In this document: positions 1 through 64,000 of the stretch, in pieces
Position numbering within the stretch: the first letter of the stretch is position 1
Layout: each line of letters opens with the position of its first letter
NCBI GenBank assembly: GCA_964017195.1
Contig: OZ024896.1
Location: forward strand, 33,431,807-33,495,806
From: Siderastrea radians
Taxonomy: Eukaryota > Cnidaria > Anthozoa > Scleractinia > Rhizangiidae
Length of the DNA: 64,000 nucleotides
Direction of reading: 5' to 3'
The notes under the pieces: model-generated
The model's database searches: none
What the model was told of the DNA's origin: nothing
What the model saw: only the letters and a program-made list of their open reading frames with translations
Translations under genes and position numbers: made by a program

Positions 1-29
1 CGAATCGACTTCATAAACCATCTTTACAG

Positions 30-193
30 CGAGGTTGGGCGAGGCAGGGTTACTTTTGTGTTGGAACATTTTCTGGAAGAGGTCATACAATTTAACAACC
101 CCAACTGCTCTCTGGGGTACTGCGACAAATCTTACCGGCGTGGTTGATGAGCCAAACTGTTTTCATTTCGATTTAAGGGTGCCAACAGAAAAA
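30..193 (+). CDS. Possible upstream exon of the membrane-protein gene
   Basis: An acceptor-like tttacag ends at 29. The frame that stays open to a donor-like gt at 194 ends in phase 0, which would join in frame to the exon at 658. The residues (ALWGTATNLTGVVDEPNC and following) are not clearly recognisable. Another frame at the window edge is also open up to about 145 and contains an NNPNC motif, so a frame disruption or a wrong model is possible. I include it only because the phase fits. Confidence 0.25.
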
Positions 194-657
194 GTAATGG
201 ACAAATATCAATTCTTATTTTAGAGAAAAATATTGGAAAAGTAACAGGGCCTGATCATAGAAAAGTAATACCAGTAGTTTTCATCGAATTTTTCACATTG
301 TAGGATAGACATGATCAGCGGAAGGTTCTTCATATATGATACATATATAGTCAAAAAAGACAGTACAGCATATCTATCGATACATAATAATGTATCATAT
401 ATAAAGTATCCACCCCACCTAGTCGTTTGCGTTTGAATGGTCACAATTTATAATTTCCTTCTCAAACTCAAACGTTAGAAGCACCTTGTGCCGCACAATA
501 ATCAGCACCACAGGAAAGTTCTGTTAAGTAACGTGGTGTGGCATAACTAAACAGAACCACAGGAGTGACCGGTGTCTTTCAATTAAGTGGACACACTTTA
601 AAATTTTATCCACAGACTCAATTTATATTTTTATTGTTATTTGTTTTTAAATTCTAG

Positions 658-909
658 ACCAAGGTATCATTTATTGAGAACAGCAGTAAGTTCAAGGGAG
701 CTGCTATCTACATTTCGTCACTTCAGCGCTGTGTGTGGATGGAAGAACCCCCTTTCCATGATCCACACAAATCTCTCCGCTGGTCCAATAATTTCGTGTA
801 CCAGAACAACTCGCTTATTTGGGATGGCGGCGTGCAAGCTTTGACTGGGACTGAGTACGATATTGCAACTGATACCAAAAATTATTCGAATGAAAATTCA
901 CCTGTAAAG
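658..909 (+). CDS. Exon of membrane-protein gene, extracellular beta-helix-like repeat segment
   Basis: The exon is bounded by an acceptor (ttctag) at 657 and a donor (gtaatg) at 910, phase 0 on both sides, encoding 84 residues. Segments such as [19 protein letters not shown] followed by CVW resemble the repeated 'N.T...GAAIY......C.W' pattern of long extracellular beta-helix-like regions that precede cysteine-rich 7-TM tails in cnidarian proteins. The next compatible phase-0 exon in the same orientation is at 30823, so the intervening 29.9 kb is read as one intron filled with mobile elements. Joining these two exons is inference from phase and domain order. RNA evidence would settle it. Confidence 0.6.
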
Positions 910-1023
910 GTAATGATAGCCTTATCGTGCTGTCCTTCCGTTCCTTTGTTCTTTCATCTTCGTAGTCCATGGTCATCAAGTAGTTTGTTCTTTCGTTCTT
1001 TCCCTCGCTTCCTCCTTCGTCAT

Positions 1024-1205
1024 CAGTCCATCCATCCATCCATCCATCCATCCATCCATCCATCCATCCATCCATCCATCCCTCCATCCCTCCATTCCTC
1101 CATCCCTCCAGCCAGCCAGCCAACCAGCCAGCCAGCCAGCCTTCCTTCCTTCCTTCCTTCCTTCCTTTCTCCCGTCCTTCCTTCCTTCTTTCCTTCCTTC
1201 CTTCT
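1024..1205. repeat. CATC microsatellite followed by CCAG/CCTT-rich low-complexity tract
   Basis: An uninterrupted (CATC)n run at about 1026-1085 grades into CCAGCCAG and then CCTTCCTT-type repeats. Reading frames across it on both strands stay open only because of the repeat and are not genes. Confidence 0.9.
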
Positions 1206-1373
1206 TATACGTTGCCCAAAATTGTTACTTTCAAATTTGAACATGTTCTAGCATGATTTTATCAATCAAATTTTGGCTGTTGTATCTGTTCAGTATAGAG
1301 AGTCATAAGATGCTTTGGCATATTTTATTCATCCTTTAAGTGGCTTTTTAACTTACTTTTATTTTTGAGCGCT

Positions 1374-1960
1374 GTTCCCTTTTTTGCTTTGGGAACGTTC
1401 CGATTAAGAGATGATTGTTCCTCTTTGGAGTGGTCCTTTTAGCATCAAAAGGAACAAATTGCTGTTAAAAATAGGAACAAAGTGTTCATTTAGAGCTAAA
1501 AAGAACCTTTTGTTCCGAATTTTTAACATTGAAAGGAACTTTTTGTTCCTAATTGAGTGGCCTAGGAACAGGTGTTCCCAATGGTATTGTTCCTCTTTTA
1601 TCATTTTGGTCCTTTTTAATCGCTTGAGGAACAATTGTTCCTATTAATGCGTTCCCTTTTAGAGTGGCTGTTCCTTTATGCTGATACGAGGAACTTTGGT
1701 TCCCAATTAATTACGTTCCTTTTTTTGTAAAGGAACGTTTGTTCCTTTCTAACATTGTTCCTGTTTTGAAAAATTGGTTCCTTTTTATTCACTTGAGGAA
1801 CAATTGTTCCCAGTAACAGGTTCCGTTTTGAACGAAATGTTCCTTTTTATTGGCACGTGGAACAGTTTGTTCCTAACCATTAGTTCCTATTTATGTAAAA
1901 TGGTTCCTATTTAGAAATGACAGTTCCTTTCTACATCTTGTTCAACAGAAACATTCTTCT
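1374..1960. repeat. GTTCC/GGAAC array, left flank of element copy A
   Basis: About 590 bases contain more than two dozen GTTCC or GGAAC pentamers, many arranged as imperfect palindromes of the form GGAACaa..ttGTTCC, spaced irregularly every 15-40 bases. The same motif array recurs at 10680-12026 immediately left of copy B. In both cases it precedes the recombinase gene, so I read it as a terminal or subterminal array of the element rather than an unrelated satellite. It could serve as binding sites for the element's zinc-finger or Myb protein, which is untested. Confidence 0.6.
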
Positions 1961-2320
1961 TTTCTTGCCATCTATGATTTTATCGCTTTTTAATTGGCAA
2001 AAACATTTGGTGTAGTGTTTTAAGTTTCAAACAACACGAAGCAGAGTCAATAGCAGATTTTTAAAGACTTTTTGAGGCCCTTATGGACTTGCCCGGGCAA
2101 GGTTGAATATAATCACACCAACGCCATATATCACCTCAAATTTGTAAGCTTACTTAAGAATAATGAACAGTGGCAAGCAGACACATGCCTGAGCAAGCAG
2201 GGGCAAATTGGGGCAGGTTGGGGCAAGTTTAAACTTGCACAATACAGCCATTGTTTTTTTGTCGCCTTTGTGTTTTGTTCACTATTTATGTAAGTGGAAC
2301 AAATTGTGTGAATCACTCAG

Positions 2321-4356
2321 ATGTCCGACATGAACAAAAAGGGTAAGGTTGACTGGTCGAAAATTGATGGCTCATCACCAAAACCAAAACGGCTTCACTT
2401 GGAAAAAGAAGAAACAGATAGCTTGTATCACTGTCCAATACAAACGTGTGATCGCGATGGATTTAAAAGTCAACGTGGCTGCAGGAAACATGTGAACACC
2501 AAGCACAGTTGGTTCTTTTTTTTTGACGAAAAACCCGACGTTTCAAATACCAAAGAACTTGCCGATGATGATACATCGGGTGAAATCACAAAACAAACTG
2601 CCAGGGTAATGCCTTCGTTTTCAGTTTCCAGCCAAATTGGCGAGTTATTCACGAAATGGTTGACTGGAAGTGGTGGGGGTTGCAAGAAAGATCGTGCAGC
2701 TTAACAGATAGCCAAGAGATGCTTTAAATTTCTCAAATTTTGCTGCGAAGATGAAGAGGAATTGAGTTTTGAAGCGCTGGACTTTAGCCTGTGTTCTCAT
2801 AGTCTGTTGTTCAAGTTTATCGACTACTTGCAAGATGAATGCAAACTCGGACACGGTGGCCGATTGGGCTACATTGATGTGATCTCCGAATTAATCGACT
2901 TCAGAAAAATAAACGGCGCATCAGACACAGTTCTTCGAAATTTGTCCTCAACGGAGTTGTACCTTAAACGAGCGCGCAAGACGGTGGCAAAGATGATGAG
3001 ACTGCAGTGGACACAAGATCTAGACATTGAAACTTTGGATGCTAGGGGGCACTGGGCAACCATGGAAGAACTCAATGTAAAGAAGATCCTCGCAGTTATT
3101 AACGCAACTTATGCAGTTGCGAAAAGAAAGCCTGAAAAAATCAGGCTTGCCGGGATTCGAACCTGACCTCTGCGATACCGGTGCAGCGCTCTAACCAATT
3201 GAGCTAACAAGCCAACTGGGAGCTGGTCATTAAATTGGTTCATAATGTACCCGGGAAAGATGAAGATGAAATTATGAATATATGAGACTCATATATTTGA
3301 ACTGCGGAATGAAGAAATCAATGATCAAAGATCCTCGAGGATCTTCTTTACATTGATTTCTTCATTCCGCAGTTCAAATATATGAGTCTCATATATTCAT
3401 AATTTCATGGAAGAACTGTTAGAAGTGGTGACATTCACTTGCCTCGTTACGAGAACACTGTGAAGACGTGCAAAACTATTCCAGGTCAAGTTAATCCTTC
3501 TGACTTAACATTTGCCACGAAATTTGTCGCAGTGTATTTGTTCATCAAGGTGAAGGGATCTCGGCCTATGACTTATCAGTATTTGACAGTAGACATGGTC
3601 AGAGCAGCTAAGGAGAACGGGGGATTCATCGACCAGAAAAAGTTCAGGACTGCTAGCAAATATGGATTTGACTCCTTAATTCTGACCGATGCAAGCATGC
3701 AGGTGCTCGATAGCTACATACATTTCGTAAGGCCATTGCTAAAACCCCAGTGCGAGTTCGTTCTGGTCACGAGAAATGGAGGCCAGCACAGCAAATTGGG
3801 CGACGTCATGAGTAAACTAGTGTTTGATGCAATCGGAAAGTTCATTCATCCGACGCGCTATCGTCAAATTGTCGAGACGCAAAGCCTCAATCTGCTCACA
3901 AGCAAGGAGCAACAAATTTTGTCAGAAGACCAAAAACACAGTTCTGCCGTTGCAAACGTTCACTATCAAAAGCAAAGATCGCGCGAAGTTGCTGTCAAAG
4001 CTCACGAGTGTCTACAAAAGCTACAAGGTACCAAGGGATCGGAAGTGGACAAGGAAGTCCACACGAGGTTTGGCTGTTCAACTTTAAGCTCGTCGCCATC
4101 AGTTGAAACTGCAGAAAGAACAATCATGCCTCCCAAAAAGGTTGTCTCCTTAACTACGCCCTTGCACATTCAACGGAGTCATCGTCGGATCTTAAAATTT
4201 ACGGCCGACGAGGACAAATTTCTACAAGAAGGGATAGATAAACACGGATTTGGACAGTGGACTGCTATTTTGAGAGATCCCGATTTCACTTTTCAAGACG
4301 GAAGAACGGCAGACTCCCTAAAGAAAAGAGCGGGACTTAAAATGCCGCTTACTTAA
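2321..4356 (+). pseudogene. Broken C2H2 - tyrosine recombinase - Myb protein, element copy A
   Basis: This is clearly homologous along its length to the 592-residue protein at 12358. It keeps the N-terminal finger (CPIQTC...HVNTKH), the recombinase arginine (KGSRPMTYQYLTVDMVRAA), the HPTRYRQ box, the KHSS...VHYQK histidine/tyrosine segment and the terminal Myb-like helix set (DEDKFLQEGIDKHGFGQW). It is broken three ways: an in-frame TAA at 2702-2704, a 333-bp SINE-like insertion at 3073-3405 with a 12-bp target duplication, and a one-base frame change just after it (about 3425-3435). The C-terminal part from 3439 is still open to the stop at 4354-4356. The gene converges on the minus-strand helicase gene, 360 bp away. 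No cyclin gene lies in that gap, unlike copy B. Confidence 0.85.
3073..3405 (-). mobile_element. tRNA-derived SINE-like insertion with palindromic half
   Basis: The insertion interrupts the copy A recombinase and is flanked by a 12-bp direct repeat, catggaagaact, at 3061-3072 and 3406-3417. On the minus strand, 3213-3142 folds as a tRNA-like sequence with A box (TTAGCTCAATTGGTTAGAGC), B box (GGTTCGAATCC) and a following T-run typical of pol III termination. The loop position corresponds to anticodon GGT (Thr-like), but position 33 is C and one anticodon-stem pair is lost, so I do not call it a functional tRNA. The other half (about 3269-3405) is a near-perfect palindrome centred near 3338. 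Confidence 0.7.
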
Positions 4357-4414
4357 CAAAACAAAAACATTTTGAGAAAACAGACATCACACTCATCTCA
4401 ACTGAGAGATTCAC

Positions 4415-4443
4415 TTTATTTAATTTAACACAATTTCAATAAA
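4415..4443. terminator. Back-to-back poly(A) signals between convergent genes, copy A
   Basis: AATAAA at 4438-4443 on the plus strand serves the recombinase gene ending at 4356. TTTATT at 4415-4420 is AATAAA on the minus strand for the helicase gene ending at 4720. Overlapping convergent 3' ends fit a compact, virus-like layout. Confidence 0.55.
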
Positions 4444-4719
4444 CTAAGTTAATATTCACTGAGGTGTATTAGGTCTACTACTGTTTATTTGCACTGAGCT
4501 TTTTTACCTCACAAATAGCTTCGAAGAAATAACTCCGAGTGAAAACATACATTGAACAAGATGCTAATTTGCAGGGCGTTCCTGCGACGAAAAGAAACAA
4601 GATATTTTCTTCTGCCCCCTGGAAGACTGGCTTTGGGCTACGCGAGCTCTCTTTCTCGGGGGTTGGGCCGCAGGGAAGGGCGACGGCGGACACGTGTAGG
4701 GAATATCAAATGAAGGGGT

Positions 4720-7700
4720 TTAGGAGGGCGTTTTGGGCTTTGGTGTGATGAACATCCACTGGTCGTCTTCATCATCGTTGTTGTTGTCGGCGCCTCTCTC
4801 GCTTCCCGGCGGGGTGAGCTCCATGGGAACACTGGGATGGTCCAAAGCGCTGTCGTTGTTGCTCATATCACTGCCAGTAGCTAACTCCACTATCACGGGA
4901 AGGGGCGAAAACACGTCCCTGATGCAGTCGACGCAGGCACGTTCAACCAGTCTGCGCTCCAAACACATCCTCTTTCTTTGTTGCACAGCTTCTTGAAGTC
5001 GGAGCGTTCCTTGGCCCTCGTGGAACAAACGCAGTTTGTTGCTGTTGATTTCCAAAAGGCTGTGCAACACCGCTCGCTCTTCGCCATCTGTAGTCAGTTC
5101 CACACGCTTACTCTGCTCAGCCATCTCCTTTTCCATGTCGAGAAGCCAGCGATTCGTGTAAACCTGCCTCGCCCTCTCTTCATTTTCGTGCTGCTGTTTC
5201 GACGCACGGAGTGCCCGCCTATGTTCGAGGGCCTCCTCTTTTTTCCGTTCCAAGCTGGCGGGAAGTTGTTCGTCTGGATCTACGATGAGTTCACGAGCTT
5301 CCGATTCTTCGACGACTCCCAGGTCGACAAGCATTCTGCGCTGATGTGCCAAGCGTCGGTCGCGCGCGGCTTGGTTCGTACTTTCCACAGATTTCAGCAT
5401 GAAACTAATATGGCGATAACGCAACGACCCCGGTGAAGTTAGTGCAAGCGACGTCCTTAATGCGGCTGTGGTCTCATCTTCTTGGCCATTAGAATCATCA
5501 AGATCGTTGTCGTCGTGTAGATTTTCCTGTTCACCTTCAGGCCTTTCGCGTTGATCTACCAAAAGGTCGGCCAGGTTCACTGTTCTTAACACCTCCTTTT
5601 CGCTTTCCAGAAGAGTTCCGTCGTCGTTCTGCGTGTCTCGTTCTACTTCGCCAACATCGTCATCAGAACTTTCTTGTTCGTCGTCGCTACCGACCCTTGC
5701 TTTTGACGCCGCCCAGACTATGCACTCCATAGGGTGGTTGCGCAGCCACTGTGCGGCCTTCTTTTTCGGACTTGGCAGACGTTTAAAATAGTAATATCTC
5801 AGCCTTCGGTCCATGGCCTGCTGGTCGTCTGGCTTGAATTGCAGTTTCTGCTGCGCAGTCATAAACATGGGGCATCGATTGAAGAAAGACCTTGCCGTCT
5901 TGTACTTGACGTCGCAGGCAGTGAAGCCACCCTGTGTCAGGATTCTCCAGTCATCGACGTCAAGCATTGTAGGAGATGCCTCGTCGATGAATATGACTTC
6001 CGTTTCTTTGCTGATCATTGACTTGTTAAACACTTTCTGTTTTGTGACTGTGGCTATATTGCTGTGGTGAATCACACCAAGTATGGGATAAAACAGGCTT
6101 GTCTTGCCACTGTCAGCGTCTCCGACCAAACACGCTACTTTCTCCTTGTGCTTCTTTTGATTGTACTTGAGCAGCCGAAGGAAGTCTTCGCAGAATAAAG
6201 CAATTTGGCTCTCTGAGAGGCTGTTTTCAAGGATCTCGATGAGGTACTTTGGATGTGGTTCTTTGAACGGGTCGTACTGCCTGAACGCTCTCGGTGTGAT
6301 CAAGCCCACTTTCTCGGCGGGTATTGGATCTTTCAAGAACTTTCGTTCCTCCACGGACCAGCAGTTATCCTTGGTTAACCTCTATGAGATTGTAGTCGAC
6401 GCTGATAGGACGGATGAGTTCGCAGTCGGAATCGCTAAGCAGGTCGATTACTCTTTTCATGTCCCTGATGAGCCTTGACTTAAAAGACTCATTAGCGGCT
6501 ATGCTGTTCACAAACGCCTTGACGTCACACTTGTAGGAATACGTGTACTTGGAGCCTTCACACTTCTTGTAGATCTTGCCTTTATAAAGAGCATAGTCCA
6601 GCGTTTTCATGGCAATGGCGATGTCATTGATCAGGACAGTCATCTTGTCTCCAAGCCCAGGCTCTGCTACTTCATTTGTTGTTTCTGATGTTGCCTCATG
6701 AGTACCAGAGTCGAAACCAAATTGATCAATCGTAAGTTTCGCGCTTTGCATTTTTTTGATAGCATTCGATAGAGAAGCCTTGAATGCAGGATTCACGAGA
6801 CAGACGCGAACGACGTTCTCTGTTCCACATTCGTCTGCGTCAATTGCGTCTGGATCTTGTAGGACGTTTTCCATCTCCGAAATAAAGCAGTGCTGGTACG
6901 AGGCGGTCACAAGCTCTTGCATGAAACGGTTGCTGTGATCTTTTAAAACTTTAAACAACTCTTTCATCGCATTAGATTCTTTGCCCTCTTGACAGGGAAC
7001 CTTAAACGGAAAATAAATACAATATTTCAAACCCCGCTTTTATTGTTTTATTTTAAAATTCTTTTGCGAATGGTTTTGATGGCAGTAGGACGGGCGAAAA
7101 ATTACAAACAATCAAAACAATAACTCAGCACTTTTTTACTTTCGTTTGCCTTCATGACACAATTTTCAAACTAGAGATATCTATTTAATTCTCTGTATAT
7201 GATCACAGTGAACAAAATATGCGAAACGTGTTTTGTAAACTCAAAAGCGTTTGTTTTGGTAGGAATTTTACAACACGGATTTCTAAATTTGCACTAGAAC
7301 GGCAACATAAAATTTGAAAAAAAGGAACCGGCACTACTTGCCGCTATAAAGAAGCGCGATGTAGGGTTAGTTTGTAAACTGAAACAACAATAACTTTTAC
7401 TACTACTATTTAACACTTTTTATATGCTTTTCTTCACGGTGAGAAATGCGAAAACATGTTTTCTTTACCCAAAAGACAAACAAAGCAGCACGGATTTTTC
7501 AATCTGTAGTAGAGTGGCAACATAACATTTGAAAAATAAAGTAACCACTACTGGCCGCTACAAAGAAATGTTAATTTCAGTTTTTTGCGATGTTCTATAC
7601 GTCGTATCTACATTGTTGCATCGTCGCATCATTCAACCATTTTTTTTTTGTAGAGCATGTAGAAGACTTAAATGAAGGTTCCTATAGTTTAAAGGGACAG

Positions 7701-8914
7701 TGTCACGAGAATCACTTCAAAAATTCAAGAGTGCAAAAACACATTTACAGCAACGGAAACCTACAAGAAGTGGTCCATTTTCGTAAAAATGACAATGCCA
7801 GTGTAATGACGCTGAATAAAGAAGTGATATCATTATGCTAACAACAGGAACTCAAGCTCTAAACTTGAAAATTTCAGGCTGAACTTTTCAAGTTTTGCCA
7901 TTTTAGCTTAAAAAAAGTGGCTTAAAATGAATTGCAGTTCCACTTTCCTTCAATATTTCATTTGGTATCTTTCTCTTGATGTTCTAGGTGCATTTCTTGT
8001 ATGAGCAATAGTACTAAGCCATGGTTTTAGTCCTGCTTTATTAAAAATAGCGAAAAAAAAAACACCGTGACACTGTCCCTTTAACCAGCTTGCGTTAACA
8101 CTACAGTGTAAATAAACGTAAACATAACCATATGAATGGCCTTAAAAAGAGACATGTACCTGATTTGCAATTGCCTCCACTCCGCATTCCAGAAGGGCTC
8201 TGTGAACGATGATCGGATTGGCCGGGGCACCATTTGGCGTGGTAATCGCAATCCAGTAGCTTATACATGGAAGCAATCTTTTATTTACAATAGAGGGATG
8301 ATCCGATAACCAGCTATGACTCGACTTGCTTGAAACTTGGCTTGGTGTGATTGAATCGTCTTCACTGTCAGCACACTGATCGCCATCATTTTCGGCACGG
8401 TCTCCACCTTTCTTGTTTGCTTTTCTCTTGGGGCCTTGCGTGCTCACAGCACTGAAAAAGAAGGCGACGCTTCTGATGCCTAGGGTAAAAGTTGAAAGTT
8501 TCTGCTTATTAATTTTATTCTCAATATTCCACAAAATCCATAAAATCCTTAAGATCCGCCCTGAGAGGCGAAAATCGATGTGTCGTCGCTATGTATTTAT
8601 GTTTCCGCAAAATCCGTAATGTCCGCCCTTCCAGGAGACGTCTTGATAGTAAATCATACGGGAATGGAAACTATATATCCGTTAAAAATAAACACAAACG
8701 GCCATTACCAACCTTGCAATGCTTTGTCGCAAGCATCTCTCGTTTTACAAACTTCATCCCAAACCTTTTGCAGGCCATCGTCGATGTTACTAACACATCT
8801 AGCACTAACAACGCTGCATTTTTTGACAATGATTGGACTAAGATAACATAGAGCTGCGCCTTTGATTCTTTCGCTGTTCAGTTGGCGACATGGATGACTC
8901 GTCTTTCGCATCAT
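4720..8914 (-). pseudogene. Spliced superfamily-3 helicase gene, copy A (one frameshift)
   Basis: Three exons with conserved phases, 8914-8713, 8479-8160 and 7000-4720, would give about 934 codons. The first two encode a conserved domain (AALCYLSPI..., SYWIA.TTPNGAPANP, ALLECGVEA.ANQ) around an acidic linker. The third holds a helicase core with Walker A GDADSGKT (6123-6100), Walker B IFIDEA (5994-5977), an SF3 B'-like GGF...DVKYKT segment and an arginine-finger-like MDRRLRYYYF. The order matches parvovirus NS1 and papillomavirus E1 type SF3 helicases. Motif C reads CPMFMTAQ, lacking the usual asparagine. A charged coiled-coil-like tail follows. An extra base near 6355 breaks the frame; otherwise it is open. 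The tail is one exon here but four exons in copy B, and no PIP box is present at this C-terminus. Confidence 0.8.
7693..8080. mobile_element. TTAA-flanked MITE in intron 2 of the copy A helicase
   Basis: This 388-bp insert has perfect 15-bp terminal inverted repeats (AGGGACAGTGTCACG / CGTGACACTGTCCCT) and a TTAA duplication at 7689-7692 and 8081-8084. TTAA targeting fits piggyBac or Kolobok mobilisation, and the terminal sequence looks more Kolobok-like to me. No coding capacity. Confidence 0.8.
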
Positions 8915-8947
8915 CTTTCCACTAACTTGGGTCAAATCAGTGTTTCG

Positions 8948-8955
8948 CTTTTATA
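8948..8955 (-). promoter_or_regulatory. TATA box of copy A helicase gene
   Basis: TATAAAAG on the minus strand lies 34 bases upstream of the first ATG at 8914. The copy B gene has the same arrangement (TATAAAAGG about 40 bases before its ATG), which supports both the promoter and the chosen start codon. Confidence 0.65.
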
Positions 8956-9108
8956 GCTGACGAATTTGTGAATTTGATTTGAATAAATAACAGGGCGAGG
9001 GAATGTTTAAGTGCAAATGTATGCCTGCGACGAAAGGTATTATACTGTTGTATGCTTTAAAACGTTGTAATCAAAGAATGTATCTTTTACGTTTGTTGAA
9101 GCTGTAAT

Positions 9109-9761
9109 GTTTGACATGCAGTTATGAGAAAATAGAGAATCTGACGCGGCTATTACATATTAACGAAGCATACACGATTACGTGAAATCCGTGAAATCCG
9201 TAAAATACACACCCCGAAGGGAATATTACTCATGATCTGATGTGGTCTCACCAGAAACTGAATATGTTATAAAGTTACATGGATTTACTTTCTCATCAAA
9301 GGGTGGTTTTTACGGTTTTTACGCATTTCACGGAAAATTGAATATATAATGAATCAACGTCGATTTTCTTTCTCATCGAAGGGTGGATGACAAGGATTGT
9401 ACGGAACTCCCGGAAAATTGAATATATAATAAAGTAACGCTGATTTTCTTTTTCATCGAAGGGTGGATGATAAGGATTGTACGGAACTCACGGAAAATTG
9501 AATATATAATGACGTTGCATCTATTTTCTTTTTCATAGATGGGTGTATTTCACGGATTTTAAGGATTTTGAGGGAAATTTACTCTAAAAAGAAATAAGAA
9601 TAAATTAATAAAAAAATTAAAAAATAATAAAAATAAAGAAAATAAAAAATTAAAAATGAAAAAGTAAAAAAGATTAAAAAGAGAGAAAAAGTAAAGCATA
9701 TTATTTCTTCATTTTTATGTTTTCTTCTTTCTTTTTTTTTTACTTTTCTTTATTTTCTTTA

Positions 9762-9796
<35 letters not shown>

Positions 9797-10299
9797 TTAC
9801 TAATTTATTCTTATTTCTTTTTAGAGTAAATTTTCCTCAAAATCCTTAAAATCCGTGAAATACACCCATCTATGAAAAAGAAAATCAGCGTTACGTTATT
9901 ATATATTCAATTTTCCGTGAGTTCCGTACAATCCTTATCATCCACCCTTCGATGAAAAAGAAAATCGGCGTTACTTTATTATATATTCAATTTTCCGGGA
10001 GTTCCGTACAATCCTTATCATCCACCCTTCGATGAGAAAGAAAATCGGCGTTGATTCATTATATATTCAATTTTCCGTGAAATGCGTAAAAACCGTAAAA
10101 ACCACCCTTTGATGAGAAAGTAAATCTATGTATTTTTATTACATCTTCAGTTTCTGGTAAGACCACATCAGATCATGAACAATATTTCCTTCGGGGTGTG
10201 TATTTTACGGATTTCACGGATTTCACGTAATCGTGTATGCTTCGTTAATATGTAATAGCCGCGTCAAATGCTCTATTTTCTCATAACTGCATGTCAAAC
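9109..10299. repeat. 1.2-kb palindrome of ATCCGT/ACGGAT units, right flank of copy A
   Basis: The arms 9109-9700 and 9710-10299 are inverted copies (gtttgacatgcagttatgag at the left end, its complement at the right end) meeting in an A/T-rich centre near 9704. Each arm contains several roughly 67-bp sub-repeats beginning near 'gggtggatgataaggattgt'. Units such as caaaatccttaaaatccg are shared in form with the AAGGATTTTAAGG array right of copy B. A few stray units continue to about 10490. No coding sequence. Confidence 0.85.
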
Positions 10300-10679
10300 A
10301 CTGCAAGTTCTTGTTAAACATGCGGCTGTGTGTTTATCTGCTACAACCGTGTTAAATCCTGATATTGTCAAGGCATCTTCAACATATACTAACATAAAAT
10401 TGGCATGCTGTGACTGGCGAAACAGAACCGATTAGAAGGATAAGTAATTTTCTGGAGTCGGAAAAAACGGATTTCACGGATTTACTGGAGATGTTCCTTT
10501 TGTGGCCTTGAACTATATTCCAGTTAAGAAACACTCTAAGCCCCGTTTCCCGTTTCCAGTTTGTTGACGTATTATTTTAACTTAACGCGCATTCAAAGTC
10601 AAATGAAACTCTAAAACGTGTCTAAAAGTTTATGCTTGTCATTTCCTTCCTTTGAATCAATTCTTAATAACACAATCCA

Positions 10680-12026
10680 AAAGGCTTTTTAAGAGAACGA
10701 GTTTACCAAGTAAAAGGGAACGAGGACACTTGGGAAACGATCCTATACGTTTCCCAAAATGAGAGAACCGCAAAATTCTGTTAACGTGCTTTGAGTTTTG
10801 TTGCAAAACTTCGACCAGAACTACTTTAACTTATAAATCGCTTAAATTGATGGTTTATGTGGATGAAAACCGAGTTGCACGAGCGCTACGATCGGCCGAA
10901 TAAAAGGGGTCCGTTCCTCTATTTTTGTTCCTTTGTTCCTATAATTGAATTAGGAACAAACCAGCTGTTCCTTTTCTGAAACAAAGGAACAGCTCTTAAA
11001 CCGTACAAAGGAACGAATTTTGCACTATTCGGAACAAAAAAATACTGATTAGGAACCAAAAGGCCCCTTGTAATAACAAAGGAACGCATTTTTCCTAATC
11101 TGGCAAATCAGTTGGGCCTTTCTTGAGTAATTAGGAACCTGAGTTCCTAATAATTTCATTCCTTTTCACATAAAGGGAACGTATTGTTCCCAATAATGAA
11201 ATCTAATCGGAACCGTTGTTCCTATTAACAGGATTAAGGAACCAACAGTTCCTGTATTACTTAGTTCCTATTTCCAGTTAAGTTCTCCTTTAAGGTAATT
11301 GGGAACACCTCTTCCCATCTACTGAGCTTACATAGCTCAACAAGGAACTGTTTGTTCCTAATCGCATCCCAGTTAGGAACATTTCGTTCCCATGTCTTAA
11401 TTGGACCTAACAAAAGGGGAACGTGAAGTTCCTTTGTTTGGAAATTAGGAACGTGCAGTTCCCAAATAAAAAGGAATTAGGAACAAGGTGGCCCTAAATA
11501 AAAGGTCACGTTTTGTTCCTATATGAACAAATGGGATCATATTGTTCCTATAGTAATAGGAACATTTTGTTCCACTTCAACACAATTAAGAACAAAAAGT
11601 TCCTTTGGAACAAAACGGTCCTTTTCATTAAAGGAACGTTTTGTTCCTATATGAACAAATGGGATCATATTGTTCCTATAGTAATAGGAACATTTTGTTC
11701 CACTTCAACACAATTAAGAACAAAAAGTTCCTTTGGAACAAAACGGTCCTTTTCATTAAAGGAACGTTTTGTTCCTATATGAACAAATGGGATCATATTG
11801 TTCCTATAGTGATAGGAACATTTTGTTCCACTTCAACACAATTAAGAACAAAAAGTTCCTTTGGAACAAAACGGTCCTTTTCATTAAAGGAACGTTTTGT
11901 TCCTATATGAACAAATGGGATCATATTGTTCCTATAGTGATAGGAACATTTTGTTCCACTTCAACACAATTAAGAACAAAAAGTTCCTTTGGAACAAAAC
12001 GATCCTTTTCATTAAAGGAACATTAG
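10680..12026. repeat. GTTCC/GGAAC array, left flank of copy B
   Basis: This contains dozens of GTTCC/GGAAC motifs in irregular palindromic arrangement, equivalent to the 1374-1960 array left of copy A. It ends 330 bp before the recombinase start and condenses into an exact tandem repeat at its right end. Frames open here are by-products of the repeat. Confidence 0.7.
11511..12022. repeat. Four tandem copies of a 128-bp unit
   Basis: Units start at 11511, 11639, 11767 and 11895 and are nearly identical; the only changes I see are single bases such as taataggaac to tgataggaac. Each unit holds eight or so GTTCC/GGAAC motifs. The near identity points to recent amplification within the older, degenerate array. 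Confidence 0.9.
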
Positions 12027-12254
12027 GAACAAAGAAGTCCCATTTACTTGAAAGCAATTGGAGTGCTTGGGGCGGAGGGGGGGGGCATATCGCACTGAAC
12101 TTCATTCCGCCTAAACATGCTAGGGCAAGTTTGAGCACGCTTTTTGGATTATGCTCGCCTTCGCCTTTCTATTGGACAAGATGCACTTGGGTTCCCAAAG
12201 GGGCTACAACATGTTCAGGGCACGTTTGAACAAGGTTAGTATATTTGCCTTGCT

Positions 12255-12304
12255 ATTGGTCAATCGGGAGTTTCGTACTCTAGGGACACAAGGATCGTAT
12301 AAAA
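12255..12304 (+). promoter_or_regulatory. CCAAT and TATA elements of the copy B recombinase gene
   Basis: TATAAAA at 12298-12304 lies 54 bases before the ATG at 12358. ATTGG (inverted CCAAT) occurs about 40 bases further upstream. Together they support the start at 12358 rather than the in-frame codon at 12319. Confidence 0.55.
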
Positions 12305-12357
12305 CAACTGGCAGGTAAGTGTATGCTCATTTCTCGCTGACTCTCCTCCCAAGAAAG

Positions 12358-14136
12358 ATGAGTAAAAAGTGCAAGCAAGTTGACTGGGCTAAAGTTGCAA
12401 ATGCTTTGACCAAACCGAAAAGACTTCACTTGGAGAAAGATGAATCCGATGGTCTTTTTCACTGCCCAATAGAGGCGTGCGATCACGATGGATTTGGGAC
12501 TCAAAGAGGCTGCAGGAAACACGTAACTCGAAAACACCGTTGGTTCTTTTACTTTGCTCAGAAACCAAGCAATGCAGAAATTGAGGCTAATCAAGTTAAC
12601 GACTGTAATGAAAGCCCAAAAAAATCCAAGCCCACCAGCGCGAGCAAACCGATTCCAACCTTTGAACCATCGGGTGCAATCGCCAAAGAATTCCTTTCTT
12701 GGCTCACCGGGAGTGGCGGGGGCAAGAGCGATCGCAAAGCTCCGCAAATTGTCAGCAAAAGCCTTAAGTTTCTCAGATTTTGTTGTGAAGACGAAGACGA
12801 ACTGACTTGGAAAAATGTCGACTATAGCTTATGCTCTCCTAACCTCCTCTTTAAATTTGCTGATATGATGCAGGACACGCGGAATCTTGGACATGCTGGA
12901 CGTTTAGGATACCTGGACGCCATTGGGGAGCTAGTGCAATTCAGAAAAGTTAGCGAAGGATTGTCAGATACAGTGGCTAGAGGATTAACTGTCACCGAGA
13001 CGTACTTGAAAAGAGTTCGGCGAACAGTGTCTAAGATGATGAGATTGCAGTGGACCAGCGATCTGGACATTGACGTTTTGGAAGCCAAGGGTCACTGGGC
13101 ATCACTCGACGAACTACTGGAAGTTGTGTCTCATTACCTGCCTCGATATGAAGAAGTGCTTAAGAAATGCAGGGACAATCCAGGTAGTGTTTGCTCGGGG
13201 GATTTGTCGTTTGCCAAAAAATTTCTAGCCGTGTACTTGTTCATTAAGGTAAAGGGCTCCCGACCCATGACGTACCAGTACCTCACTGTTGACATGGTTC
13301 GTGCAGCGAAAACAAACGGGGGATTCATTGACCAGAAAATGTTTAAAACGGCAGGTAAATACGGATTTGACTCCCTCCTTTTAACCGACACTAACATGAA
13401 AGTTTTGGATGGATATATACATCACATTCGCCCTCTGCAGAAACCAGCTTGCGACTACGTACTCGTGACGAGAAACGGGGGACAGCACAACAAGCTTGGA
13501 GAGCTGATGAGTAAACTGGTTTTTGATGCCATTGGAAAATATGTTCATCCGACGCGCTACCGCCAAATCGTCGAGACGGCAAGTTCCAACCAGCTCAGTG
13601 CAAAAGAACAAGACGCAGTTTCAGAGGATCAAAAACACAGCTCGGTCGTAGCAAGAGTGCATTATCAAAAGCAACGATCCAGAGAGGTCGCAACAAAGGC
13701 CCGCCAATGCTTGGATAAACTACATGGCGACAAGGGGACAAAGTTGGAAGAAGATGTAATTTCAAGACTGTCAGACATCTCGTCCGCCTCCTCTCAAGAA
13801 CATGATGCGCACCATCTGTCCGGCGGTTCTACAGAAGAAGTCGAAAGTGCAGAGGAGGCGTTGCCACTAAAACGGGAATCCAATTTGGGTGAAATTCCAA
13901 GACTTACACGCCAGCGCGCTTTCAAAGTGGCGAACATCGGTCGTACATGCAATAGAAAAAAAGCCCTCTTGTTCACCCAGGACGAAGACAGGTATCTCAA
14001 GGCCGGTCTCAAAAGGTACGGCTATGGTCAGTGGACAGCCATTCTAAGGGATTCCGAATTTCATTTCCAGAAAGGAAGGTCTTCTGACTCACTGAAGAAA
14101 CGAGCGGCGGCCAAGTTTTGCAAAGACACGCGCTAG
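12358..14136 (+). CDS. C2H2 finger - tyrosine recombinase - Myb protein, copy B (intact)
   Basis: This is a 592-residue open frame. Residues 36-60 form a C2H2 finger (C36, C41, H55, H60). Residues 300-440 carry what I read as a full tyrosine-recombinase set: R302 in GSRPMTYQYL, K334 in AGKYGF, H397-x-x-R400 in HPTRYRQ, H427 in KHSSVVA and the candidate nucleophile Y436 in RVHYQK. Residues about 538-585 form a Myb/SANT domain (DEDRYLKAGLKRYGYGQW) ending SSDSLKKR, recalling the telobox-type third helix. The likely role is cutting and joining element DNA at integration; the finger and Myb domain probably bind element ends. The closest known class is Crypton-type YR transposons, but I know of no Crypton with this architecture or with a helicase partner. 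It is followed by a cyclin-like gene and converges on the helicase gene. Catalytic assignments come from motif reading only. Confidence 0.8.
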   Translation: MSKKCKQVDWAKVANALTKPKRLHLEKDESDGLFHCPIEACDHDGFGTQRGCRKHVTRKHRWFFYFAQKPSNAEIEANQVNDCNESPKKSKPTSASKPIPTFEPSGAIAKEFLSWLTGSGGGKSDRKAPQIVSKSLKFLRFCCEDEDELTWKNVDYSLCSPNLLFKFADMMQDTRNLGHAGRLGYLDAIGELVQFRKVSEGLSDTVARGLTVTETYLKRVRRTVSKMMRLQWTSDLDIDVLEAKGHWASLDELLEVVSHYLPRYEEVLKKCRDNPGSVCSGDLSFAKKFLAVYLFIKVKGSRPMTYQYLTVDMVRAAKTNGGFIDQKMFKTAGKYGFDSLLLTDTNMKVLDGYIHHIRPLQKPACDYVLVTRNGGQHNKLGELMSKLVFDAIGKYVHPTRYRQIVETASSNQLSAKEQDAVSEDQKHSSVVARVHYQKQRSREVATKARQCLDKLHGDKGTKLEEDVISRLSDISSASSQEHDAHHLSGGSTEEVESAEEALPLKRESNLGEIPRLTRQRAFKVANIGRTCNRKKALLFTQDEDRYLKAGLKRYGYGQWTAILRDSEFHFQKGRSSDSLKKRAAAKFCKDTR

Positions 14137-14330
14137 CTAAAAACTTACTATAGAACTGGAATTTCAAATGGGGCCCTGGGAACCGCGCTTGCTTGCTTAT
14201 GTGCCAATCAAACAGGCCTTCTTTGCGCGTGTGTTTCCCAAAGCATTTCGGGATGTTGCGTGTCACTATTTAGCGCGCAGACTTTAAAAGCCGGGCCCCT
14301 TTTCCTGCTGAACACACACCCGCTAAGATC

Positions 14331-14696
14331 ATGGAGACCATTGTAGATAAACATCCCGCTTTGTCGTTGCAAGACATCAAGTTTGCTGGAGAGTTTATTC
14401 ATGGCATTCGCGAGCCATTTGGTTTTCCAAAATCGACGGCCATGTTGGCAGAAAGCCTTTTTTGGAGGCATTTAAACAGAACAACGCAAAGGCAAAGGGC
14501 TACTCTGAGGGAGCTCATCTTGGCATGCCTTTTCATAGCCATTAAACTAGAAAGCAGCGACATTGCAAGAAATTCCTTGTTTATGGACGTTATTGCAACA
14601 CCGGTTTCGAGGGATGTCATCATAGAGGAAGAACTCCGTGTGCTAGAGTCAGTAAATTGGAGGCCATTAGAACACGCGGACATGATTGGTCTTTAG
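14331..14696 (+). CDS. Cyclin-box protein carried by element copy B
   Basis: This 121-residue frame starts at an ATG 50 bases after a tttaaaag TATA-like sequence (about 14283). Residues about 45-112 match a single cyclin fold: a hydrophobic helix LRELILACLFIAIKLES (compare the 'LVAVACLLIASKYEE' type of helix with its conserved Lys/Glu) and the later helix VIIEEELRVLESVNWRP (compare 'E..IL..L.W.L'). The second cyclin fold of cellular cyclins is absent, so it is roughly half the usual core. It lies 194 bp after the recombinase stop on the same strand, and copy A has nothing in this slot. By analogy with viral cyclins it may activate a host CDK or promote S phase; this is inference. The frame is uninterrupted while the neighbouring helicase is broken. 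Confidence 0.65.
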   Translation: METIVDKHPALSLQDIKFAGEFIHGIREPFGFPKSTAMLAESLFWRHLNRTTQRQRATLRELILACLFIAIKLESSDIARNSLFMDVIATPVSRDVIIEEELRVLESVNWRPLEHADMIGL

Positions 14697-14788
14697 TGTA
14701 GGAACCCACATAGTGATGGACTACTAATGCCTATATTAGGGGCTTCGTGAACAATTAAACGCAAGGCACAATTGAGCAAAACCTGTCA

Positions 14789-14794
14789 TTTATT
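14789..14794 (-). terminator. Poly(A) signal of copy B helicase gene
   Basis: TTTATT on the plus strand here reads AATAAA on the minus strand, about 140 bases past the helicase stop. For the convergent cyclin gene, ATTAAA occurs near 14754. Confidence 0.4.
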
Positions 14795-14929
14795 CATCAA
14801 ATTAATTATATTGAATCACACTTGATTAATTTATACTTGCATCATGTATTTGGCTGCTTGACTGGATGTACATGTAATTGACATAGCAAATGTAGCAAAT
14901 GTTAATACATGAATCGTCGTGGAACACGT

Positions 14930-17900
14930 TTACTTAGAAAAGAAAAACTTCTTAATGGAGGTTTGTCCTTTCTGCACTTCGGAACACCCTCTCTTTCGCT
15001 GGCCTTTGCTGGTGGAGGTAGGAACACGTACTTGCAGTCCACCCCACATGCGCGATGACGAATAATCCTCGAGTGGTCCGCTGTTCGTGGCGGGCGACGA
15101 TTCCCGTACAAGACCGTCAGCCGTCAGTATCGATGGACTTGACGGCCCTTTTAGCTCCTCGTCAACAAAGCCACTTGAGTTTGGCGACTCGCACATTCCT
15201 GTCAATCAAATGGCAACAAATGAAAATGATAGATTTAGGTAAGCTAAGCACAACGGGTGACGAGGCGGGGTGTTCCTTAAAACAATTTAACAGAGAGGCT
15301 TTCCTACGAAAGGTGACATTAACGGGGCTCACCCATTTCTTTCTCGCTGCTCATCATCGGACCGCCCTCATCCTCGGAGCTCGGCGCGTGCTCTGTATAA
15401 TAGAAAAAAAAACACGATTTGTTTAGACAAACAGCGCAGGCGAAAAGTAAAACTTTCAACGCACTCACCTTCCTCTGTGCACCAGGGCACTGGGTCGCTA
15501 AGGTTGGTTATCAGGTGCGCAAACTTGTCGTCGATGAACCCCCACCTGACGCACGCCCGCCGCCTCTCCGCCACCGCCGTCTCGCACATTTTCGTTCCAG
15601 TGTTTGCGTGGTGGGTCATCAGCTTGTGCGACAGGAGACCCATGTAATCATTGAACGCCGTCGTGTCGAGTGCCATGCCGGTGTTCAGTTTACGCACGCA
15701 CTGGAATAGGTCGGTTTCGGTGCTTTTCACCCATGCGTTTTCGAATGCCTGTCGTGCTTTCGTTTCCCTCTCTTTCATCTCATCTTCTAGGCGCGCCAGC
15801 CTTACGCGGTGGATTTCCTCTTTCAACACTTGGGGCAGTTCGGTTTTTCCGTCCTTGGGAAGGAGCTCCGCCAATTCTTTCTGCACGCCCGAGTCGACAA
15901 GGGCCTTTTTTCGGCGCTCGTGTTGTTGGTCGCGTTGACGCCTGTACTCTTCCATTGCTTCTGTCTCCGTCCCAAGCAAGTGTTGCAGCTGTCTGTAGCG
16001 CAGCGAGCCCTTTGCGCAGCTTCTGAGCTCTCTTCTAATGGACGCTATATGCCCTTCCTCCTCGTCGGACTCCGCCTCTGCTGCAATGTCTCGGACTTCT
16101 CCCTATAAGACAGACAAACAAATGTCACACAAACGTGATTGTGAAGCAGTGGTGCCTATTGCAAGTATCAAAACGTAACAGCTCACCAACTCTCGACTGT
16201 CACTGACTTCAGAGTCTTCTAGGACGAGATGCCTCAAGGCCTCTTTTTCTTCCCCTTTTAAGATGCCATCTTCGCTCTCGCTGTCATTGTCGCTTTCACT
16301 TTCGCTCTCGCTTTCGTCAACTTCGTTTTCTAGAGGCGCTTTTGCGTTCATCGCGGCCCAGACGATGCAATCCATTGGATGCCTTTTAAGCCACTCGGCG
16401 GCCTTCTTTTTGGGTCTCGGCAGGCTCGTGAACTTGTATACTTGAAGACGTTTCTCCATGGCTCTCTTGTCTTTTTCAGAGAAGTCGAGCTCTTCTTGGG
16501 CGTGATGATCATTGGGCATTTGTTGATGAATGGCTGGGCGGTCTTGTATTTTACGTCGTATGCTGCGAACCCCCCCTGAGTTATCGTTTTCCAGTCGTCG
16601 ATTTTGAGCAGTGACGTCGTGGCTTCGTCTAGAAAGATCACCTGCGTCTCGGGCGTTATCATTGCCTTGTTAAAGGCGCCTTGTTTCGTGATAGTTGCCA
16701 CTCTGCTGTAGTGGATGACTCCCAGTATAGGTAAGAACAAGCTGGTCTTGCCACTGTTTGAGTCGCCAACGAGGCATGGCACGCGATCTTTATGTTTCTT
16801 GCCGTGGTGCTCTAGTAACTTCAGGAAATAATGGCAAAACGACTGTATTTCCGGGCCCGACAAGCTATTTTCCAGAATTTCTCGAAAATATCTTGGAATG
16901 GGCGGAGTACTGGGGTCGTATTTGCAGTATGCTCTAGGCGTGATTCGTCCTACGTCAGATTCGCTGATGGCGTCTTCGATGAAAGTGTGCCTCTTTACAG
17001 ACCAGCATTGGCCTTCATCCACTTCGATAAGGTCGTAATTTACTTGAATGGGCTTGATTACTTCACAGCAAGGTTCGGATATGATATCGATGACTCTCTT
17101 CATGTCGTTTAAAAGCCGTGATTTGAAGCTTTCGTTTGACGCTAGGGTGTTGACAAATTCCCTTGGACTGCATTTGAGAGTATAAGTGTACCTTGCTCGA
17201 TCTACCTTCTTAAAAATCTACCCTCTGTGAAGCGCGTATCCCAGCTCCTTCATCGCTATTCCTATGTCGTTTATAAGCACCGTGGTTGTGTTGGACAGGT
17301 GATGCGGCCTTATTTCCTCTGAGGTTCCTTGGGACGCTGGCACTGTCGGTGCTTGGTCAAATCCCACTCTGTCCGTGACAAGCTTGTTCTCCATTTTGGA
17401 CATGGCGTACTCTAAACTCTGCTGAAAGGACTTGTTTACAAGTACAACCCTGACGACCTTCTCTGAGACACTAGGAAAACGTTCGTTCTGCGAGCTAATT
17501 TGACTGTCGGATTCCTCTTCCATTCCTGGCACGAAATTGCGGACCTCTTGTTTGTATAACCACGTGAAGCTGTCGTTAACGAGATCTTGCGTAAATGCAT
17601 TCTTGTGATCTTTTATTGTATGGCAAAGAGCATCGATAGCTTGGGACTCCTTTCTTTCGACGCAAGGCACCTTTCAAAGGGAAAACAAGAAAACGCGTAA
17701 AAATGAAATCTTAATTGCCAAACAACTCCATTGCGCTGAGCTATACATTTTGGGCTATTGTGTTTACTTGTGGAGCTTTCCTTGAAATGTTATTTTCCGC
17801 GTATAAGCCCCCGCTCCCCCCCCCCCTCCCCGCACACACACAGACGCACACTCAGTTGGAATAACAATGGTTAGATAGTTCCAAATACCTGATTGGCCGT

Positions 17901-18676
17901 GGCTTCTACGCCACATTCGAGGAGCGCTCTTTGCACAATTAATGGATTCGCCGGTGCGCCATTGGGTGTGGTCATAGCTATCCAATAAGAAATGCCTGGG
18001 CGAAGTTTCTTGTCCACTAATAGTTTGTTTTCGCTAACCCATGTCGTTGTTGTGTTCGAAATTGCTTGACTTCCCTTCATTGCCCCATCATCGCCACTCT
18101 CGTCGTCGCTCGCGCTTATTTCGAAATTAGCTTCGACTGAAGTTTTTGCCGGTTTCCTTCTTCTTCTTCCCGGCCCACTTGCGGAAATAGCGCTGAAGTA
18201 GAACGCTGTGCAGTTCGTTCCTGCAACAGTAAAACAATTTATTGTCAAACAGTCCATTCAATGTACGCTCGAATTGGTGGTCAACTAATTGCAACAAAAG
18301 CTTTTTCGACGATTTCATACTACATTTAGTCCCAAAATGCAAATGATTCTAATAATTCCGAAGTATAACCGTAGATTGACTGGACTAAAAAAAATGCACG
18401 CGGAATATCGACAGATTTGATGGTTTAAAGCATAATTCGAAAGATTTAAGAAATCTAGCATTTCAACTTACCCGAAATTGCATTGTCACAAATGTCCCTT
18501 GTGCGGCACACGTTCCTCCAAGCGTGTTCTAAGCCTTCGCTTATGTCCGCGTACGCTATTGCATGTATGATGCTGCACTTCCCTACCACAATCGGGGAAA
18601 GGTAGCACAGAGCAGCGTTTTTAATTTTAGTGCTGCCAAGTTGCCTTGCTGGCTGCGTAGCTTTGCTCGCTGACAT
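14930..18676 (-). pseudogene. Spliced superfamily-3 helicase gene with C-terminal PIP box, copy B
   Basis: Six exons with consistent phases: 18676-18472, 18220-17889, 17670-16187, 16102-15469, 15392-15333 and 15198-14930. The frame would be about 995 codons. The N-terminal domain matches copy A (AALCYLSPIVV, SYWIAMTTPNGAPANP, ALLECGVEATANQ). The core has Walker A GDSNSGKT (16767-16744), Walker B IFLDEA (about 16641-16621) and GGF...DVKYKT. A Ser/Asp/Glu-rich run, a coiled-coil-like tail and a terminal QTSIKKFFF (14965-14940) follow; QxxIxxFF is the canonical PCNA-binding motif. Two lesions are visible: TAG at 17220-17218 where copy A has Lys, and a one-base deletion near 16515 within motif C. 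Exons 4-6 replace a single exon region in copy A. The likely role is replication of element DNA with host PCNA. Confidence 0.8.
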
Positions 18677-18715
18677 AACGCTACGGGGAATGCGAGGCGC
18701 TATCCTAAAGGTCCA

Positions 18716-18724
18716 CCTTTTATA
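18716..18724 (-). promoter_or_regulatory. TATA box of copy B helicase gene
   Basis: TATAAAAGG on the minus strand lies about 40 bases before the ATG at 18676. Its position matches the copy A gene. Confidence 0.65.
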
Positions 18725-19022
18725 GACAAACGGCGTGAAATCAAAACAGTTACCATATATGGGCATTGGTACCACCACACGTCACAAAGAAGAGGTCGTT
18801 GTATCGCAGCTTGCTTGCTGGAATTTGTTAAATGAATTCTCTGGTAAAAACAGCTCGTTATTTCTCAATTGCAATAATTGGGTGTGCGTTTGCATTTGAA
18901 TGCATGACAACGTGGGAAAATTACGTCACCAAGCAGCAAAATGAGAAATGTTTCCCCAAAGGGGTCATTAGAAGGTTCGGAATTTTTTTACTTATTCCAT
19001 TGTCAAACAAGTCATACAGCAT

Positions 19023-19312
19023 AACAAAACGGAGGTTACATAACCCCGCCTCACCCATCAATCGCTTTTCTTACAATGCATTGTCAAGGAGCTGATTAGT
19101 GGATGAATCTGAATAAACGCGCTAATAATTGCATATTTCTAAATTCAGTGACACAAAGGCGTGTTTGAAGACACCGTAAAACGGAGGTTACATAACCCCG
19201 CCTCACCCATCAATCGTTTTTCTTACAATGCATTGTCAAGGAATCCGAAAAAACGAGCTAATTATTGCATAATTCTAATTTCAGTGACACAAATGCGTGT
19301 TTGAAGACAACT
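19023..19312. repeat. Two direct copies of a roughly 150-bp unit beside copy B
   Basis: The sequence aaaacggaggttacataacc begins at about 19025 and again at about 19176, with high identity over about 145 bases, including cgcctcacccatcaatcg and ttcttacaatgcattgtcaa. Each unit contains small palindromes (ggttacataacc, caatgcattg). It sits between the helicase promoter and the right array. Role unknown; an origin or recombination site is possible. Confidence 0.75.
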
Positions 19313-19339
19313 TAAAGATTGTAACATTATTGATTTAAA

Positions 19340-21218
19340 TCATAGTCTCCTTAGATCCCTTCAAATCCTTATTATCTTCAGTTCTAGAAACAATCGTCTG
19401 CTTTCAGTATTGGATTTTGGTTCGTATAAAGGAGATAAATGCGAAAAATAAGAAATAAGGATTTGAAATGTTTCCTTGGAATCCTTATAATCCTTATTTT
19501 CCTTGTCTCTGGAAACAATCTTCTGATTTCAGGGTATTCTTTTTTATTCATGCAAAGAAGGGAAACACGGAAACTAAGGGAACTAAGGTTATATGATACC
19601 CCTTAGAATTTTGAAGTTTTATTCATGCAATGGAGAAAAATACGGAAACTAAGGAAACTAAGGATAATATGATACCCTTCTTAGAATTTTGAAGTTTTAT
19701 TCATGCAATGGAGGAAAATATGGAAACTAAGGAAACTAAGGATAATATGACCCTCCCCTTTTACAAGTTTGAATTTTTATTCATGCAATGGAGGGAAATA
19801 TGGAAACTAAGGAAAATAAGGATAATATGACCCTCCCCTTTTAACAAGTTTGAATTTTTATTCATGCAATGGAGGGAAATACGGAAACTAAGGAAAATAA
19901 GGATTGAAAATGTACTCTCCTTTGATTCCTTAAAATCCTTATTTTCCTTAGAAAATAATATTTTTAAATATATCCATGGGGCTATATGAAAGACCCCCCT
20001 TTGAATTTTTATTCATGCAATGGAGGAAATTATGGAAACTAAGGAAACTAAGGATAATATGACCCTCCCCTTTTACAAGTTTGAATTTTTATTCATGCAA
20101 TGGAGGGAAATATGGAAACTAAGGAAAATAAGGATTGAAAATGTACTCTCCTTTGATTCCTTAAAATCCTTATTTTCCTTAGAAAATAATATTTTTAAAT
20201 ATATTCATGGGGCTATATGAAAGACCCCCCTTTGAATTTTTATTCATGCAATGGAGGAAAATATGAAAACTAAGGAAACTAAGGATAATATGATACCCTT
20301 CTTAGAATTTTGAAGTTTTATTCATGCAATGGAGGAAAATATGGAAACTAAGGAAACTAAGGATAATATGACCCTCCCCTTTTACAAGTTTGAATTTTTA
20401 TTCATGCAATGGAGGGAAATATGGAAACTAAGGAAAATAAGGATAATATGACCCTCCCCTTTTAACAAGTTTGAATTTTTATTCATGCAATGGAGGGAAA
20501 TACGGAAACTAAGGAAAATAAGGATTGAAAATGTACTCTCCTTTGATTCCTTAAAATCGTTATTTTCCTTAGAAAAAATAATAAAAATTATTATTAATAT
20601 CATTATTATACATTAATATAATATATTAATATATTAATATATTAAATTAAATAAATTTTAAATAAATTTTATTATTTTTTTTTAAGGAAAATAAGGATTT
20701 TAAGGAATCAAAGGAAAGTATATTTTCAATCCTTATTTTCCTTAGTTTCCGTATTTTCCTCCATATCATGAGTAAAAATTCAAAGGGGGGTCTTTCACAT
20801 AGCCCCATGGATATATTTAAAAATATTATTTTCTAAGGAAAATAAGGATTTTAAGGAATCAAAGGAGAGTATATTTTCAATCCTTATTTTCCTTAGTTTC
20901 CATATTTTCCTCCATATCATGAGTAAAAATTCAAAGGGGGGTCTTTCACATAGCCCCATGGATATATTTAAAAATATTATTTTCTAAGGAAAATAAGGAT
21001 TTTAAGGAATCAAAGGAGAGTATATTTTCAATCCTTATTTTCCTTAGTTTTCGTATTTCCCTCCATTGCATGAATAAAAATTCAAACTTGTAAAAGGGGA
21101 GGGTCATATTATCCTTAGTTTCCTTAGTTTCCATATTTTCCTCCATTGCATGAATAAAAATTCAAAGGGGGGTCTTTCATATAGCCCCATGGATATATTT
21201 AAAAATATTATTTTCTAA
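19340..21218. repeat. AAGGATTTTAAGG/TTCATGCAATGGAGG palindromic array, right flank of copy B
   Basis: Left-half units (tgcaatggaggaaaatatgg, then aaggaaaataaggattg, then ccttaaaatccttattttcc) repeat from about 19630 to 20580. They appear in inverted orientation from about 20683 to 21218, around an A/T-only centre near 20630. The array resumes at 29082 after an inserted element. The motif is related to the palindrome right of copy A. Open frames inside it on both strands are repeat artefacts. Confidence 0.85.
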
Positions 21219-21231
21219 CCCTTGTAAAAAT

Positions 21232-21720
21232 TTGACCGAGATCTCGGCGAGATCGCGGCAATCTCGCCGAGATCGGCGAGATCTCGGCGAGATAGCCACG
21301 ATCTCGGCGAGATTTCAAAATATCGCGCCGAGAAAAGTAGCCCGCGGTGAGATCGCGGCAATCTCGCCGAGATCGCGCCAAGATCGGCGAGATCTCGGCG
21401 AGATAACCACCATCTCGGCGAGATTGCGAAATATCGCGTCGAGATATCTACCCCGCGGCGAGATCGTAACGCGATCTCGCCGAGATAACCGCGATCTCGG
21501 CGCGATTTCAAAATATCGCGCCGAGATATCCAGCGAGAAGTGAGATTGCAACACGATCTCGCCGCGACAAACTAGTTCGCGGCGAGATAGTCACAATCTC
21601 GGCGCGGATAGCCGCGATCTCGGCGATTTCATGTCGAGATTTCTACTGTTGCAACGCAGAGACTGTCTCGATCTTTGCGAGATTTATCTCATAGAATCTC
21701 GATATCGGTAAGATTTCTCT
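21232..21720. repeat. Left CGAGATCTCG palindrome array
   Basis: GC-rich repeats of gatctcggcgagat and cgcggcgagatcg contrast sharply with AT-rich surroundings. This is the inverted counterpart of 28480-29065. Frames reading RRDLGEIAAI-type repeats are not genes. Confidence 0.85.
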
Positions 21721-21799
21721 CAGGTTTTACTGCTGCAACTGTCATTGTATTTGTGCAAATCTCCTGACCCTGTACCCATAGTTTCAAACAAGCGCGACC

Positions 21800-23996
21800 A
21801 GCGATCTATTTCGAGGGTCGGCAAGAATCTGAAATAAATCAGCTCACAAATTAATTTACCGGCTTTTGAGATCAAAATAACAACGAGCAGCAACGAGCAG
21901 CAACGAGCAAAATAACAACGATCAGAAACGCTGTTTTACATGTGAAGTCATTTGATTTCATCAGACCACTGACGTCTATTTGTTGTCACTTACCAATGAT
22001 GTATGCAGAGGACTTCGTTTGTCATGTCCGTCATCTCTTTGTTGAACTTTCTTTATAAACCACTACGGAAGAGTTAGGCAAGGGTTTTAAAGACAGATAC
22101 CTGTGACTAATTTGTTGTCGTTCTGAATTTGACTTTTTTCGCTGCTTGCCGGCCATGAGCTTACCTGATACCGTAAAGTCGCGCCAAAAAATCCCGCCTT
22201 GACTCCCGCCGTTGTGTTAATGGGCAATGTGATTGGTTGATTCAATCACAACATCGGCGAGCGGTGCTCGCGTAAGCCCAAAAAAATCGAGAACTTTTCC
22301 ACAAAACTTACAGAAGTGGGAAATGGCTTCTTTTTGTTGAATGTACAGGGGAAAATTGAAATGTTAAACATGTTATTTTTTACTACGGAAAACAACATGG
22401 TTCTTTCAAGTTTAAAGCAAGAGCTAGAGCGTTTTGGAAGATATACAAGAAACTGTTGCACAACTAAACAAGCCACACTAAAGGACCTAAAGTGTACTGG
22501 GAATGAACTTAAGCTTATAAGACTTATATTATGGACAAAGCTACAATTGAGGAATGAACACTCAGGTTAAATGCTTTCAAGACTTTCAGAACGTTTGTAG
22601 TCTACACAGCTTAATCAGTAATGCCGCGATGGAAGCCACCAAATGGGTTTCTTCTCCACCGGGAATCAGTCCTTCGACGAGTTTTGTAGTTGCCCAAGCA
22701 TTCAACGTGTGAGACAAAGGTCAGTGAGTTTCACTTTTCTCAGACAACATCATCAGCATGTACAGCTTTTCCTTGCCTTGATTTTTCCCCTTTTATCTCG
22801 TCGGCTGACTGTTGACCTTTATTTTAATTGGTGATGTTGATTTCACTCAAGTAAACTGCGGGTCTTTCATCGAAACATGCTCCTTCGTGAGAATATTAAT
22901 TAAGCTTAAAAAAAATCTTCGCTTGACTTTCCTGTAAAAATGTGTGGGGATGAGGTAATAACCTAACTTACCGGTAACAAATTTGATATGAGCCAAAATT
23001 TCGGCATTCTTTTTGCATGAGTTCAGAAATAAAATTTTCGCCGTCTTCCCCAGATTTGCGTAAACAGTCAGGTGACAAGTCTGACAAATTTAAGAATTTG
23101 CGGCAAGTTGCAGAATCTTATACTGAAAATGGTTCCTTCTTAACTAGTTTTAGATACAAAACAGTAACAACTCAAATTTTGCGATCGAATATTTCACGAG
23201 CTTCGCAGTACATGACAAAATAAATTATCTCAAGATTTGCGTGACCACAATTTGGCGAGCAGCCAATTTCTCAGTGCAAGACAAGGAGACGCCACAAAAA
23301 CACTTTATCCTGAGTCTAATTAGATGTTGTTGTCATTTAGAAGGCCTTTTGTTTTCAATTGAACTATCCAAAATAAAGTACCAAATTAAGGGAAAATAAT
23401 AGGATTATTAACTAGATTGATTTATTGGATTGTTAGGTTTATACCAAAACGGAAAATGGTCATCCCTGTTCATAGCTGCATGATCATTCATATTACAGTG
23501 TTTACATTCACAAACGAGTTTGAAGCGCAAGCGGCGCAGACAGATGTTTTCAATAGATTCACCACATTTGCTAATATTTGGCGATTTAGTTTGTCAGTTC
23601 CTTGCTTAGATGAACAAACCTGAGTTTCTGCACGGCCATTATTCAATACTTTGTCTTGACTACAAATAAATCGCTCTCCCTGAACCGAGAACACCTATCG
23701 TTTACAGGTGAGCGTATAAAATGCAGTGCGAACAAAAACAAAAATGCTCAAAACACCATCAAACTCTTCTTGTTCGTTGGTTTATTCTCCTGCAGATCGA
23801 TGCTACGGAATTCCACAGCTAATAAGGTGGGCACTTGCCTCCTTCCACCAGCGTGGGGAATGACAACTAATGGTGATCGATCAGCTGAAGTAAAAACACG
23901 TGCACGTGAACTATTCTTTGTCTCCTCGTTATTGTCACGTGGAAACAGTACCATATAAAGGATAATTTAATTTCAAAACACGTCCAAGGCTGAAAA
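21800..23996. other. Non-coding interior of the 7.9-kb element
   Basis: I see no recognisable coding sequence, RNA or repeat here, apart from a triplicated caacgagcag near 21883-21912. The short frames (about 60-100 codons) have no family resemblance. Confidence 0.4.
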
Positions 23997-24592
23997 CTAT
24001 GGGGCGCCATACTGGACATTATTACAAACTTTTTTAATATATGCTCAACTTCAAATTTACCTGCTAAACTTTACATTGAGTACTCTCATTGCTATTTTCT
24101 CTTGCCAAATTCCATCTACATATGCTATGTTTTACAAAAAAGTTTCTTGTGTTCTCATACAGTATGGTCAACTTTACGTACCGTATGGTATGATGCACCG
24201 CGCGCCGGTTTCCCTAAAATAGATCCCAGACCCCTCTCGGCTAGTGACACCACCAGTGACAGAAGAAAAAACCGAAAATTTTCGAGAAGCGTTGACAAAA
24301 TACTGCCCGTCAAGCCAGATCATTACAAGAAAACTTTAACGAAAGTAACGTGCAGCCTATTGAGCAGCCAATGCTTGAAATTGGACTACATAGCGATAAT
24401 TTGCAGCTGTTGAATGTTGGATTTTGTCTGGATTATTACGGCGTTAAGCTTAGTCTATTCATTGCACTATTTGATTTCACGGCATTTTGTAGAAATTGTA
24501 ACGATAAAGGACAAATTAATGACAGAAATGAAAACGGATTTTAATAACTGTCTTAGTATGGTAAACAAATTACCTGTTTTGTAATAATAATA

Positions 24593-24630
<38 letters not shown>

Positions 24631-26924
24631 AACTTTTCAATATTAATTTATCGTTTCTTTAAGCTAGCCTATTACAGGCTTACTAATTGGGGACACTTAC
24701 TTATTGAAATATAAAGTTATAAAATCCTAAATTACAATTAATAAGATGCAAATATTAATAAGTTATAATAAGGTGCAATTGCTATCTGAGAACTATTTAG
24801 TTTACATGCAATCGAATTCAATATTAATTACAACACTTGGGACAGTTTCCTTTACATATGTCGTCTGCGACCAGACTGGTAAGATCTTTTTTCTGAATAT
24901 TCGATGTTAATGCCGTTAGAGTTGGTTTTTCTCGTCACTGGAGCTAAGTTAGACAGTAGACGTGGTCCGGCGAAATATCTTAAGGAGTGTTTTCCGTATT
25001 TGACAGTGTTAAATCGACTAAGACCATGAGAGTCCGACAGAAAGACGTACCGTACATGACTGCTGAATGGAAAGCGGCGATCAGGATAAAATGTAGAAGT
25101 GCAAAACAAAAAACCAGAAATAGACAGTTGTCCCCTACTTCTGTTCAACTAAGACATTGTTTAGAACACACCCTAAAAAGTATAACTTGAGTCAACATTT
25201 TCTACTTTACAGTAAAAAACCATTTAAAACAATGCTGAAGACCAGTGACTATAGGTTTAAGGGTTCCCAGTTTTACGTTCCTTGTTCGTTAATGAATTAG
25301 GAAGCATTTCACACACAACGCTTACAAGCTCCACATAGTGTGTTACACTTTCATTCCTATTTAAGTATGTGGGTATTAAGGAATGAAGGTAGTCTAGTTG
25401 AAGAGGCGATGAACCTCCTTCAGTACTAAGACAGTGGTAATTCCATTGATCGGTTAATTCTTGCAAAGATTTGTTAATTTGCTGCAAAAGTACAAGATGA
25501 AGTGATAACAAATGAATTTTCTTCAGTGGGTCCAACAGACCAGATGCTTCCATCATGTGAAACTCATCTGTATAGCTCTTAAGAACTCCACTAATCACGT
25601 CCCTGTGAAGTCTTTCTGCTCTTTGGTTATGGACTCAGCTTCCAGTTATCATGCTACCACGGCACTCCAAGGCACTCCAACATCTTGCGGGCTGCACCCA
25701 CATTCTCGAGACCATGATCACTTCTAACTCTTGAAGGTATTCCATAACTGCATAAGTTTGGCATGCATTTTGAAACAGTCAAACTGTGTCTGAGTTGTTG
25801 TTTTTAGCACAGTATAGGTATGGAGTCAGACTGGAATACCCATCAGTAGCCGGCGTATGGATTACAAACCGCCAACGTATCATCTTGTGATTACCATCGA
25901 TATGCCATAAGGCATTTGGACATCGCACATTGTATTTTCGTGGACAAACAGTTCCTCTCCATCGAAGTGCTGTTCCAACTGGATCCAGCTCACGCATCAG
26001 TTACTTAACTTTCCATCGCTAAACCTATATTCCTCTGCTATACAGTGCGCCCAGTATGCGAGTTTGCATGATTTCTCTTAGTTCTCCGTCTTTACTGGAA
26101 GTCCAGTTCTGTTTATGATGCATTTGGAACTCTTGCCTCCTTCTACTCAAGGTTTTAGTAGAAATTCCAAGTAGTTCTGCTATTCTTACCTTAGAAAAGT
26201 GCAACTAACAAAGGAATTCTATTTGCCTTTTGGAAACTTCAAACTTCAAACTTTGGTTGACTTCTCGCCTGTGCAGTTTCTCGCACATTGGTGGCAAAAC
26301 AGCACGCGAATTTTAACTTGTCTCCTGCCGTTTTCTCAAAGTAAACTGGAAGTCTTTTCAGGCATGTGAACAATTCATCCATATTGCTATGAAAGTTGTC
26401 CATTTCCAAATCGTGCTCTGAAAGAACATAGTTCGTAGAGGAAAACTATGGAGAAACTATGGAAAGAAGCAATAGTTCTGCCGCCGCTTTTTTAAAATAA
26501 AAACAGCTCCCCAGCCTCTGCAAGCCTTTCGTGTGACTTTCAAAGGGTACGAACGGAGAAATATATTTTTCTGCTTCTGCAAGTAGCACTTTTGTCCATT
26601 GAAAAAAATATTAGTCAGGTCTATTCTCGGAGCCTGCTATACCGCATAAAACCGCCATTTTTGGCTTCTGCAAAAAATGGCCAAGAGGGGCCTGGGGGCT
26701 ATTTTGGAAAAACCGGCGCGCGGTGCATCATACCATACGGTACGTAAAGTTGACCATACTGCATGAAAACACAGGAAACGTTTTTGTAAAACATAGCATA
26801 TGTAGATGGAATTTGGCAAGAAAATATAGCAATGAGAATACTCAATGTAAAGGTTAGCAGGTAAATTTGAAGTTGAGCATGTATTGTAAAAGTTTGTAAT
26901 AATGTCCAGTATGGCGCCCCATAG
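23997..26924. mobile_element. Decayed DNA transposon with ~235-bp terminal inverted repeats
   Basis: The left repeat 23997-24235 begins ctatggggcgccatactgg, and its inverted copy ends at 26924 with high identity over about 235 bases. AAAA flanks both ends and may be the target duplication. Between them lies a minus-strand integrase-like transposase remnant. A (GAT)n microsatellite at about 24594-24632 lies inside. Confidence 0.8.
25257..26260 (-). pseudogene. rve/DDE integrase-core transposase remnant
   Basis: Three recognisable pieces occur on the minus strand in changing frames: an HTH-like stretch near 26220-26090 (VRIAELLGISTKTLSRRRQ), an integrase-core start near 25997-25780 (LDPVGTALRWRG, then NALWHIDGNHKMIRWRFVIH, whose HID aspartate fits the first catalytic Asp), and a C-terminal part at 25598-25257 (LDPLKKIHLLSLHLVLL, LQELTDQWNYHCLSTE). 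This resembles the 'GPNSLWHIDGNHKL' transposases widespread in fish and invertebrates. Several stops and frame changes separate the pieces, so it is inactive. Confidence 0.7.
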
Positions 26925-27407
26925 AAAACAATCTTGTTACAGTTGATCCACGTCACGCGTGAACGGAAACCTCAGCACGTGATCCGAGTCTTCAAATAAA
27001 CAAGCTACTTTCAGTGACATAACGGAGATCACAAGGGAAATATTGAAGATCTCATTGAAATTTCCGAAAATGGCTTCTATCTTTGTAGAAGCAAGGGGTT
27101 GTGACCGGACAAATCTTTGTTTTATCGAGAGACCGCGTTATTTTCTGGGTTCGCTTCTCGTCAGTGGTTCAAAAACGTTTTAGACGACTAGAAGGAGGTG
27201 AAATTATGTCAATTATTTTGCTGACGCGTGATTCCTGTTTCAACCGAACGAGAACAAACCTTGGAGCTGAACGCTTGTGTAAGAACGGTAGCTCCGAAGG
27301 AAAGTGGACGAAAACCAAGATACATCTGCCGTGTCAAGCAATTACTGATGACAGTTTTTCCTAGTTGCGAGGTTGATTTTTAAAGCCGACGCTTCGTCCA
27401 CAGTTAA

Positions 27408-27830
27408 CCAAAGCGTAATGTGAGTTGTTTGTATGGAGCTGAAATTCGATCCAAAATGTAAATGGTCAGTATTCCGTGCAAAATACCTAAAAAGCGAAAT
27501 AGGTTTGAAGGCCATTACTTGTTGTGTGTTTGCTGTGTTTTTGCCACTTTTCCGAACTTCTGGAGGCCGTTTGGGGCGATTTTCTGTTTAACGGTCGATG
27601 CGACATCTGTCAAAGTAAAGCCAGTACGTGACAAGACGTCGCTTCGACCGTTTTAAAAACAGAATATCGCCCCAAACGGCATCCAGCAGTTCGGAAAGGC
27701 GGCAAACACACAAAGATAAGGTTTTTCAAACTCTATTTTGATTTTTAGGTATTTTCCACGGAAAACTGCCGATTATTTTCAATCGAATTTCAGCTCCATA
27801 CAAACTCTCATATTACGCTTTGGTGACCTG
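27408..27830. mobile_element. Foldback element nested in the Tc1-like remnant
   Basis: ccaaagcgtaatgtgagttg at the left and its inverted counterpart ending near 27830 enclose two arms of about 200 bases that meet near 27625. Both arms contain gccgtttggggcgat or its complement. No coding capacity. Confidence 0.7.
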
Positions 27831-27879
27831 TGCTTCGTCTATTGCATAACCTACTGCTCAACCATCTTTCGCGATTTTC

Positions 27880-28332
27880 TCATCCATATATCCTAGGTTT
27901 CGCTAGTTTGAACAATTCAATAGATTCTACATGCAACGTCGTCTGAAAGTTTAGAAGGATAACTTCGTCCCCCTTGACTAAACGCCTCACATGTACTGAA
28001 CGTTTCATGATGTCGAATGATACAATAAACAGTGAATAAACAGCGCCAGGAGTTGCACGAGCTGCTGTGGAGATCGCTTTCGGTCCCTGTCCAGTCAAAT
28101 AACGATCAACTATTCGTCTTCTCGTTTCCTTGTGGAGAGGCCTACATGGCCTGTTCTTCCGACCTAAGGCATTAACATAACCAGGTCTGAACATTTCGAA
28201 AAATCTGTGACAGATTCGAAATCTCCTTTCCATTTTCGAAATCCCTCTGAATCTCAAGAAACACAAGGCGAATGCCCAAATACGGAGAACGTGACTCGTC
28301 ACGTTGTTTTGAATTTTAGAGTTTCCGTTCAC
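27880..28332 (-). pseudogene. Transposase N-terminal fragment with paired-like helix-turn-helix
   Basis: The segment at about 28175-28035 reads RPLHKETRRRIVDRYLTGQG followed by PKAISTAARATPGAVYS. This matches the first helix-turn-helix of Pax-like DNA-binding domains in Tc1-type transposases. No catalytic region follows. It lies inside the 35-bp inverted repeats, supporting a Tc1/mariner origin. Confidence 0.6.
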
Positions 28333-28479
28333 GCGTGACGTGGATCAACTGTAACAATTCCTGGAACTGCAATATAGGACATAGTTTTGTCAGCGTCTGG
28401 TAGTTTGATTAATTGTTAACGTAAATGTAAATATCGTTCTCATCGAACCTAATTTGGTTGCCGAGAATTTCGCTTCTCG

Positions 28480-29065
28480 ACGGGATAACAGTAAGATTTT
28501 GACCGCCAGGAATTTCGTTTCTCGCCGCAAATCCCGGCAAGACTCCCACCGAGACTTCGCCGCGAAACTGCCCGCCGAGATATCCATATCTCGCCGCGAT
28601 ATCACCTCGCGATCACGGCGCGTTTTGGCCGCCGAGATTTCCGTATCTCGCCGCGATCTCGCTGCAACATCTCGCCGCGTATTTGCCTGCCGAGATTTCC
28701 AAATCTCGCTGCGATCTCGGCGAGATCGCGGCGCGTTTTTGGCCGCCGAGATTTCCCGCATCTCGGCGAGAATCGCGGCGAGATCGCGGCGCGTTTTTGG
28801 CCGCCGAGATTTCCCGCATCTCGGCGAGAATCGCGGCGAGATCGCGGCGCGTTTTTGGCCGCCGAGATTTCCCGCATCTCGGCGAGAATCGCGGCGAGAT
28901 CGCGGCGAGTTTTTGGCCGCCGAGATTTCCCGTATCTCGCCGTGATCTCGCCGCGATCTCGGCCGTGATCTCGGCGAGATGGGGAAATCTCGGCGGCCAA
29001 AAACGCGCCGCGATCTCGCCGCGATTCTCGCCGAGATCGCGGCGAGATCTCGGCGAGATCTCGTA
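28480..29065. repeat. Right CGAGATCTCG palindrome array with 66-bp tandem units
   Basis: Three near-identical units of about 66 bases (gccgccgagatttcccgcat, then ctcggcgagaatcgcggcg) run from about 28740 to 28940. They are flanked by variants and are inverted relative to the left array. Long open frames on both strands here are artefacts of the repeat. Confidence 0.85.
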
Positions 29066-29081
29066 AAAATTTTCACAAGGG

Positions 29082-29930
29082 AAGGAAAATAAGGATTTTA
29101 AGGAATCAAAGGAGAGCATATTTTCAATCCTTATTTTCCTTAGTTTCCGTATTTCCCTCCATTGCATGAATAAAAATTCAAACTTGTAAAAGGGGAGGGT
29201 CATATTATCCTTAGTTTCCTTAGTTTCCATATTTTCCTCCATTGCATGAATAAAAATTCAAAGGGGGTTCTTTCATATAGCCCCATGGATATATTTAAAA
29301 ATATTATTTTCTAAGGAAAATAAGGATTTTAAGGAATCAAAGGAGAGCATATTTTCAATCCTTATTTTCCTTAGTTTCCGTATTTTCCTCCATTGCATGA
29401 ATAAAAATTCAAAGTGGAGTATCATATTAGCCTTATTTTCCTCAGTTTCCGCATTTTCCTTCTTTGCATGAATAAAAATTCAAAATGGAGGGGGGGGGGT
29501 TATCATATTAGCCTTATTTTCCTCAGTTTCCGTATTTCCCTTCTTTGCATGAATAAAAATTCAAAATTCAAAATGGGGGGGTATCATATTAGCCTTATTT
29601 TCCTTACTTTCCGTATTTCCCTCCTTTGCATGAATAAAAATTCAAATTTGTTAAGGGGGTCGGATCATATTAGCCTTAATTTTTAGTTTCCGTATTTCCC
29701 TCCTTTGCCTGAATGAAAATCCAACTCTGTTAACGAGAAATAAGGATTTTAAGGGTTGTAAGGATAAAACATTTGGGATTCTCATATTACTTTTCTTCCG
29801 GATCTCTCTCCTTTGACTTAATGAAAATCCAAGTCTGTAATTATTAGATTGTTCCTAGAAACACGGGAAATAAGGATTTGAAGGGTTCCAAGGAGAGCAC
29901 ACTTGGACTGCTCATGTTCCTTACTACACA
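29082..29930. repeat. Continuation of the AAGGATTTTAAGG array beyond the insertion
   Basis: Units identical in form to 20683-21218 resume exactly at 29082 (aaggaaaataaggatttt) and degenerate towards about 29900. The last part (cttcaaatccttatttcccg on the minus strand) is an imperfect inverted match to about 19345-19400, so the array as a whole has inverted outer ends. Confidence 0.75.
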
Positions 29931-30158
29931 TTGCTGATTTCTCATTCAGGGAACAAATGGTCCTCTTTGATAAGGAACACACACTTCTATAAAATGTCTC
30001 CGTTTCCGCGTTTTTCGATTCTGCGCTGCAAATAAATCTTGTCAGGGAGTAGAACTTTGATCATTCGCTTGAAAGAACTCGATTTTCGGCCAGAAATTTG
30101 CTTCGCTTGTTCTGGGACGTGTTCCAGTGAAAAGGAACGGGAATTTTGGGAAACGATC

Positions 30159-30703
30159 CTTCCTTCCTCCCTCCCTTCCTCCCTTCCTTCCTTCCTTCCT
30201 TCCTCCCTCCCTTCCTTCCTTCCTTCCTTCCTTCCTTCCTTCCTTCCTCCCTCCCTTCCTTCCTTCCTTCCCTCCTTCCTTCCTTCCTTTCTTCCCTCCT
30301 TCCCTCCTTCCTTCCTTCCTTCCTTCCTTCCTTCCTTCCTTCCTTCCCTCCTTCCTTCCTTCCTTCCTTCCTTCCTTCCCTCCTTCCCTCCTTCCTTCCT
30401 TCCTTCCTTCCTTCCTTCCTTCCTTCCCTCCTTCCTTCCTTCCCTCCTTCCTTCCTTCCTTCCTTCCTTCCCTCCTTCCTTCCTTCCTTCCTTCCTTCCC
30501 TCCTTCCTTCCTTCCTTCCTTCCTTCCTTCCTTCCTTCCCTCCTTCCCTCCTTCCTTCCTTCCTTCCTTCCTTCCTTCCTTCCCTCCTTCCCTCCTTCCT
30601 TCCTTCCTTCCTTCCTTCCTTCCCTCCTTCCTTCCTTCCTTCCTTCCTTCCTTTCTCCCTTCCTTCCTTCCTTCCTTCCTTCCTTCCTTCCCTCCTTCCT
30701 TCA
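30159..30703. repeat. 545-bp polypyrimidine (CCTT)n/(CCTCC) tract
   Basis: The tract is almost purely C/T on the plus strand, made of CTTC and CCTCC units. All six frames stay open across it, giving spurious 200-codon frames. It lies 120 bp before the splice acceptor at 30822. It could form triplex DNA and could help or disturb recognition of the next exon. Confidence 0.95.
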
Positions 30704-30822
30704 TTAATTTTCAAAGCCTTAAGGCCCGTAAGGAATAAAAAGTGCTGGAACTGCTACTGATTGACCTCCAATTTAGCGACAGTGTTCATTTTATTTTTAG
30801 CTTTTTTCTTACTTTCTTACAG

Positions 30823-31175
30823 ATCGCACCTGGCGAAAATTTTCGTTTGAATCTCCATGCTCTTGATGAACTGGGACACGATATAACCACAATAGTGTTT
30901 GCAGCAGAAGTCGATCAAGTAAACAGCACATCGAAAATCCTACTCGAAGACAACATGTATGTGCTATCTCCTAATGAGACAGTGTCGTTTTCCTTCACCG
31001 TACCAGAAACGCTATATGCAAAAGAGAAAAGAAAGATTCAGTTTGTGGATCCATATTCTACGTTGATTAATGGATATTCGTTTGAAATGGAACTCCAGAC
31101 GTGTCATCCTGGTTTTAAATTCTCAAAAAAACATCAAAGATGTGTGTGCAATAGAGATCTCCATGCTGTTCAGAG
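30823..31175 (+). CDS. Exon of membrane-protein gene: extracellular juxta-repeat domain
   Basis: Bounded by ttacag at 30822 and gtaaga at 31176, phase 0 in and phase 2 out. It encodes IAPGENFRLNLHALDELG onward and ends with a cysteine-containing motif (TCHPGFKF...CVCN). The minus-strand exon 45583-45213 is its paralogue with the same phases (LSPGEGIMLDIQAYDELN). It probably folds as a beta-sandwich next to the cysteine-rich segment encoded by the next exon. It begins 120 bp after the polypyrimidine tract. Confidence 0.8.
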
Positions 31176-31611
31176 GTAAGAACTGTTATGACTGTTAAGA
31201 CACGCAATATTCTACCCGACACTAAAGGAAAGCTCAAGGAAATGAAGAGCGGGTAGAGGAGATTCTAGTCTAATTGGGTACTGAGATGATTCCAAATTTT
31301 AATTTTTTTTCATCTTTTTTTAAAATTTATTTCTTTATTTTTTATTAACATCTAAGGCACTATATCTACGATTATTATACTACTTACATTACTTACTATA
31401 CTATTTACATTTATGCTTTACTAGTACCTTATTCACAGAACAGACATATCAAGAAATAGGGAAACCAAACAGCCGCGCAATTGCCATCTAAATCAATCCT
31501 ATAGGAGTGAGGTGTTCAGTAATTAAGGCATTGTTTCGACATCCCTTAGCAAGGACTCCGGGTATGTCTTGCAATATTGAGTTTGACTGTAGGATACAAA
31601 AAGGAAGAAAA

Positions 31612-32424
31612 AAAATCGTAGGGTTCCATCCTCAGAGACCTAGGGTCAGATAATCGAGGCGAGAGACAGATTAAATAGGCGAAATCGGTGTAAGCGAAAG
31701 TTTGCAAGACGGACGGAAAAGCCCCTGGGCAATTTCTTTCAACGGACTAGTTCCAGAACCCATTTGCGTCCTTGTATCTGATCGCGCACAAGTTTTGCGG
31801 CATTGCGGCATTTCTACCCGAGGCTGTGTGTTGCCTTAGGGGACCACACAAACTGTGTTACCGATTGATTGTAGTTTCAAAATATGTTTTACGTCATTTT
31901 ACCTCAAATCGTTGTGTTTTGTCGTCATTGTGCGTCTAAACGGAAATTCGCGAATATTCGCCGTTCAGTGGAAATTCGCGAATTCGGAAATTCGCGAATA
32001 TTCGCCGTTCAGTGGGACAATGACGAAAAACACAACGGTTGAGGTAAAATTACGTTTATTTTGAACTTAAATGTAAATATTCCTCGCAATATTGCACGTT
32101 AATAGGAACGTTTTCAATTGGTATTTCCATGGATTTTCCTAATTTCCACGCAGGCGTTTGCCTTTCTTGAGGCTATGCTAAATGACGCATTTTATTTCGG
32201 CTTTGTGGCCATATATTTCTGAAAGTTTTCTGGAAAAATTTGTGCCCAATTAGAAGCAGGCACGCAAATGGGTTCTGGATCACGTAGTCCGTTGAATTTA
32301 ACTGCCCAGGGGCTTTTCCGCTCGTCTTTTAAACTTTCGCTCGCCCTGATTTCGCCCATTTTAGCTGCTTCTCGCCCCTTACCATCTGCCCCTAGGTCTC
32401 CGAGGATGGTAGGGTTCAAACTCT
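31612..32424. mobile_element. 0.8-kb foldback element filling the intron
   Basis: The left arm (tagggttccatcctcagaga, 31620 onward) and right arm (its inverted form ending near 32420) pair over about 190 bases. A second inverted pair around 32010 contains cgaatattcgccgttcagtg twice. The element ends about 25 bp before the acceptor of the next exon. Confidence 0.75.
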
Positions 32425-32450
32425 TGACTACTTCTATCTTTGCATAACAG

Positions 32451-32675
32451 ATGCGAGAATGGCAGTGCAGTGTACCTGAAAAAGGGTTACTGGGCAAACA
32501 TCACGAACGGTACCATGGTAACGTACTTCTGTCCATTCAATTATTGCCATTGCAATCGCAGCCATGAGTTACCTGGATGTTTATTTGATCCAAACAACAG
32601 CAGTGGCCAGTGCGCTAAAAACCGCGAGGGATGGATGTGTGGAAAATGCAAAGGAAATACCAGTGTTGGATTAAG
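32451..32675 (+). CDS. Exon of membrane-protein gene: cysteine-rich segment
   Basis: The acceptor is taacag (32450) and the donor gtaatc (32676), phase 2 on both sides. It encodes eight cysteines in a pattern with GYW, FCPFNYCHC, GCLFD, QCAKNREGWMCGKC and a final GLR. The same pattern is in the minus-strand exon 44459-44232. It resembles the EGF/GCC2-like cysteine modules placed just before the first membrane helix in multi-pass receptors of this family. Confidence 0.85.
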
Positions 32676-32739
32676 GTAATCAGATTATAGAGCTGCCGAT
32701 TTAGACGATTTAGAGGGTTTTTTAAATTGTTATTACTGT

Positions 32740-33200
32740 AATGAAAATCCATGCAGACAGCTCCAACTATCTGAAACTGTTCATACCCCCGGGGGGGAGG
32801 TGAGGGCCGGGGTTACTCCCTTTTATAAGCTAGATAGGTGTGTGCGGCGCTAAAGGGCATGGTCTTCGAGCCGTTTTAGTCTGCAATAAGGTATAGATTT
32901 GGACCATTTTAGTCTGAAATAGAGTGAGGTGTCTGCGATCTGGTCTGGAACTGGGTATGGTTTTGAGAAGAAGCTACCTTTTTATTATAATCTTTCCTTG
33001 AAAAGTGTGCTTTGATTAATATCGGAAATTTAAAAGCCTTCTCAAACGTCTAGGCAGTCCTGGGCAGGTCTGAGATAGGGTATCGAATTTTGGGTCAGGT
33101 CTGAAATAGAGTAGGGAAAATCTCTTGTTTTGCTCTGAAAATGGGTAAGGTTTTCAAGGAGTGCACCGCACATCCCCAACCAAATTTTCGGAGAGTACCC
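32740..33200. repeat. Degenerate inverted repeat with ACCCCCGGG ends
   Basis: catacccccggggg near 32785 and gtacccccgggatat near 33190 are inverted around a region rich in 'gtctgaaatagagt' repeats. This looks like an old MITE; the arms match only partly. Confidence 0.35.
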
Positions 33201-33411
33201 CCGGGATATATAGCCTTACAATTATGGACAGCCTATTAGCTTCTTCTAGTGTCTTAATTACTTTTGTAGCTAATTAATCCCTCTATTATTTATTTTAAAA
33301 CTTTCAGGCGCCTTAAAACGGCAGGTTCATAAAACTTCCTCTTCCCAACTTTGTAGCGGGCATACGTATACGTTTAAAATACTTTAAATTTGGTTTATTT
33401 CCCTTCAACAG

Positions 33412-34168
33412 ATGGAGCGAGTGCATTGAATGTGAAAAATCCGGATGGGTGCTGGGTGTGGTCATTCCAATTGTGATCGGTTTGTGCGTGCTCATCATCT
33501 GGCTCAATCCCAGCATATCTTGCGAGCTACGAGGACCCCTGTTTTTCTTCCAAGTACTCCCCTACATTTTCGATCCCACCAGCCATTTGGGGAGCGGCGT
33601 CTTTCTTGCAGCGGACGTATTCAACGTCGGAGGCCCATTCATCTACTTGTTTAGGACCTGTATCATCCAAGGAGTAGGCAATTTACATTCCATCGCGTTT
33701 GGCTACATTCTCCCACTCCTGGCCCTTCTCGTCTTTCTGCTAGCCTACTGTCTCAGCGTCAATTACTGCTTGAGGTTTGAATTTCGCAGCCGTTCTATGC
33801 TTCAGTCGTTCTGGCTTCTTCTTCTCTTTGTTTACAACTACCTCGTCGAAACATCATTTCTGATCCTGTTTTGTCCCAAGGTTGGCAGCAAACACGTTTT
33901 CTTCTATGACGGCACTATTGAATGTTTCCATGGCAACCATCTCCCAATAGGAATCATCGCTATAGTTGTGTTGGTTTCAATGGTGATCCCTCCGCCGATA
34001 GTCGTTGCACTGTTAACCAATGGCTTCTGGAGAGTTGATCCTCAGTATGTGAATACACTGACTGACAGCTTGCGCCCTAAGCGCCGATGGTGGTGGTCGG
34101 TGGATTTGGGTCGTAGAGTTCTCCTGGTTGCCATCTATGCCTTTGTTCCTAACTGGCAAACTAAAAAG
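33412..34168 (+). CDS. Exon of membrane-protein gene: transmembrane helices 1-5
   Basis: The acceptor is caacag (33411) and the donor gtaaga (34169), phase 2 in and phase 0 out. It starts WSECIECEKSGW, the end of the cysteine module. Hydrophobic helices follow: GVVIPIVIGLCVLIIWL, ILPLLALLVFLLAYCLSV, FWLLLLFVYNYLVETSFLIL, IGIIAIVVLVSMVIPPP and RRVLLVAIYAFVPN. LRGPLFFFQVLPYIFDPTS and KRRWWWSVDLGRR between the helices are strongly conserved in the minus-strand paralogue. Product function is unknown; a receptor-like or channel-like surface protein is plausible. Confidence 0.85.
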
Positions 34169-34489
34169 GTAAGAAACAGCAAGTCATGTATAGGACTCTT
34201 CAGCCTGATTCAGATCTTTGACCCCCAAAATTTAAAGGTTTGCAAAACAGTAGAACGAGTTCTCTGTGAAGCACTTTTAAACATACAAACTACGGACTTT
34301 ACTCTTACCTTGTTGCTGGGGCTTTTCGAGGAACAATGTAACTTACTTACAACTTAGTATGGTGCTAAACTACAGTGCTGGGATTAAACATTGTTTCAAG
34401 GCTTTTTCCTTCTATGTTTTTACATCGGTGGCCCCAGACGTACTTTAGATTAGGCGAATAATGATAAAGCCTTTATTTATTTATGGTGA

Positions 34490-35215
34490 CACTTAATTAA
34501 CAATTATTCATCAAAGTGGAGGTGAACAGTGATGGATATTTGCCAAGTCGCAAAGCTGCGTGGTCTGAAATATCTACCACCCTTCATCGACACTGAGGTG
34601 AATAATTGTTTTATTATATACCAAACCAGTGATTAGCTAGAACCAAATACAGTAAAAACCCGCCTGTAAAAACCTACATTTTTTTAAGTCTGGCAAAATA
34701 GGTTCTTGTATTTTGACGTAGTTACTGGCAATTTAGGCTAAGTAGGTTCTTAATTAGGTTCTTAATTTCTATGAAGGAGATATAGTTGTTGATTACCAGA
34801 AAAATATATAAACTTGGGTTGGGTCCTTAAATATACAGTATTTATTCACAACTGTATTATGATAAGCCTAACAAAATTGATTACAGAATATATGTAGTGT
34901 TATCTCTATAACAAGGGTTGCAGAATGAAAAAATATTTAACTGTAACCCACGTATATGAACCTGATTGAGCTTGCTTGGCTAAACAGGTTCTTATATTTT
35001 TGGGTATTAAAATGGCAAATTTCTGCCAGCAGGTTCTTAAACCACTAGGTTCTTACATGCGGGTTTCTACTGTAGTTTCTTTTTCCTCAACTCCCGCGGG
35101 AAATCCAGAAAAATGCCGGCAGGTGAATAGCAGATATTAGCCCGAGTTTGAGTTACCTGTAGCCAATCAGAGCGCGCATAAAACACTATCCACTGGTTTG
35201 GTATATACTAATTAT
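34490..35215. mobile_element. MITE-like element with TATACCAAACCAGTG ends
   Basis: tataccaaaccagtg near 34615 and cactggtttggtata near 35190 are inverted, with a nested inverted pair (cagtaaaaacccgcctgtaa / acatgcgggtttctactg). A small palindrome at 34500-34610 lies at its left. A second copy is at 48596-49087. Confidence 0.7.
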
Positions 35216-35333
35216 AGTACAACGCTAAATTTTGCGTGCTCCCATTGGTCCAAATCGATCACGTGACGCGATAGTGTCTCCCCTCAGCAGGTGCCTATCA
35301 GCGCAAAGGGCCCGTTTCCCAGGGGAAATAAGG

Positions 35334-35665
35334 TTAGGGCCGGGAAGCACGGATGGCGCAGTGGTGAAAGCACTCGCCTTGTGGCCCGGGTTCGATTCCC
35401 GGACCGGCGTCATATGTGGGCTGAGTTTGTGTTGGTTCCCGACCCTGCTCCAAGGGTTTTTGTCCGGGTACTCCGGTTTTCCTCCCTCAGCAAAAACCAG
35501 CACGTAGCTTATTCGCGCTGGCTGTCGGCTGTGCTCCAAGGTCATGCATGGACCGTATAGCGGTTGCCAGAAGGCTCCTAGATATGCTCTCCGTCCGACC
35601 TTGTCGAGCTGCGTCCTTGCTGTACTTGCGAGGACGATTTGCGAGACTGTATTATTATTACAGTA
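35334..35665 (+). mobile_element. tRNA-derived SINE
   Basis: The 5' part has a pol III A-box-like ggatggcgcagtggtgaaag and B box gggttcgattcccgg, as in a tRNA. An unrelated conserved tail follows (ggtactccggttttcctccc, gagctgcgtccttgctgtac) ending in an ATT-rich segment near 35660. It sits 45 bp before the next exon. Confidence 0.75.
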
Positions 35666-35709
35666 TTATGAGTGATGGTTTGACTCATCAATAATCCTTC
35701 TCAATCCAG

Positions 35710-36117
35710 ATTCTCATGATTGTCGTTTGCATGGTAATACTGACCGTGCACAGCAACTGCCAGCCTTACACGAGGCCGCGCGCCAACTTCGCCGAGTCTG
35801 CGTACTTGCTAGTGTTATGCATCTTGGCAGTAATGCAAATTGTAGAGGATAAGACCGCAAGATTTTATGTCTCCGTGGTTCTCCTTGCCATTGTGTCAGT
35901 CCACGCACTTGTGGTATTCCTTTACAAGGCGGTGGGATTTTTTCGCAAGCGTTTTGAATGCTGCGCATGCGCTCAAGCCACAGCTGGGGAGGGGCGTGGT
36001 TATGAGGAATTCGAAAACACTCAAACCGAGCAGAGCCAGGACACAGAGATTGAAAGATGTCGGAGTATTATGGATACGATCTTTAGTGACAATGCAGGAC
36101 TGTCTGATCACGGTTAG
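35710..36117 (+). CDS. Last exon of membrane-protein gene: final helices and cytoplasmic tail
   Basis: The acceptor is atccag (35709), phase 0, and the stop TAG is at 36115-36117. It encodes three more helices (ILMIVVCMVILTVHSN, AYLLVLCILAVMQIV, FYVSVVLLAIVSVHALVV), then a tail with CCACAQ and many Glu/Ser. Total visible coding length over the five exons is 664 residues; the protein continues upstream of the window. The paralogous exon is 40734-40312. Confidence 0.85.
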   Translation: MLMIVVCMVILTVHSNCQPYTRPRANFAESAYLLVLCILAVMQIVEDKTARFYVSVVLLAIVSVHALVVFLYKAVGFFRKRFECCACAQATAGEGRGYEEFENTQTEQSQDTEIERCRSIMDTIFSDNAGLSDHG

Positions 36118-36564
36118 TATCATTCTCGAATCCAGAGCCCTCAGGCTAAACTTGATTGCGTAAAAGTAAAGAGCTCTGGGGTCGAGAATAGGTTATTTCT
36201 TGCTTAAATATTTACCTTAATACAATTTTCACAAATATTCTTATATTTTGACTTCATCATTTTTGAAAAACAAAGACTCCTATAAGAAGTACTACTATTT
36301 AGCTTTTATTTAAATGGACACAATCAAGGATTCAATTCAGACTTATTTCTGACAAACCTGACATGGCTCAAGCGGTTCCTCTTTGAAAGAAAAGCGTCGA
36401 CTAGTACCAGTAAAATTCTCTGTACATCCTTTTAAGGTAGAGTAAAAATTCTAGCTAGCAACAGTTTTCAAGCAGATCACTTCTGTATTACTGTTCGTTA
36501 TATATTCTACACAAGGTGGCGCTATCTTTCACGCCGGAGATAAAAACCTAAATGTCGGTTGATA

Positions 36565-36962
36565 AAGGACGGTTCCTCCTTTTGTCACTGCGCATACGTT
36601 TTGCGCATCTCGGGATATTCGGGTTTCTTAAAGAATTTGCCCCTAATAAAACAATATTTTTGCGCGGTTTATGACTATGTGGAAAAAGCAGAACTTAGCG
36701 AGAGATATCAGAATCCAAAAAGAAAATTGGGGGTAACCACGCATTTTTCAGAGATAATTGAGCTTAAATTTGGAAAGAAATTGCCATACATTCTTTGTAT
36801 TTTAACGCTTTTTTGGAATTATGGTTGTATAATTATCTCTGAAAAATGCGTGGTTACCCACATTTTTCTTTGTGGATTCCAATAACCCTTGCTAAGACCT
36901 ACTTTTTTACCCATGGTCATAACCTTTGCAAAAATACATCTGTCTTAGGAGGAACCGTCCTT
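36565..36962. mobile_element. 400-bp MITE with AAGGACGGTTCCTCC ends
   Basis: aaggacggttcctcc at 36565 and ggaggaaccgtcctt ending at 36962 are inverted. A second inner pair (gtaaccacgcatttttcaga / tctgaaaaatgcgtggttac) makes almost the whole element fold back. Confidence 0.8.
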
Positions 36963-37984
36963 AAGGTTAGTCATCATTTTGCGTCTTTTTGTACGATATG
37001 GATAACAATCACCATTTTCCTTCAAAATGGAAATAGGGACAAAGGTGGCAACCTGCAAGTTGCAGCAGAACCACGTTGCTTCCTTTAGTAACAGTCGTTC
37101 CACCTTTTTAAGTTTACACAATCACTCCCATATGGCTCAATTAAAAACAGCACCACCGATTATCGTCTGCAATAATCTGGTAAATGTCCAACTTTTTCTC
37201 TTTCAGGCTCGGACTGATGTTATCGACTGCGAGTTGTATCTTCCGCCCACTCGATGTGGCAAAGCATTTTTGTTGGCTCTACAAAGTACTACCCACAAAA
37301 AATAGAAGGATAAGAGCTTACGTTAAAAATGATAAATGAATAAATAAATAAATAAATAAATAAATAAGTAAGTAAGTAAGTAAAATAACGGTGAATAGAA
37401 ATAACCCGGTTTCACGAGTTCTGAAGGGAAATGATCAATTGTTCTCGATAAAGGAAAATAGTAGCAATGGTGTTATCAAATTTCTTTTCATTTCTATTTC
37501 TTCTTCTTAATTTTTTATCAAACTTGTACTAGGGCAAATCGCCCTTGTAACACTGTGGGCCCAGGCTCGTAACAGGATGGGATTTTGAGGTGAGTTTCAT
37601 TTAATTTCAAAATTGCACATAAACGGCCATGTACCTTGTTAGATGATGGTTACGTGTTGTTTCTTGATTGTTATAATCCCTCTAAACAGCATTATAGTCC
37701 TGTTGTAAGCCTGGGTTTCCTGTGTTTATAGTAACCGGTTCCAGGCACTCAGTCCTCGGGAACGAAAAAGAAAAGTGGCACGCAAATAAAGATAAAGAGA
37801 TTTTGTAAGCGCTTTAGGAAGAAGTCAACCAGTCCTCTCGGCTTTTATATCAAGCGATATTTCCTTCGCTTCTCATAACATGAATTAATACTGTACCTGA
37901 AACAGGCTTAGCTGTTCATGTCTTACTGGAGGTGTATGCAGATTTAACTTCCAAGGAAAACGCTAAGTCGGTGAAGCATGATGG

Positions 37985-38165
37985 ATGGGGTGAGTGTAAT
38001 CTTGAGAAGGACTGGTGGTGACCTTGACTGACGTTTTGAACACCTGAGCGGAAGTTGTCACTTCATCGCCCTGTTTCACTCTGACAACGACTTCTGCTCA
38101 GGTTGTCAAAACGTCAGTCAATGTCATCACAAACATTCCTTCTCGGGACTACACTCACACGATCA
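37985..38165. repeat. Palindromic foldback
   Basis: gttgtcac...ttctgctcagg halves with tgacgttttgaacacctgag and its inverted form meet near 38075. No coding sequence. Confidence 0.65.
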
Positions 38166-40311
38166 AACTTCACCGACTTATGATATGACTCCTGAGCTCA
38201 AACCAGTTACAAGGAAAACGCTGACAGCGATATTGAAGGCGCCTGGCGAGGGGCCGTCAAACTGCTCGAAATCTCATTTGATTTAAACATTTTAAACCTC
38301 GGGAGAACCCTTTTCAAAAACTAATTAATTTTGAATTTTCTAATATTGTAAATTGTACTGATCTTTCTGTAGTAGCGTTTCAAAGCAATAGTGGATAAGT
38401 GCTATGTAAGTTAACAAAATTATTATAATTATAAGTTATTATTATAATCTTACAGAGAAAAATTTAAGAAATAACCATGCTCAAAGTGCCAAAGAAGGTA
38501 ACACTGTTGAATGAACTCAACGCCTGCCTCCCCCTCCCCCTCCCTCCCCTCCCACCCGATATTATTACTAATAAGTAAAATGGTCCACCCTATGTTGGAC
38601 CATTGAACATAACAGTGGTTTAAGAAATCCGCACGAGTAAGGGATGTTAGGTGTAGCCGTTTTCATCGCTAGAGACACTATCTAAGCAGAACACCAAGGT
38701 TAATCTTAAGAATATGGTGAAATATTGAAGGGTGTGCAGGAAGAGTTAAAGCAGTTAAAATGGTTACCGACTGTGGAGAACGGAAACTGTTATCCGATGC
38801 TACTCGAGTGATAGATAATATAGTTTGAAACTTTAAGGTTTTGCATGGGATTTAGAGGGCGTATTTAAGAGCTAGAAATAAAGGCATAAATTCCGCAAAA
38901 ATGCCTCACTTGGTTTCTGGGATTTATTTGTAATGTTTGTGTGGTGTTTTCGGCCGCTGCAGAGCTATTCCAGTGAGTTGTAGCGTCTCTAGTGCCCTCT
39001 TTCTTATGGCCGGCTTAGACTTTTTGCTTACGACTGTCGTATGAGACTATTGTAGCGCGCGCTGATCGCGTCAGGCAGAGATCGTGAACAACTAACACTA
39101 CGATTGTTGATGTAGACGACACAATTCATGTCGCAGTCCTTTGTGACGTGAGCAAGTCGCATGCAACAGTAGTAAGCAAAAACCGTACCGTCTAAATTAA
39201 CCTGTGATCAGGCGTTTTTTCCCTTTGCAAAGACGAGAGAGAGTAGTAGTAGGGAGGGAGGGCATGATTTCAGGTTTCGTCTAAGTCGGCCGTAATACAA
39301 AGAGAGAATTAAACAGCAAATCCATTACTGAAACGGGTAAAGACAAACACTACAAATTAATCAAGGAAGCAAGCTGAAACAATTTTTTTTTCGCCATTTG
39401 AAACTTCTAAATGCATCCTAACGAACACTTCACTTCACAGAAGTAGTTTGAGGAAAGGAAAAGAACGTGGAATCGAGTAGCCAAAGTTTCCAGAGCCGGT
39501 CTTCGCAAAGGAAAATATAATGCTACGAACATTTTCTTTTCTAGCTTGAAGGCAAAAATTTTCTTCAAACTGAACTTTCAATTACTTTCGTTTACTTTAT
39601 TACAGTTTATTTACTTGTAGAATACTTTATTTGCTTTTACCAATAGCAGCAAAGATATAGAGCTTGATCGCATGCTTTAAAATTCATTAAAACATGTTCT
39701 AACTAGATGCACCAGGTAAAAAACATGCGTCTTAATTATGTTCAAGGACGTTTTAGAATGAGTCGTATAAGATGGGCGGTTAAACACGCAGTACAAAACT
39801 TTTACTTAAAAATATTTCTATCCTTTCATTACCAATTCGAATTCTGAATAGTTCACTGGGTAGAGAGCGTTTACTGTAATTTGTGACGGTGGCTAATTGC
39901 TTTGAATTTGGTCTTATGACCCTAAAAGGAAAAAACTCTCTAACTTACAACCTTCCAGGCAAAAACGGCAGTCCCTTATATTTCACATCAGAGAGCAAAC
40001 CTTACCATGTTAAAGATTTAAGTGGTCAAATTGACACCTTATTTAAGACCAGTGTCCCAAAATTTTTAATCTCTGGGGCCTCACATGCCCTTAAACCAAT
40101 TATTTAACGCGTTGAAATACCACTTTTCTGAGGGTCTGTTTTCATCACCGTAGAAAGTGGTTTTACCTTTGAAATGTGGTCACTTGAATGAAAACTACGA
40201 GGCAATACCTCTTGTTTTGTTTGGAGTGCTCTGATCAGTTTTCATCAATCGAAAAATTTCCATGTTGTCACTGAAAGATGGCTAAGGATAATAATTTAAT
40301 CGAAAAACTTC
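38166..40311. other. Intergenic DNA between the convergent paralogues
   Basis: No exon, RNA gene or clear repeat recognised. An 'aataaataaat' run at 37340-37370 lies just to its left. An open frame at 39883-40107 has no resemblance I can name. Confidence 0.4.
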
Positions 40312-40734
40312 TCAGTCAGAAACAACACTGAAAGAACTACTAAAAGATTGGTTAGAAAATACGTTTTGCTTTCTGAGCTGGGGACCAATATCAGCGGATC
40401 TGCGAACATCTGTGTTTTCCATTGAACCGTATCCTCGCTGGCTGTTGGGGAAACATGTCTTCCGGCACTTAGATCTCATGTTGAAGAATCTCACCGTTTT
40501 GAGGACAAATAAGCCCAAAGCATGAAGTGAAGTGAGAATCAGCAGCACTGTACAGATTATGTTTGCCATTTCCGTCAAAGTAGTGATGTTCAACTTTTTG
40601 ACAACTTGCAGAATCGTCAAGGCACAAAGTGTAATGAGATACAACGTTTCCACCATGTTAGGGGGTCTCTCTTTGTATGGCTGGAATGTGCTGTGAAAAG
40701 CGAGGGCCAGCAAGCAGAGCAAGAACATGGTCAC
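40312..40734 (-). CDS. Last exon of minus-strand membrane-protein paralogue
   Basis: The acceptor is tttcag read from 40736-40735, phase 0, and the stop TGA is at 40314-40312. Helices VTMFLLCLLALAFHSTFQPY, ETLYLITLCALTILQVV and IICTVLLILTSLHALGLFV align with the plus-strand exon 35710-36117. The two genes are tail to tail about 4.2 kb apart, an inverted duplication. The tail sequences have diverged. Confidence 0.75.
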   Translation of the reverse strand: MTMFLLCLLALAFHSTFQPYKERPPNMVETLYLITLCALTILQVVKKLNITTLTEMANIICTVLLILTSLHALGLFVLKTVRFFNMRSKCRKTCFPNSQRGYGSMENTDVRRSADIGPQLRKQNVFSNQSFSSSFSVVSD

Positions 40735-40828
40735 CTGAAATTCCAACAGTAAGTCGCATAATTAACTGGATTCAGTGAAACTTGGTTCAATCACTTGAGT
40801 TAAAAGCTTATGCACGAGAATAGTCCAT

Positions 40829-41052
40829 TTTACAGTTGTGTGCATAGTGATCTGGCCTTTGAGTGGAAGTGAGGCTGGAGATGACCTTGTTTTGATAAAG
40901 GACCTCCCGCTTTTCCAATGTAAATCATGTTGCTCTCATGCTAACTAGTTTGTATTTACATATGAAAAGCAGGAACGTTTGTATCAAAACAAGGTCAACT
41001 CCAGCCGCGCTTCCACTAAAAGGCCAGGTCACTAAGCACACAACTGTAAAAT
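40829..41052. repeat. Palindromic MITE-like foldback
   Basis: cattttacagttgtgtgcat at the left and its inverted form at 41030-41052 enclose arms with ggcctttgagtggaagtgag / cgcttccactaaaaggcc, meeting near 40940. Confidence 0.7.
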
Positions 41053-42357
41053 GGGCAAAAGACTCAGGAAGGTTCCTACAATGCAATAAACACATGCAAG
41101 CACACAGCGAAATACGCACTCGCATGGCTGCTGAGATCTTGTGCTTATCGGGGAATAAGCGCTAGTCCGAGCTACTGTTGGCCTTCCGACAATGCTGGCT
41201 AGCCCGATCTCGTCCTGTAAACTACATTTTTGTCCGAAAAGAAAGCAAATAAATTTTCACATACTAGGAAAATCAGAGGTCACACCAAAACAAAAGAAGC
41301 TCAAGTTTTAATCACAGTTAAAACGAAATTTTCAAGGGCAGGCTTCTGACTCCCGCTATTCCACAGAATGTACCCGCGTTGGGTGCTTCTGGCTTATCTT
41401 AGGAGTCCTGTTGTAAGCCTGGGATCCCTGTGGTTGTAGTAATCTATTCCTGGCACTCAATAGTTCGCTTTCGAGTTCATCACTAACGCTATTTTAAAGA
41501 CAAAAGATGCATTTTTACAGGGTTAGACTCAGTCGGAAGTAAAATATTCACAAATACTGGCCGTGAGAAGATGATTTATTCACAACTCTATGGTCTTATT
41601 TTAGAATTCAGGACTTTTCTGCTGCATGATTACGCATATTTTACTCCTAATTGAGACTAACCCTGTAAAAATGCGCCTTCAGTATTCTTATTCAGTGGCC
41701 TTGGTGAACTCGAAAATGGACCACTATCTCACGCTGGTTAAAATACGCATAAGCAATCCTGAAATACCTGTGTGATAAGCACAGCACAACAAGAGTAAAA
41801 ACTTCTTTGTTTTAGTCTGCGTATTTGGTGGGATTGTTTGCGCGAAGTTCGAGTGGCGGAGCCGCGAAGGGAAAGGGGAGAAGCAGGCTACATTTTCTTG
41901 TATCTCACACCGTTTCCCTCGCGGTGCTTTATAGACGTGTCCATATCACACAAGTGCAAGTGCAAACCAATTTAATCTGTATTATGGTATGCCTGGAAAG
42001 TAATCGATACTAGCTTAAAATGTCGCTTTTTCCCACATTGCGCGTGACCAGCTCATGTATGCGACGTTGGCAGTAAGACATGTGCGCTGTCTAGGTGTTA
42101 ACTTGTCTCTCTGTCTCTTGTCAAGTCGCTCGTTCCGTGCGCGTGAATCAACTGGAAGCTGGCTTTGCAACTTGCTAGTTTCGCACGCAAACATTCTGCA
42201 GCGCGCGTTGCCCGTTAACCCGTCTTTTCCACAGTGTGCTAATCACGCACATATACAGCCTACATTTTGTAATCATCGAAACATTTCGGTCCCGGCCCCA
42301 GGAGAAACTAGCGAGTTAACGTTTGGAGTTTTTGCGGGTTCAAATTCATCTGCTCAC
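41053..42357. other. Intron of the minus-strand paralogue
   Basis: No exon recognised. ctgttgtaagcctggg near 41410 also occurs near 37700, so it belongs to an interspersed repeat. Otherwise I see nothing identifiable. Confidence 0.4.
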
Positions 42358-43153
42358 CTGTTTGGTGTACCAATCTGCAATGAAGGCGTACGTTGCCATT
42401 AGCAACACTCTTCGCAACAAATCCGTGGACCACCACCACAAGCACTGTGGGCGTAGACCATCGGTCAGCGTATCTCTATACTGTGGGTCAACCTTCCAGC
42501 GGCCGGTGGTTATGAGAAGGATTATGATAGGCAGAAGAATCACAAACACCAACAGAATAAACGCTAACACAGCCATTGGGAGATATTCTCCTTCAAAGCA
42601 ACTGACGCTGCCGTCATAAAAGAAGACCATCTTACCTCCAACTGGGGGACAGTACAACAACATAAACGTTGCCTGAGCGAGGTAGTGGTAAACACACAAC
42701 GTCATCAACCAAAAGGAACGCAGATTCGAGTTCCTGCGAAATTTCATTCTCACAAGGTAAAGTCTTGCGCTCATGACGTACATAACTAGAAAGAAGATCA
42801 GGATTGTAAACGGAGAAAGGTATATAAACGCAACCCTGTGTAAATTGGTCATCCCTTCTACTATACAGGTATTGAAGAAATGTCTTAAAAATTCGAAGAG
42901 GTTGAATATGTCTGCGAAAGATTTCAAAAATTCGACGTCTTTGAATACGTCATCAACAAATACAACTGAGTCATTGACGTAGTTGGATTCAAAGATGAAA
43001 GGGAGGATTTGAAAGAAAAACAGAGGCCCTCTAAGCTCCTTAGACATGCTGGGATTGAGATAAATCATGGCGGTACATATGATGACAACAACGATGACGA
43101 CTGCGACGATAATTATCCACGGCCAGCCTTTACATCGGATGCACTCGTAAGAC
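42358..43153 (-). CDS. Exon of minus-strand paralogue: transmembrane helices 1-5
   Basis: The acceptor is ttgtag, with the exon beginning at 43153, and the donor gtgagc follows 42358; phase 2 in, 0 out, as in the plus-strand gene. It encodes WSYECIRCKGW, then IIIVAVVIVVVICTAMIYL, LRGPLFFFQILPFIFE, PFTILIFFLVMYVMSA, FWLMTLCVYHYLAQATFMLL, AVLAFILLVFVILLPIIILL and LWWWSTDLLRRVLLMATY. It is open throughout. Confidence 0.8.
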
Positions 43154-43859
43154 CTACAAAATTAACAAATAAAAGGTATGAAGGAAAGAAAAGTTAAATT
43201 TGTCAACAACGCTAAAGAACATATTATTTGCCCGGGGCTCTCTCCTCCGCAGAGGCTCTTATTAGTAAACGGAAAGAGAAAACTGGGGGCGCAGTGAACG
43301 GGAAAGCGAGGAACGATAGGAATTCCCCGCGCGCTTTATTTTTTCCTCTACCCAGCCTCCGCAAGCTTTTTCTTAAGCGTGCAGGAGGCCTCTACGGCGG
43401 AGAGAGCGCCCAGGGGTAACTTCCAGATAAAGAAACCAGAATTTATGGATGTGTCGACTTGAAATTCACACCATTAAACGGTACCAATCTCTAACAGGTA
43501 GAAACGTTCTTGGCATCTTTTTCCCGCTTAATTTCTATCCGTAATGTCATTTTACTTAGCCAATCCAATCCGGTTATTCAGAACAGACCACCACCCAGCC
43601 ATTATTGCTTTTTTTCGCGGGAAACTCAGCCAAAACATTAAAGGTAAGGAGGCTATTTTTGTATAAATTCGATGTCACAAAAACTTCTCATTGCTACAGC
43701 TGTTACTGACAGTTAACTACTATTTTTACAAGAACAAGTAGATTTATCAACTGAATTAATATGGTAAATTGGCCACTAGACAAAAATTGAAAAGCATCCA
43801 GCGTTAGCGTTGTTGGTTAGTTAGTTAGCTAGTTTGTTTGTTTTGCCTTCATCCTTACG

Positions 43860-44219
43860 TCCTGGCCAAACGGAGTCGGAAGTTATCACAAGTTGAAAAC
43901 GTGCATTAATTTGCGACTCTGTTTGGCCATGACTTGCGTGTACTTGCGATGGCTTGCGATGACTTGCGTTCATTTTGATCATAGTTAGTAGTACCAACTA
44001 TGCTTTGATCGAGCTCAAATTTGCACGCAAGCGAATGCAAGTTTTTTACCGTTTGGCCACCGAAAGCAAGTCGCCATAAGTTGGTCTCACTATTTTTGAC
44101 AATTTTTGACAAATTGCGTTGAACTTGCGTCCGTTTGGTCATCCATCTCAAGTCTAGCCTGCGTACGCAAATCGGACATTTCTAAACTTGCGTTGACTCG
44201 CGACCCTGTTTGGCCAGGG
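43860..44219. mobile_element. MITE with TGGCCAAAC ends next to a splice donor
   Basis: gtcctggccaaacggagtcg at the left and cgcgaccctgtttggccagg at the right are inverted; internal copies of gtttggcca and cttgcg recur. Its right end lies about 12 bp inside the intron from the donor at 44231. Confidence 0.75.
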
Positions 44220-44231
44220 CGTTATACTGAC

Positions 44232-44459
44232 CATAATCCCACACTTAAACCTTGCTGGCACTGGCCACACAGTACACCCGTGCGATTGTGAGCACACTGA
44301 TCATCAATTCGATCTGGATTGAACACACATCCGGGTAAATCTCCATTGCGCACGCACTTGCAGTAGTTAGAAGGACAGAAGTACGCTGCCAAACGACCGT
44401 CCACCACTTCGCCCCAGTACCCCTCCTTCAAATACACTGTTCTTGAGTCGTTACCGCAT
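44232..44459 (-). CDS. Exon of minus-strand paralogue: cysteine-rich segment
   Basis: The acceptor is cgcag before 44459 and the donor gtcagt follows 44232, phase 2 on both sides. CGNDSRTVYLKEGYWGEV, FCPSNYCKC, GCVFNPD, CAHNRTGVLCGQC and GLSVGL match the plus-strand exon 32451-32675 cysteine for cysteine. The donor gtcagt is weaker than the plus-strand gtaatc. Confidence 0.8.
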
Positions 44460-45099
44460 CTGCGAGGGAAAATGGGTTTGTCAGTGAGGATGAACAAGAT
44501 TAACCCTTCAGGGTGGGGACAAGCATCTAATTTCTCCTTACCGCTACTTGATCAAACATACAGGTAATGAGAGTAAAGGGAATGTTCACGAAAGTTAGAA
44601 TAACCTATTAAAAGTTTACACAAATTCTCCCAGATATTTACGTAAAAATATAAAGAGAATAATGACGAGAACGTGCCCGTAATTATTGACTTCTCCCACT
44701 TTCGACTCAACTTGATTTGCATTCGTTTGTTGTTGTTCATCTTTTGTGTATGGAGGTTCACAAACACACTTTATCGTTATGTTCAAAACTACAAATAAAC
44801 CTCTGCTTTAAAGTGTACTTCATTTGCACGGAACCAATATGGTAAACTATAAGAGTTTGCGTATGGTCATGCACAAGGAATACGGCTTTGGCACCCGTGG
44901 CTTAACGTTAATTAATTTTAGGCGTTAAATAGTTATAAGTATTCAAGATTCGTTTCACCAATATCTGGCGTACGAGTATGACGGTTTAGGAAGGTGCCCG
45001 TCTTAATATTAGAGAGCGAATATACATTGGCATAAGCTTTGTTCTCTGAAGTGTTTGTGATGATGGTTTACGAAAGGAGGAAGGAAGGAAGGACGAACG

Positions 45100-45190
45100 G
45101 ATGGATGGATGGATGGATGGATGGATGGATGGATGGATGGATGGATGGATGGATGGATGGATGGATGGATGGATGGATGGATGGATGGAT
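45100..45190. repeat. (GGAT)n microsatellite
   Basis: About 23 uninterrupted GGAT units lie in the intron, 23 bp past the donor of the paralogue exon at 45213. The complementary (ATCC)n type also occurs in the plus gene's large intron at 1026. Confidence 0.95.
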
Positions 45191-45212
45191 GCATAGTCTT
45201 GTATTTAGTTAC

Positions 45213-45583
45213 CTTCACAGGCCTTCAATTTTCTAGTCACAGATACACTTGTTGTACTCAAACTTGATTCCCAGTCTACAAGGGATAGCAGTGACATTAA
45301 AAGAGAATCTGTTTTTCAGTGCAGAGTAAACATCATCCACCTGGAAGCGATACACTGTGATATTTGCCACTTCTTCATATACAGTTTTATTCGCCAAGCG
45401 ATACGAGAACACAAGAGATTCTGTCGTCGCCAGGGATAACTGCGCACGAACAGTGTTATCCAAACTAAGTTTGTGGCTCGTGTCCCGTACTGCTGATTGA
45501 GACAAAATGGCGAGGACGGGCTGTGTCTGGTTGAGTTCATCATAAGCTTGAATATCAAGCATGATACCCTCACCCGGTGACAA
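45213..45583 (-). pseudogene. Exon of minus-strand paralogue with two in-frame stops
   Basis: The acceptor is aacag before 45583 and the donor gtaact follows 45213, phase 0 in, 2 out, exactly as in 30823-31175. LSPGEGIMLDIQAYDELN onward aligns well, but in the last 12 codons TAG (45235-45233) and TGA (about 45217) replace sense codons. Splicing downstream as in the plus gene would therefore give a truncated product. No beta-helix-type exon is visible further upstream on this strand. I read the paralogue as a pseudogene or a gene lacking its 5' part, although its later exons are open. Confidence 0.65.
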
Positions 45584-45984
45584 CTGTTAAAACAAGGAAG
45601 ATGAGAATAAAACGAGTTAGCTAAACATCTCGTAGCAGGCATAATGCAAACTAATCTTTGAATTCTCGAAACAAAACAAAAAAAAAAACACGAAAAACGA
45701 AAAAGGGCAACTCCAATATTTGCACGAGAAGCTTGTGCGCCGGTTTGAGAAAGGCAGCGATTAAATATTCGACTTGGTTGAAAAAAATCCGACTAAAATG
45801 TGATCAACAAAAACGTTATATATTGTATGGTTGTTATAATTATTATTGCACCCCACGCACAATCTCACGGCGTCACATAGCTTCATTGATGGTATATTGA
45901 AGTTGAAAAGGGGCAACATGGAATTTGAAAGAACTGCCAGCCGCAGCATGAGCCTGCATGCGTACGGCTCAAGTTAGCGCTGAT

Positions 45985-47770
45985 ACCCTGCGGTCCAGGA
46001 GGGAGTGATGAACTCGCCGCTCGGCTGGTTCGAGGTGTCTGGCCATCGTGACGTCACGACGTGAAAAGCGCGCGAGTTTGCCGAGTCTTCAAAAATGGCG
46101 CTGGCAACTATGTTAGAGTTCGGGCTACAAACGTATTTTTTGTGCTATTAAGCTTTCAGCTAAGCTTGTTTTCTTGGGTAATGGAATTTTAGTCATCCCT
46201 TTTTTCGATATAGGTAAGTGGCTCTTTGTCTTAACGTTAAAATCACACTTAAATAATGTTTTAAAAGTCATGTTTACTCTCTGCGATCGAAGAATTATGC
46301 GGGAAAATTGTTATTGTCCGCGTTCCAAAAAGTGTGTTTATTTCAGTTATATACCACAGGGAAACTTGAAATTTGGCTACGGACTAGCCTATAGTTTAAC
46401 AAAAGTACCCAAGTTGAAAAAAGTGGTATAGTATTTGCCAAAAAAATGATCAGTCCGTTTGTTTAGCTGAGTATAATAGAAGGCGAACCTACATGTAGAA
46501 GGGTATGTTTAGCACTTAAAAATTAACTTTTCTTACAGTATTTGCTTCCATCTTCTGTATAAGGAAAGAATAGGGATATTTAATTGCTAGGAAATGAGTA
46601 ATCGAACTTAGTAAATTTTTGCCACCTCATTTAACCCGTGCAAACTACACTTTTGCAGAACAACATAAAAATCTGGATCAGCTCGCAAATTATGCGGGCG
46701 CCTGAGGAAACAAGTCTTCGCTGATCTGGTTCTGTACTTTTTTATGAAAACTAATAGATATATTTGAGTACCATTTGGATCAGTGATTCAGTGATTTATT
46801 CTCAATACCTCCAGTTTCCTCTAGATTCAGTTGCTGTCCAGGTTGCATAGTGTTTTAGAAAGAGTTTGACCGTCTACTTGATCCACAGCTAGCTACAACT
46901 GACACTGACCGTTTCGCAAATAAATTGAATTGGTCCTGTCATTTGATTTTCAAAGATTAATTACTTTTAAAACAGTCAAACTGAGGACCATTCTAGTAAA
47001 GAGAGAGCCTTGTTAACCCTTAACATCAGTAACCTGAGAAAGTTGGCGTTTTAGATAAACTGTGGTTTTTTATAATTATTCGATAAGAGATCAGCAGAAA
47101 TTTGGCCGGAAAGCCGGCGTGTCAGCTGTTTTGCCTCGCCTCCAGGAAATGTTGTCATCTTTCGCGTTTTTTACAAGATAGTTTAGCAAAGTAAGGAATT
47201 ACTGTGGTCCATTATTAACTTCGAACCAAGCAGATGAATTCACAGTAAACGTTTCTTTGTATTGGAGTATTCTTCTCCACATTTTAATGATGTTTAAAGC
47301 CACTCATCATTTTAATGAAATTGTTACGAAAATTTATTTTCCTATAATTGGAAAGAGTTTATACATATAAAAGTTATGTTTTTGTCTCCAAGCGACACAT
47401 CTTAGGGTTTGTGAGATACAGCTTCTGAAAGGTGATCTTGATCACGATTTCAATCGATCGACCAAAGCGTCCATGAAATCTTTTGAGTCTTATCGCCAAT
47501 TGGTTATTTTGTTTTGAGGACCAATTTGCATTAAGAATACTTTTAATGTTATAGCATGCAGCATACCTTTCGTTCTTTTATTGTTTTGATCTGTTCTTTT
47601 TGAGAAACTGGACTGTAAACATTTGCGAGGAAGCCATTTGTTAACTTTCCTTTGAATTTCCGGGGCAGATTTACATGTGACGTCACGATGGCCAGACACC
47701 TCGGTTTTTCATTCGCCAATACCGGCGCTTGTGCCCAGGCCCAAGTTCATCACTCCCTCCTGCTGCGGTC
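45985..47770. mobile_element. 1.8-kb non-autonomous transposon
   Basis: The left end (ggagggagtgatgaac, then gaggtgtctggccatcgtga) and right end at 47670-47765 (its inverted form) share about 75 bases of inverted repeat around a cgtgacgtcac core. The interior is AT-rich with no transposase. Confidence 0.7.
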
Positions 47771-48595
47771 TAAAGCGTGCAATTAAAGTAGAGAATTCTG
47801 GGAAACAATGGGGAGTAGCAAGCAGCGACAGGCCTGCACGACTTCTAACAATGGAAACATTCATATAATGTAGCCTCTTAATATTTTTGCACTGACAAGT
47901 ATGTGATTTTTAAGAAAGGATATGAACAGTGGCTCGTAAGATTTGTTGTTGCAATGACTGTCTTGGTTTTATTAAAACGTGTTTGAGCTTTGGCACCGTT
48001 TGTTGACATTGAGTTCAGTCAAATGTGTAACAATTAGCCCCTTTTCGAAACTGTGAGTTTCGTGTTTATGGAGCTCGATATGTTTCCTCCTTTTGTAAGC
48101 AAGTCTTTCGACTGCCGATTTGTACAGGCAAGACCATGGTTTCGACCCTCCAATACACGACAAAAAAAGCCACGTGGGCCCAGTTGTTAGGAAATTCCCG
48201 AAGATGTTCCGATGATTTCCGAAGGTTGCCAAAAGTTACAGTGCTTAGCTCGAAATCTCAGTGCAATCTTGTTTTTTTTAAGATTCAAATGCGACATTTA
48301 GTGTCGTTTACTGGACAATTTTGGTTGGAATTTTTTCATGTTAATGGTTAATGCACATGTAGTCCAGAATTGTGAGTCTCGTGAGAAATTGTCATGTTTG
48401 CATGTGATCCATGTTTTTGATCTGCATGCGTGTGACTTTGTACGCAGCATAATGCATGTAAGTTGGCATGTATACAGTATGCCATAACATCTTAAATTAC
48501 TGATAAAAAGCGAAACCATTCCTAATCCTTTGTTCAAAATCTCTGCTTCTCCAGAGGTTTCAGGGTACATGCACATGTTTATACAGATTATGGTT

Positions 48596-49087
48596 AGTTA
48601 ACAATTATTCACTGAAGGTGAACAGTGGTGGATATTTGCGGAGCCATGAAGCGGCAAAGAAAAAATATCTACCACTCCTCAAAGTCAATGAGGTAGATAA
48701 AATTTATGTTTTAGTAGGTACCAAACCAGTGGATAGCCAGCAACAAATACAGCTGTTGTTCTTTTTGTCTGAGAAATGAGGAAAAACTTGCATGCGAAAT
48801 CCAAAACAATAACAGGAGATGAATAGCAGATACTATCGTGAGTTTGAGTAGCCAATCAGATACTATCGTGAGTTTGAGTAGCCAATCAGATACTATCCTG
48901 AGTTTGAGTAGCCAATCAGATACTATCCTGAGTTTGAGTAGCCAATCAGATACTATCGTGAGTTTGAGTAGCCAATCAGATACTATCCTGAGTTTGAATA
49001 GCCAATCAGATACTATCCTGAGTTTGAGTAGCCAATCAGAGTGCGCGAAAAACACATTCCAATCTACTGGTTTGGTATATATACTAC
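48596..49087. mobile_element. MITE copy with internal 30-bp tandem repeat
   Basis: This is related to 34490-35215 (gtaccaaaccagtggatag at the left, ctactggtttggtatatat at the right). Within it a 30-bp unit, gatactatcgtgagtttgag plus tagccaatca, repeats about seven times (about 48827-49037), alternating atcgtg and atcctg variants. The repeats are direct with no spacers, so this is not a CRISPR array. Confidence 0.8.
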
Positions 49088-49128
49088 ATGTCAATAAATT
49101 CTTACTAACCGAATTTTAAAACCCTTAC

Positions 49129-49337
49129 TTTTCAGGTCCAGTCTTCCACATTGCACGGTGTCCACTTGGTCTTTTTATCAAGTTTAATATGTCCAGACCC
49201 ACTTTTTTCTCCTGGTTTTTATCTGTCAGAAGTTGGTGAATTCTTTCCTTTACCTTGGTGAACTCTCGTTCTTTTTTCCTTACCTCATGGTCCCACTGCT
49301 TTTGTATGTGAAGTGTATTGGCTTTCACTTTCTTTAA
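49129..49337 (-). CDS. SSX2IP: SSX2IP/ADIP homologue, exon 4 of those visible
   Basis: The acceptor is tgacag before 49337 and the donor gtaagg follows 49129, phase 0 in, 2 out. KKEREFTKVKERIHQLLTDK and KVGLDILNLIKR, then MWKTG, align with the human segment KRKEREYNKLKERLHQL...DILNYVGR...WRTG as I remember it. ADIP is a coiled-coil afadin/alpha-actinin-binding and centriolar-satellite protein. No following C-terminal exon is found on this strand before the unrelated paralogue at 45583, so the gene is either split by a very long intron or truncated. Confidence 0.75.
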
Positions 49338-50173
49338 CTGTCAAAAGATATTGATTAAATAATGATAATTATTAAAGTAAGGAATGATTATTAAGACAGT
49401 AATAATTTATTTAACAAAATTGCCTCACTTACATGTACAGTGTATATACATGCATGTACATGTACTATGGGTGCCTGAAAACCAAGGGGTTTCTACTGTG
49501 GCTGAGCCCCTAGATAAAATACAGTGTGCCCCCATGGCTGGCAAATCCCTGAAACCCAATCACGGGAGCCCCCCGGCCATTTCAGGACTCTATCAACACT
49601 AACTAGATCACTGGAAGAAGAACACAGGCAAAGGACAGAGAGAGGGAATCTTCATCCTTACTTAAAGTGCAGTACTTACGCAGTCACAAAACAAACACAC
49701 ACTCAGCGAAACCTGCTAACACGTGCTGACAGAAGGATTGAAGTGTTAATTTTAAAAGCTACTGAAAATTATGCAGAGATGACAACCTGCCTCTCAGTCT
49801 GGCTGTCTTTTCTCAGAGGGGAAACTGCTGTCCAGGGAACACTGTTTTAAAGGTTCATGATACATGTACCATTACACTTGGTTAAATTGCATGCATCATT
49901 TAACTGGTACATAGTAGATTAATAAAATGAGAGTTAAGCTGTATCAGAGCCCTAGAAATCAACAACCTAACAAAGTGTGAATTGAAATAATTGTTTGCAT
50001 TCTTTTGTGGAGACAGCTGATTGAAATACAATGTAGTTTCAGTAAAACCAACTCAAATTCACTTGTACATGTATCTGGCTAGTGCTGTTTGCACTGATTG
50101 GACAAGCATCTGAAGGTTAATGTAACTAAAGGCTAAATGCAAAAAAAATTGCTCTTGAAAGGACTGAACATAC

Positions 50174-50284
50174 CTCTTCCCTCTCAAATTTTAGCTCTTC
50201 TTTCACCTTCAAAAGTTTTCCGTGTAGCTGTCTTTCTCTTTCATTCCCCATTGCAAATTCTCTCTGAGCAGATTCTAAGTGTTC
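50174..50284 (-). CDS. SSX2IP: SSX2IP/ADIP homologue, coiled-coil exon
   Basis: This 37-codon exon is phase 0 on both sides (acceptor atcag, donor gtatgt). EHLESAQREFAMGNERERQL is a charged coiled coil corresponding to the ADIP stretch with 'ERDRQLQ'. It lies between exons 51263 and 49337 in the expected order. Confidence 0.7.
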
Positions 50285-51262
50285 CTGATAAGAAGGACAA
50301 ATGAACACAGGTATTAATTAATGTTAGGCAGTCAGGGTTTTCACCTGGGACTCACAGTGACCGAACAAAAATACAAATAAAAATATATTAATTAACCATT
50401 TTGCCCCAACATCATTATACAAATTCTTGTTACTGGTCTCCATAGATTTTTAATGATTACTAATTGGAAGAATCTGTTTAAACATCAAGACAATTCATGT
50501 TTGCCAAATTCTCATGACCTGTAAGTGTTATAATACACTGATACAATGAGGAGAAATTTGATGCTGACCACTATTGGGACTGAAAGGGTTAAATTATTGT
50601 CCCAGTACAGTCATATATGTCATACAGTGTTGTATGTTTTGATACAGAGTGCTAGGCGCTAATACAGCACAACTGTGTGGCTGTGAATAGTTGCTTGTCA
50701 CTAATACACTTTTTCCTTATGTTACAATGTACACACTGTACGTTCAACATGGGTAATCAGGGCAACATACACTGTACCCAGAAATTCAAAAATCTGAATG
50801 CAAGGACTCATTTGTGACTTTATTCTTTAATTGTCAGTGCACACAAAGAGACAGAATTGTCAAGGGCTAGACATCAAGTGAGGACAATTCCTGTATTATT
50901 GTGTTGCTTCAAGATGCCATTGAATGATGTAATTGCAGGGACTTGGTGCAGGGCCAAGTTCCTAGAAACATGCAGGCTCTTTTCATCACTCAGGTTTCTA
51001 ATTAAAATTAACTTATGATTCGCTCAGTCTCAGGTTGATTTACTTATCATCAACTTAAAAGCTTAGGACACGTTGCACACACTGTTTGTACCATGAGATA
51101 CAGTGTAACAACCACACTTTCATTACTGACAGACAATAAACCCCCAGCTCTCGTCCCTGCAATAATTTTTCCATGAATATTGATGGTTTACTTGAAGAGT
51201 TACATTAACAAGGTGTCATGTTCTGGCCTGAAGTGTTGCCAATCAGTGACATTTAATATTAC

Positions 51263-51320
51263 CTTTAACCTCTTCTGTGTCTGTATGAGATGCTCATTAT
51301 CACACTCTGATCGAAGATTC
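51263..51320 (-). CDS. SSX2IP: SSX2IP/ADIP homologue, small coiled-coil exon
   Basis: This 58-base exon (acceptor gttag, donor gtaata) is phase 2 in, 0 out. It completes a Lys codon and encodes NLRSECDNEHLIQTQKRLK, matching the ADIP region after 'LLVLQRKNL'. It is too short to be detected as a frame on its own and is supported by phase continuity with both neighbours. Confidence 0.65.
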
Positions 51321-52489
51321 CTAACTTTAAAAGCCAAAAATAAAACACTGAACAATTACCTTAGCTACATGTAGACATACTACTGTAAGACAAGTTGCAC
51401 AAAACATTCATTTCTTAACTGTAACAAACCTTGCAATGGACAAAATTGTTACTAACAAAAAGACCTGGTGCTGCAACAGTCACAGCAAGTACAATTGAGA
51501 AACTTTCTGACCGTAACTTTGACAGTCCTGCACACCATAAGTAAACATCCCCTTTCAGAAGAGTCTACATTTACCAATTTTCTTTCCCAGTGACTCAGTG
51601 TGCACAACGATTGACCAACACATCACTCAATGCCACACCACCTTATGGCAGCTATAATTTATCATAGTAGGGGTGGTATGGTCTTACCAAAAAAAAGCGT
51701 ATCGCAAAAATTCAGTTGAATTGTAAGCATCTCCCAATCTCATTTTTTGAGTGATTCTTGTGTCTCGGAGGGTCAAATTTTTGGCAAAACAGTCTCTAAG
51801 TCTCCATTTTTTTAAACCATGCAGGCTGTCTCAAGATCTCAATCTTTCTATGAAGCTCCCGAGAGTCTTGCATTTTAGAAGGCTATAAAAATTAATGAAT
51901 CAGGAAGCCGATGTACTTAGGTTTATGTCTAATAGTTCCTCGAAACTGATTTGAAAGTCTACCTAGGGATCAAATTTTAAAAAACTTTAAAAGCTCAGTC
52001 TCGCAATTTACTGATTGAAAGGGTCTGGGGCTTACACAAGGAAACATTCGTCTCGCCATCTCAAATTTTATACCAATAATAAATGTTTCAATATACAGTC
52101 ATGTAGTTACTCTAATACATGTTGTAATTTTAGCAAAACCATACCTGATAAGGATTCGAACATTTCTGACCATTCAAGGTCATTTTTGTTACAATGGGAT
52201 TTGGTGATGGGATCACAGAGGATTACATGTAGATCATGGAACTATGAAGAGTTAATCACCAGTTAAGAGAAGGGAAAACTTTACGAAAATCAAATTCATG
52301 GCATATAGAAATGCTGCAGTGATCTGTGCTTGCATTAATGAGCTTGAAATAAATTCATAAAAATTGTACAGATTTTCTTAGATTAACATGCAAAAAAGGA
52401 TTAAATGTGCAGTGAACAAAATTAATCTGTTAGCCTAAGGATACAAAATCAAGCAAAAACTGCTGTAAGGTGAACTTTGGACTACTCAC

Positions 52490-52644
52490 TTCTCCTCGAG
52501 ATCTGTTCTTTGTTTCGTGTTTCGCTGTTGTTGTTGCAAGAGTTCATAAGTACAGTTAATCAATTTGACGACATCAAATGTGTCAGGAGGCCCACGTCCA
52601 TTGCGAGGAGTAAACAATGAAGAAAATCCAAGAACACCAAGCTC
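52490..52644 (-). CDS. SSX2IP: SSX2IP/ADIP homologue, first recognisable exon
   Basis: The acceptor is ttcag before 52644 and the donor gtgagt follows 52490, phase 0 in, 2 out. ELGVLGFSSLFTPRNG, then VVKLINCTYELLQQQQRNTK, aligns with the human ELTTFGFPSLYEES...NIVAVLNCMNELLVLQRKNL region. Earlier N-terminal exons should lie upstream (53-55.5 kb), but I could not identify them; a frame ending at a donor near 55310 is too weak to call. Confidence 0.7.
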
Positions 52645-53549
52645 CTGAAAATGATTTCAAAAGGAAAAGAATGACCATTCAGGTAATCGACACATGTAAG
52701 GGAACTTGTCTCAAGGACTAGTCCTTTGGACAAGTCCCTTTGTGTGGACTAGACATTATTTTTTGTCAAAAGTTGTTACTTAACAATAGTTGTGGAGCTC
52801 CAAATTTGCTCCCTGCATGACTTGTCCCATAAATACAGCTGTAATTGTGCTTTTTGTTAAAGCAAAAAAAATAATAAATAATAATTAATAGTACTGTTGT
52901 AATAATAATTATAATAATTATAATATTATAATAATTTAACAATAATAATGAACAAACAGACAGACAAACCTATCACAGGCTAACAAACAAGCAAGCAGAC
53001 CAATCAATTTGTCCCTGCAACCAGTCTCCTGACCATACAAACATGTATACTCAATGGAATTGTTCACAGGACAATGTCTTGGCAAGAATTCCCTTAATTC
53101 TTGACCTTTTATTTGTGCCAAGCAAGGAATAATAAACAAAAATGAGGAGACAACTAAAATGCTGTTAATTTTAAAACAATCATGCAAAAACAATTGCACC
53201 TTTGAACATTAATTTTCTAAGGATACATATATGTACTGGTTTTTTTTGGTCAAAATCATCATCTTATTACATGTACATTCAATAATTTCATTAAGCAAGT
53301 CAAGACACCAAACTTGTAGTCCAAGAAAAACAAAAACTCAAGAAGGTATAATTTAATTTTTAAATTAAAGCAGTGATGATCCAATTAAGCTTTTACAACA
53401 TCCACAAAATAAAAGAAGAAGATTTTGTCCTGCTTCTGCTAATTATTAAGTCCTCCTTGTTTTCTTCAGCCATAAAATTGCAAAGATGTTAGATGGAGCC
53501 AAAATCTAATGGTTTAAAAATTGAATAGTTGTAGTCAGGAGTTGACAAT

Positions 53550-53845
53550 GTGAAGTGAAAGGGTTTGACTCTAACTTGTTTTCAATACTTGCTAAACAAC
53601 GTTTCGGCTAATGCTAATAAGCCTTTGTCAGTTTGAAATTTTCAAGGGTGACTTCTCCTGGAAGCCTGGTTCTTAACAGTCCCACGATATGTTTGAAACT
53701 TTTACACACAACTTAAATGTTAACAACTTTTTAGCACATGCATGCAAATGCTTTAATTTTAAATCACGACTAATAACATTATCTTTAATCAAACTGATGA
53801 AGGCTTAAGCATTTAATACATGCAGCTGAAACCCTTTCACTTCAC
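53550..53845. mobile_element. 296-bp MITE with perfect 17-bp ends
   Basis: gtgaagtgaaagggttt at 53550-53566 and its exact inverted copy at 53829-53845. Internal copies of aatgctaataagcctttgtcag / tgatgaaggcttaagc are also inverted. Confidence 0.85.
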
Positions 53846-56800
53846 AAAATCTAATGGTGCTTTATTAATTAATATTGCTCTGGGTGAGATAAGGATTTTA
53901 ATTAAAAAACAGAAAATGATTAATATCGCCCTTGCCATTTTCACAAGGTGTACAAAGTGTCAAATCCATTCAGACAAAGCAAAATAAAACATTGAAAATT
54001 TGTCACATAACAATTAATGCAATTAAATTTAGAAGAATTAGGCATGTATAACATGAACAGAAAAGTTGTTTTAAACCAAAATTATATACATGTACTCATT
54101 AGATTTTTAGATATATTTGTAACCAGGATGGTAAATTTAACAGGAATTGTACAATTGAAAGTTGTTCAGTATTTTGGCCTGGGAAGGCGAGTTTCAAAGG
54201 GCACAGCAGGAGGATTAACATACATTAGGAGGCTACTAATAAATATCAGCTACAATATTAACATTTACTATTCTAGTATGTTCAATATAATACATGACTG
54301 TACAAAGCTTGAAAACTGACACGACTGTAATTTTACATTGAACAAAATTTAACTTACAGTCGATTAACCAAAAAAAATCTAGTTTCAGATATTCACATTA
54401 TAACACTTGCTGTTTGCATTAAAAAAGACAATAGCTCAAAACAATAAACTGTCTCATTAGTTATTAAAAATGTTTGCCGAAGGATTTGAAAAGAAAGCTA
54501 ATCACAAAAAACCGAATAGACACAAACAGGGAGCAAAAAATAATTAATTACTGATCGTTGAAGTCTGTCGTGTGCAACGAGCAAAATGATTCAGCAAAAA
54601 TTTCTCGTTTTTTTTAACGGTTGCTAACAACACAAATGTCCGACAGGATAATTACCTAAAGGAGCGTAGCGAGCCATAAATCCAACCCACGCGAAACGCG
54701 CTGAGAGTATCGAATAGAATAATCGAAGTTTTTAGCCGAGAGTAAAAAAGACTAAGACAATATTAGGGAGGATGTTGAGCAACTTGGATCCATATAACGG
54801 ATTAGTCAATAGTGATTACTGTATCTAGCAATTCAGAATTATTCACAAAGTGAAAGAGAATCGGGTTGCAAGAATACAAAGACAGCAATCATTAGCTGAA
54901 GACATCGATCAAATTACAGGAAGGCTTTATGTATGGTCTATACAGAGGGGATAAAGAGAAATCACGCGACATTTGGCATACCTGATTCAAGTAAGCAACG
55001 CATTAGTCGACATTATCCCTCCTACAAAATTGTTTTTCCGCAGAGCTGAATAACGGCGAGACTGGAGAAGGAGTCAGCCGTAATCTACATGTAGGTCTCT
55101 TTCCGGGCTAGAATGCGAAGTATAACGGTTTACAAAATCGCCCCCAATCTTGCAGCTTTTCTTTCGTGTTCTGTAGCTTCTTCATTCATGCGGCGTGAAG
55201 CCGCTGATCGCAAACCTCCCCTGGCGATCGGATCTTTGAGGGCTGTTTTTCCTTATTGCTGGGTTTAGCTGAAAATAATCAAGCGGTATATGTCCTAAAT
55301 TTAGACTACTCACCCCGAAAATAAATTGAACATCCGGCAAAATCAACCAGGCGTTCTTGCGCATGTCTAGGTAAAAAGCTGACCATGCGAATGACAGGTT
55401 CATTTTTGAAAAGTTCCGGTGGGGCGGTCTTCCAGTGCAAAGATCAGAGGGTAAAGATGCAACATTCCGGGCAATTCATTCCGTTCAGAACAAAAGCTTT
55501 TTGTTATAGATGTAAAATTTCTCTCCTCCCCTCACCTCTTAGTGATCTCTCTTACTCCGAGAGAAGCAAAATGGATGCTCTTCCATATTCCATCCCTGTT
55601 CCATGCCAGGAACTCGCGCGAACCTGGCACAGACACACGCGTGACACTCTCGCAACTGGGATCGCAATTCCGGCTCCCGGCCGTCCACTTGTAAAAAGAT
55701 AACTACTGTAGAGGGGAATGGCGAGTGGGGGAAGGTGTACGGGAGTCGAGAAAAGAGGGGGCGGGAAACGGGATTCCCAAGGTGGCGGGAAGCCGGAGAA
55801 ATAAGGAGAAACTTTCAAGAGAAAATGTATTTTCCTATATTCTTTCATCAGTTTTTGGTCCTTTTTTCCCTTCTTTTCTCCATCCCTCTCCTTTTCTTCA
55901 AGGATCCTCGACCTAAACTCAGGGCGGTCAAAAAGAAAAGCGCAAAACGACCCAGAAAAACCCATGGAAATGGTGAGCTATCGGTTTCACCTATTGTTCA
56001 TTCCAAAGCCGTCTGTTTGGATTATTAAATGACGGCAAACAAAGCTAGGATAAAAATGATGATGATGATGTTGATGAGGAGGAGGAGGAGGAGGAGGAGG
56101 AGGAGGAGGAGGAGGAGGAGGAGGAGATTGGCCTACAAGGGACATAAGGTCGTTTCAAAAGTTTAGGTCTAGATGTCGGGAAATTAGATACCGCGTCATC
56201 GTCGTGTTGCTATAGTGACACCGATGTTAATCAAACTCCTTTATTTGGAACCGAAAGTTTATCCAATATGTGGTAAAAGTAGTCCTTCCGAGCTGTGACA
56301 GTAAAGCATTTAGCATGAGCTAATGTCGGTTGGTGGTATTGTCTTACAAAATCAAGGCGAGCCACCTTAAGCTCGGCACGGCAGTAGCACGATGTTCGAA
56401 AGCAACCGTGCGACATGCCCTGTTTCAGCAATATACCGGCTTGACGATGCAAGAGTCACTACTACATCACGCAACTTGTCATTCGCGTGACCATTCTCGT
56501 TACACGAATGTCGCCTGGTTTTTATGCGCACCACAATGAAGTCACGCTATCTAACTCGTGCTAGACTGAGAAAACAGGCGACATTTCGCGAGGTCGATTT
56601 GTTTGGTTTCATTTCGTTTCGCGAAACGTGGGCTGTTTTCTCAGGCTAAACTCGTGCAAGTTTCACTGTAAATATTTGTAACCAGGAGTCGTATCAAGGT
56701 AAGTTGGTGAGGTATGCGGATCGATCGGAAAAGCGTAGTACTGAGAATTAAAAGAACTGTTTGTCATTTACATTGACTGCGGTATTGACTACATTGACAA

Positions 56801-58038
56801 CTCATCAGAGCCAAGTTTCTCGGTTCACTGGGCTCTTTGAGATCACAAATTGAAAAACATGTAAAATATGCAAATTCAAGGGGTGCTTAAGTAAAAATAC
56901 TCGCGTGATCTGATCACGTGACGGCTGAAAATAAGAACAAACGCTTCCCATTGTTATGTCTCGAAACTGAAAGTACATTATTTCCCTTTTGCTTGATGAC
57001 CGTGCAAGTATTCATGCCCACCTGTTGGCTCGAGAAGTTTGGTCTGAAATAACTGGGGCACTTTGGAAACAGTGAGTATAATGTATGACTAATAGTTTAG
57101 CCAGATCTTGAACAAACGGAATTCAAATGCACTGCACACTCAGTTATAGTTGTTATATACAATTACATAATCCTGCATTGACCAATAAAGCTTATTGAAA
57201 TCAGCGGCACAATGATCGAGAGCTCGGGCCCAAAATAAGTTATTTCTAGTTCGTATTTCGGCCGTCCTGTAAATTCCTTGCTTGGAGAAGGTTCCAGTAG
57301 AGTCAGAATTCGATGCTGATGCAATCCTAATATAGTTTGTCACCATTCAAATGAAAGCTACTGAACAATACTTCATGCGTTGCTGTGGTCTTCGTAATTA
57401 TTGTCATATACGGCTTGTGATCTGACTGTATTAAACATTGGTGCTAAAATTAGTGGCAATACACGGTAAGCAAAGGCATATTGTGCAAACGGAGACATGT
57501 AACTGTGAACCGAAGCGAAAAAACCTTGTCATCAAATATAGCAAAAATTTACCTCCAAAAGTGCGAAAATGAACAATCAGATCTGTCTGTATATTTCCGG
57601 GCGAATTTAGTGGGATTTTAAAGTCGCTTGTCGTAAGGATATTATCAGTTTGTCCCTCGCTGCAGCTGGCTCTCAATCACGACCCACAAAAACAAAAATA
57701 CTGTTAACACGTCATAATGAGTCGTTTTCCTTCGCAACTGATAACATTTGGAGAGTTTTCATTTCATCATGTGGTTGTTATTATCACGCAGTATACAACG
57801 TATGCATGCATGCATGAATGCTGTCTGACAAAGGGTGCATGGCATAACCTATGGAGTCATCAGTAAGAACTCTATTAAAGAGCTAGAAATACATTTATAG
57901 GAAATCTATAAGGAAATGAAAAATAAGCTACTTATTAAAAATCAATGGCACAACTATGTACATAGCTTTCATTATTATTATTATTGCGTTGCTAAGGAAG
58001 CGAAAAATCACTTCCGGTAGATGGCCTCAGCATTTAGA
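53846..58038. other. Intergenic or 5' region with no gene recognised
   Basis: This is AT-rich to about 54600, then richer in CpG to about 56000, which could hold the SSX2IP promoter. (GAG)n lies at 56056-56126. Frames at 55182-55403, 55385-55702 and 55552-55965 show no family resemblance. Confidence 0.4.
56056..56126. repeat. (GAT)n and (GAG)n microsatellite
   Basis: A short gatgatgatg run is followed by about 17 GAG units. Confidence 0.95.
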
Positions 58039-59862
58039 GACGGACCATTAGAAAAGTGATGAGGGGGGGGGGGGGGATTCTTAGCCTGCCAGAATATTTT
58101 TTTTGGCCCATTTCCTGTGCAATATTTTTTTTTTGGCTACAGCCCTATGCATGAATTTTTTTTTTTAGAAAATACTTTCCTTATGCACAATTTGCTATTG
58201 AATTAATTAAAAACAATGCAACTTTGTTTTGCTAAATACATAGCTTGTACTGTTACGTTACTTTACATTTTTAAGTTTATTTTATTACAAAACACTTTTT
58301 AATAATGTTCCCTTTAAAATTTAATTTACTGAAGGAGGTTTCAAAAGTAAATAGCGATTTATAGTGAAAAATTGTGTAATATTATTGATATACATGTATG
58401 GATTTTTTATAAAAGATGTATTCATATGAAATGATTTGATACAAACAGTGGTGTCCAGAAAGATTAATTTATATTTAGTACATGTACATACACTGTTATT
58501 TCCTTAATTTAAAAACAATTCTTTTCAAAAAGGTAGCTCATAATTTGCCTTTAAAACTTTTGATATAAAATACATACAGGTACCGTCTAACCCTTTCCTG
58601 GGAAGTTAAGGGTTATATTTTAATGTAACAGCTTTTTGAGGATGTAGACACAGTGGGAGAGTAGGAAGCCACTGGGAGTGGAAGGCTTTCCAGTGCACTT
58701 CCTAATAGTCCTTGCCCTCTTCTCTTCCTCTCCCACAATCCATCATAGTCATTCCAGACCCCACTTACTGATACAGCCCCCCGATAATGCCCTCCACTCC
58801 AAAATGTCAGTCCAAAAAGAAGATACCTGTTAAAAAAATGAGACAATTGTTTGCAACGAATTTATTTTTCTGCTATGGGGCACTAATTTCACTTTTTGCT
58901 ACCACTTAGATTATACCTTACTCTTTATAAAGACGCTTTGATAAAATCTTGACCTATTAACTTGTATTTAATATCAAAAAACTACAACTCACTTTTCATT
59001 TAAGAGTTCTAAGTGGTCAGGTAGCTGGCTGGGTTCTGTAAGAATACCCTGACTGGAAAAGACGTCCAGTGACATTAGAAGGAACGGTGGGATGGATTTT
59101 GGTCCTCCTACAAATGTTCTTCTGCTGTTTGTTCTTTTCCACCACAATAAGCTTGAATGTTTTTGACCTTCAAAGCTTTGCTCTGACGAGTACGTCTTTC
59201 AACGACCTCCCTTTTCTGTATGAAAGTAGGGGAGGGTCTTTAAAGATATTTCGTAGCAATGGCTGATTTTCTATTAAGTGCCATTTGCTCATAAGAATGT
59301 TTTTAAGATTAGGCACAGAAGGGCGGTACTCTGTTACAAACGGTAAAACTCTCTTCCCCGCTTTTTGTTTATTCTGTAGCGCCGACATTCTTTCACTAAA
59401 TTTAACTTCTGAGAGAGTCTTGTCTACGAGGTTATCTGGGTAACCTCTGTCGCGTAATCTACGCTTGAAATGTGTAATGTTTTCTTTAAAAGTAGCCTTT
59501 GAGGAATTGGTCCTCAGAAGACGCAATGCTTCGCCTTTGATAAAGCCTTTCTTGACGCCTCGAGGGTGGCAGGATGTAAAGTGCGTGTATTGGAAAGTTT
59601 CTGTCGGTTTGAAGTGCGTGCGAACGTCGAGAATAGATTCTTCCTTAAATCCTTCGCCCTTGTAAACGCATGTATCCAGGAAATTTATTTCTGTATCTTC
59701 GGCAGAACGAATTATGGTTTCATATCAAAATGAGGCCCATCTTGTGCATGAATTTTTTTTCCGGACATTTTCCCTTGCATGAATTTTTTTTTCGGACATT
59801 TTCCCTTGCATGAATTTTTTTTTGGTCCCCCCCCCCCCCATCACTTTTCTAATGGTCTGTCC
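58039..59862. mobile_element. Element with inverted ends and G/C homopolymers, enclosing a Penelope fragment
   Basis: gaccattagaaaagtgatg with a following G-run at the left, and a C-run with catcacttttctaatggtct at the right, form inverted ends. Beside the right end, tgcatgaatttttttt plus cggacattttccct repeats three times. Inside, on the minus strand, is a retroelement fragment. Confidence 0.7.
59170..59735 (-). pseudogene. Penelope-like reverse transcriptase C-terminal fragment
   Basis: The frame is open from about 59735 to the stop at 59170. INFLDTCVYKG, THFKPTETFQYTHFTSCHP, GFIKGEALRLLRTNSS, RGYPDNLVDKTLSEVKF, PNLKNILMSKWHLI and DPPLLSYRKGRSLKDVLVRA are hallmarks of the RT thumb and linker of Penelope-like elements. 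The RT core and the GIY-YIG endonuclease that would flank it are absent, so this is a truncated relic. Confidence 0.8.
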
Positions 59863-59869
59863 CTTAGCT

Positions 59870-60987
59870 CAAGTGAATGCGATGCGTTCAAATTTTTTTT
59901 TTTGCACACGGTAGTTTATCAACCTTTTCAGTTGGAAAGTTAAATTGAAGCAGCTTGTTAATGTGCTGAGGATATCATTTGTTTGAGGATTTCCAGTTCA
60001 AGCAACACGGAGAGGATTGGAAATGCTGCAATGCCGCTCAGTACGTATATGGATTATTTCTACGGTGACTTTTAAAAATACAAACACCGGGAATTCAACT
60101 GATGAAAATTGCGTGTAAGCTTATCAACTGGCCTGAAAAAATTCTTCATGTAGATGCCATGATGTCGGTAAAATTGGCAAGAAAGCTATGGTGTTTTTGC
60201 TGGAGTGATTTTGATACTGCAATACGCATGGGCAAGTAGTCTTCGGTGAGTTCAGTTTGTAAACTAAGCTTACTGCCTAGCTTCGAAATATCCCATAACA
60301 TTCAAAGTATGGTTTATTTTAATAAAAATGCAGCAGACTCATTCTTAGCGAATAGTAAATGGAATTTGTGATGAAGCTGTTTTGTTTAATGGAAATTTGG
60401 GATTACGGGTAAAAAAGTTAGAAAGTTAACCATTTCACGGCGTTTGTTCCAGCTGTTGTTCGCTAGTTTACCCTTCAAAGCTGTTGAATAGTAGAATGCA
60501 AAATTCGTGTTGACCCGATCTGTCTCCAGCTTCTCAAGCGATAGTACGAAATAAAATGGACGGCAGTGGAACTAAAAAGGTTTTTTTGAAAACAAAAGAT
60601 CACTGGGCGGAAACTTCGTACACCGGCCGGTCTCTGGTCACAACTGCTGACTTGTTTTCAAATGCATACTCAAACACATATGTTCATAAAGCAGTAGTTT
60701 GTTTCGTCCAGAACGTTTTTATTTGCCTCAATTTTTTCCTCATACTTCTGAATTCTAAAAAGGCCATTCGACGGTAATATACTTTACTAGCTGGTACCCG
60801 TGAAAAATTCCCGCCTTAGCAACACTATTCTCAGTACCGAAAATAAAACACGAATATTTCCATAACAATAGATATCCCACAATTCTTAGCGTTGTATATA
60901 TTACCACCTTTCTTTGTATTGTGTGCATTTGTCTAACAACATCTCAGAGTGAAGACAGCGAATTTTTGGCTCTGTTGTGCACGCGTC
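59870..60987. other. Region upstream of the gag-like gene
   Basis: No gene is recognised. A frame at 60556-60777 starting MDGSGTKKVFLKTKDHW has no identifiable relative. The 5' end of the retroelement should lie here, but I see no clear terminal repeat. Confidence 0.35.
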
Positions 60988-61191
60988 ATGGCCGAACCAC
61001 AACCGCCTGCTCAACGCCCCTTAAATGTACGTCCCCAGGACGCTTTAAACGAAGTCCGAAGAGAAATGCCTTTGCAGAATGCCCCCGCTGTAGTTCCAGT
61101 TGAGAATCCTCCGCCTGCTGACGTCCCAGCCGCTAATAATGTTCCACCCGTAAAGAATCCTGGCGCTGCACATGTTGCTCCACCGCTCGAG
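60988..61191 (+). CDS. First exon of gag-like gene of a DIRS/Ngaro-like retroelement
   Basis: The ATG at 60988 opens a Pro/Ala-rich 68-codon segment (MAEPQPPAQRPLNVRPQDAL onward, ending VAPPLE). It is in phase 0 with a gt at 61192. The next compatible phase-0 acceptor, ggtcag at 62470, leads into the gag body. The donor gtacat is not strong, so this model is moderate. Confidence 0.5.
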
Positions 61192-61298
61192 GTACATAAT
61201 TTGTCCTGTTTTCTTGTTTTGTTGTTAAGTAATTTGTTCTGGGTTTGTATTCCGTGGTTTTCATGTGCGCCCAGGTAGGCTTGATGCTTTTGGGACAC

Positions 61299-61640
61299 GT
61301 GCATGAGTGGTACGGCCACCGCGCTGGACCTTTGAATTTAAAATTAGTGCGTGAGTGGTTCGGCCACCGCACCAGAGTTTTTAAAATGGAAGAATATGTG
61401 CGTGAGTGGTACGGCCACCGCACAAGAGTTTTGAAAATGGAAGAATATGTGCGTGAGTGGTACGGCCACCGCACAAGAGTTTGAAAATGGAAGAATATGT
61501 GCGTGAGTGGTACGGCCACCGCACCAGAGTTTGAAAATGGAAGAATATGTGCGTGAGTGGTACGGCCACCGCACCAAAGTTTTCAAAATGGAAGAATATG
61601 TGCGTGAGTGGCACGGCCACCTCACAAGGGTTTTTTGTAA
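61299..61640. repeat. 51-bp tandem repeat in the gag intron
   Basis: About six to seven copies of gtgcgtgagtggtacggcca plus ccgcacaagagttttgaaaatggaagaatat, with point differences. The unit is a multiple of three, so plus and minus frames stay open in part, but a one-base change near 61480 breaks the plus frame. It probably does not code. Confidence 0.85.
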
Positions 61641-62470
61641 CTCTCACGATATGTCCGTGAGTAAAGTCTTTCGCAAGGTTCTTTCAAAATGTCTGATATG
61701 TGCATTAGTCGGTGTTGTTTACCGCCACTAAATGTTGTTACTGCCGAGTTATATGCTTGTTAATGGGTTACACAGCGTCCTCAGGTAATTTTAATTTCAC
61801 TTGCCATTTGTTGCTCGCCAACATGTCTGTTTTGTGCGATTGCTGTCTTAGTTTGCTGTATTTATACTAGATGGGCTTTAGTTTTGGGTTGATCTCGGTT
61901 CGGCGCTGTTCGATAGCGTCGCTGCGGTACAGTTCTAATGTGATTCGACTTACGACGCGGCTGTGACACTACTTTCGATAGAACCTGGCGCTTTTCTATT
62001 ACCACTCAAATTAACACTTAGACACCGCAGTGAAACCAAAGCTCGGATGGACCGGGTTGTAGGAATCTTAAAACGAATTATATTCTGCTTTGTCAAGCGG
62101 TGTTTTCAGGAATTTAACTCTCTTGTTTTTGGATTTCAATTACAGAGTTTCTTTAGGCGTTAGAGAACTTGTCGGAAAGTTCTTTCTTTGTTTTCTAGTT
62201 GTGATTTGTTCCATTTGCATGCTAATTTAATGTTTTCTCGCCTCAACGTTCAGTTTCGCGGCGTTTAATTAAGGGTTGTTCTGGCTTTGTTTTGTGAGTG
62301 AACGTTTTTTCTTTTTCGCCCCGGCGGTGTTTTTCTTAACTTCTTGCACCTCGAATTAGTAGCGTTCTGCGTACTTCAACAGGTTGGGGCTGTGCTTAGT
62401 ATATTTTTGTGCACCTTTAAATGGTGTTTATCTATGGTGACCAGGCGTTTTTCTTCCTTTAAAGGGTCAG

Positions 62471-63058
62471 GCTAATTTGAGCGTTCAAGCGCTTGAGGAA
62501 AGGCTTAAGAAATTGGAATGCAAAAGTGAGACCGATTCCGTGGGTTTGGCCTTACAGGCTCTGCACAGGACTCTTGATAAGACGCGTTTTGATCCAGAGG
62601 ATGCTGTATTGGATCTGGAGTCCTTGGTAAAGGTGGCGAAGATCAACAATCACGCCAAAGCGCGAGAATATGAGTGTGTTCTGGATGAGGTGCAAAAACA
62701 AGCCAAGTCCTTGCATCAGAAGTCTCTGCGAGATTTGCTGGTCGCACTTGTTGTTGACCCGATGAAGAGCAAGGTTCTCGAGAAGACCAATAAGCTCCTG
62801 AAGCATGTTACCCCGGAGGGTAGGCCAGCGGCCTCTCCAAGTTGGAGGCGTTATAGCAATCAGTTCAGCTATCAAGGAGGTTCCCGTGACAACCGTGGCC
62901 GTAATAGTTTCCCGGCAGGCCGTTCGTTTACCCCGTTTGCCAGTCGACGTAGGCGTTCTGCCCCGCGTTATTTTTGCGGGTCAACTCAACATTTCATTAA
63001 AGATTGCACTGAATTTCAGGAAATGAAGTCTGCTAGGGCGCGTAACAAGACAGCGTAA
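62471..63058 (+). CDS. Gag-like exon with degenerate zinc knuckle
   Basis: This follows an acceptor at 62470. ANLSVQALEERLKKLECKSE starts a charged helical region; an Arg/Gly/Ser-rich tail follows, then PRYFCGSTQHFIKDC. The last is a CCHC knuckle of the C-x2-C-x4-H-x4-C type whose first Cys is replaced by Arg. The frame stops at 63056-63058. A strong donor (gtaagt at 63055) just before the stop could splice to 63391 in frame. AATAAA near 63122 could end an unspliced gag transcript. Gag of a tyrosine-recombinase retrotransposon (DIRS/Ngaro) is the best fit. Confidence 0.6.
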   Translation, partial: ANLSVQALEERLKKLECKSETDSVGLALQALHRTLDKTRFDPEDAVLDLESLVKVAKINNHAKAREYECVLDEVQKQAKSLHQKSLRDLLVALVVDPMKSKVLEKTNKLLKHVTPEGRPAASPSWRRYSNQFSYQGGSRDNRGRNSFPAGRSFTPFASRRRRSAPRYFCGSTQHFIKDCTEFQEMKSARARNKTA

Positions 63059-63390
63059 GTGTTGCGCGCAATGTTTTCGCGCTGCAGCAAAGCTGTTGTA
63101 TTTTTTGTGCTTTTCGGATGAATAAAGCTATTTTTTGTGTTATCATTGTTTTGTTTTCTACCTCTCTTTCGGTTTCTCGTTTTTTCTTTGGTACCAGTTT
63201 AGGTTGAATGTGGCTTGAAACAGGAGTAAAACTCTCCTCCCGGTTTATCTGGGTCAGGCTTTCATTCCTCCTTTTCTGGTGGCCATAGTATCCGTGGTTT
63301 TTTCTTTTCTTTCTTTACCTTTCGGTGGGTTTCATTTCCCTCCTTTTTATGTTCTCTTTTGTAGAAGAAGCGAAGGGTGCTTCCTCCTAG

Positions 63391-64000
63391 TTCCCCATGC
63401 ATTTTTGATCCGACACCATGCGTTCAAGATTCGCACACAAGGGTCTCCCGCTGGGTAACCATGGATATGTGGCCACTTGATGGAGGAATGACAGCTCCCC
63501 GTTTTGACCGCGTTTTCGTTCAGGATATATGCGCTGGAACGTTTCTTCCCGATATTGAGAAATTCCCTTTTCGTGATCCGGACGTGTTCATCACTGGCCA
63601 GCTTCATCAGTTTCCCGAGATCTGGGAGCAAGTCGCCGCCTCTAGCTCGTATGACAGAGCCGATGAGGTTTTGGATTGGTTAAAGCATAAAGTTTCCCTC
63701 GCGAAATTTTTTAAACCTTTCAAGGGGAATTTTAAAGGCGTTGCTTATGCCTCGGATATTCCGCCAGCCGTGGAATTTGAAAACAATAAGTCCTGTGATG
63801 GTTTTCATGACTTTATTGACAAAACTATACTCGAAAGAGTTTGTAGAGTTTGTACAGTAAAACCTCCACACTTAGTTCTTCCTTTGACCGTTGAACCGAC
63901 CAAGCCCCGTGTCTGGCACGACAACCGTTTCCTCAACCTGTGGATGATGGATCGTCCTTTAAAGTTGGACAACTTGTCACATTTGCCCAGATATCTGGAG
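63391..64000 (+). CDS. Reverse transcriptase frame, partial, runs off the window
   Basis: The frame is continuously open from before 63391 to 64000. After the acceptor-like cctcctag (63390), phase 2 would join GC from the gag donor. Near the end, PRVWHDNRFLNLWMMDRPLK and the following LDNLSHLPRYLE match the start of DIRS/Ngaro-type RT domains, in which 'PR..HD.RFLNLW' precedes the catalytic region. WPLDGGMTAPRF and KFFKPFKGNFKGVAYASD precede it. RNase H and recombinase domains would lie beyond the window. Confidence 0.65.

Follow-up and report, generated by a model that had tools for sequence, protein, structure and literature searches.

The window analysed here, a stretch of 64,000 nucleotides from the coral Siderastrea radians, contains a head-to-tail array of two members, A (~9.5 kb) and B (~11.5 kb), of one mobile family (Table 1). 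As the earlier note had claimed, both members carry the same gene pair, a C2H2-YR-Myb protein (YR, tyrosine recombinase) on the plus strand and a three-exon superfamily 3 (SF3) helicase on the minus strand. We consider it probable that the family comprises capsid-less mobile elements, most likely moving as DNA circles, which would combine YR integration with helicase-started replication and the aid of a cyclin. This reading draws on the genes and their modeled folds, the conserved residues, the half-sites and full sites, the arrays, the gene linkage, and the selection acting on the cyclin gene. The best reading of its affiliation is among the YR DNA transposons, with Crypton-like integration, a replication helicase of its own, and no capsid genes.

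The borders previously assigned to the element (1374-21218) proved too short once the end sites were located. A (CCTT)n-type microsatellite encloses the array, with CCTT repeats at both outer borders. B is split by a 7.9-kb foreign insert at 21219-29081, and its right end beyond the insert matches those of three other copies at 94-99% identity. A and B had been described as two independent tandem copies; they are indeed tandem, but they are joined end to end and are not separate insertions. Neither is whole, A being broken in the YR and helicase genes and B, by a frame change, in the helicase, and open-frame copies are present elsewhere in the genome. Outside the insert, A and B hold no further ORF of at least 150 aa except repeat-derived or overlapping ones; domain-family searches covered the main ORFs. 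Among ORFs of at least 150 aa in A or B, we found no capsid or packaging gene, no reverse transcriptase (RT)-like ORF, and no DDE gene, and with a YR present both members agree in this respect with Cryptons, described as DNA transposons with a YR.

Table 1. Features of the two-member array in the window.
Feature	Position	Strand	Basis
Whole array, A joined to B	1205..30158	+	left half-site after (CCTT)n, right half-site before (TCCT)n
A: left end, TTATA + arm CGTTGCCCAA, one mismatch	1205..1219	+	sequence
A: GGAAC/GTTCC motif array, 33 motifs	1220..2325		shuffle maximum 6, 200 shuffles
A: C2H2-YR-Myb gene, broken	2330..4350	+	pieces 2330-3142 and 3433-4350
A: SF3 helicase, exons ~8911-8711, 8480-8157, 7003-4567	4567..8911	-	tblastn; frame change near 6365
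A: right-side palindrome, 598-nt arms, 90%, built of 80-bp tandem units	9098..10310		sequence
A/B junction, full site TTGGGAAACG-ATCCTATA-CGTTTCCCAA	10730..10757	+	sequence
B: GGAAC/GTTCC motif array, 59 motifs	10758..12340		shuffle maximum 11, 200 shuffles
B: C2H2-YR-Myb gene, open, 592 aa	12358..14136	+	ORF, fold model, alignment
B: cyclin-box gene, 121 aa	14331..14696	+	Cyclin_N 38.3 bits, cut-off 23
B: SF3 helicase, exons ~18652-18470, 18227-17886, 17673-15464	15464..18652	-	tblastn; frame change near 16.4-16.6 kb
B: right-side palindromic array, first part	19541..21218		sequence
B: right end, last part, incl. half-site TTTTGGGAAACGATC at 30144-30158	29082..30158	+	sequence comparison

Residues and predicted fold together support the identification of the plus-strand protein as a tyrosine recombinase. 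The structure prediction called for earlier yielded a model that supports a YR fold, with Cre among its matches; the viral fold library gave one match at E<=0.001, and the named matches near the top are phage integrases and one algal-virus integrase. Across 48 aligned sequences (B numbering from Met), R302 is kept in 47, H397 in 48, R400 in 47, H427 in 46, and Y436 in 46, so that with K330 as the lysine all six positions of the R-K-HxxR-H-Y set of tyrosine recombinases are present in 46-48 of the 48. The catalytic set proposed from the window therefore holds for R302, HPTR (397-400), H427, and Y436; its lysine, K334, was set aside, as this column is K in 43 of 48 sequences versus 48 of 48 for K330, which is the better candidate. 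In A, the gene is damaged by a stop just before 2705 and a palindromic insertion at 3266-3408. DUF3504, the Crypton domain, was not matched in the 48 sequences, for which Pfam gives no match to any YR family, and the family may still be kin to Cryptons.

For the minus-strand protein, Walker motifs and the modeled fold likewise support an SF3 helicase. GT/AG at the exon borders of A and B agrees with the splicing noted before, and the Walker A and B motifs reported there fall in columns (GxxxSGKTSLF and FxDEA) that are invariant in 61 sequences. Foldseek gave 124 matches to the fold model at E<=0.001, and the ones listed are SF3 helicases and primase-helicases; the best VIA match of the model is the SaPI5 helicase. 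Folds were used for both proteins because sequence searches of solved structures returned only Myb matches for the YR protein and no match at E below 0.5 for the helicase.

The linkage of the two genes extends to other copies, as had been anticipated: a convergent helicase is listed at 56 of 74 YR places (41 without the second helicase search; one helicase counted as linked sits 6.3 kb from its YR), and none is listed at the other 18. These counts took 74 of 81 YR rows (the 7 omitted represent Myb fragments from places already listed), 81 of 137 rows of the first helicase search, 26 of 116 of the second, and 71 of 97 cyclin rows, and they are lower bounds because only the best candidates receive a score in the genome search. 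They supersede a count of 10 in 30 YR loci made within 1500-bp flanks, which were too short. Two YR-only groups, of ~4.8 kb and ~5.7-5.8 kb, also form arrays, and the pair is therefore not obligatory; a YR as sole enzyme, the trait described for most Cryptons, applies to these two groups and does not apply at the 56 places.

A third gene, absent from the earlier gene list for B, encodes a protein with a single cyclin box, and many other copies carry such a gene, with the Cyclin_N box matched in copies besides B. At 43 of the 74 YR places, the gene follows the YR at a distance of 133-374 bp; of the 71 cyclin places, 28 lack a listed YR upstream. The gene is under purifying selection in the nine loci compared (ten were read, of which L064 was excluded because of an in-frame stop; the listing covers pairs with pS above 0.02). 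Between its two groups, pS is 0.72-0.82 and pN 0.24-0.27, with dN/dS of 0.10-0.12 (dS defined in 6 of 18 pairs). Within groups, seven pairs have a dN/dS of 0.16-0.20 and one has 0.45, and very close pairs span 0.29-0.73.

Joined element ends form a perfect 28-bp site of the classical YR type, with TTGGGAAACG and CGTTTCCCAA around an 8-bp spacer. Cre/loxP and FLP/FRT also have inverted arms around a short spacer. The coral site resembles them in its inverted arms of 10-12 bp and 8-bp spacer, and Cre recurs among the YR fold matches, but the coral arms sit one at each end of a transposon and the targets are microsatellites without arms. The spacer falls in the 6-8 bp range typical of YRs; the rule quoted in PMC3212892 is arms of 11-13 bp with a spacer of 6-8 bp. 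The right-end pattern occurs 206 times genome-wide and its reversed control 0 times; the 10-bp arm alone, with one mismatch, gives 9 matches in the window versus 5.7 expected, which is not above chance. The sequence after the left end of A is also found at the left ends of three other copies (L042, L044, and L045). Junctions were listed in 16 rows with identical sequences merged, two rows being second readings of L049 and L051.

Dense GGAAC/GTTCC motifs characterize the left ends of the family, and in B this array contains four 128-bp tandem units at 11508-12021. On the right sides, the motif shows no clear enrichment, with 5 in A and 6 in C9 (each reached in 15 of 200 shuffles) and 6 in B (0 of 200). 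A tie between the right palindrome and the presence of a helicase was considered and not strictly upheld.

We propose that the YR would join both element ends into a site of inverted 10-12-bp arms around the 8-bp spacer and recombine it with short targets that are mostly rich in pyrimidines and in many cases are microsatellites. Alternatively, the partner of the joined site would be an end of a copy already in place, which would produce a head-to-tail array and restore the full site. The SF3 helicase would most likely start replication of the circle at the repeat arrays close to its ends, with polymerases supplied by the host, and the cyclin-box protein, where present, would most likely engage a host CDK and so allow replication to proceed. 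Such an element may be self-replicating, as was suggested before. We see an even chance that the family forms a distinct class of eukaryotic mobile element, namely a capsid-less anthozoan integrative replicon whose circle is closed by its own YR at a loxP-like site, which replicates through its SF3 helicase from iterated palindromic motifs, secures S-phase conditions with a captured single-box cyclin, inserts into microsatellites and its own copies, and swaps helicase modules among array members.

Under another account, the element would be a Crypton-like YR transposon with the helicase and the cyclin as passengers or regulators, and only host replication and recombination would raise its copy number. 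The array-forming YR-only groups and the 18 YR places without a listed helicase are in its favor, but many copies keep the helicase open over 700-800 aa or more, the gene occurs in several anthozoans, three different helicase types adjoin near-identical YRs, and the cyclin is under purifying selection; we regard this account as unlikely. The arrays might instead reflect ordinary tandem duplication or unequal exchange rather than site-specific integration, which would suit the near-identical units within some of them (L021, L022, and L023 have the same YR ORF, and the spacing of C9 units is exactly 8,972 bp). Duplication of one copy would not, however, join unlike members, and such junctions fall precisely on the same site in A/B and at L003, L016, L025, and L029, whose left ends adjoin the right end common to the YR-only C1 group. 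This makes duplication quite improbable as the origin of the arrays, although unequal exchange possibly contributed to their later growth.

Descent from an integrating DNA virus, such as a Polinton-like virus, that has lost its capsid genes is in our judgment very improbable. The helicase is similar to viral ones, and some Polinton-like viruses and virophages, as outlined in PMC4642659, are integrating elements of eukaryotes that combine a YR with a superfamily 3 helicase, as the coral family does, together with capsid and packaging genes. A and B, in contrast, have no capsid or packaging ORF of the size searched, IMG/VR scans with the YR and helicase alignments and tblastn against phage records returned no relative, and the same simple gene set is found repeatedly in units of 9-10 kb. 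The position between transposon and virus given to the element by the earlier note is thus unsupported beyond the helicase type.

The working plan of the preferred reading, a capsid-less YR element with its own helicase, has counterparts in bacteria. SaPI-type islands and bacterial integrating plasmids couple YR integration with a replicative helicase of their own. The SaPI-type islands, to which the best VIA fold match belongs, are bacterial and phage-packaged, whereas the coral family has no relative in the phage records. Unlike DIRS and Ngaro elements, A and B have no RT-like ORF of at least 150 aa beside the YR. Cryptons are, in the description of PMC3212892, YR DNA elements with no RT seen, a proposed circle intermediate, and a few bases shared by their ends, all of which recall the coral family. 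Animal Cryptons are described in the same paper without a C-terminal domain and without terminal repeats, whereas the coral elements have a Myb domain and paired half-sites and encode an SF3 helicase and, in many cases, a cyclin.

Searches of a collection of papers returned no description of a family combining a YR with an SF3 helicase, in line with the earlier note. According to existing descriptions, eukaryotic YR DNA transposons encode hardly more than the recombinase, and their mode of multiplication is an open question; an SF3 helicase of its own, a full site, candidate origin repeats, and a cyclin make autonomous replication of an animal transposon directly testable. The family is also relevant to the ties that connect plasmids and small DNA viruses with transposons. 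Its YR is an animal candidate for a loxP-like recombinase, and its cyclin provides an example of a cell-cycle gene carried by a transposon; to our knowledge, cell-cycle genes on mobile DNA are otherwise known from viruses. Finally, contig sizes common to the YR and helicase lists (831,635 and 81,048) and to the YR and cyclin lists (2,171,853), compared by eye, give a hint, short of proof, of linkage in other assemblies.

The left border of most copies read coincides with window position 10730 or sits 12-15 bases inside it. In the C9 array, elsewhere in the genome, successive units abut right end to left end, with no host DNA in between. The arm is 12 bp long at most junctions other than that between A and B, the two head-to-tail copies in the window; the C9 group carries an altered left-end arm (CATTCCCCAA), and copies adjoining host DNA retain a single half-site. 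Among 35 right-end rows, 19 adjoin host DNA; the other 16, representing 14 distinct sites, adjoin the left end of an element. The host side is at least 80% C+T over 30 bases in 15 of the 19, of (ATC)n type in three and mixed in one; in the part of the window outside the array, that level is seen at 1.5% of positions following a C. A genome-wide search with the right-end pattern gave 206 matches, one with its reversed control gave none, and the terminal ~1 kb of B, past a foreign insert, is 94-99% identical to the right ends of three other copies. The end sites and the joint therefore place the array at 1205-30158.

The element ends are also rich in repeats. Within the left ~1.1-1.6 kb, B has 59 GGAAC/GTTCC motifs, A 33, C9 31 and the C3 4.8-kb group 32 (maxima over 200 shuffles each: 11, 6, 7 and 5, respectively), compared with 1 and 4 in two control stretches of the window; in each of the four, no spacing is more frequent than GGAAC-4 or 5 bp-GTTCC. 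Among the types with a helicase, all five that were read (A, B, C9, C11 and C3:29.12 Mb) have a large right-side palindrome built of repeat units. Of two loci carrying only the tyrosine recombinase (YR), L062 has none and L063 has one apparently unrelated to these.

Own-genome searches covered 804.8 Mb in 439 contigs, with the window on contig 10; their counts of YR, helicase and cyclin places are lower bounds. A convergent helicase is listed at 56 of 74 YR places, and three helicase types are linked to YRs 96-98% identical to that of B: two with identities of about 90-91% and 53-54%, and a far type detected by a search of its own. Arrays are also formed by YR-only units, ~4.8 or ~5.7-5.8 kb long (L042-L047, L063 at C1:25.2 Mb, L062 at C3:5.03 Mb), and the right ends of these units also precede other-group copies (L003, L016, L025, L029). 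The C11 array has three identical YR ORFs; its first copy adjoins CCTT repeats at the left end, and the next two adjoin a right end there. In a comparison of 26 loci, each YR ORF has its closest counterpart at a distance of 0-1.5%, so the spread is recent in evolutionary terms.

In both A and B, the minus-strand helicase gene is split into three exons bordered by GT/AG, a structure that agrees with a 953-aa Oculina gene model (P0140), and the two helicase domains are 50% identical. In the far type, an additional intron of ~110 bp seems to lie directly 5' of the Walker A motif (L059 2645-2753, L060 3670-3778); A and B lack it. The predicted structure of a relative, P0121 (mean pLDDT 70, pTM 0.47), resembles the SaPI5 helicase, poxvirus D5, AAV Rep and papillomavirus E1. 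Helicase relatives number 207 in the protein database, 120 of them among the matches listed; database homologues with organism names come from Porites, Nematostella, Desmophyllum, Oculina and Acropora.

Additionally, B encodes a cyclin-box protein. The own-genome cyclin search gave 97 rows, none in copy A or the C9 group, and a cyclin lies 133-374 bp downstream of the YR on the same strand at 43 of the 74 YR places. These cyclins form two groups, about 60-68% identical, preceded by YRs 93-100% or 67-70% identical to that of B (one at 83%), and synonymous change far exceeds non-synonymous change. Cyclin_N was found in all 15 relatives accepted from 27 protein-database candidates. A sequence search with the L059 relative gave weak similarity to solved chains (best E 0.0016), the closest being those of viral cyclins and cyclin E. 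A second short match to cyclin residues ~102-131 (61-67% identity) lies 3' of many cyclin genes (L059 612-701 and similar places), representing either an alternative last exon or the decayed remains of a partial duplication.

Features in and around the window array
Feature	Position	Strand	Remarks
Inverted repeat inside A YR gene	3266-3408		perfect, 58 nt, 27-nt loop; probably a small fold-back insertion
A/B joint	10730-10757		palindromic site TTGGGAAACG ATCCTATA CGTTTCCCAA
Cyclin-box ORF of B	14331-14696		121 aa, downstream of YR; Cyclin_N 38.3 bits (cut-off 23)
Foreign 7.9-kb insert in B	21219-29081		unrelated to element; short inverted ends CCCTTGTAAAAATTTG / AAATTTTCACAAGGG
Short ORF in insert	27880-28344		weak Sleeping Beauty-type HTH match, E 0.005, below cut-off
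Long ORF	33317-34357	+	hydrophobic stretches
Long ORF, similar to preceding	42346-43161	-	hydrophobic stretches
ORF	59170-59724	-	
ORF	62441-63058	+	weak CCHC knuckle, E 0.07

Integration of a circle by the YR fits with half-sites at the ends, full sites where units join, an exchange point within the spacer and the presence of unlike members in one array; according to PMC3212892, YR sites generally combine inverted arms of 11-13 bp with a spacer of 6-8 bp. The helicase may replicate the circle, starting from the end repeats, and the cyclin may act on a host CDK, roles proposed because such proteins do so elsewhere. Modules could be swapped by recombination within arrays.

Because the YR-only feature of Cryptons fails at 56 of the 74 YR places, the family is, on gene content, not filed as a Crypton. 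Polinton-like viruses, as described in PMC4642659, share the YR and superfamily 3 helicase, whereas capsid genes are a feature of those viruses. No description of such an element was recognised in the portions of text returned by a full-text literature search, which included PMC3212892, PMC4642659 and PMC3537659.

GC-rich minisatellites lie at both sides of the insert in B. Beyond the array, the two long ORFs, neither with a Pfam match, may be exons of a membrane-protein gene that was duplicated, and the last two ORFs of the table may be retroelement remnants.
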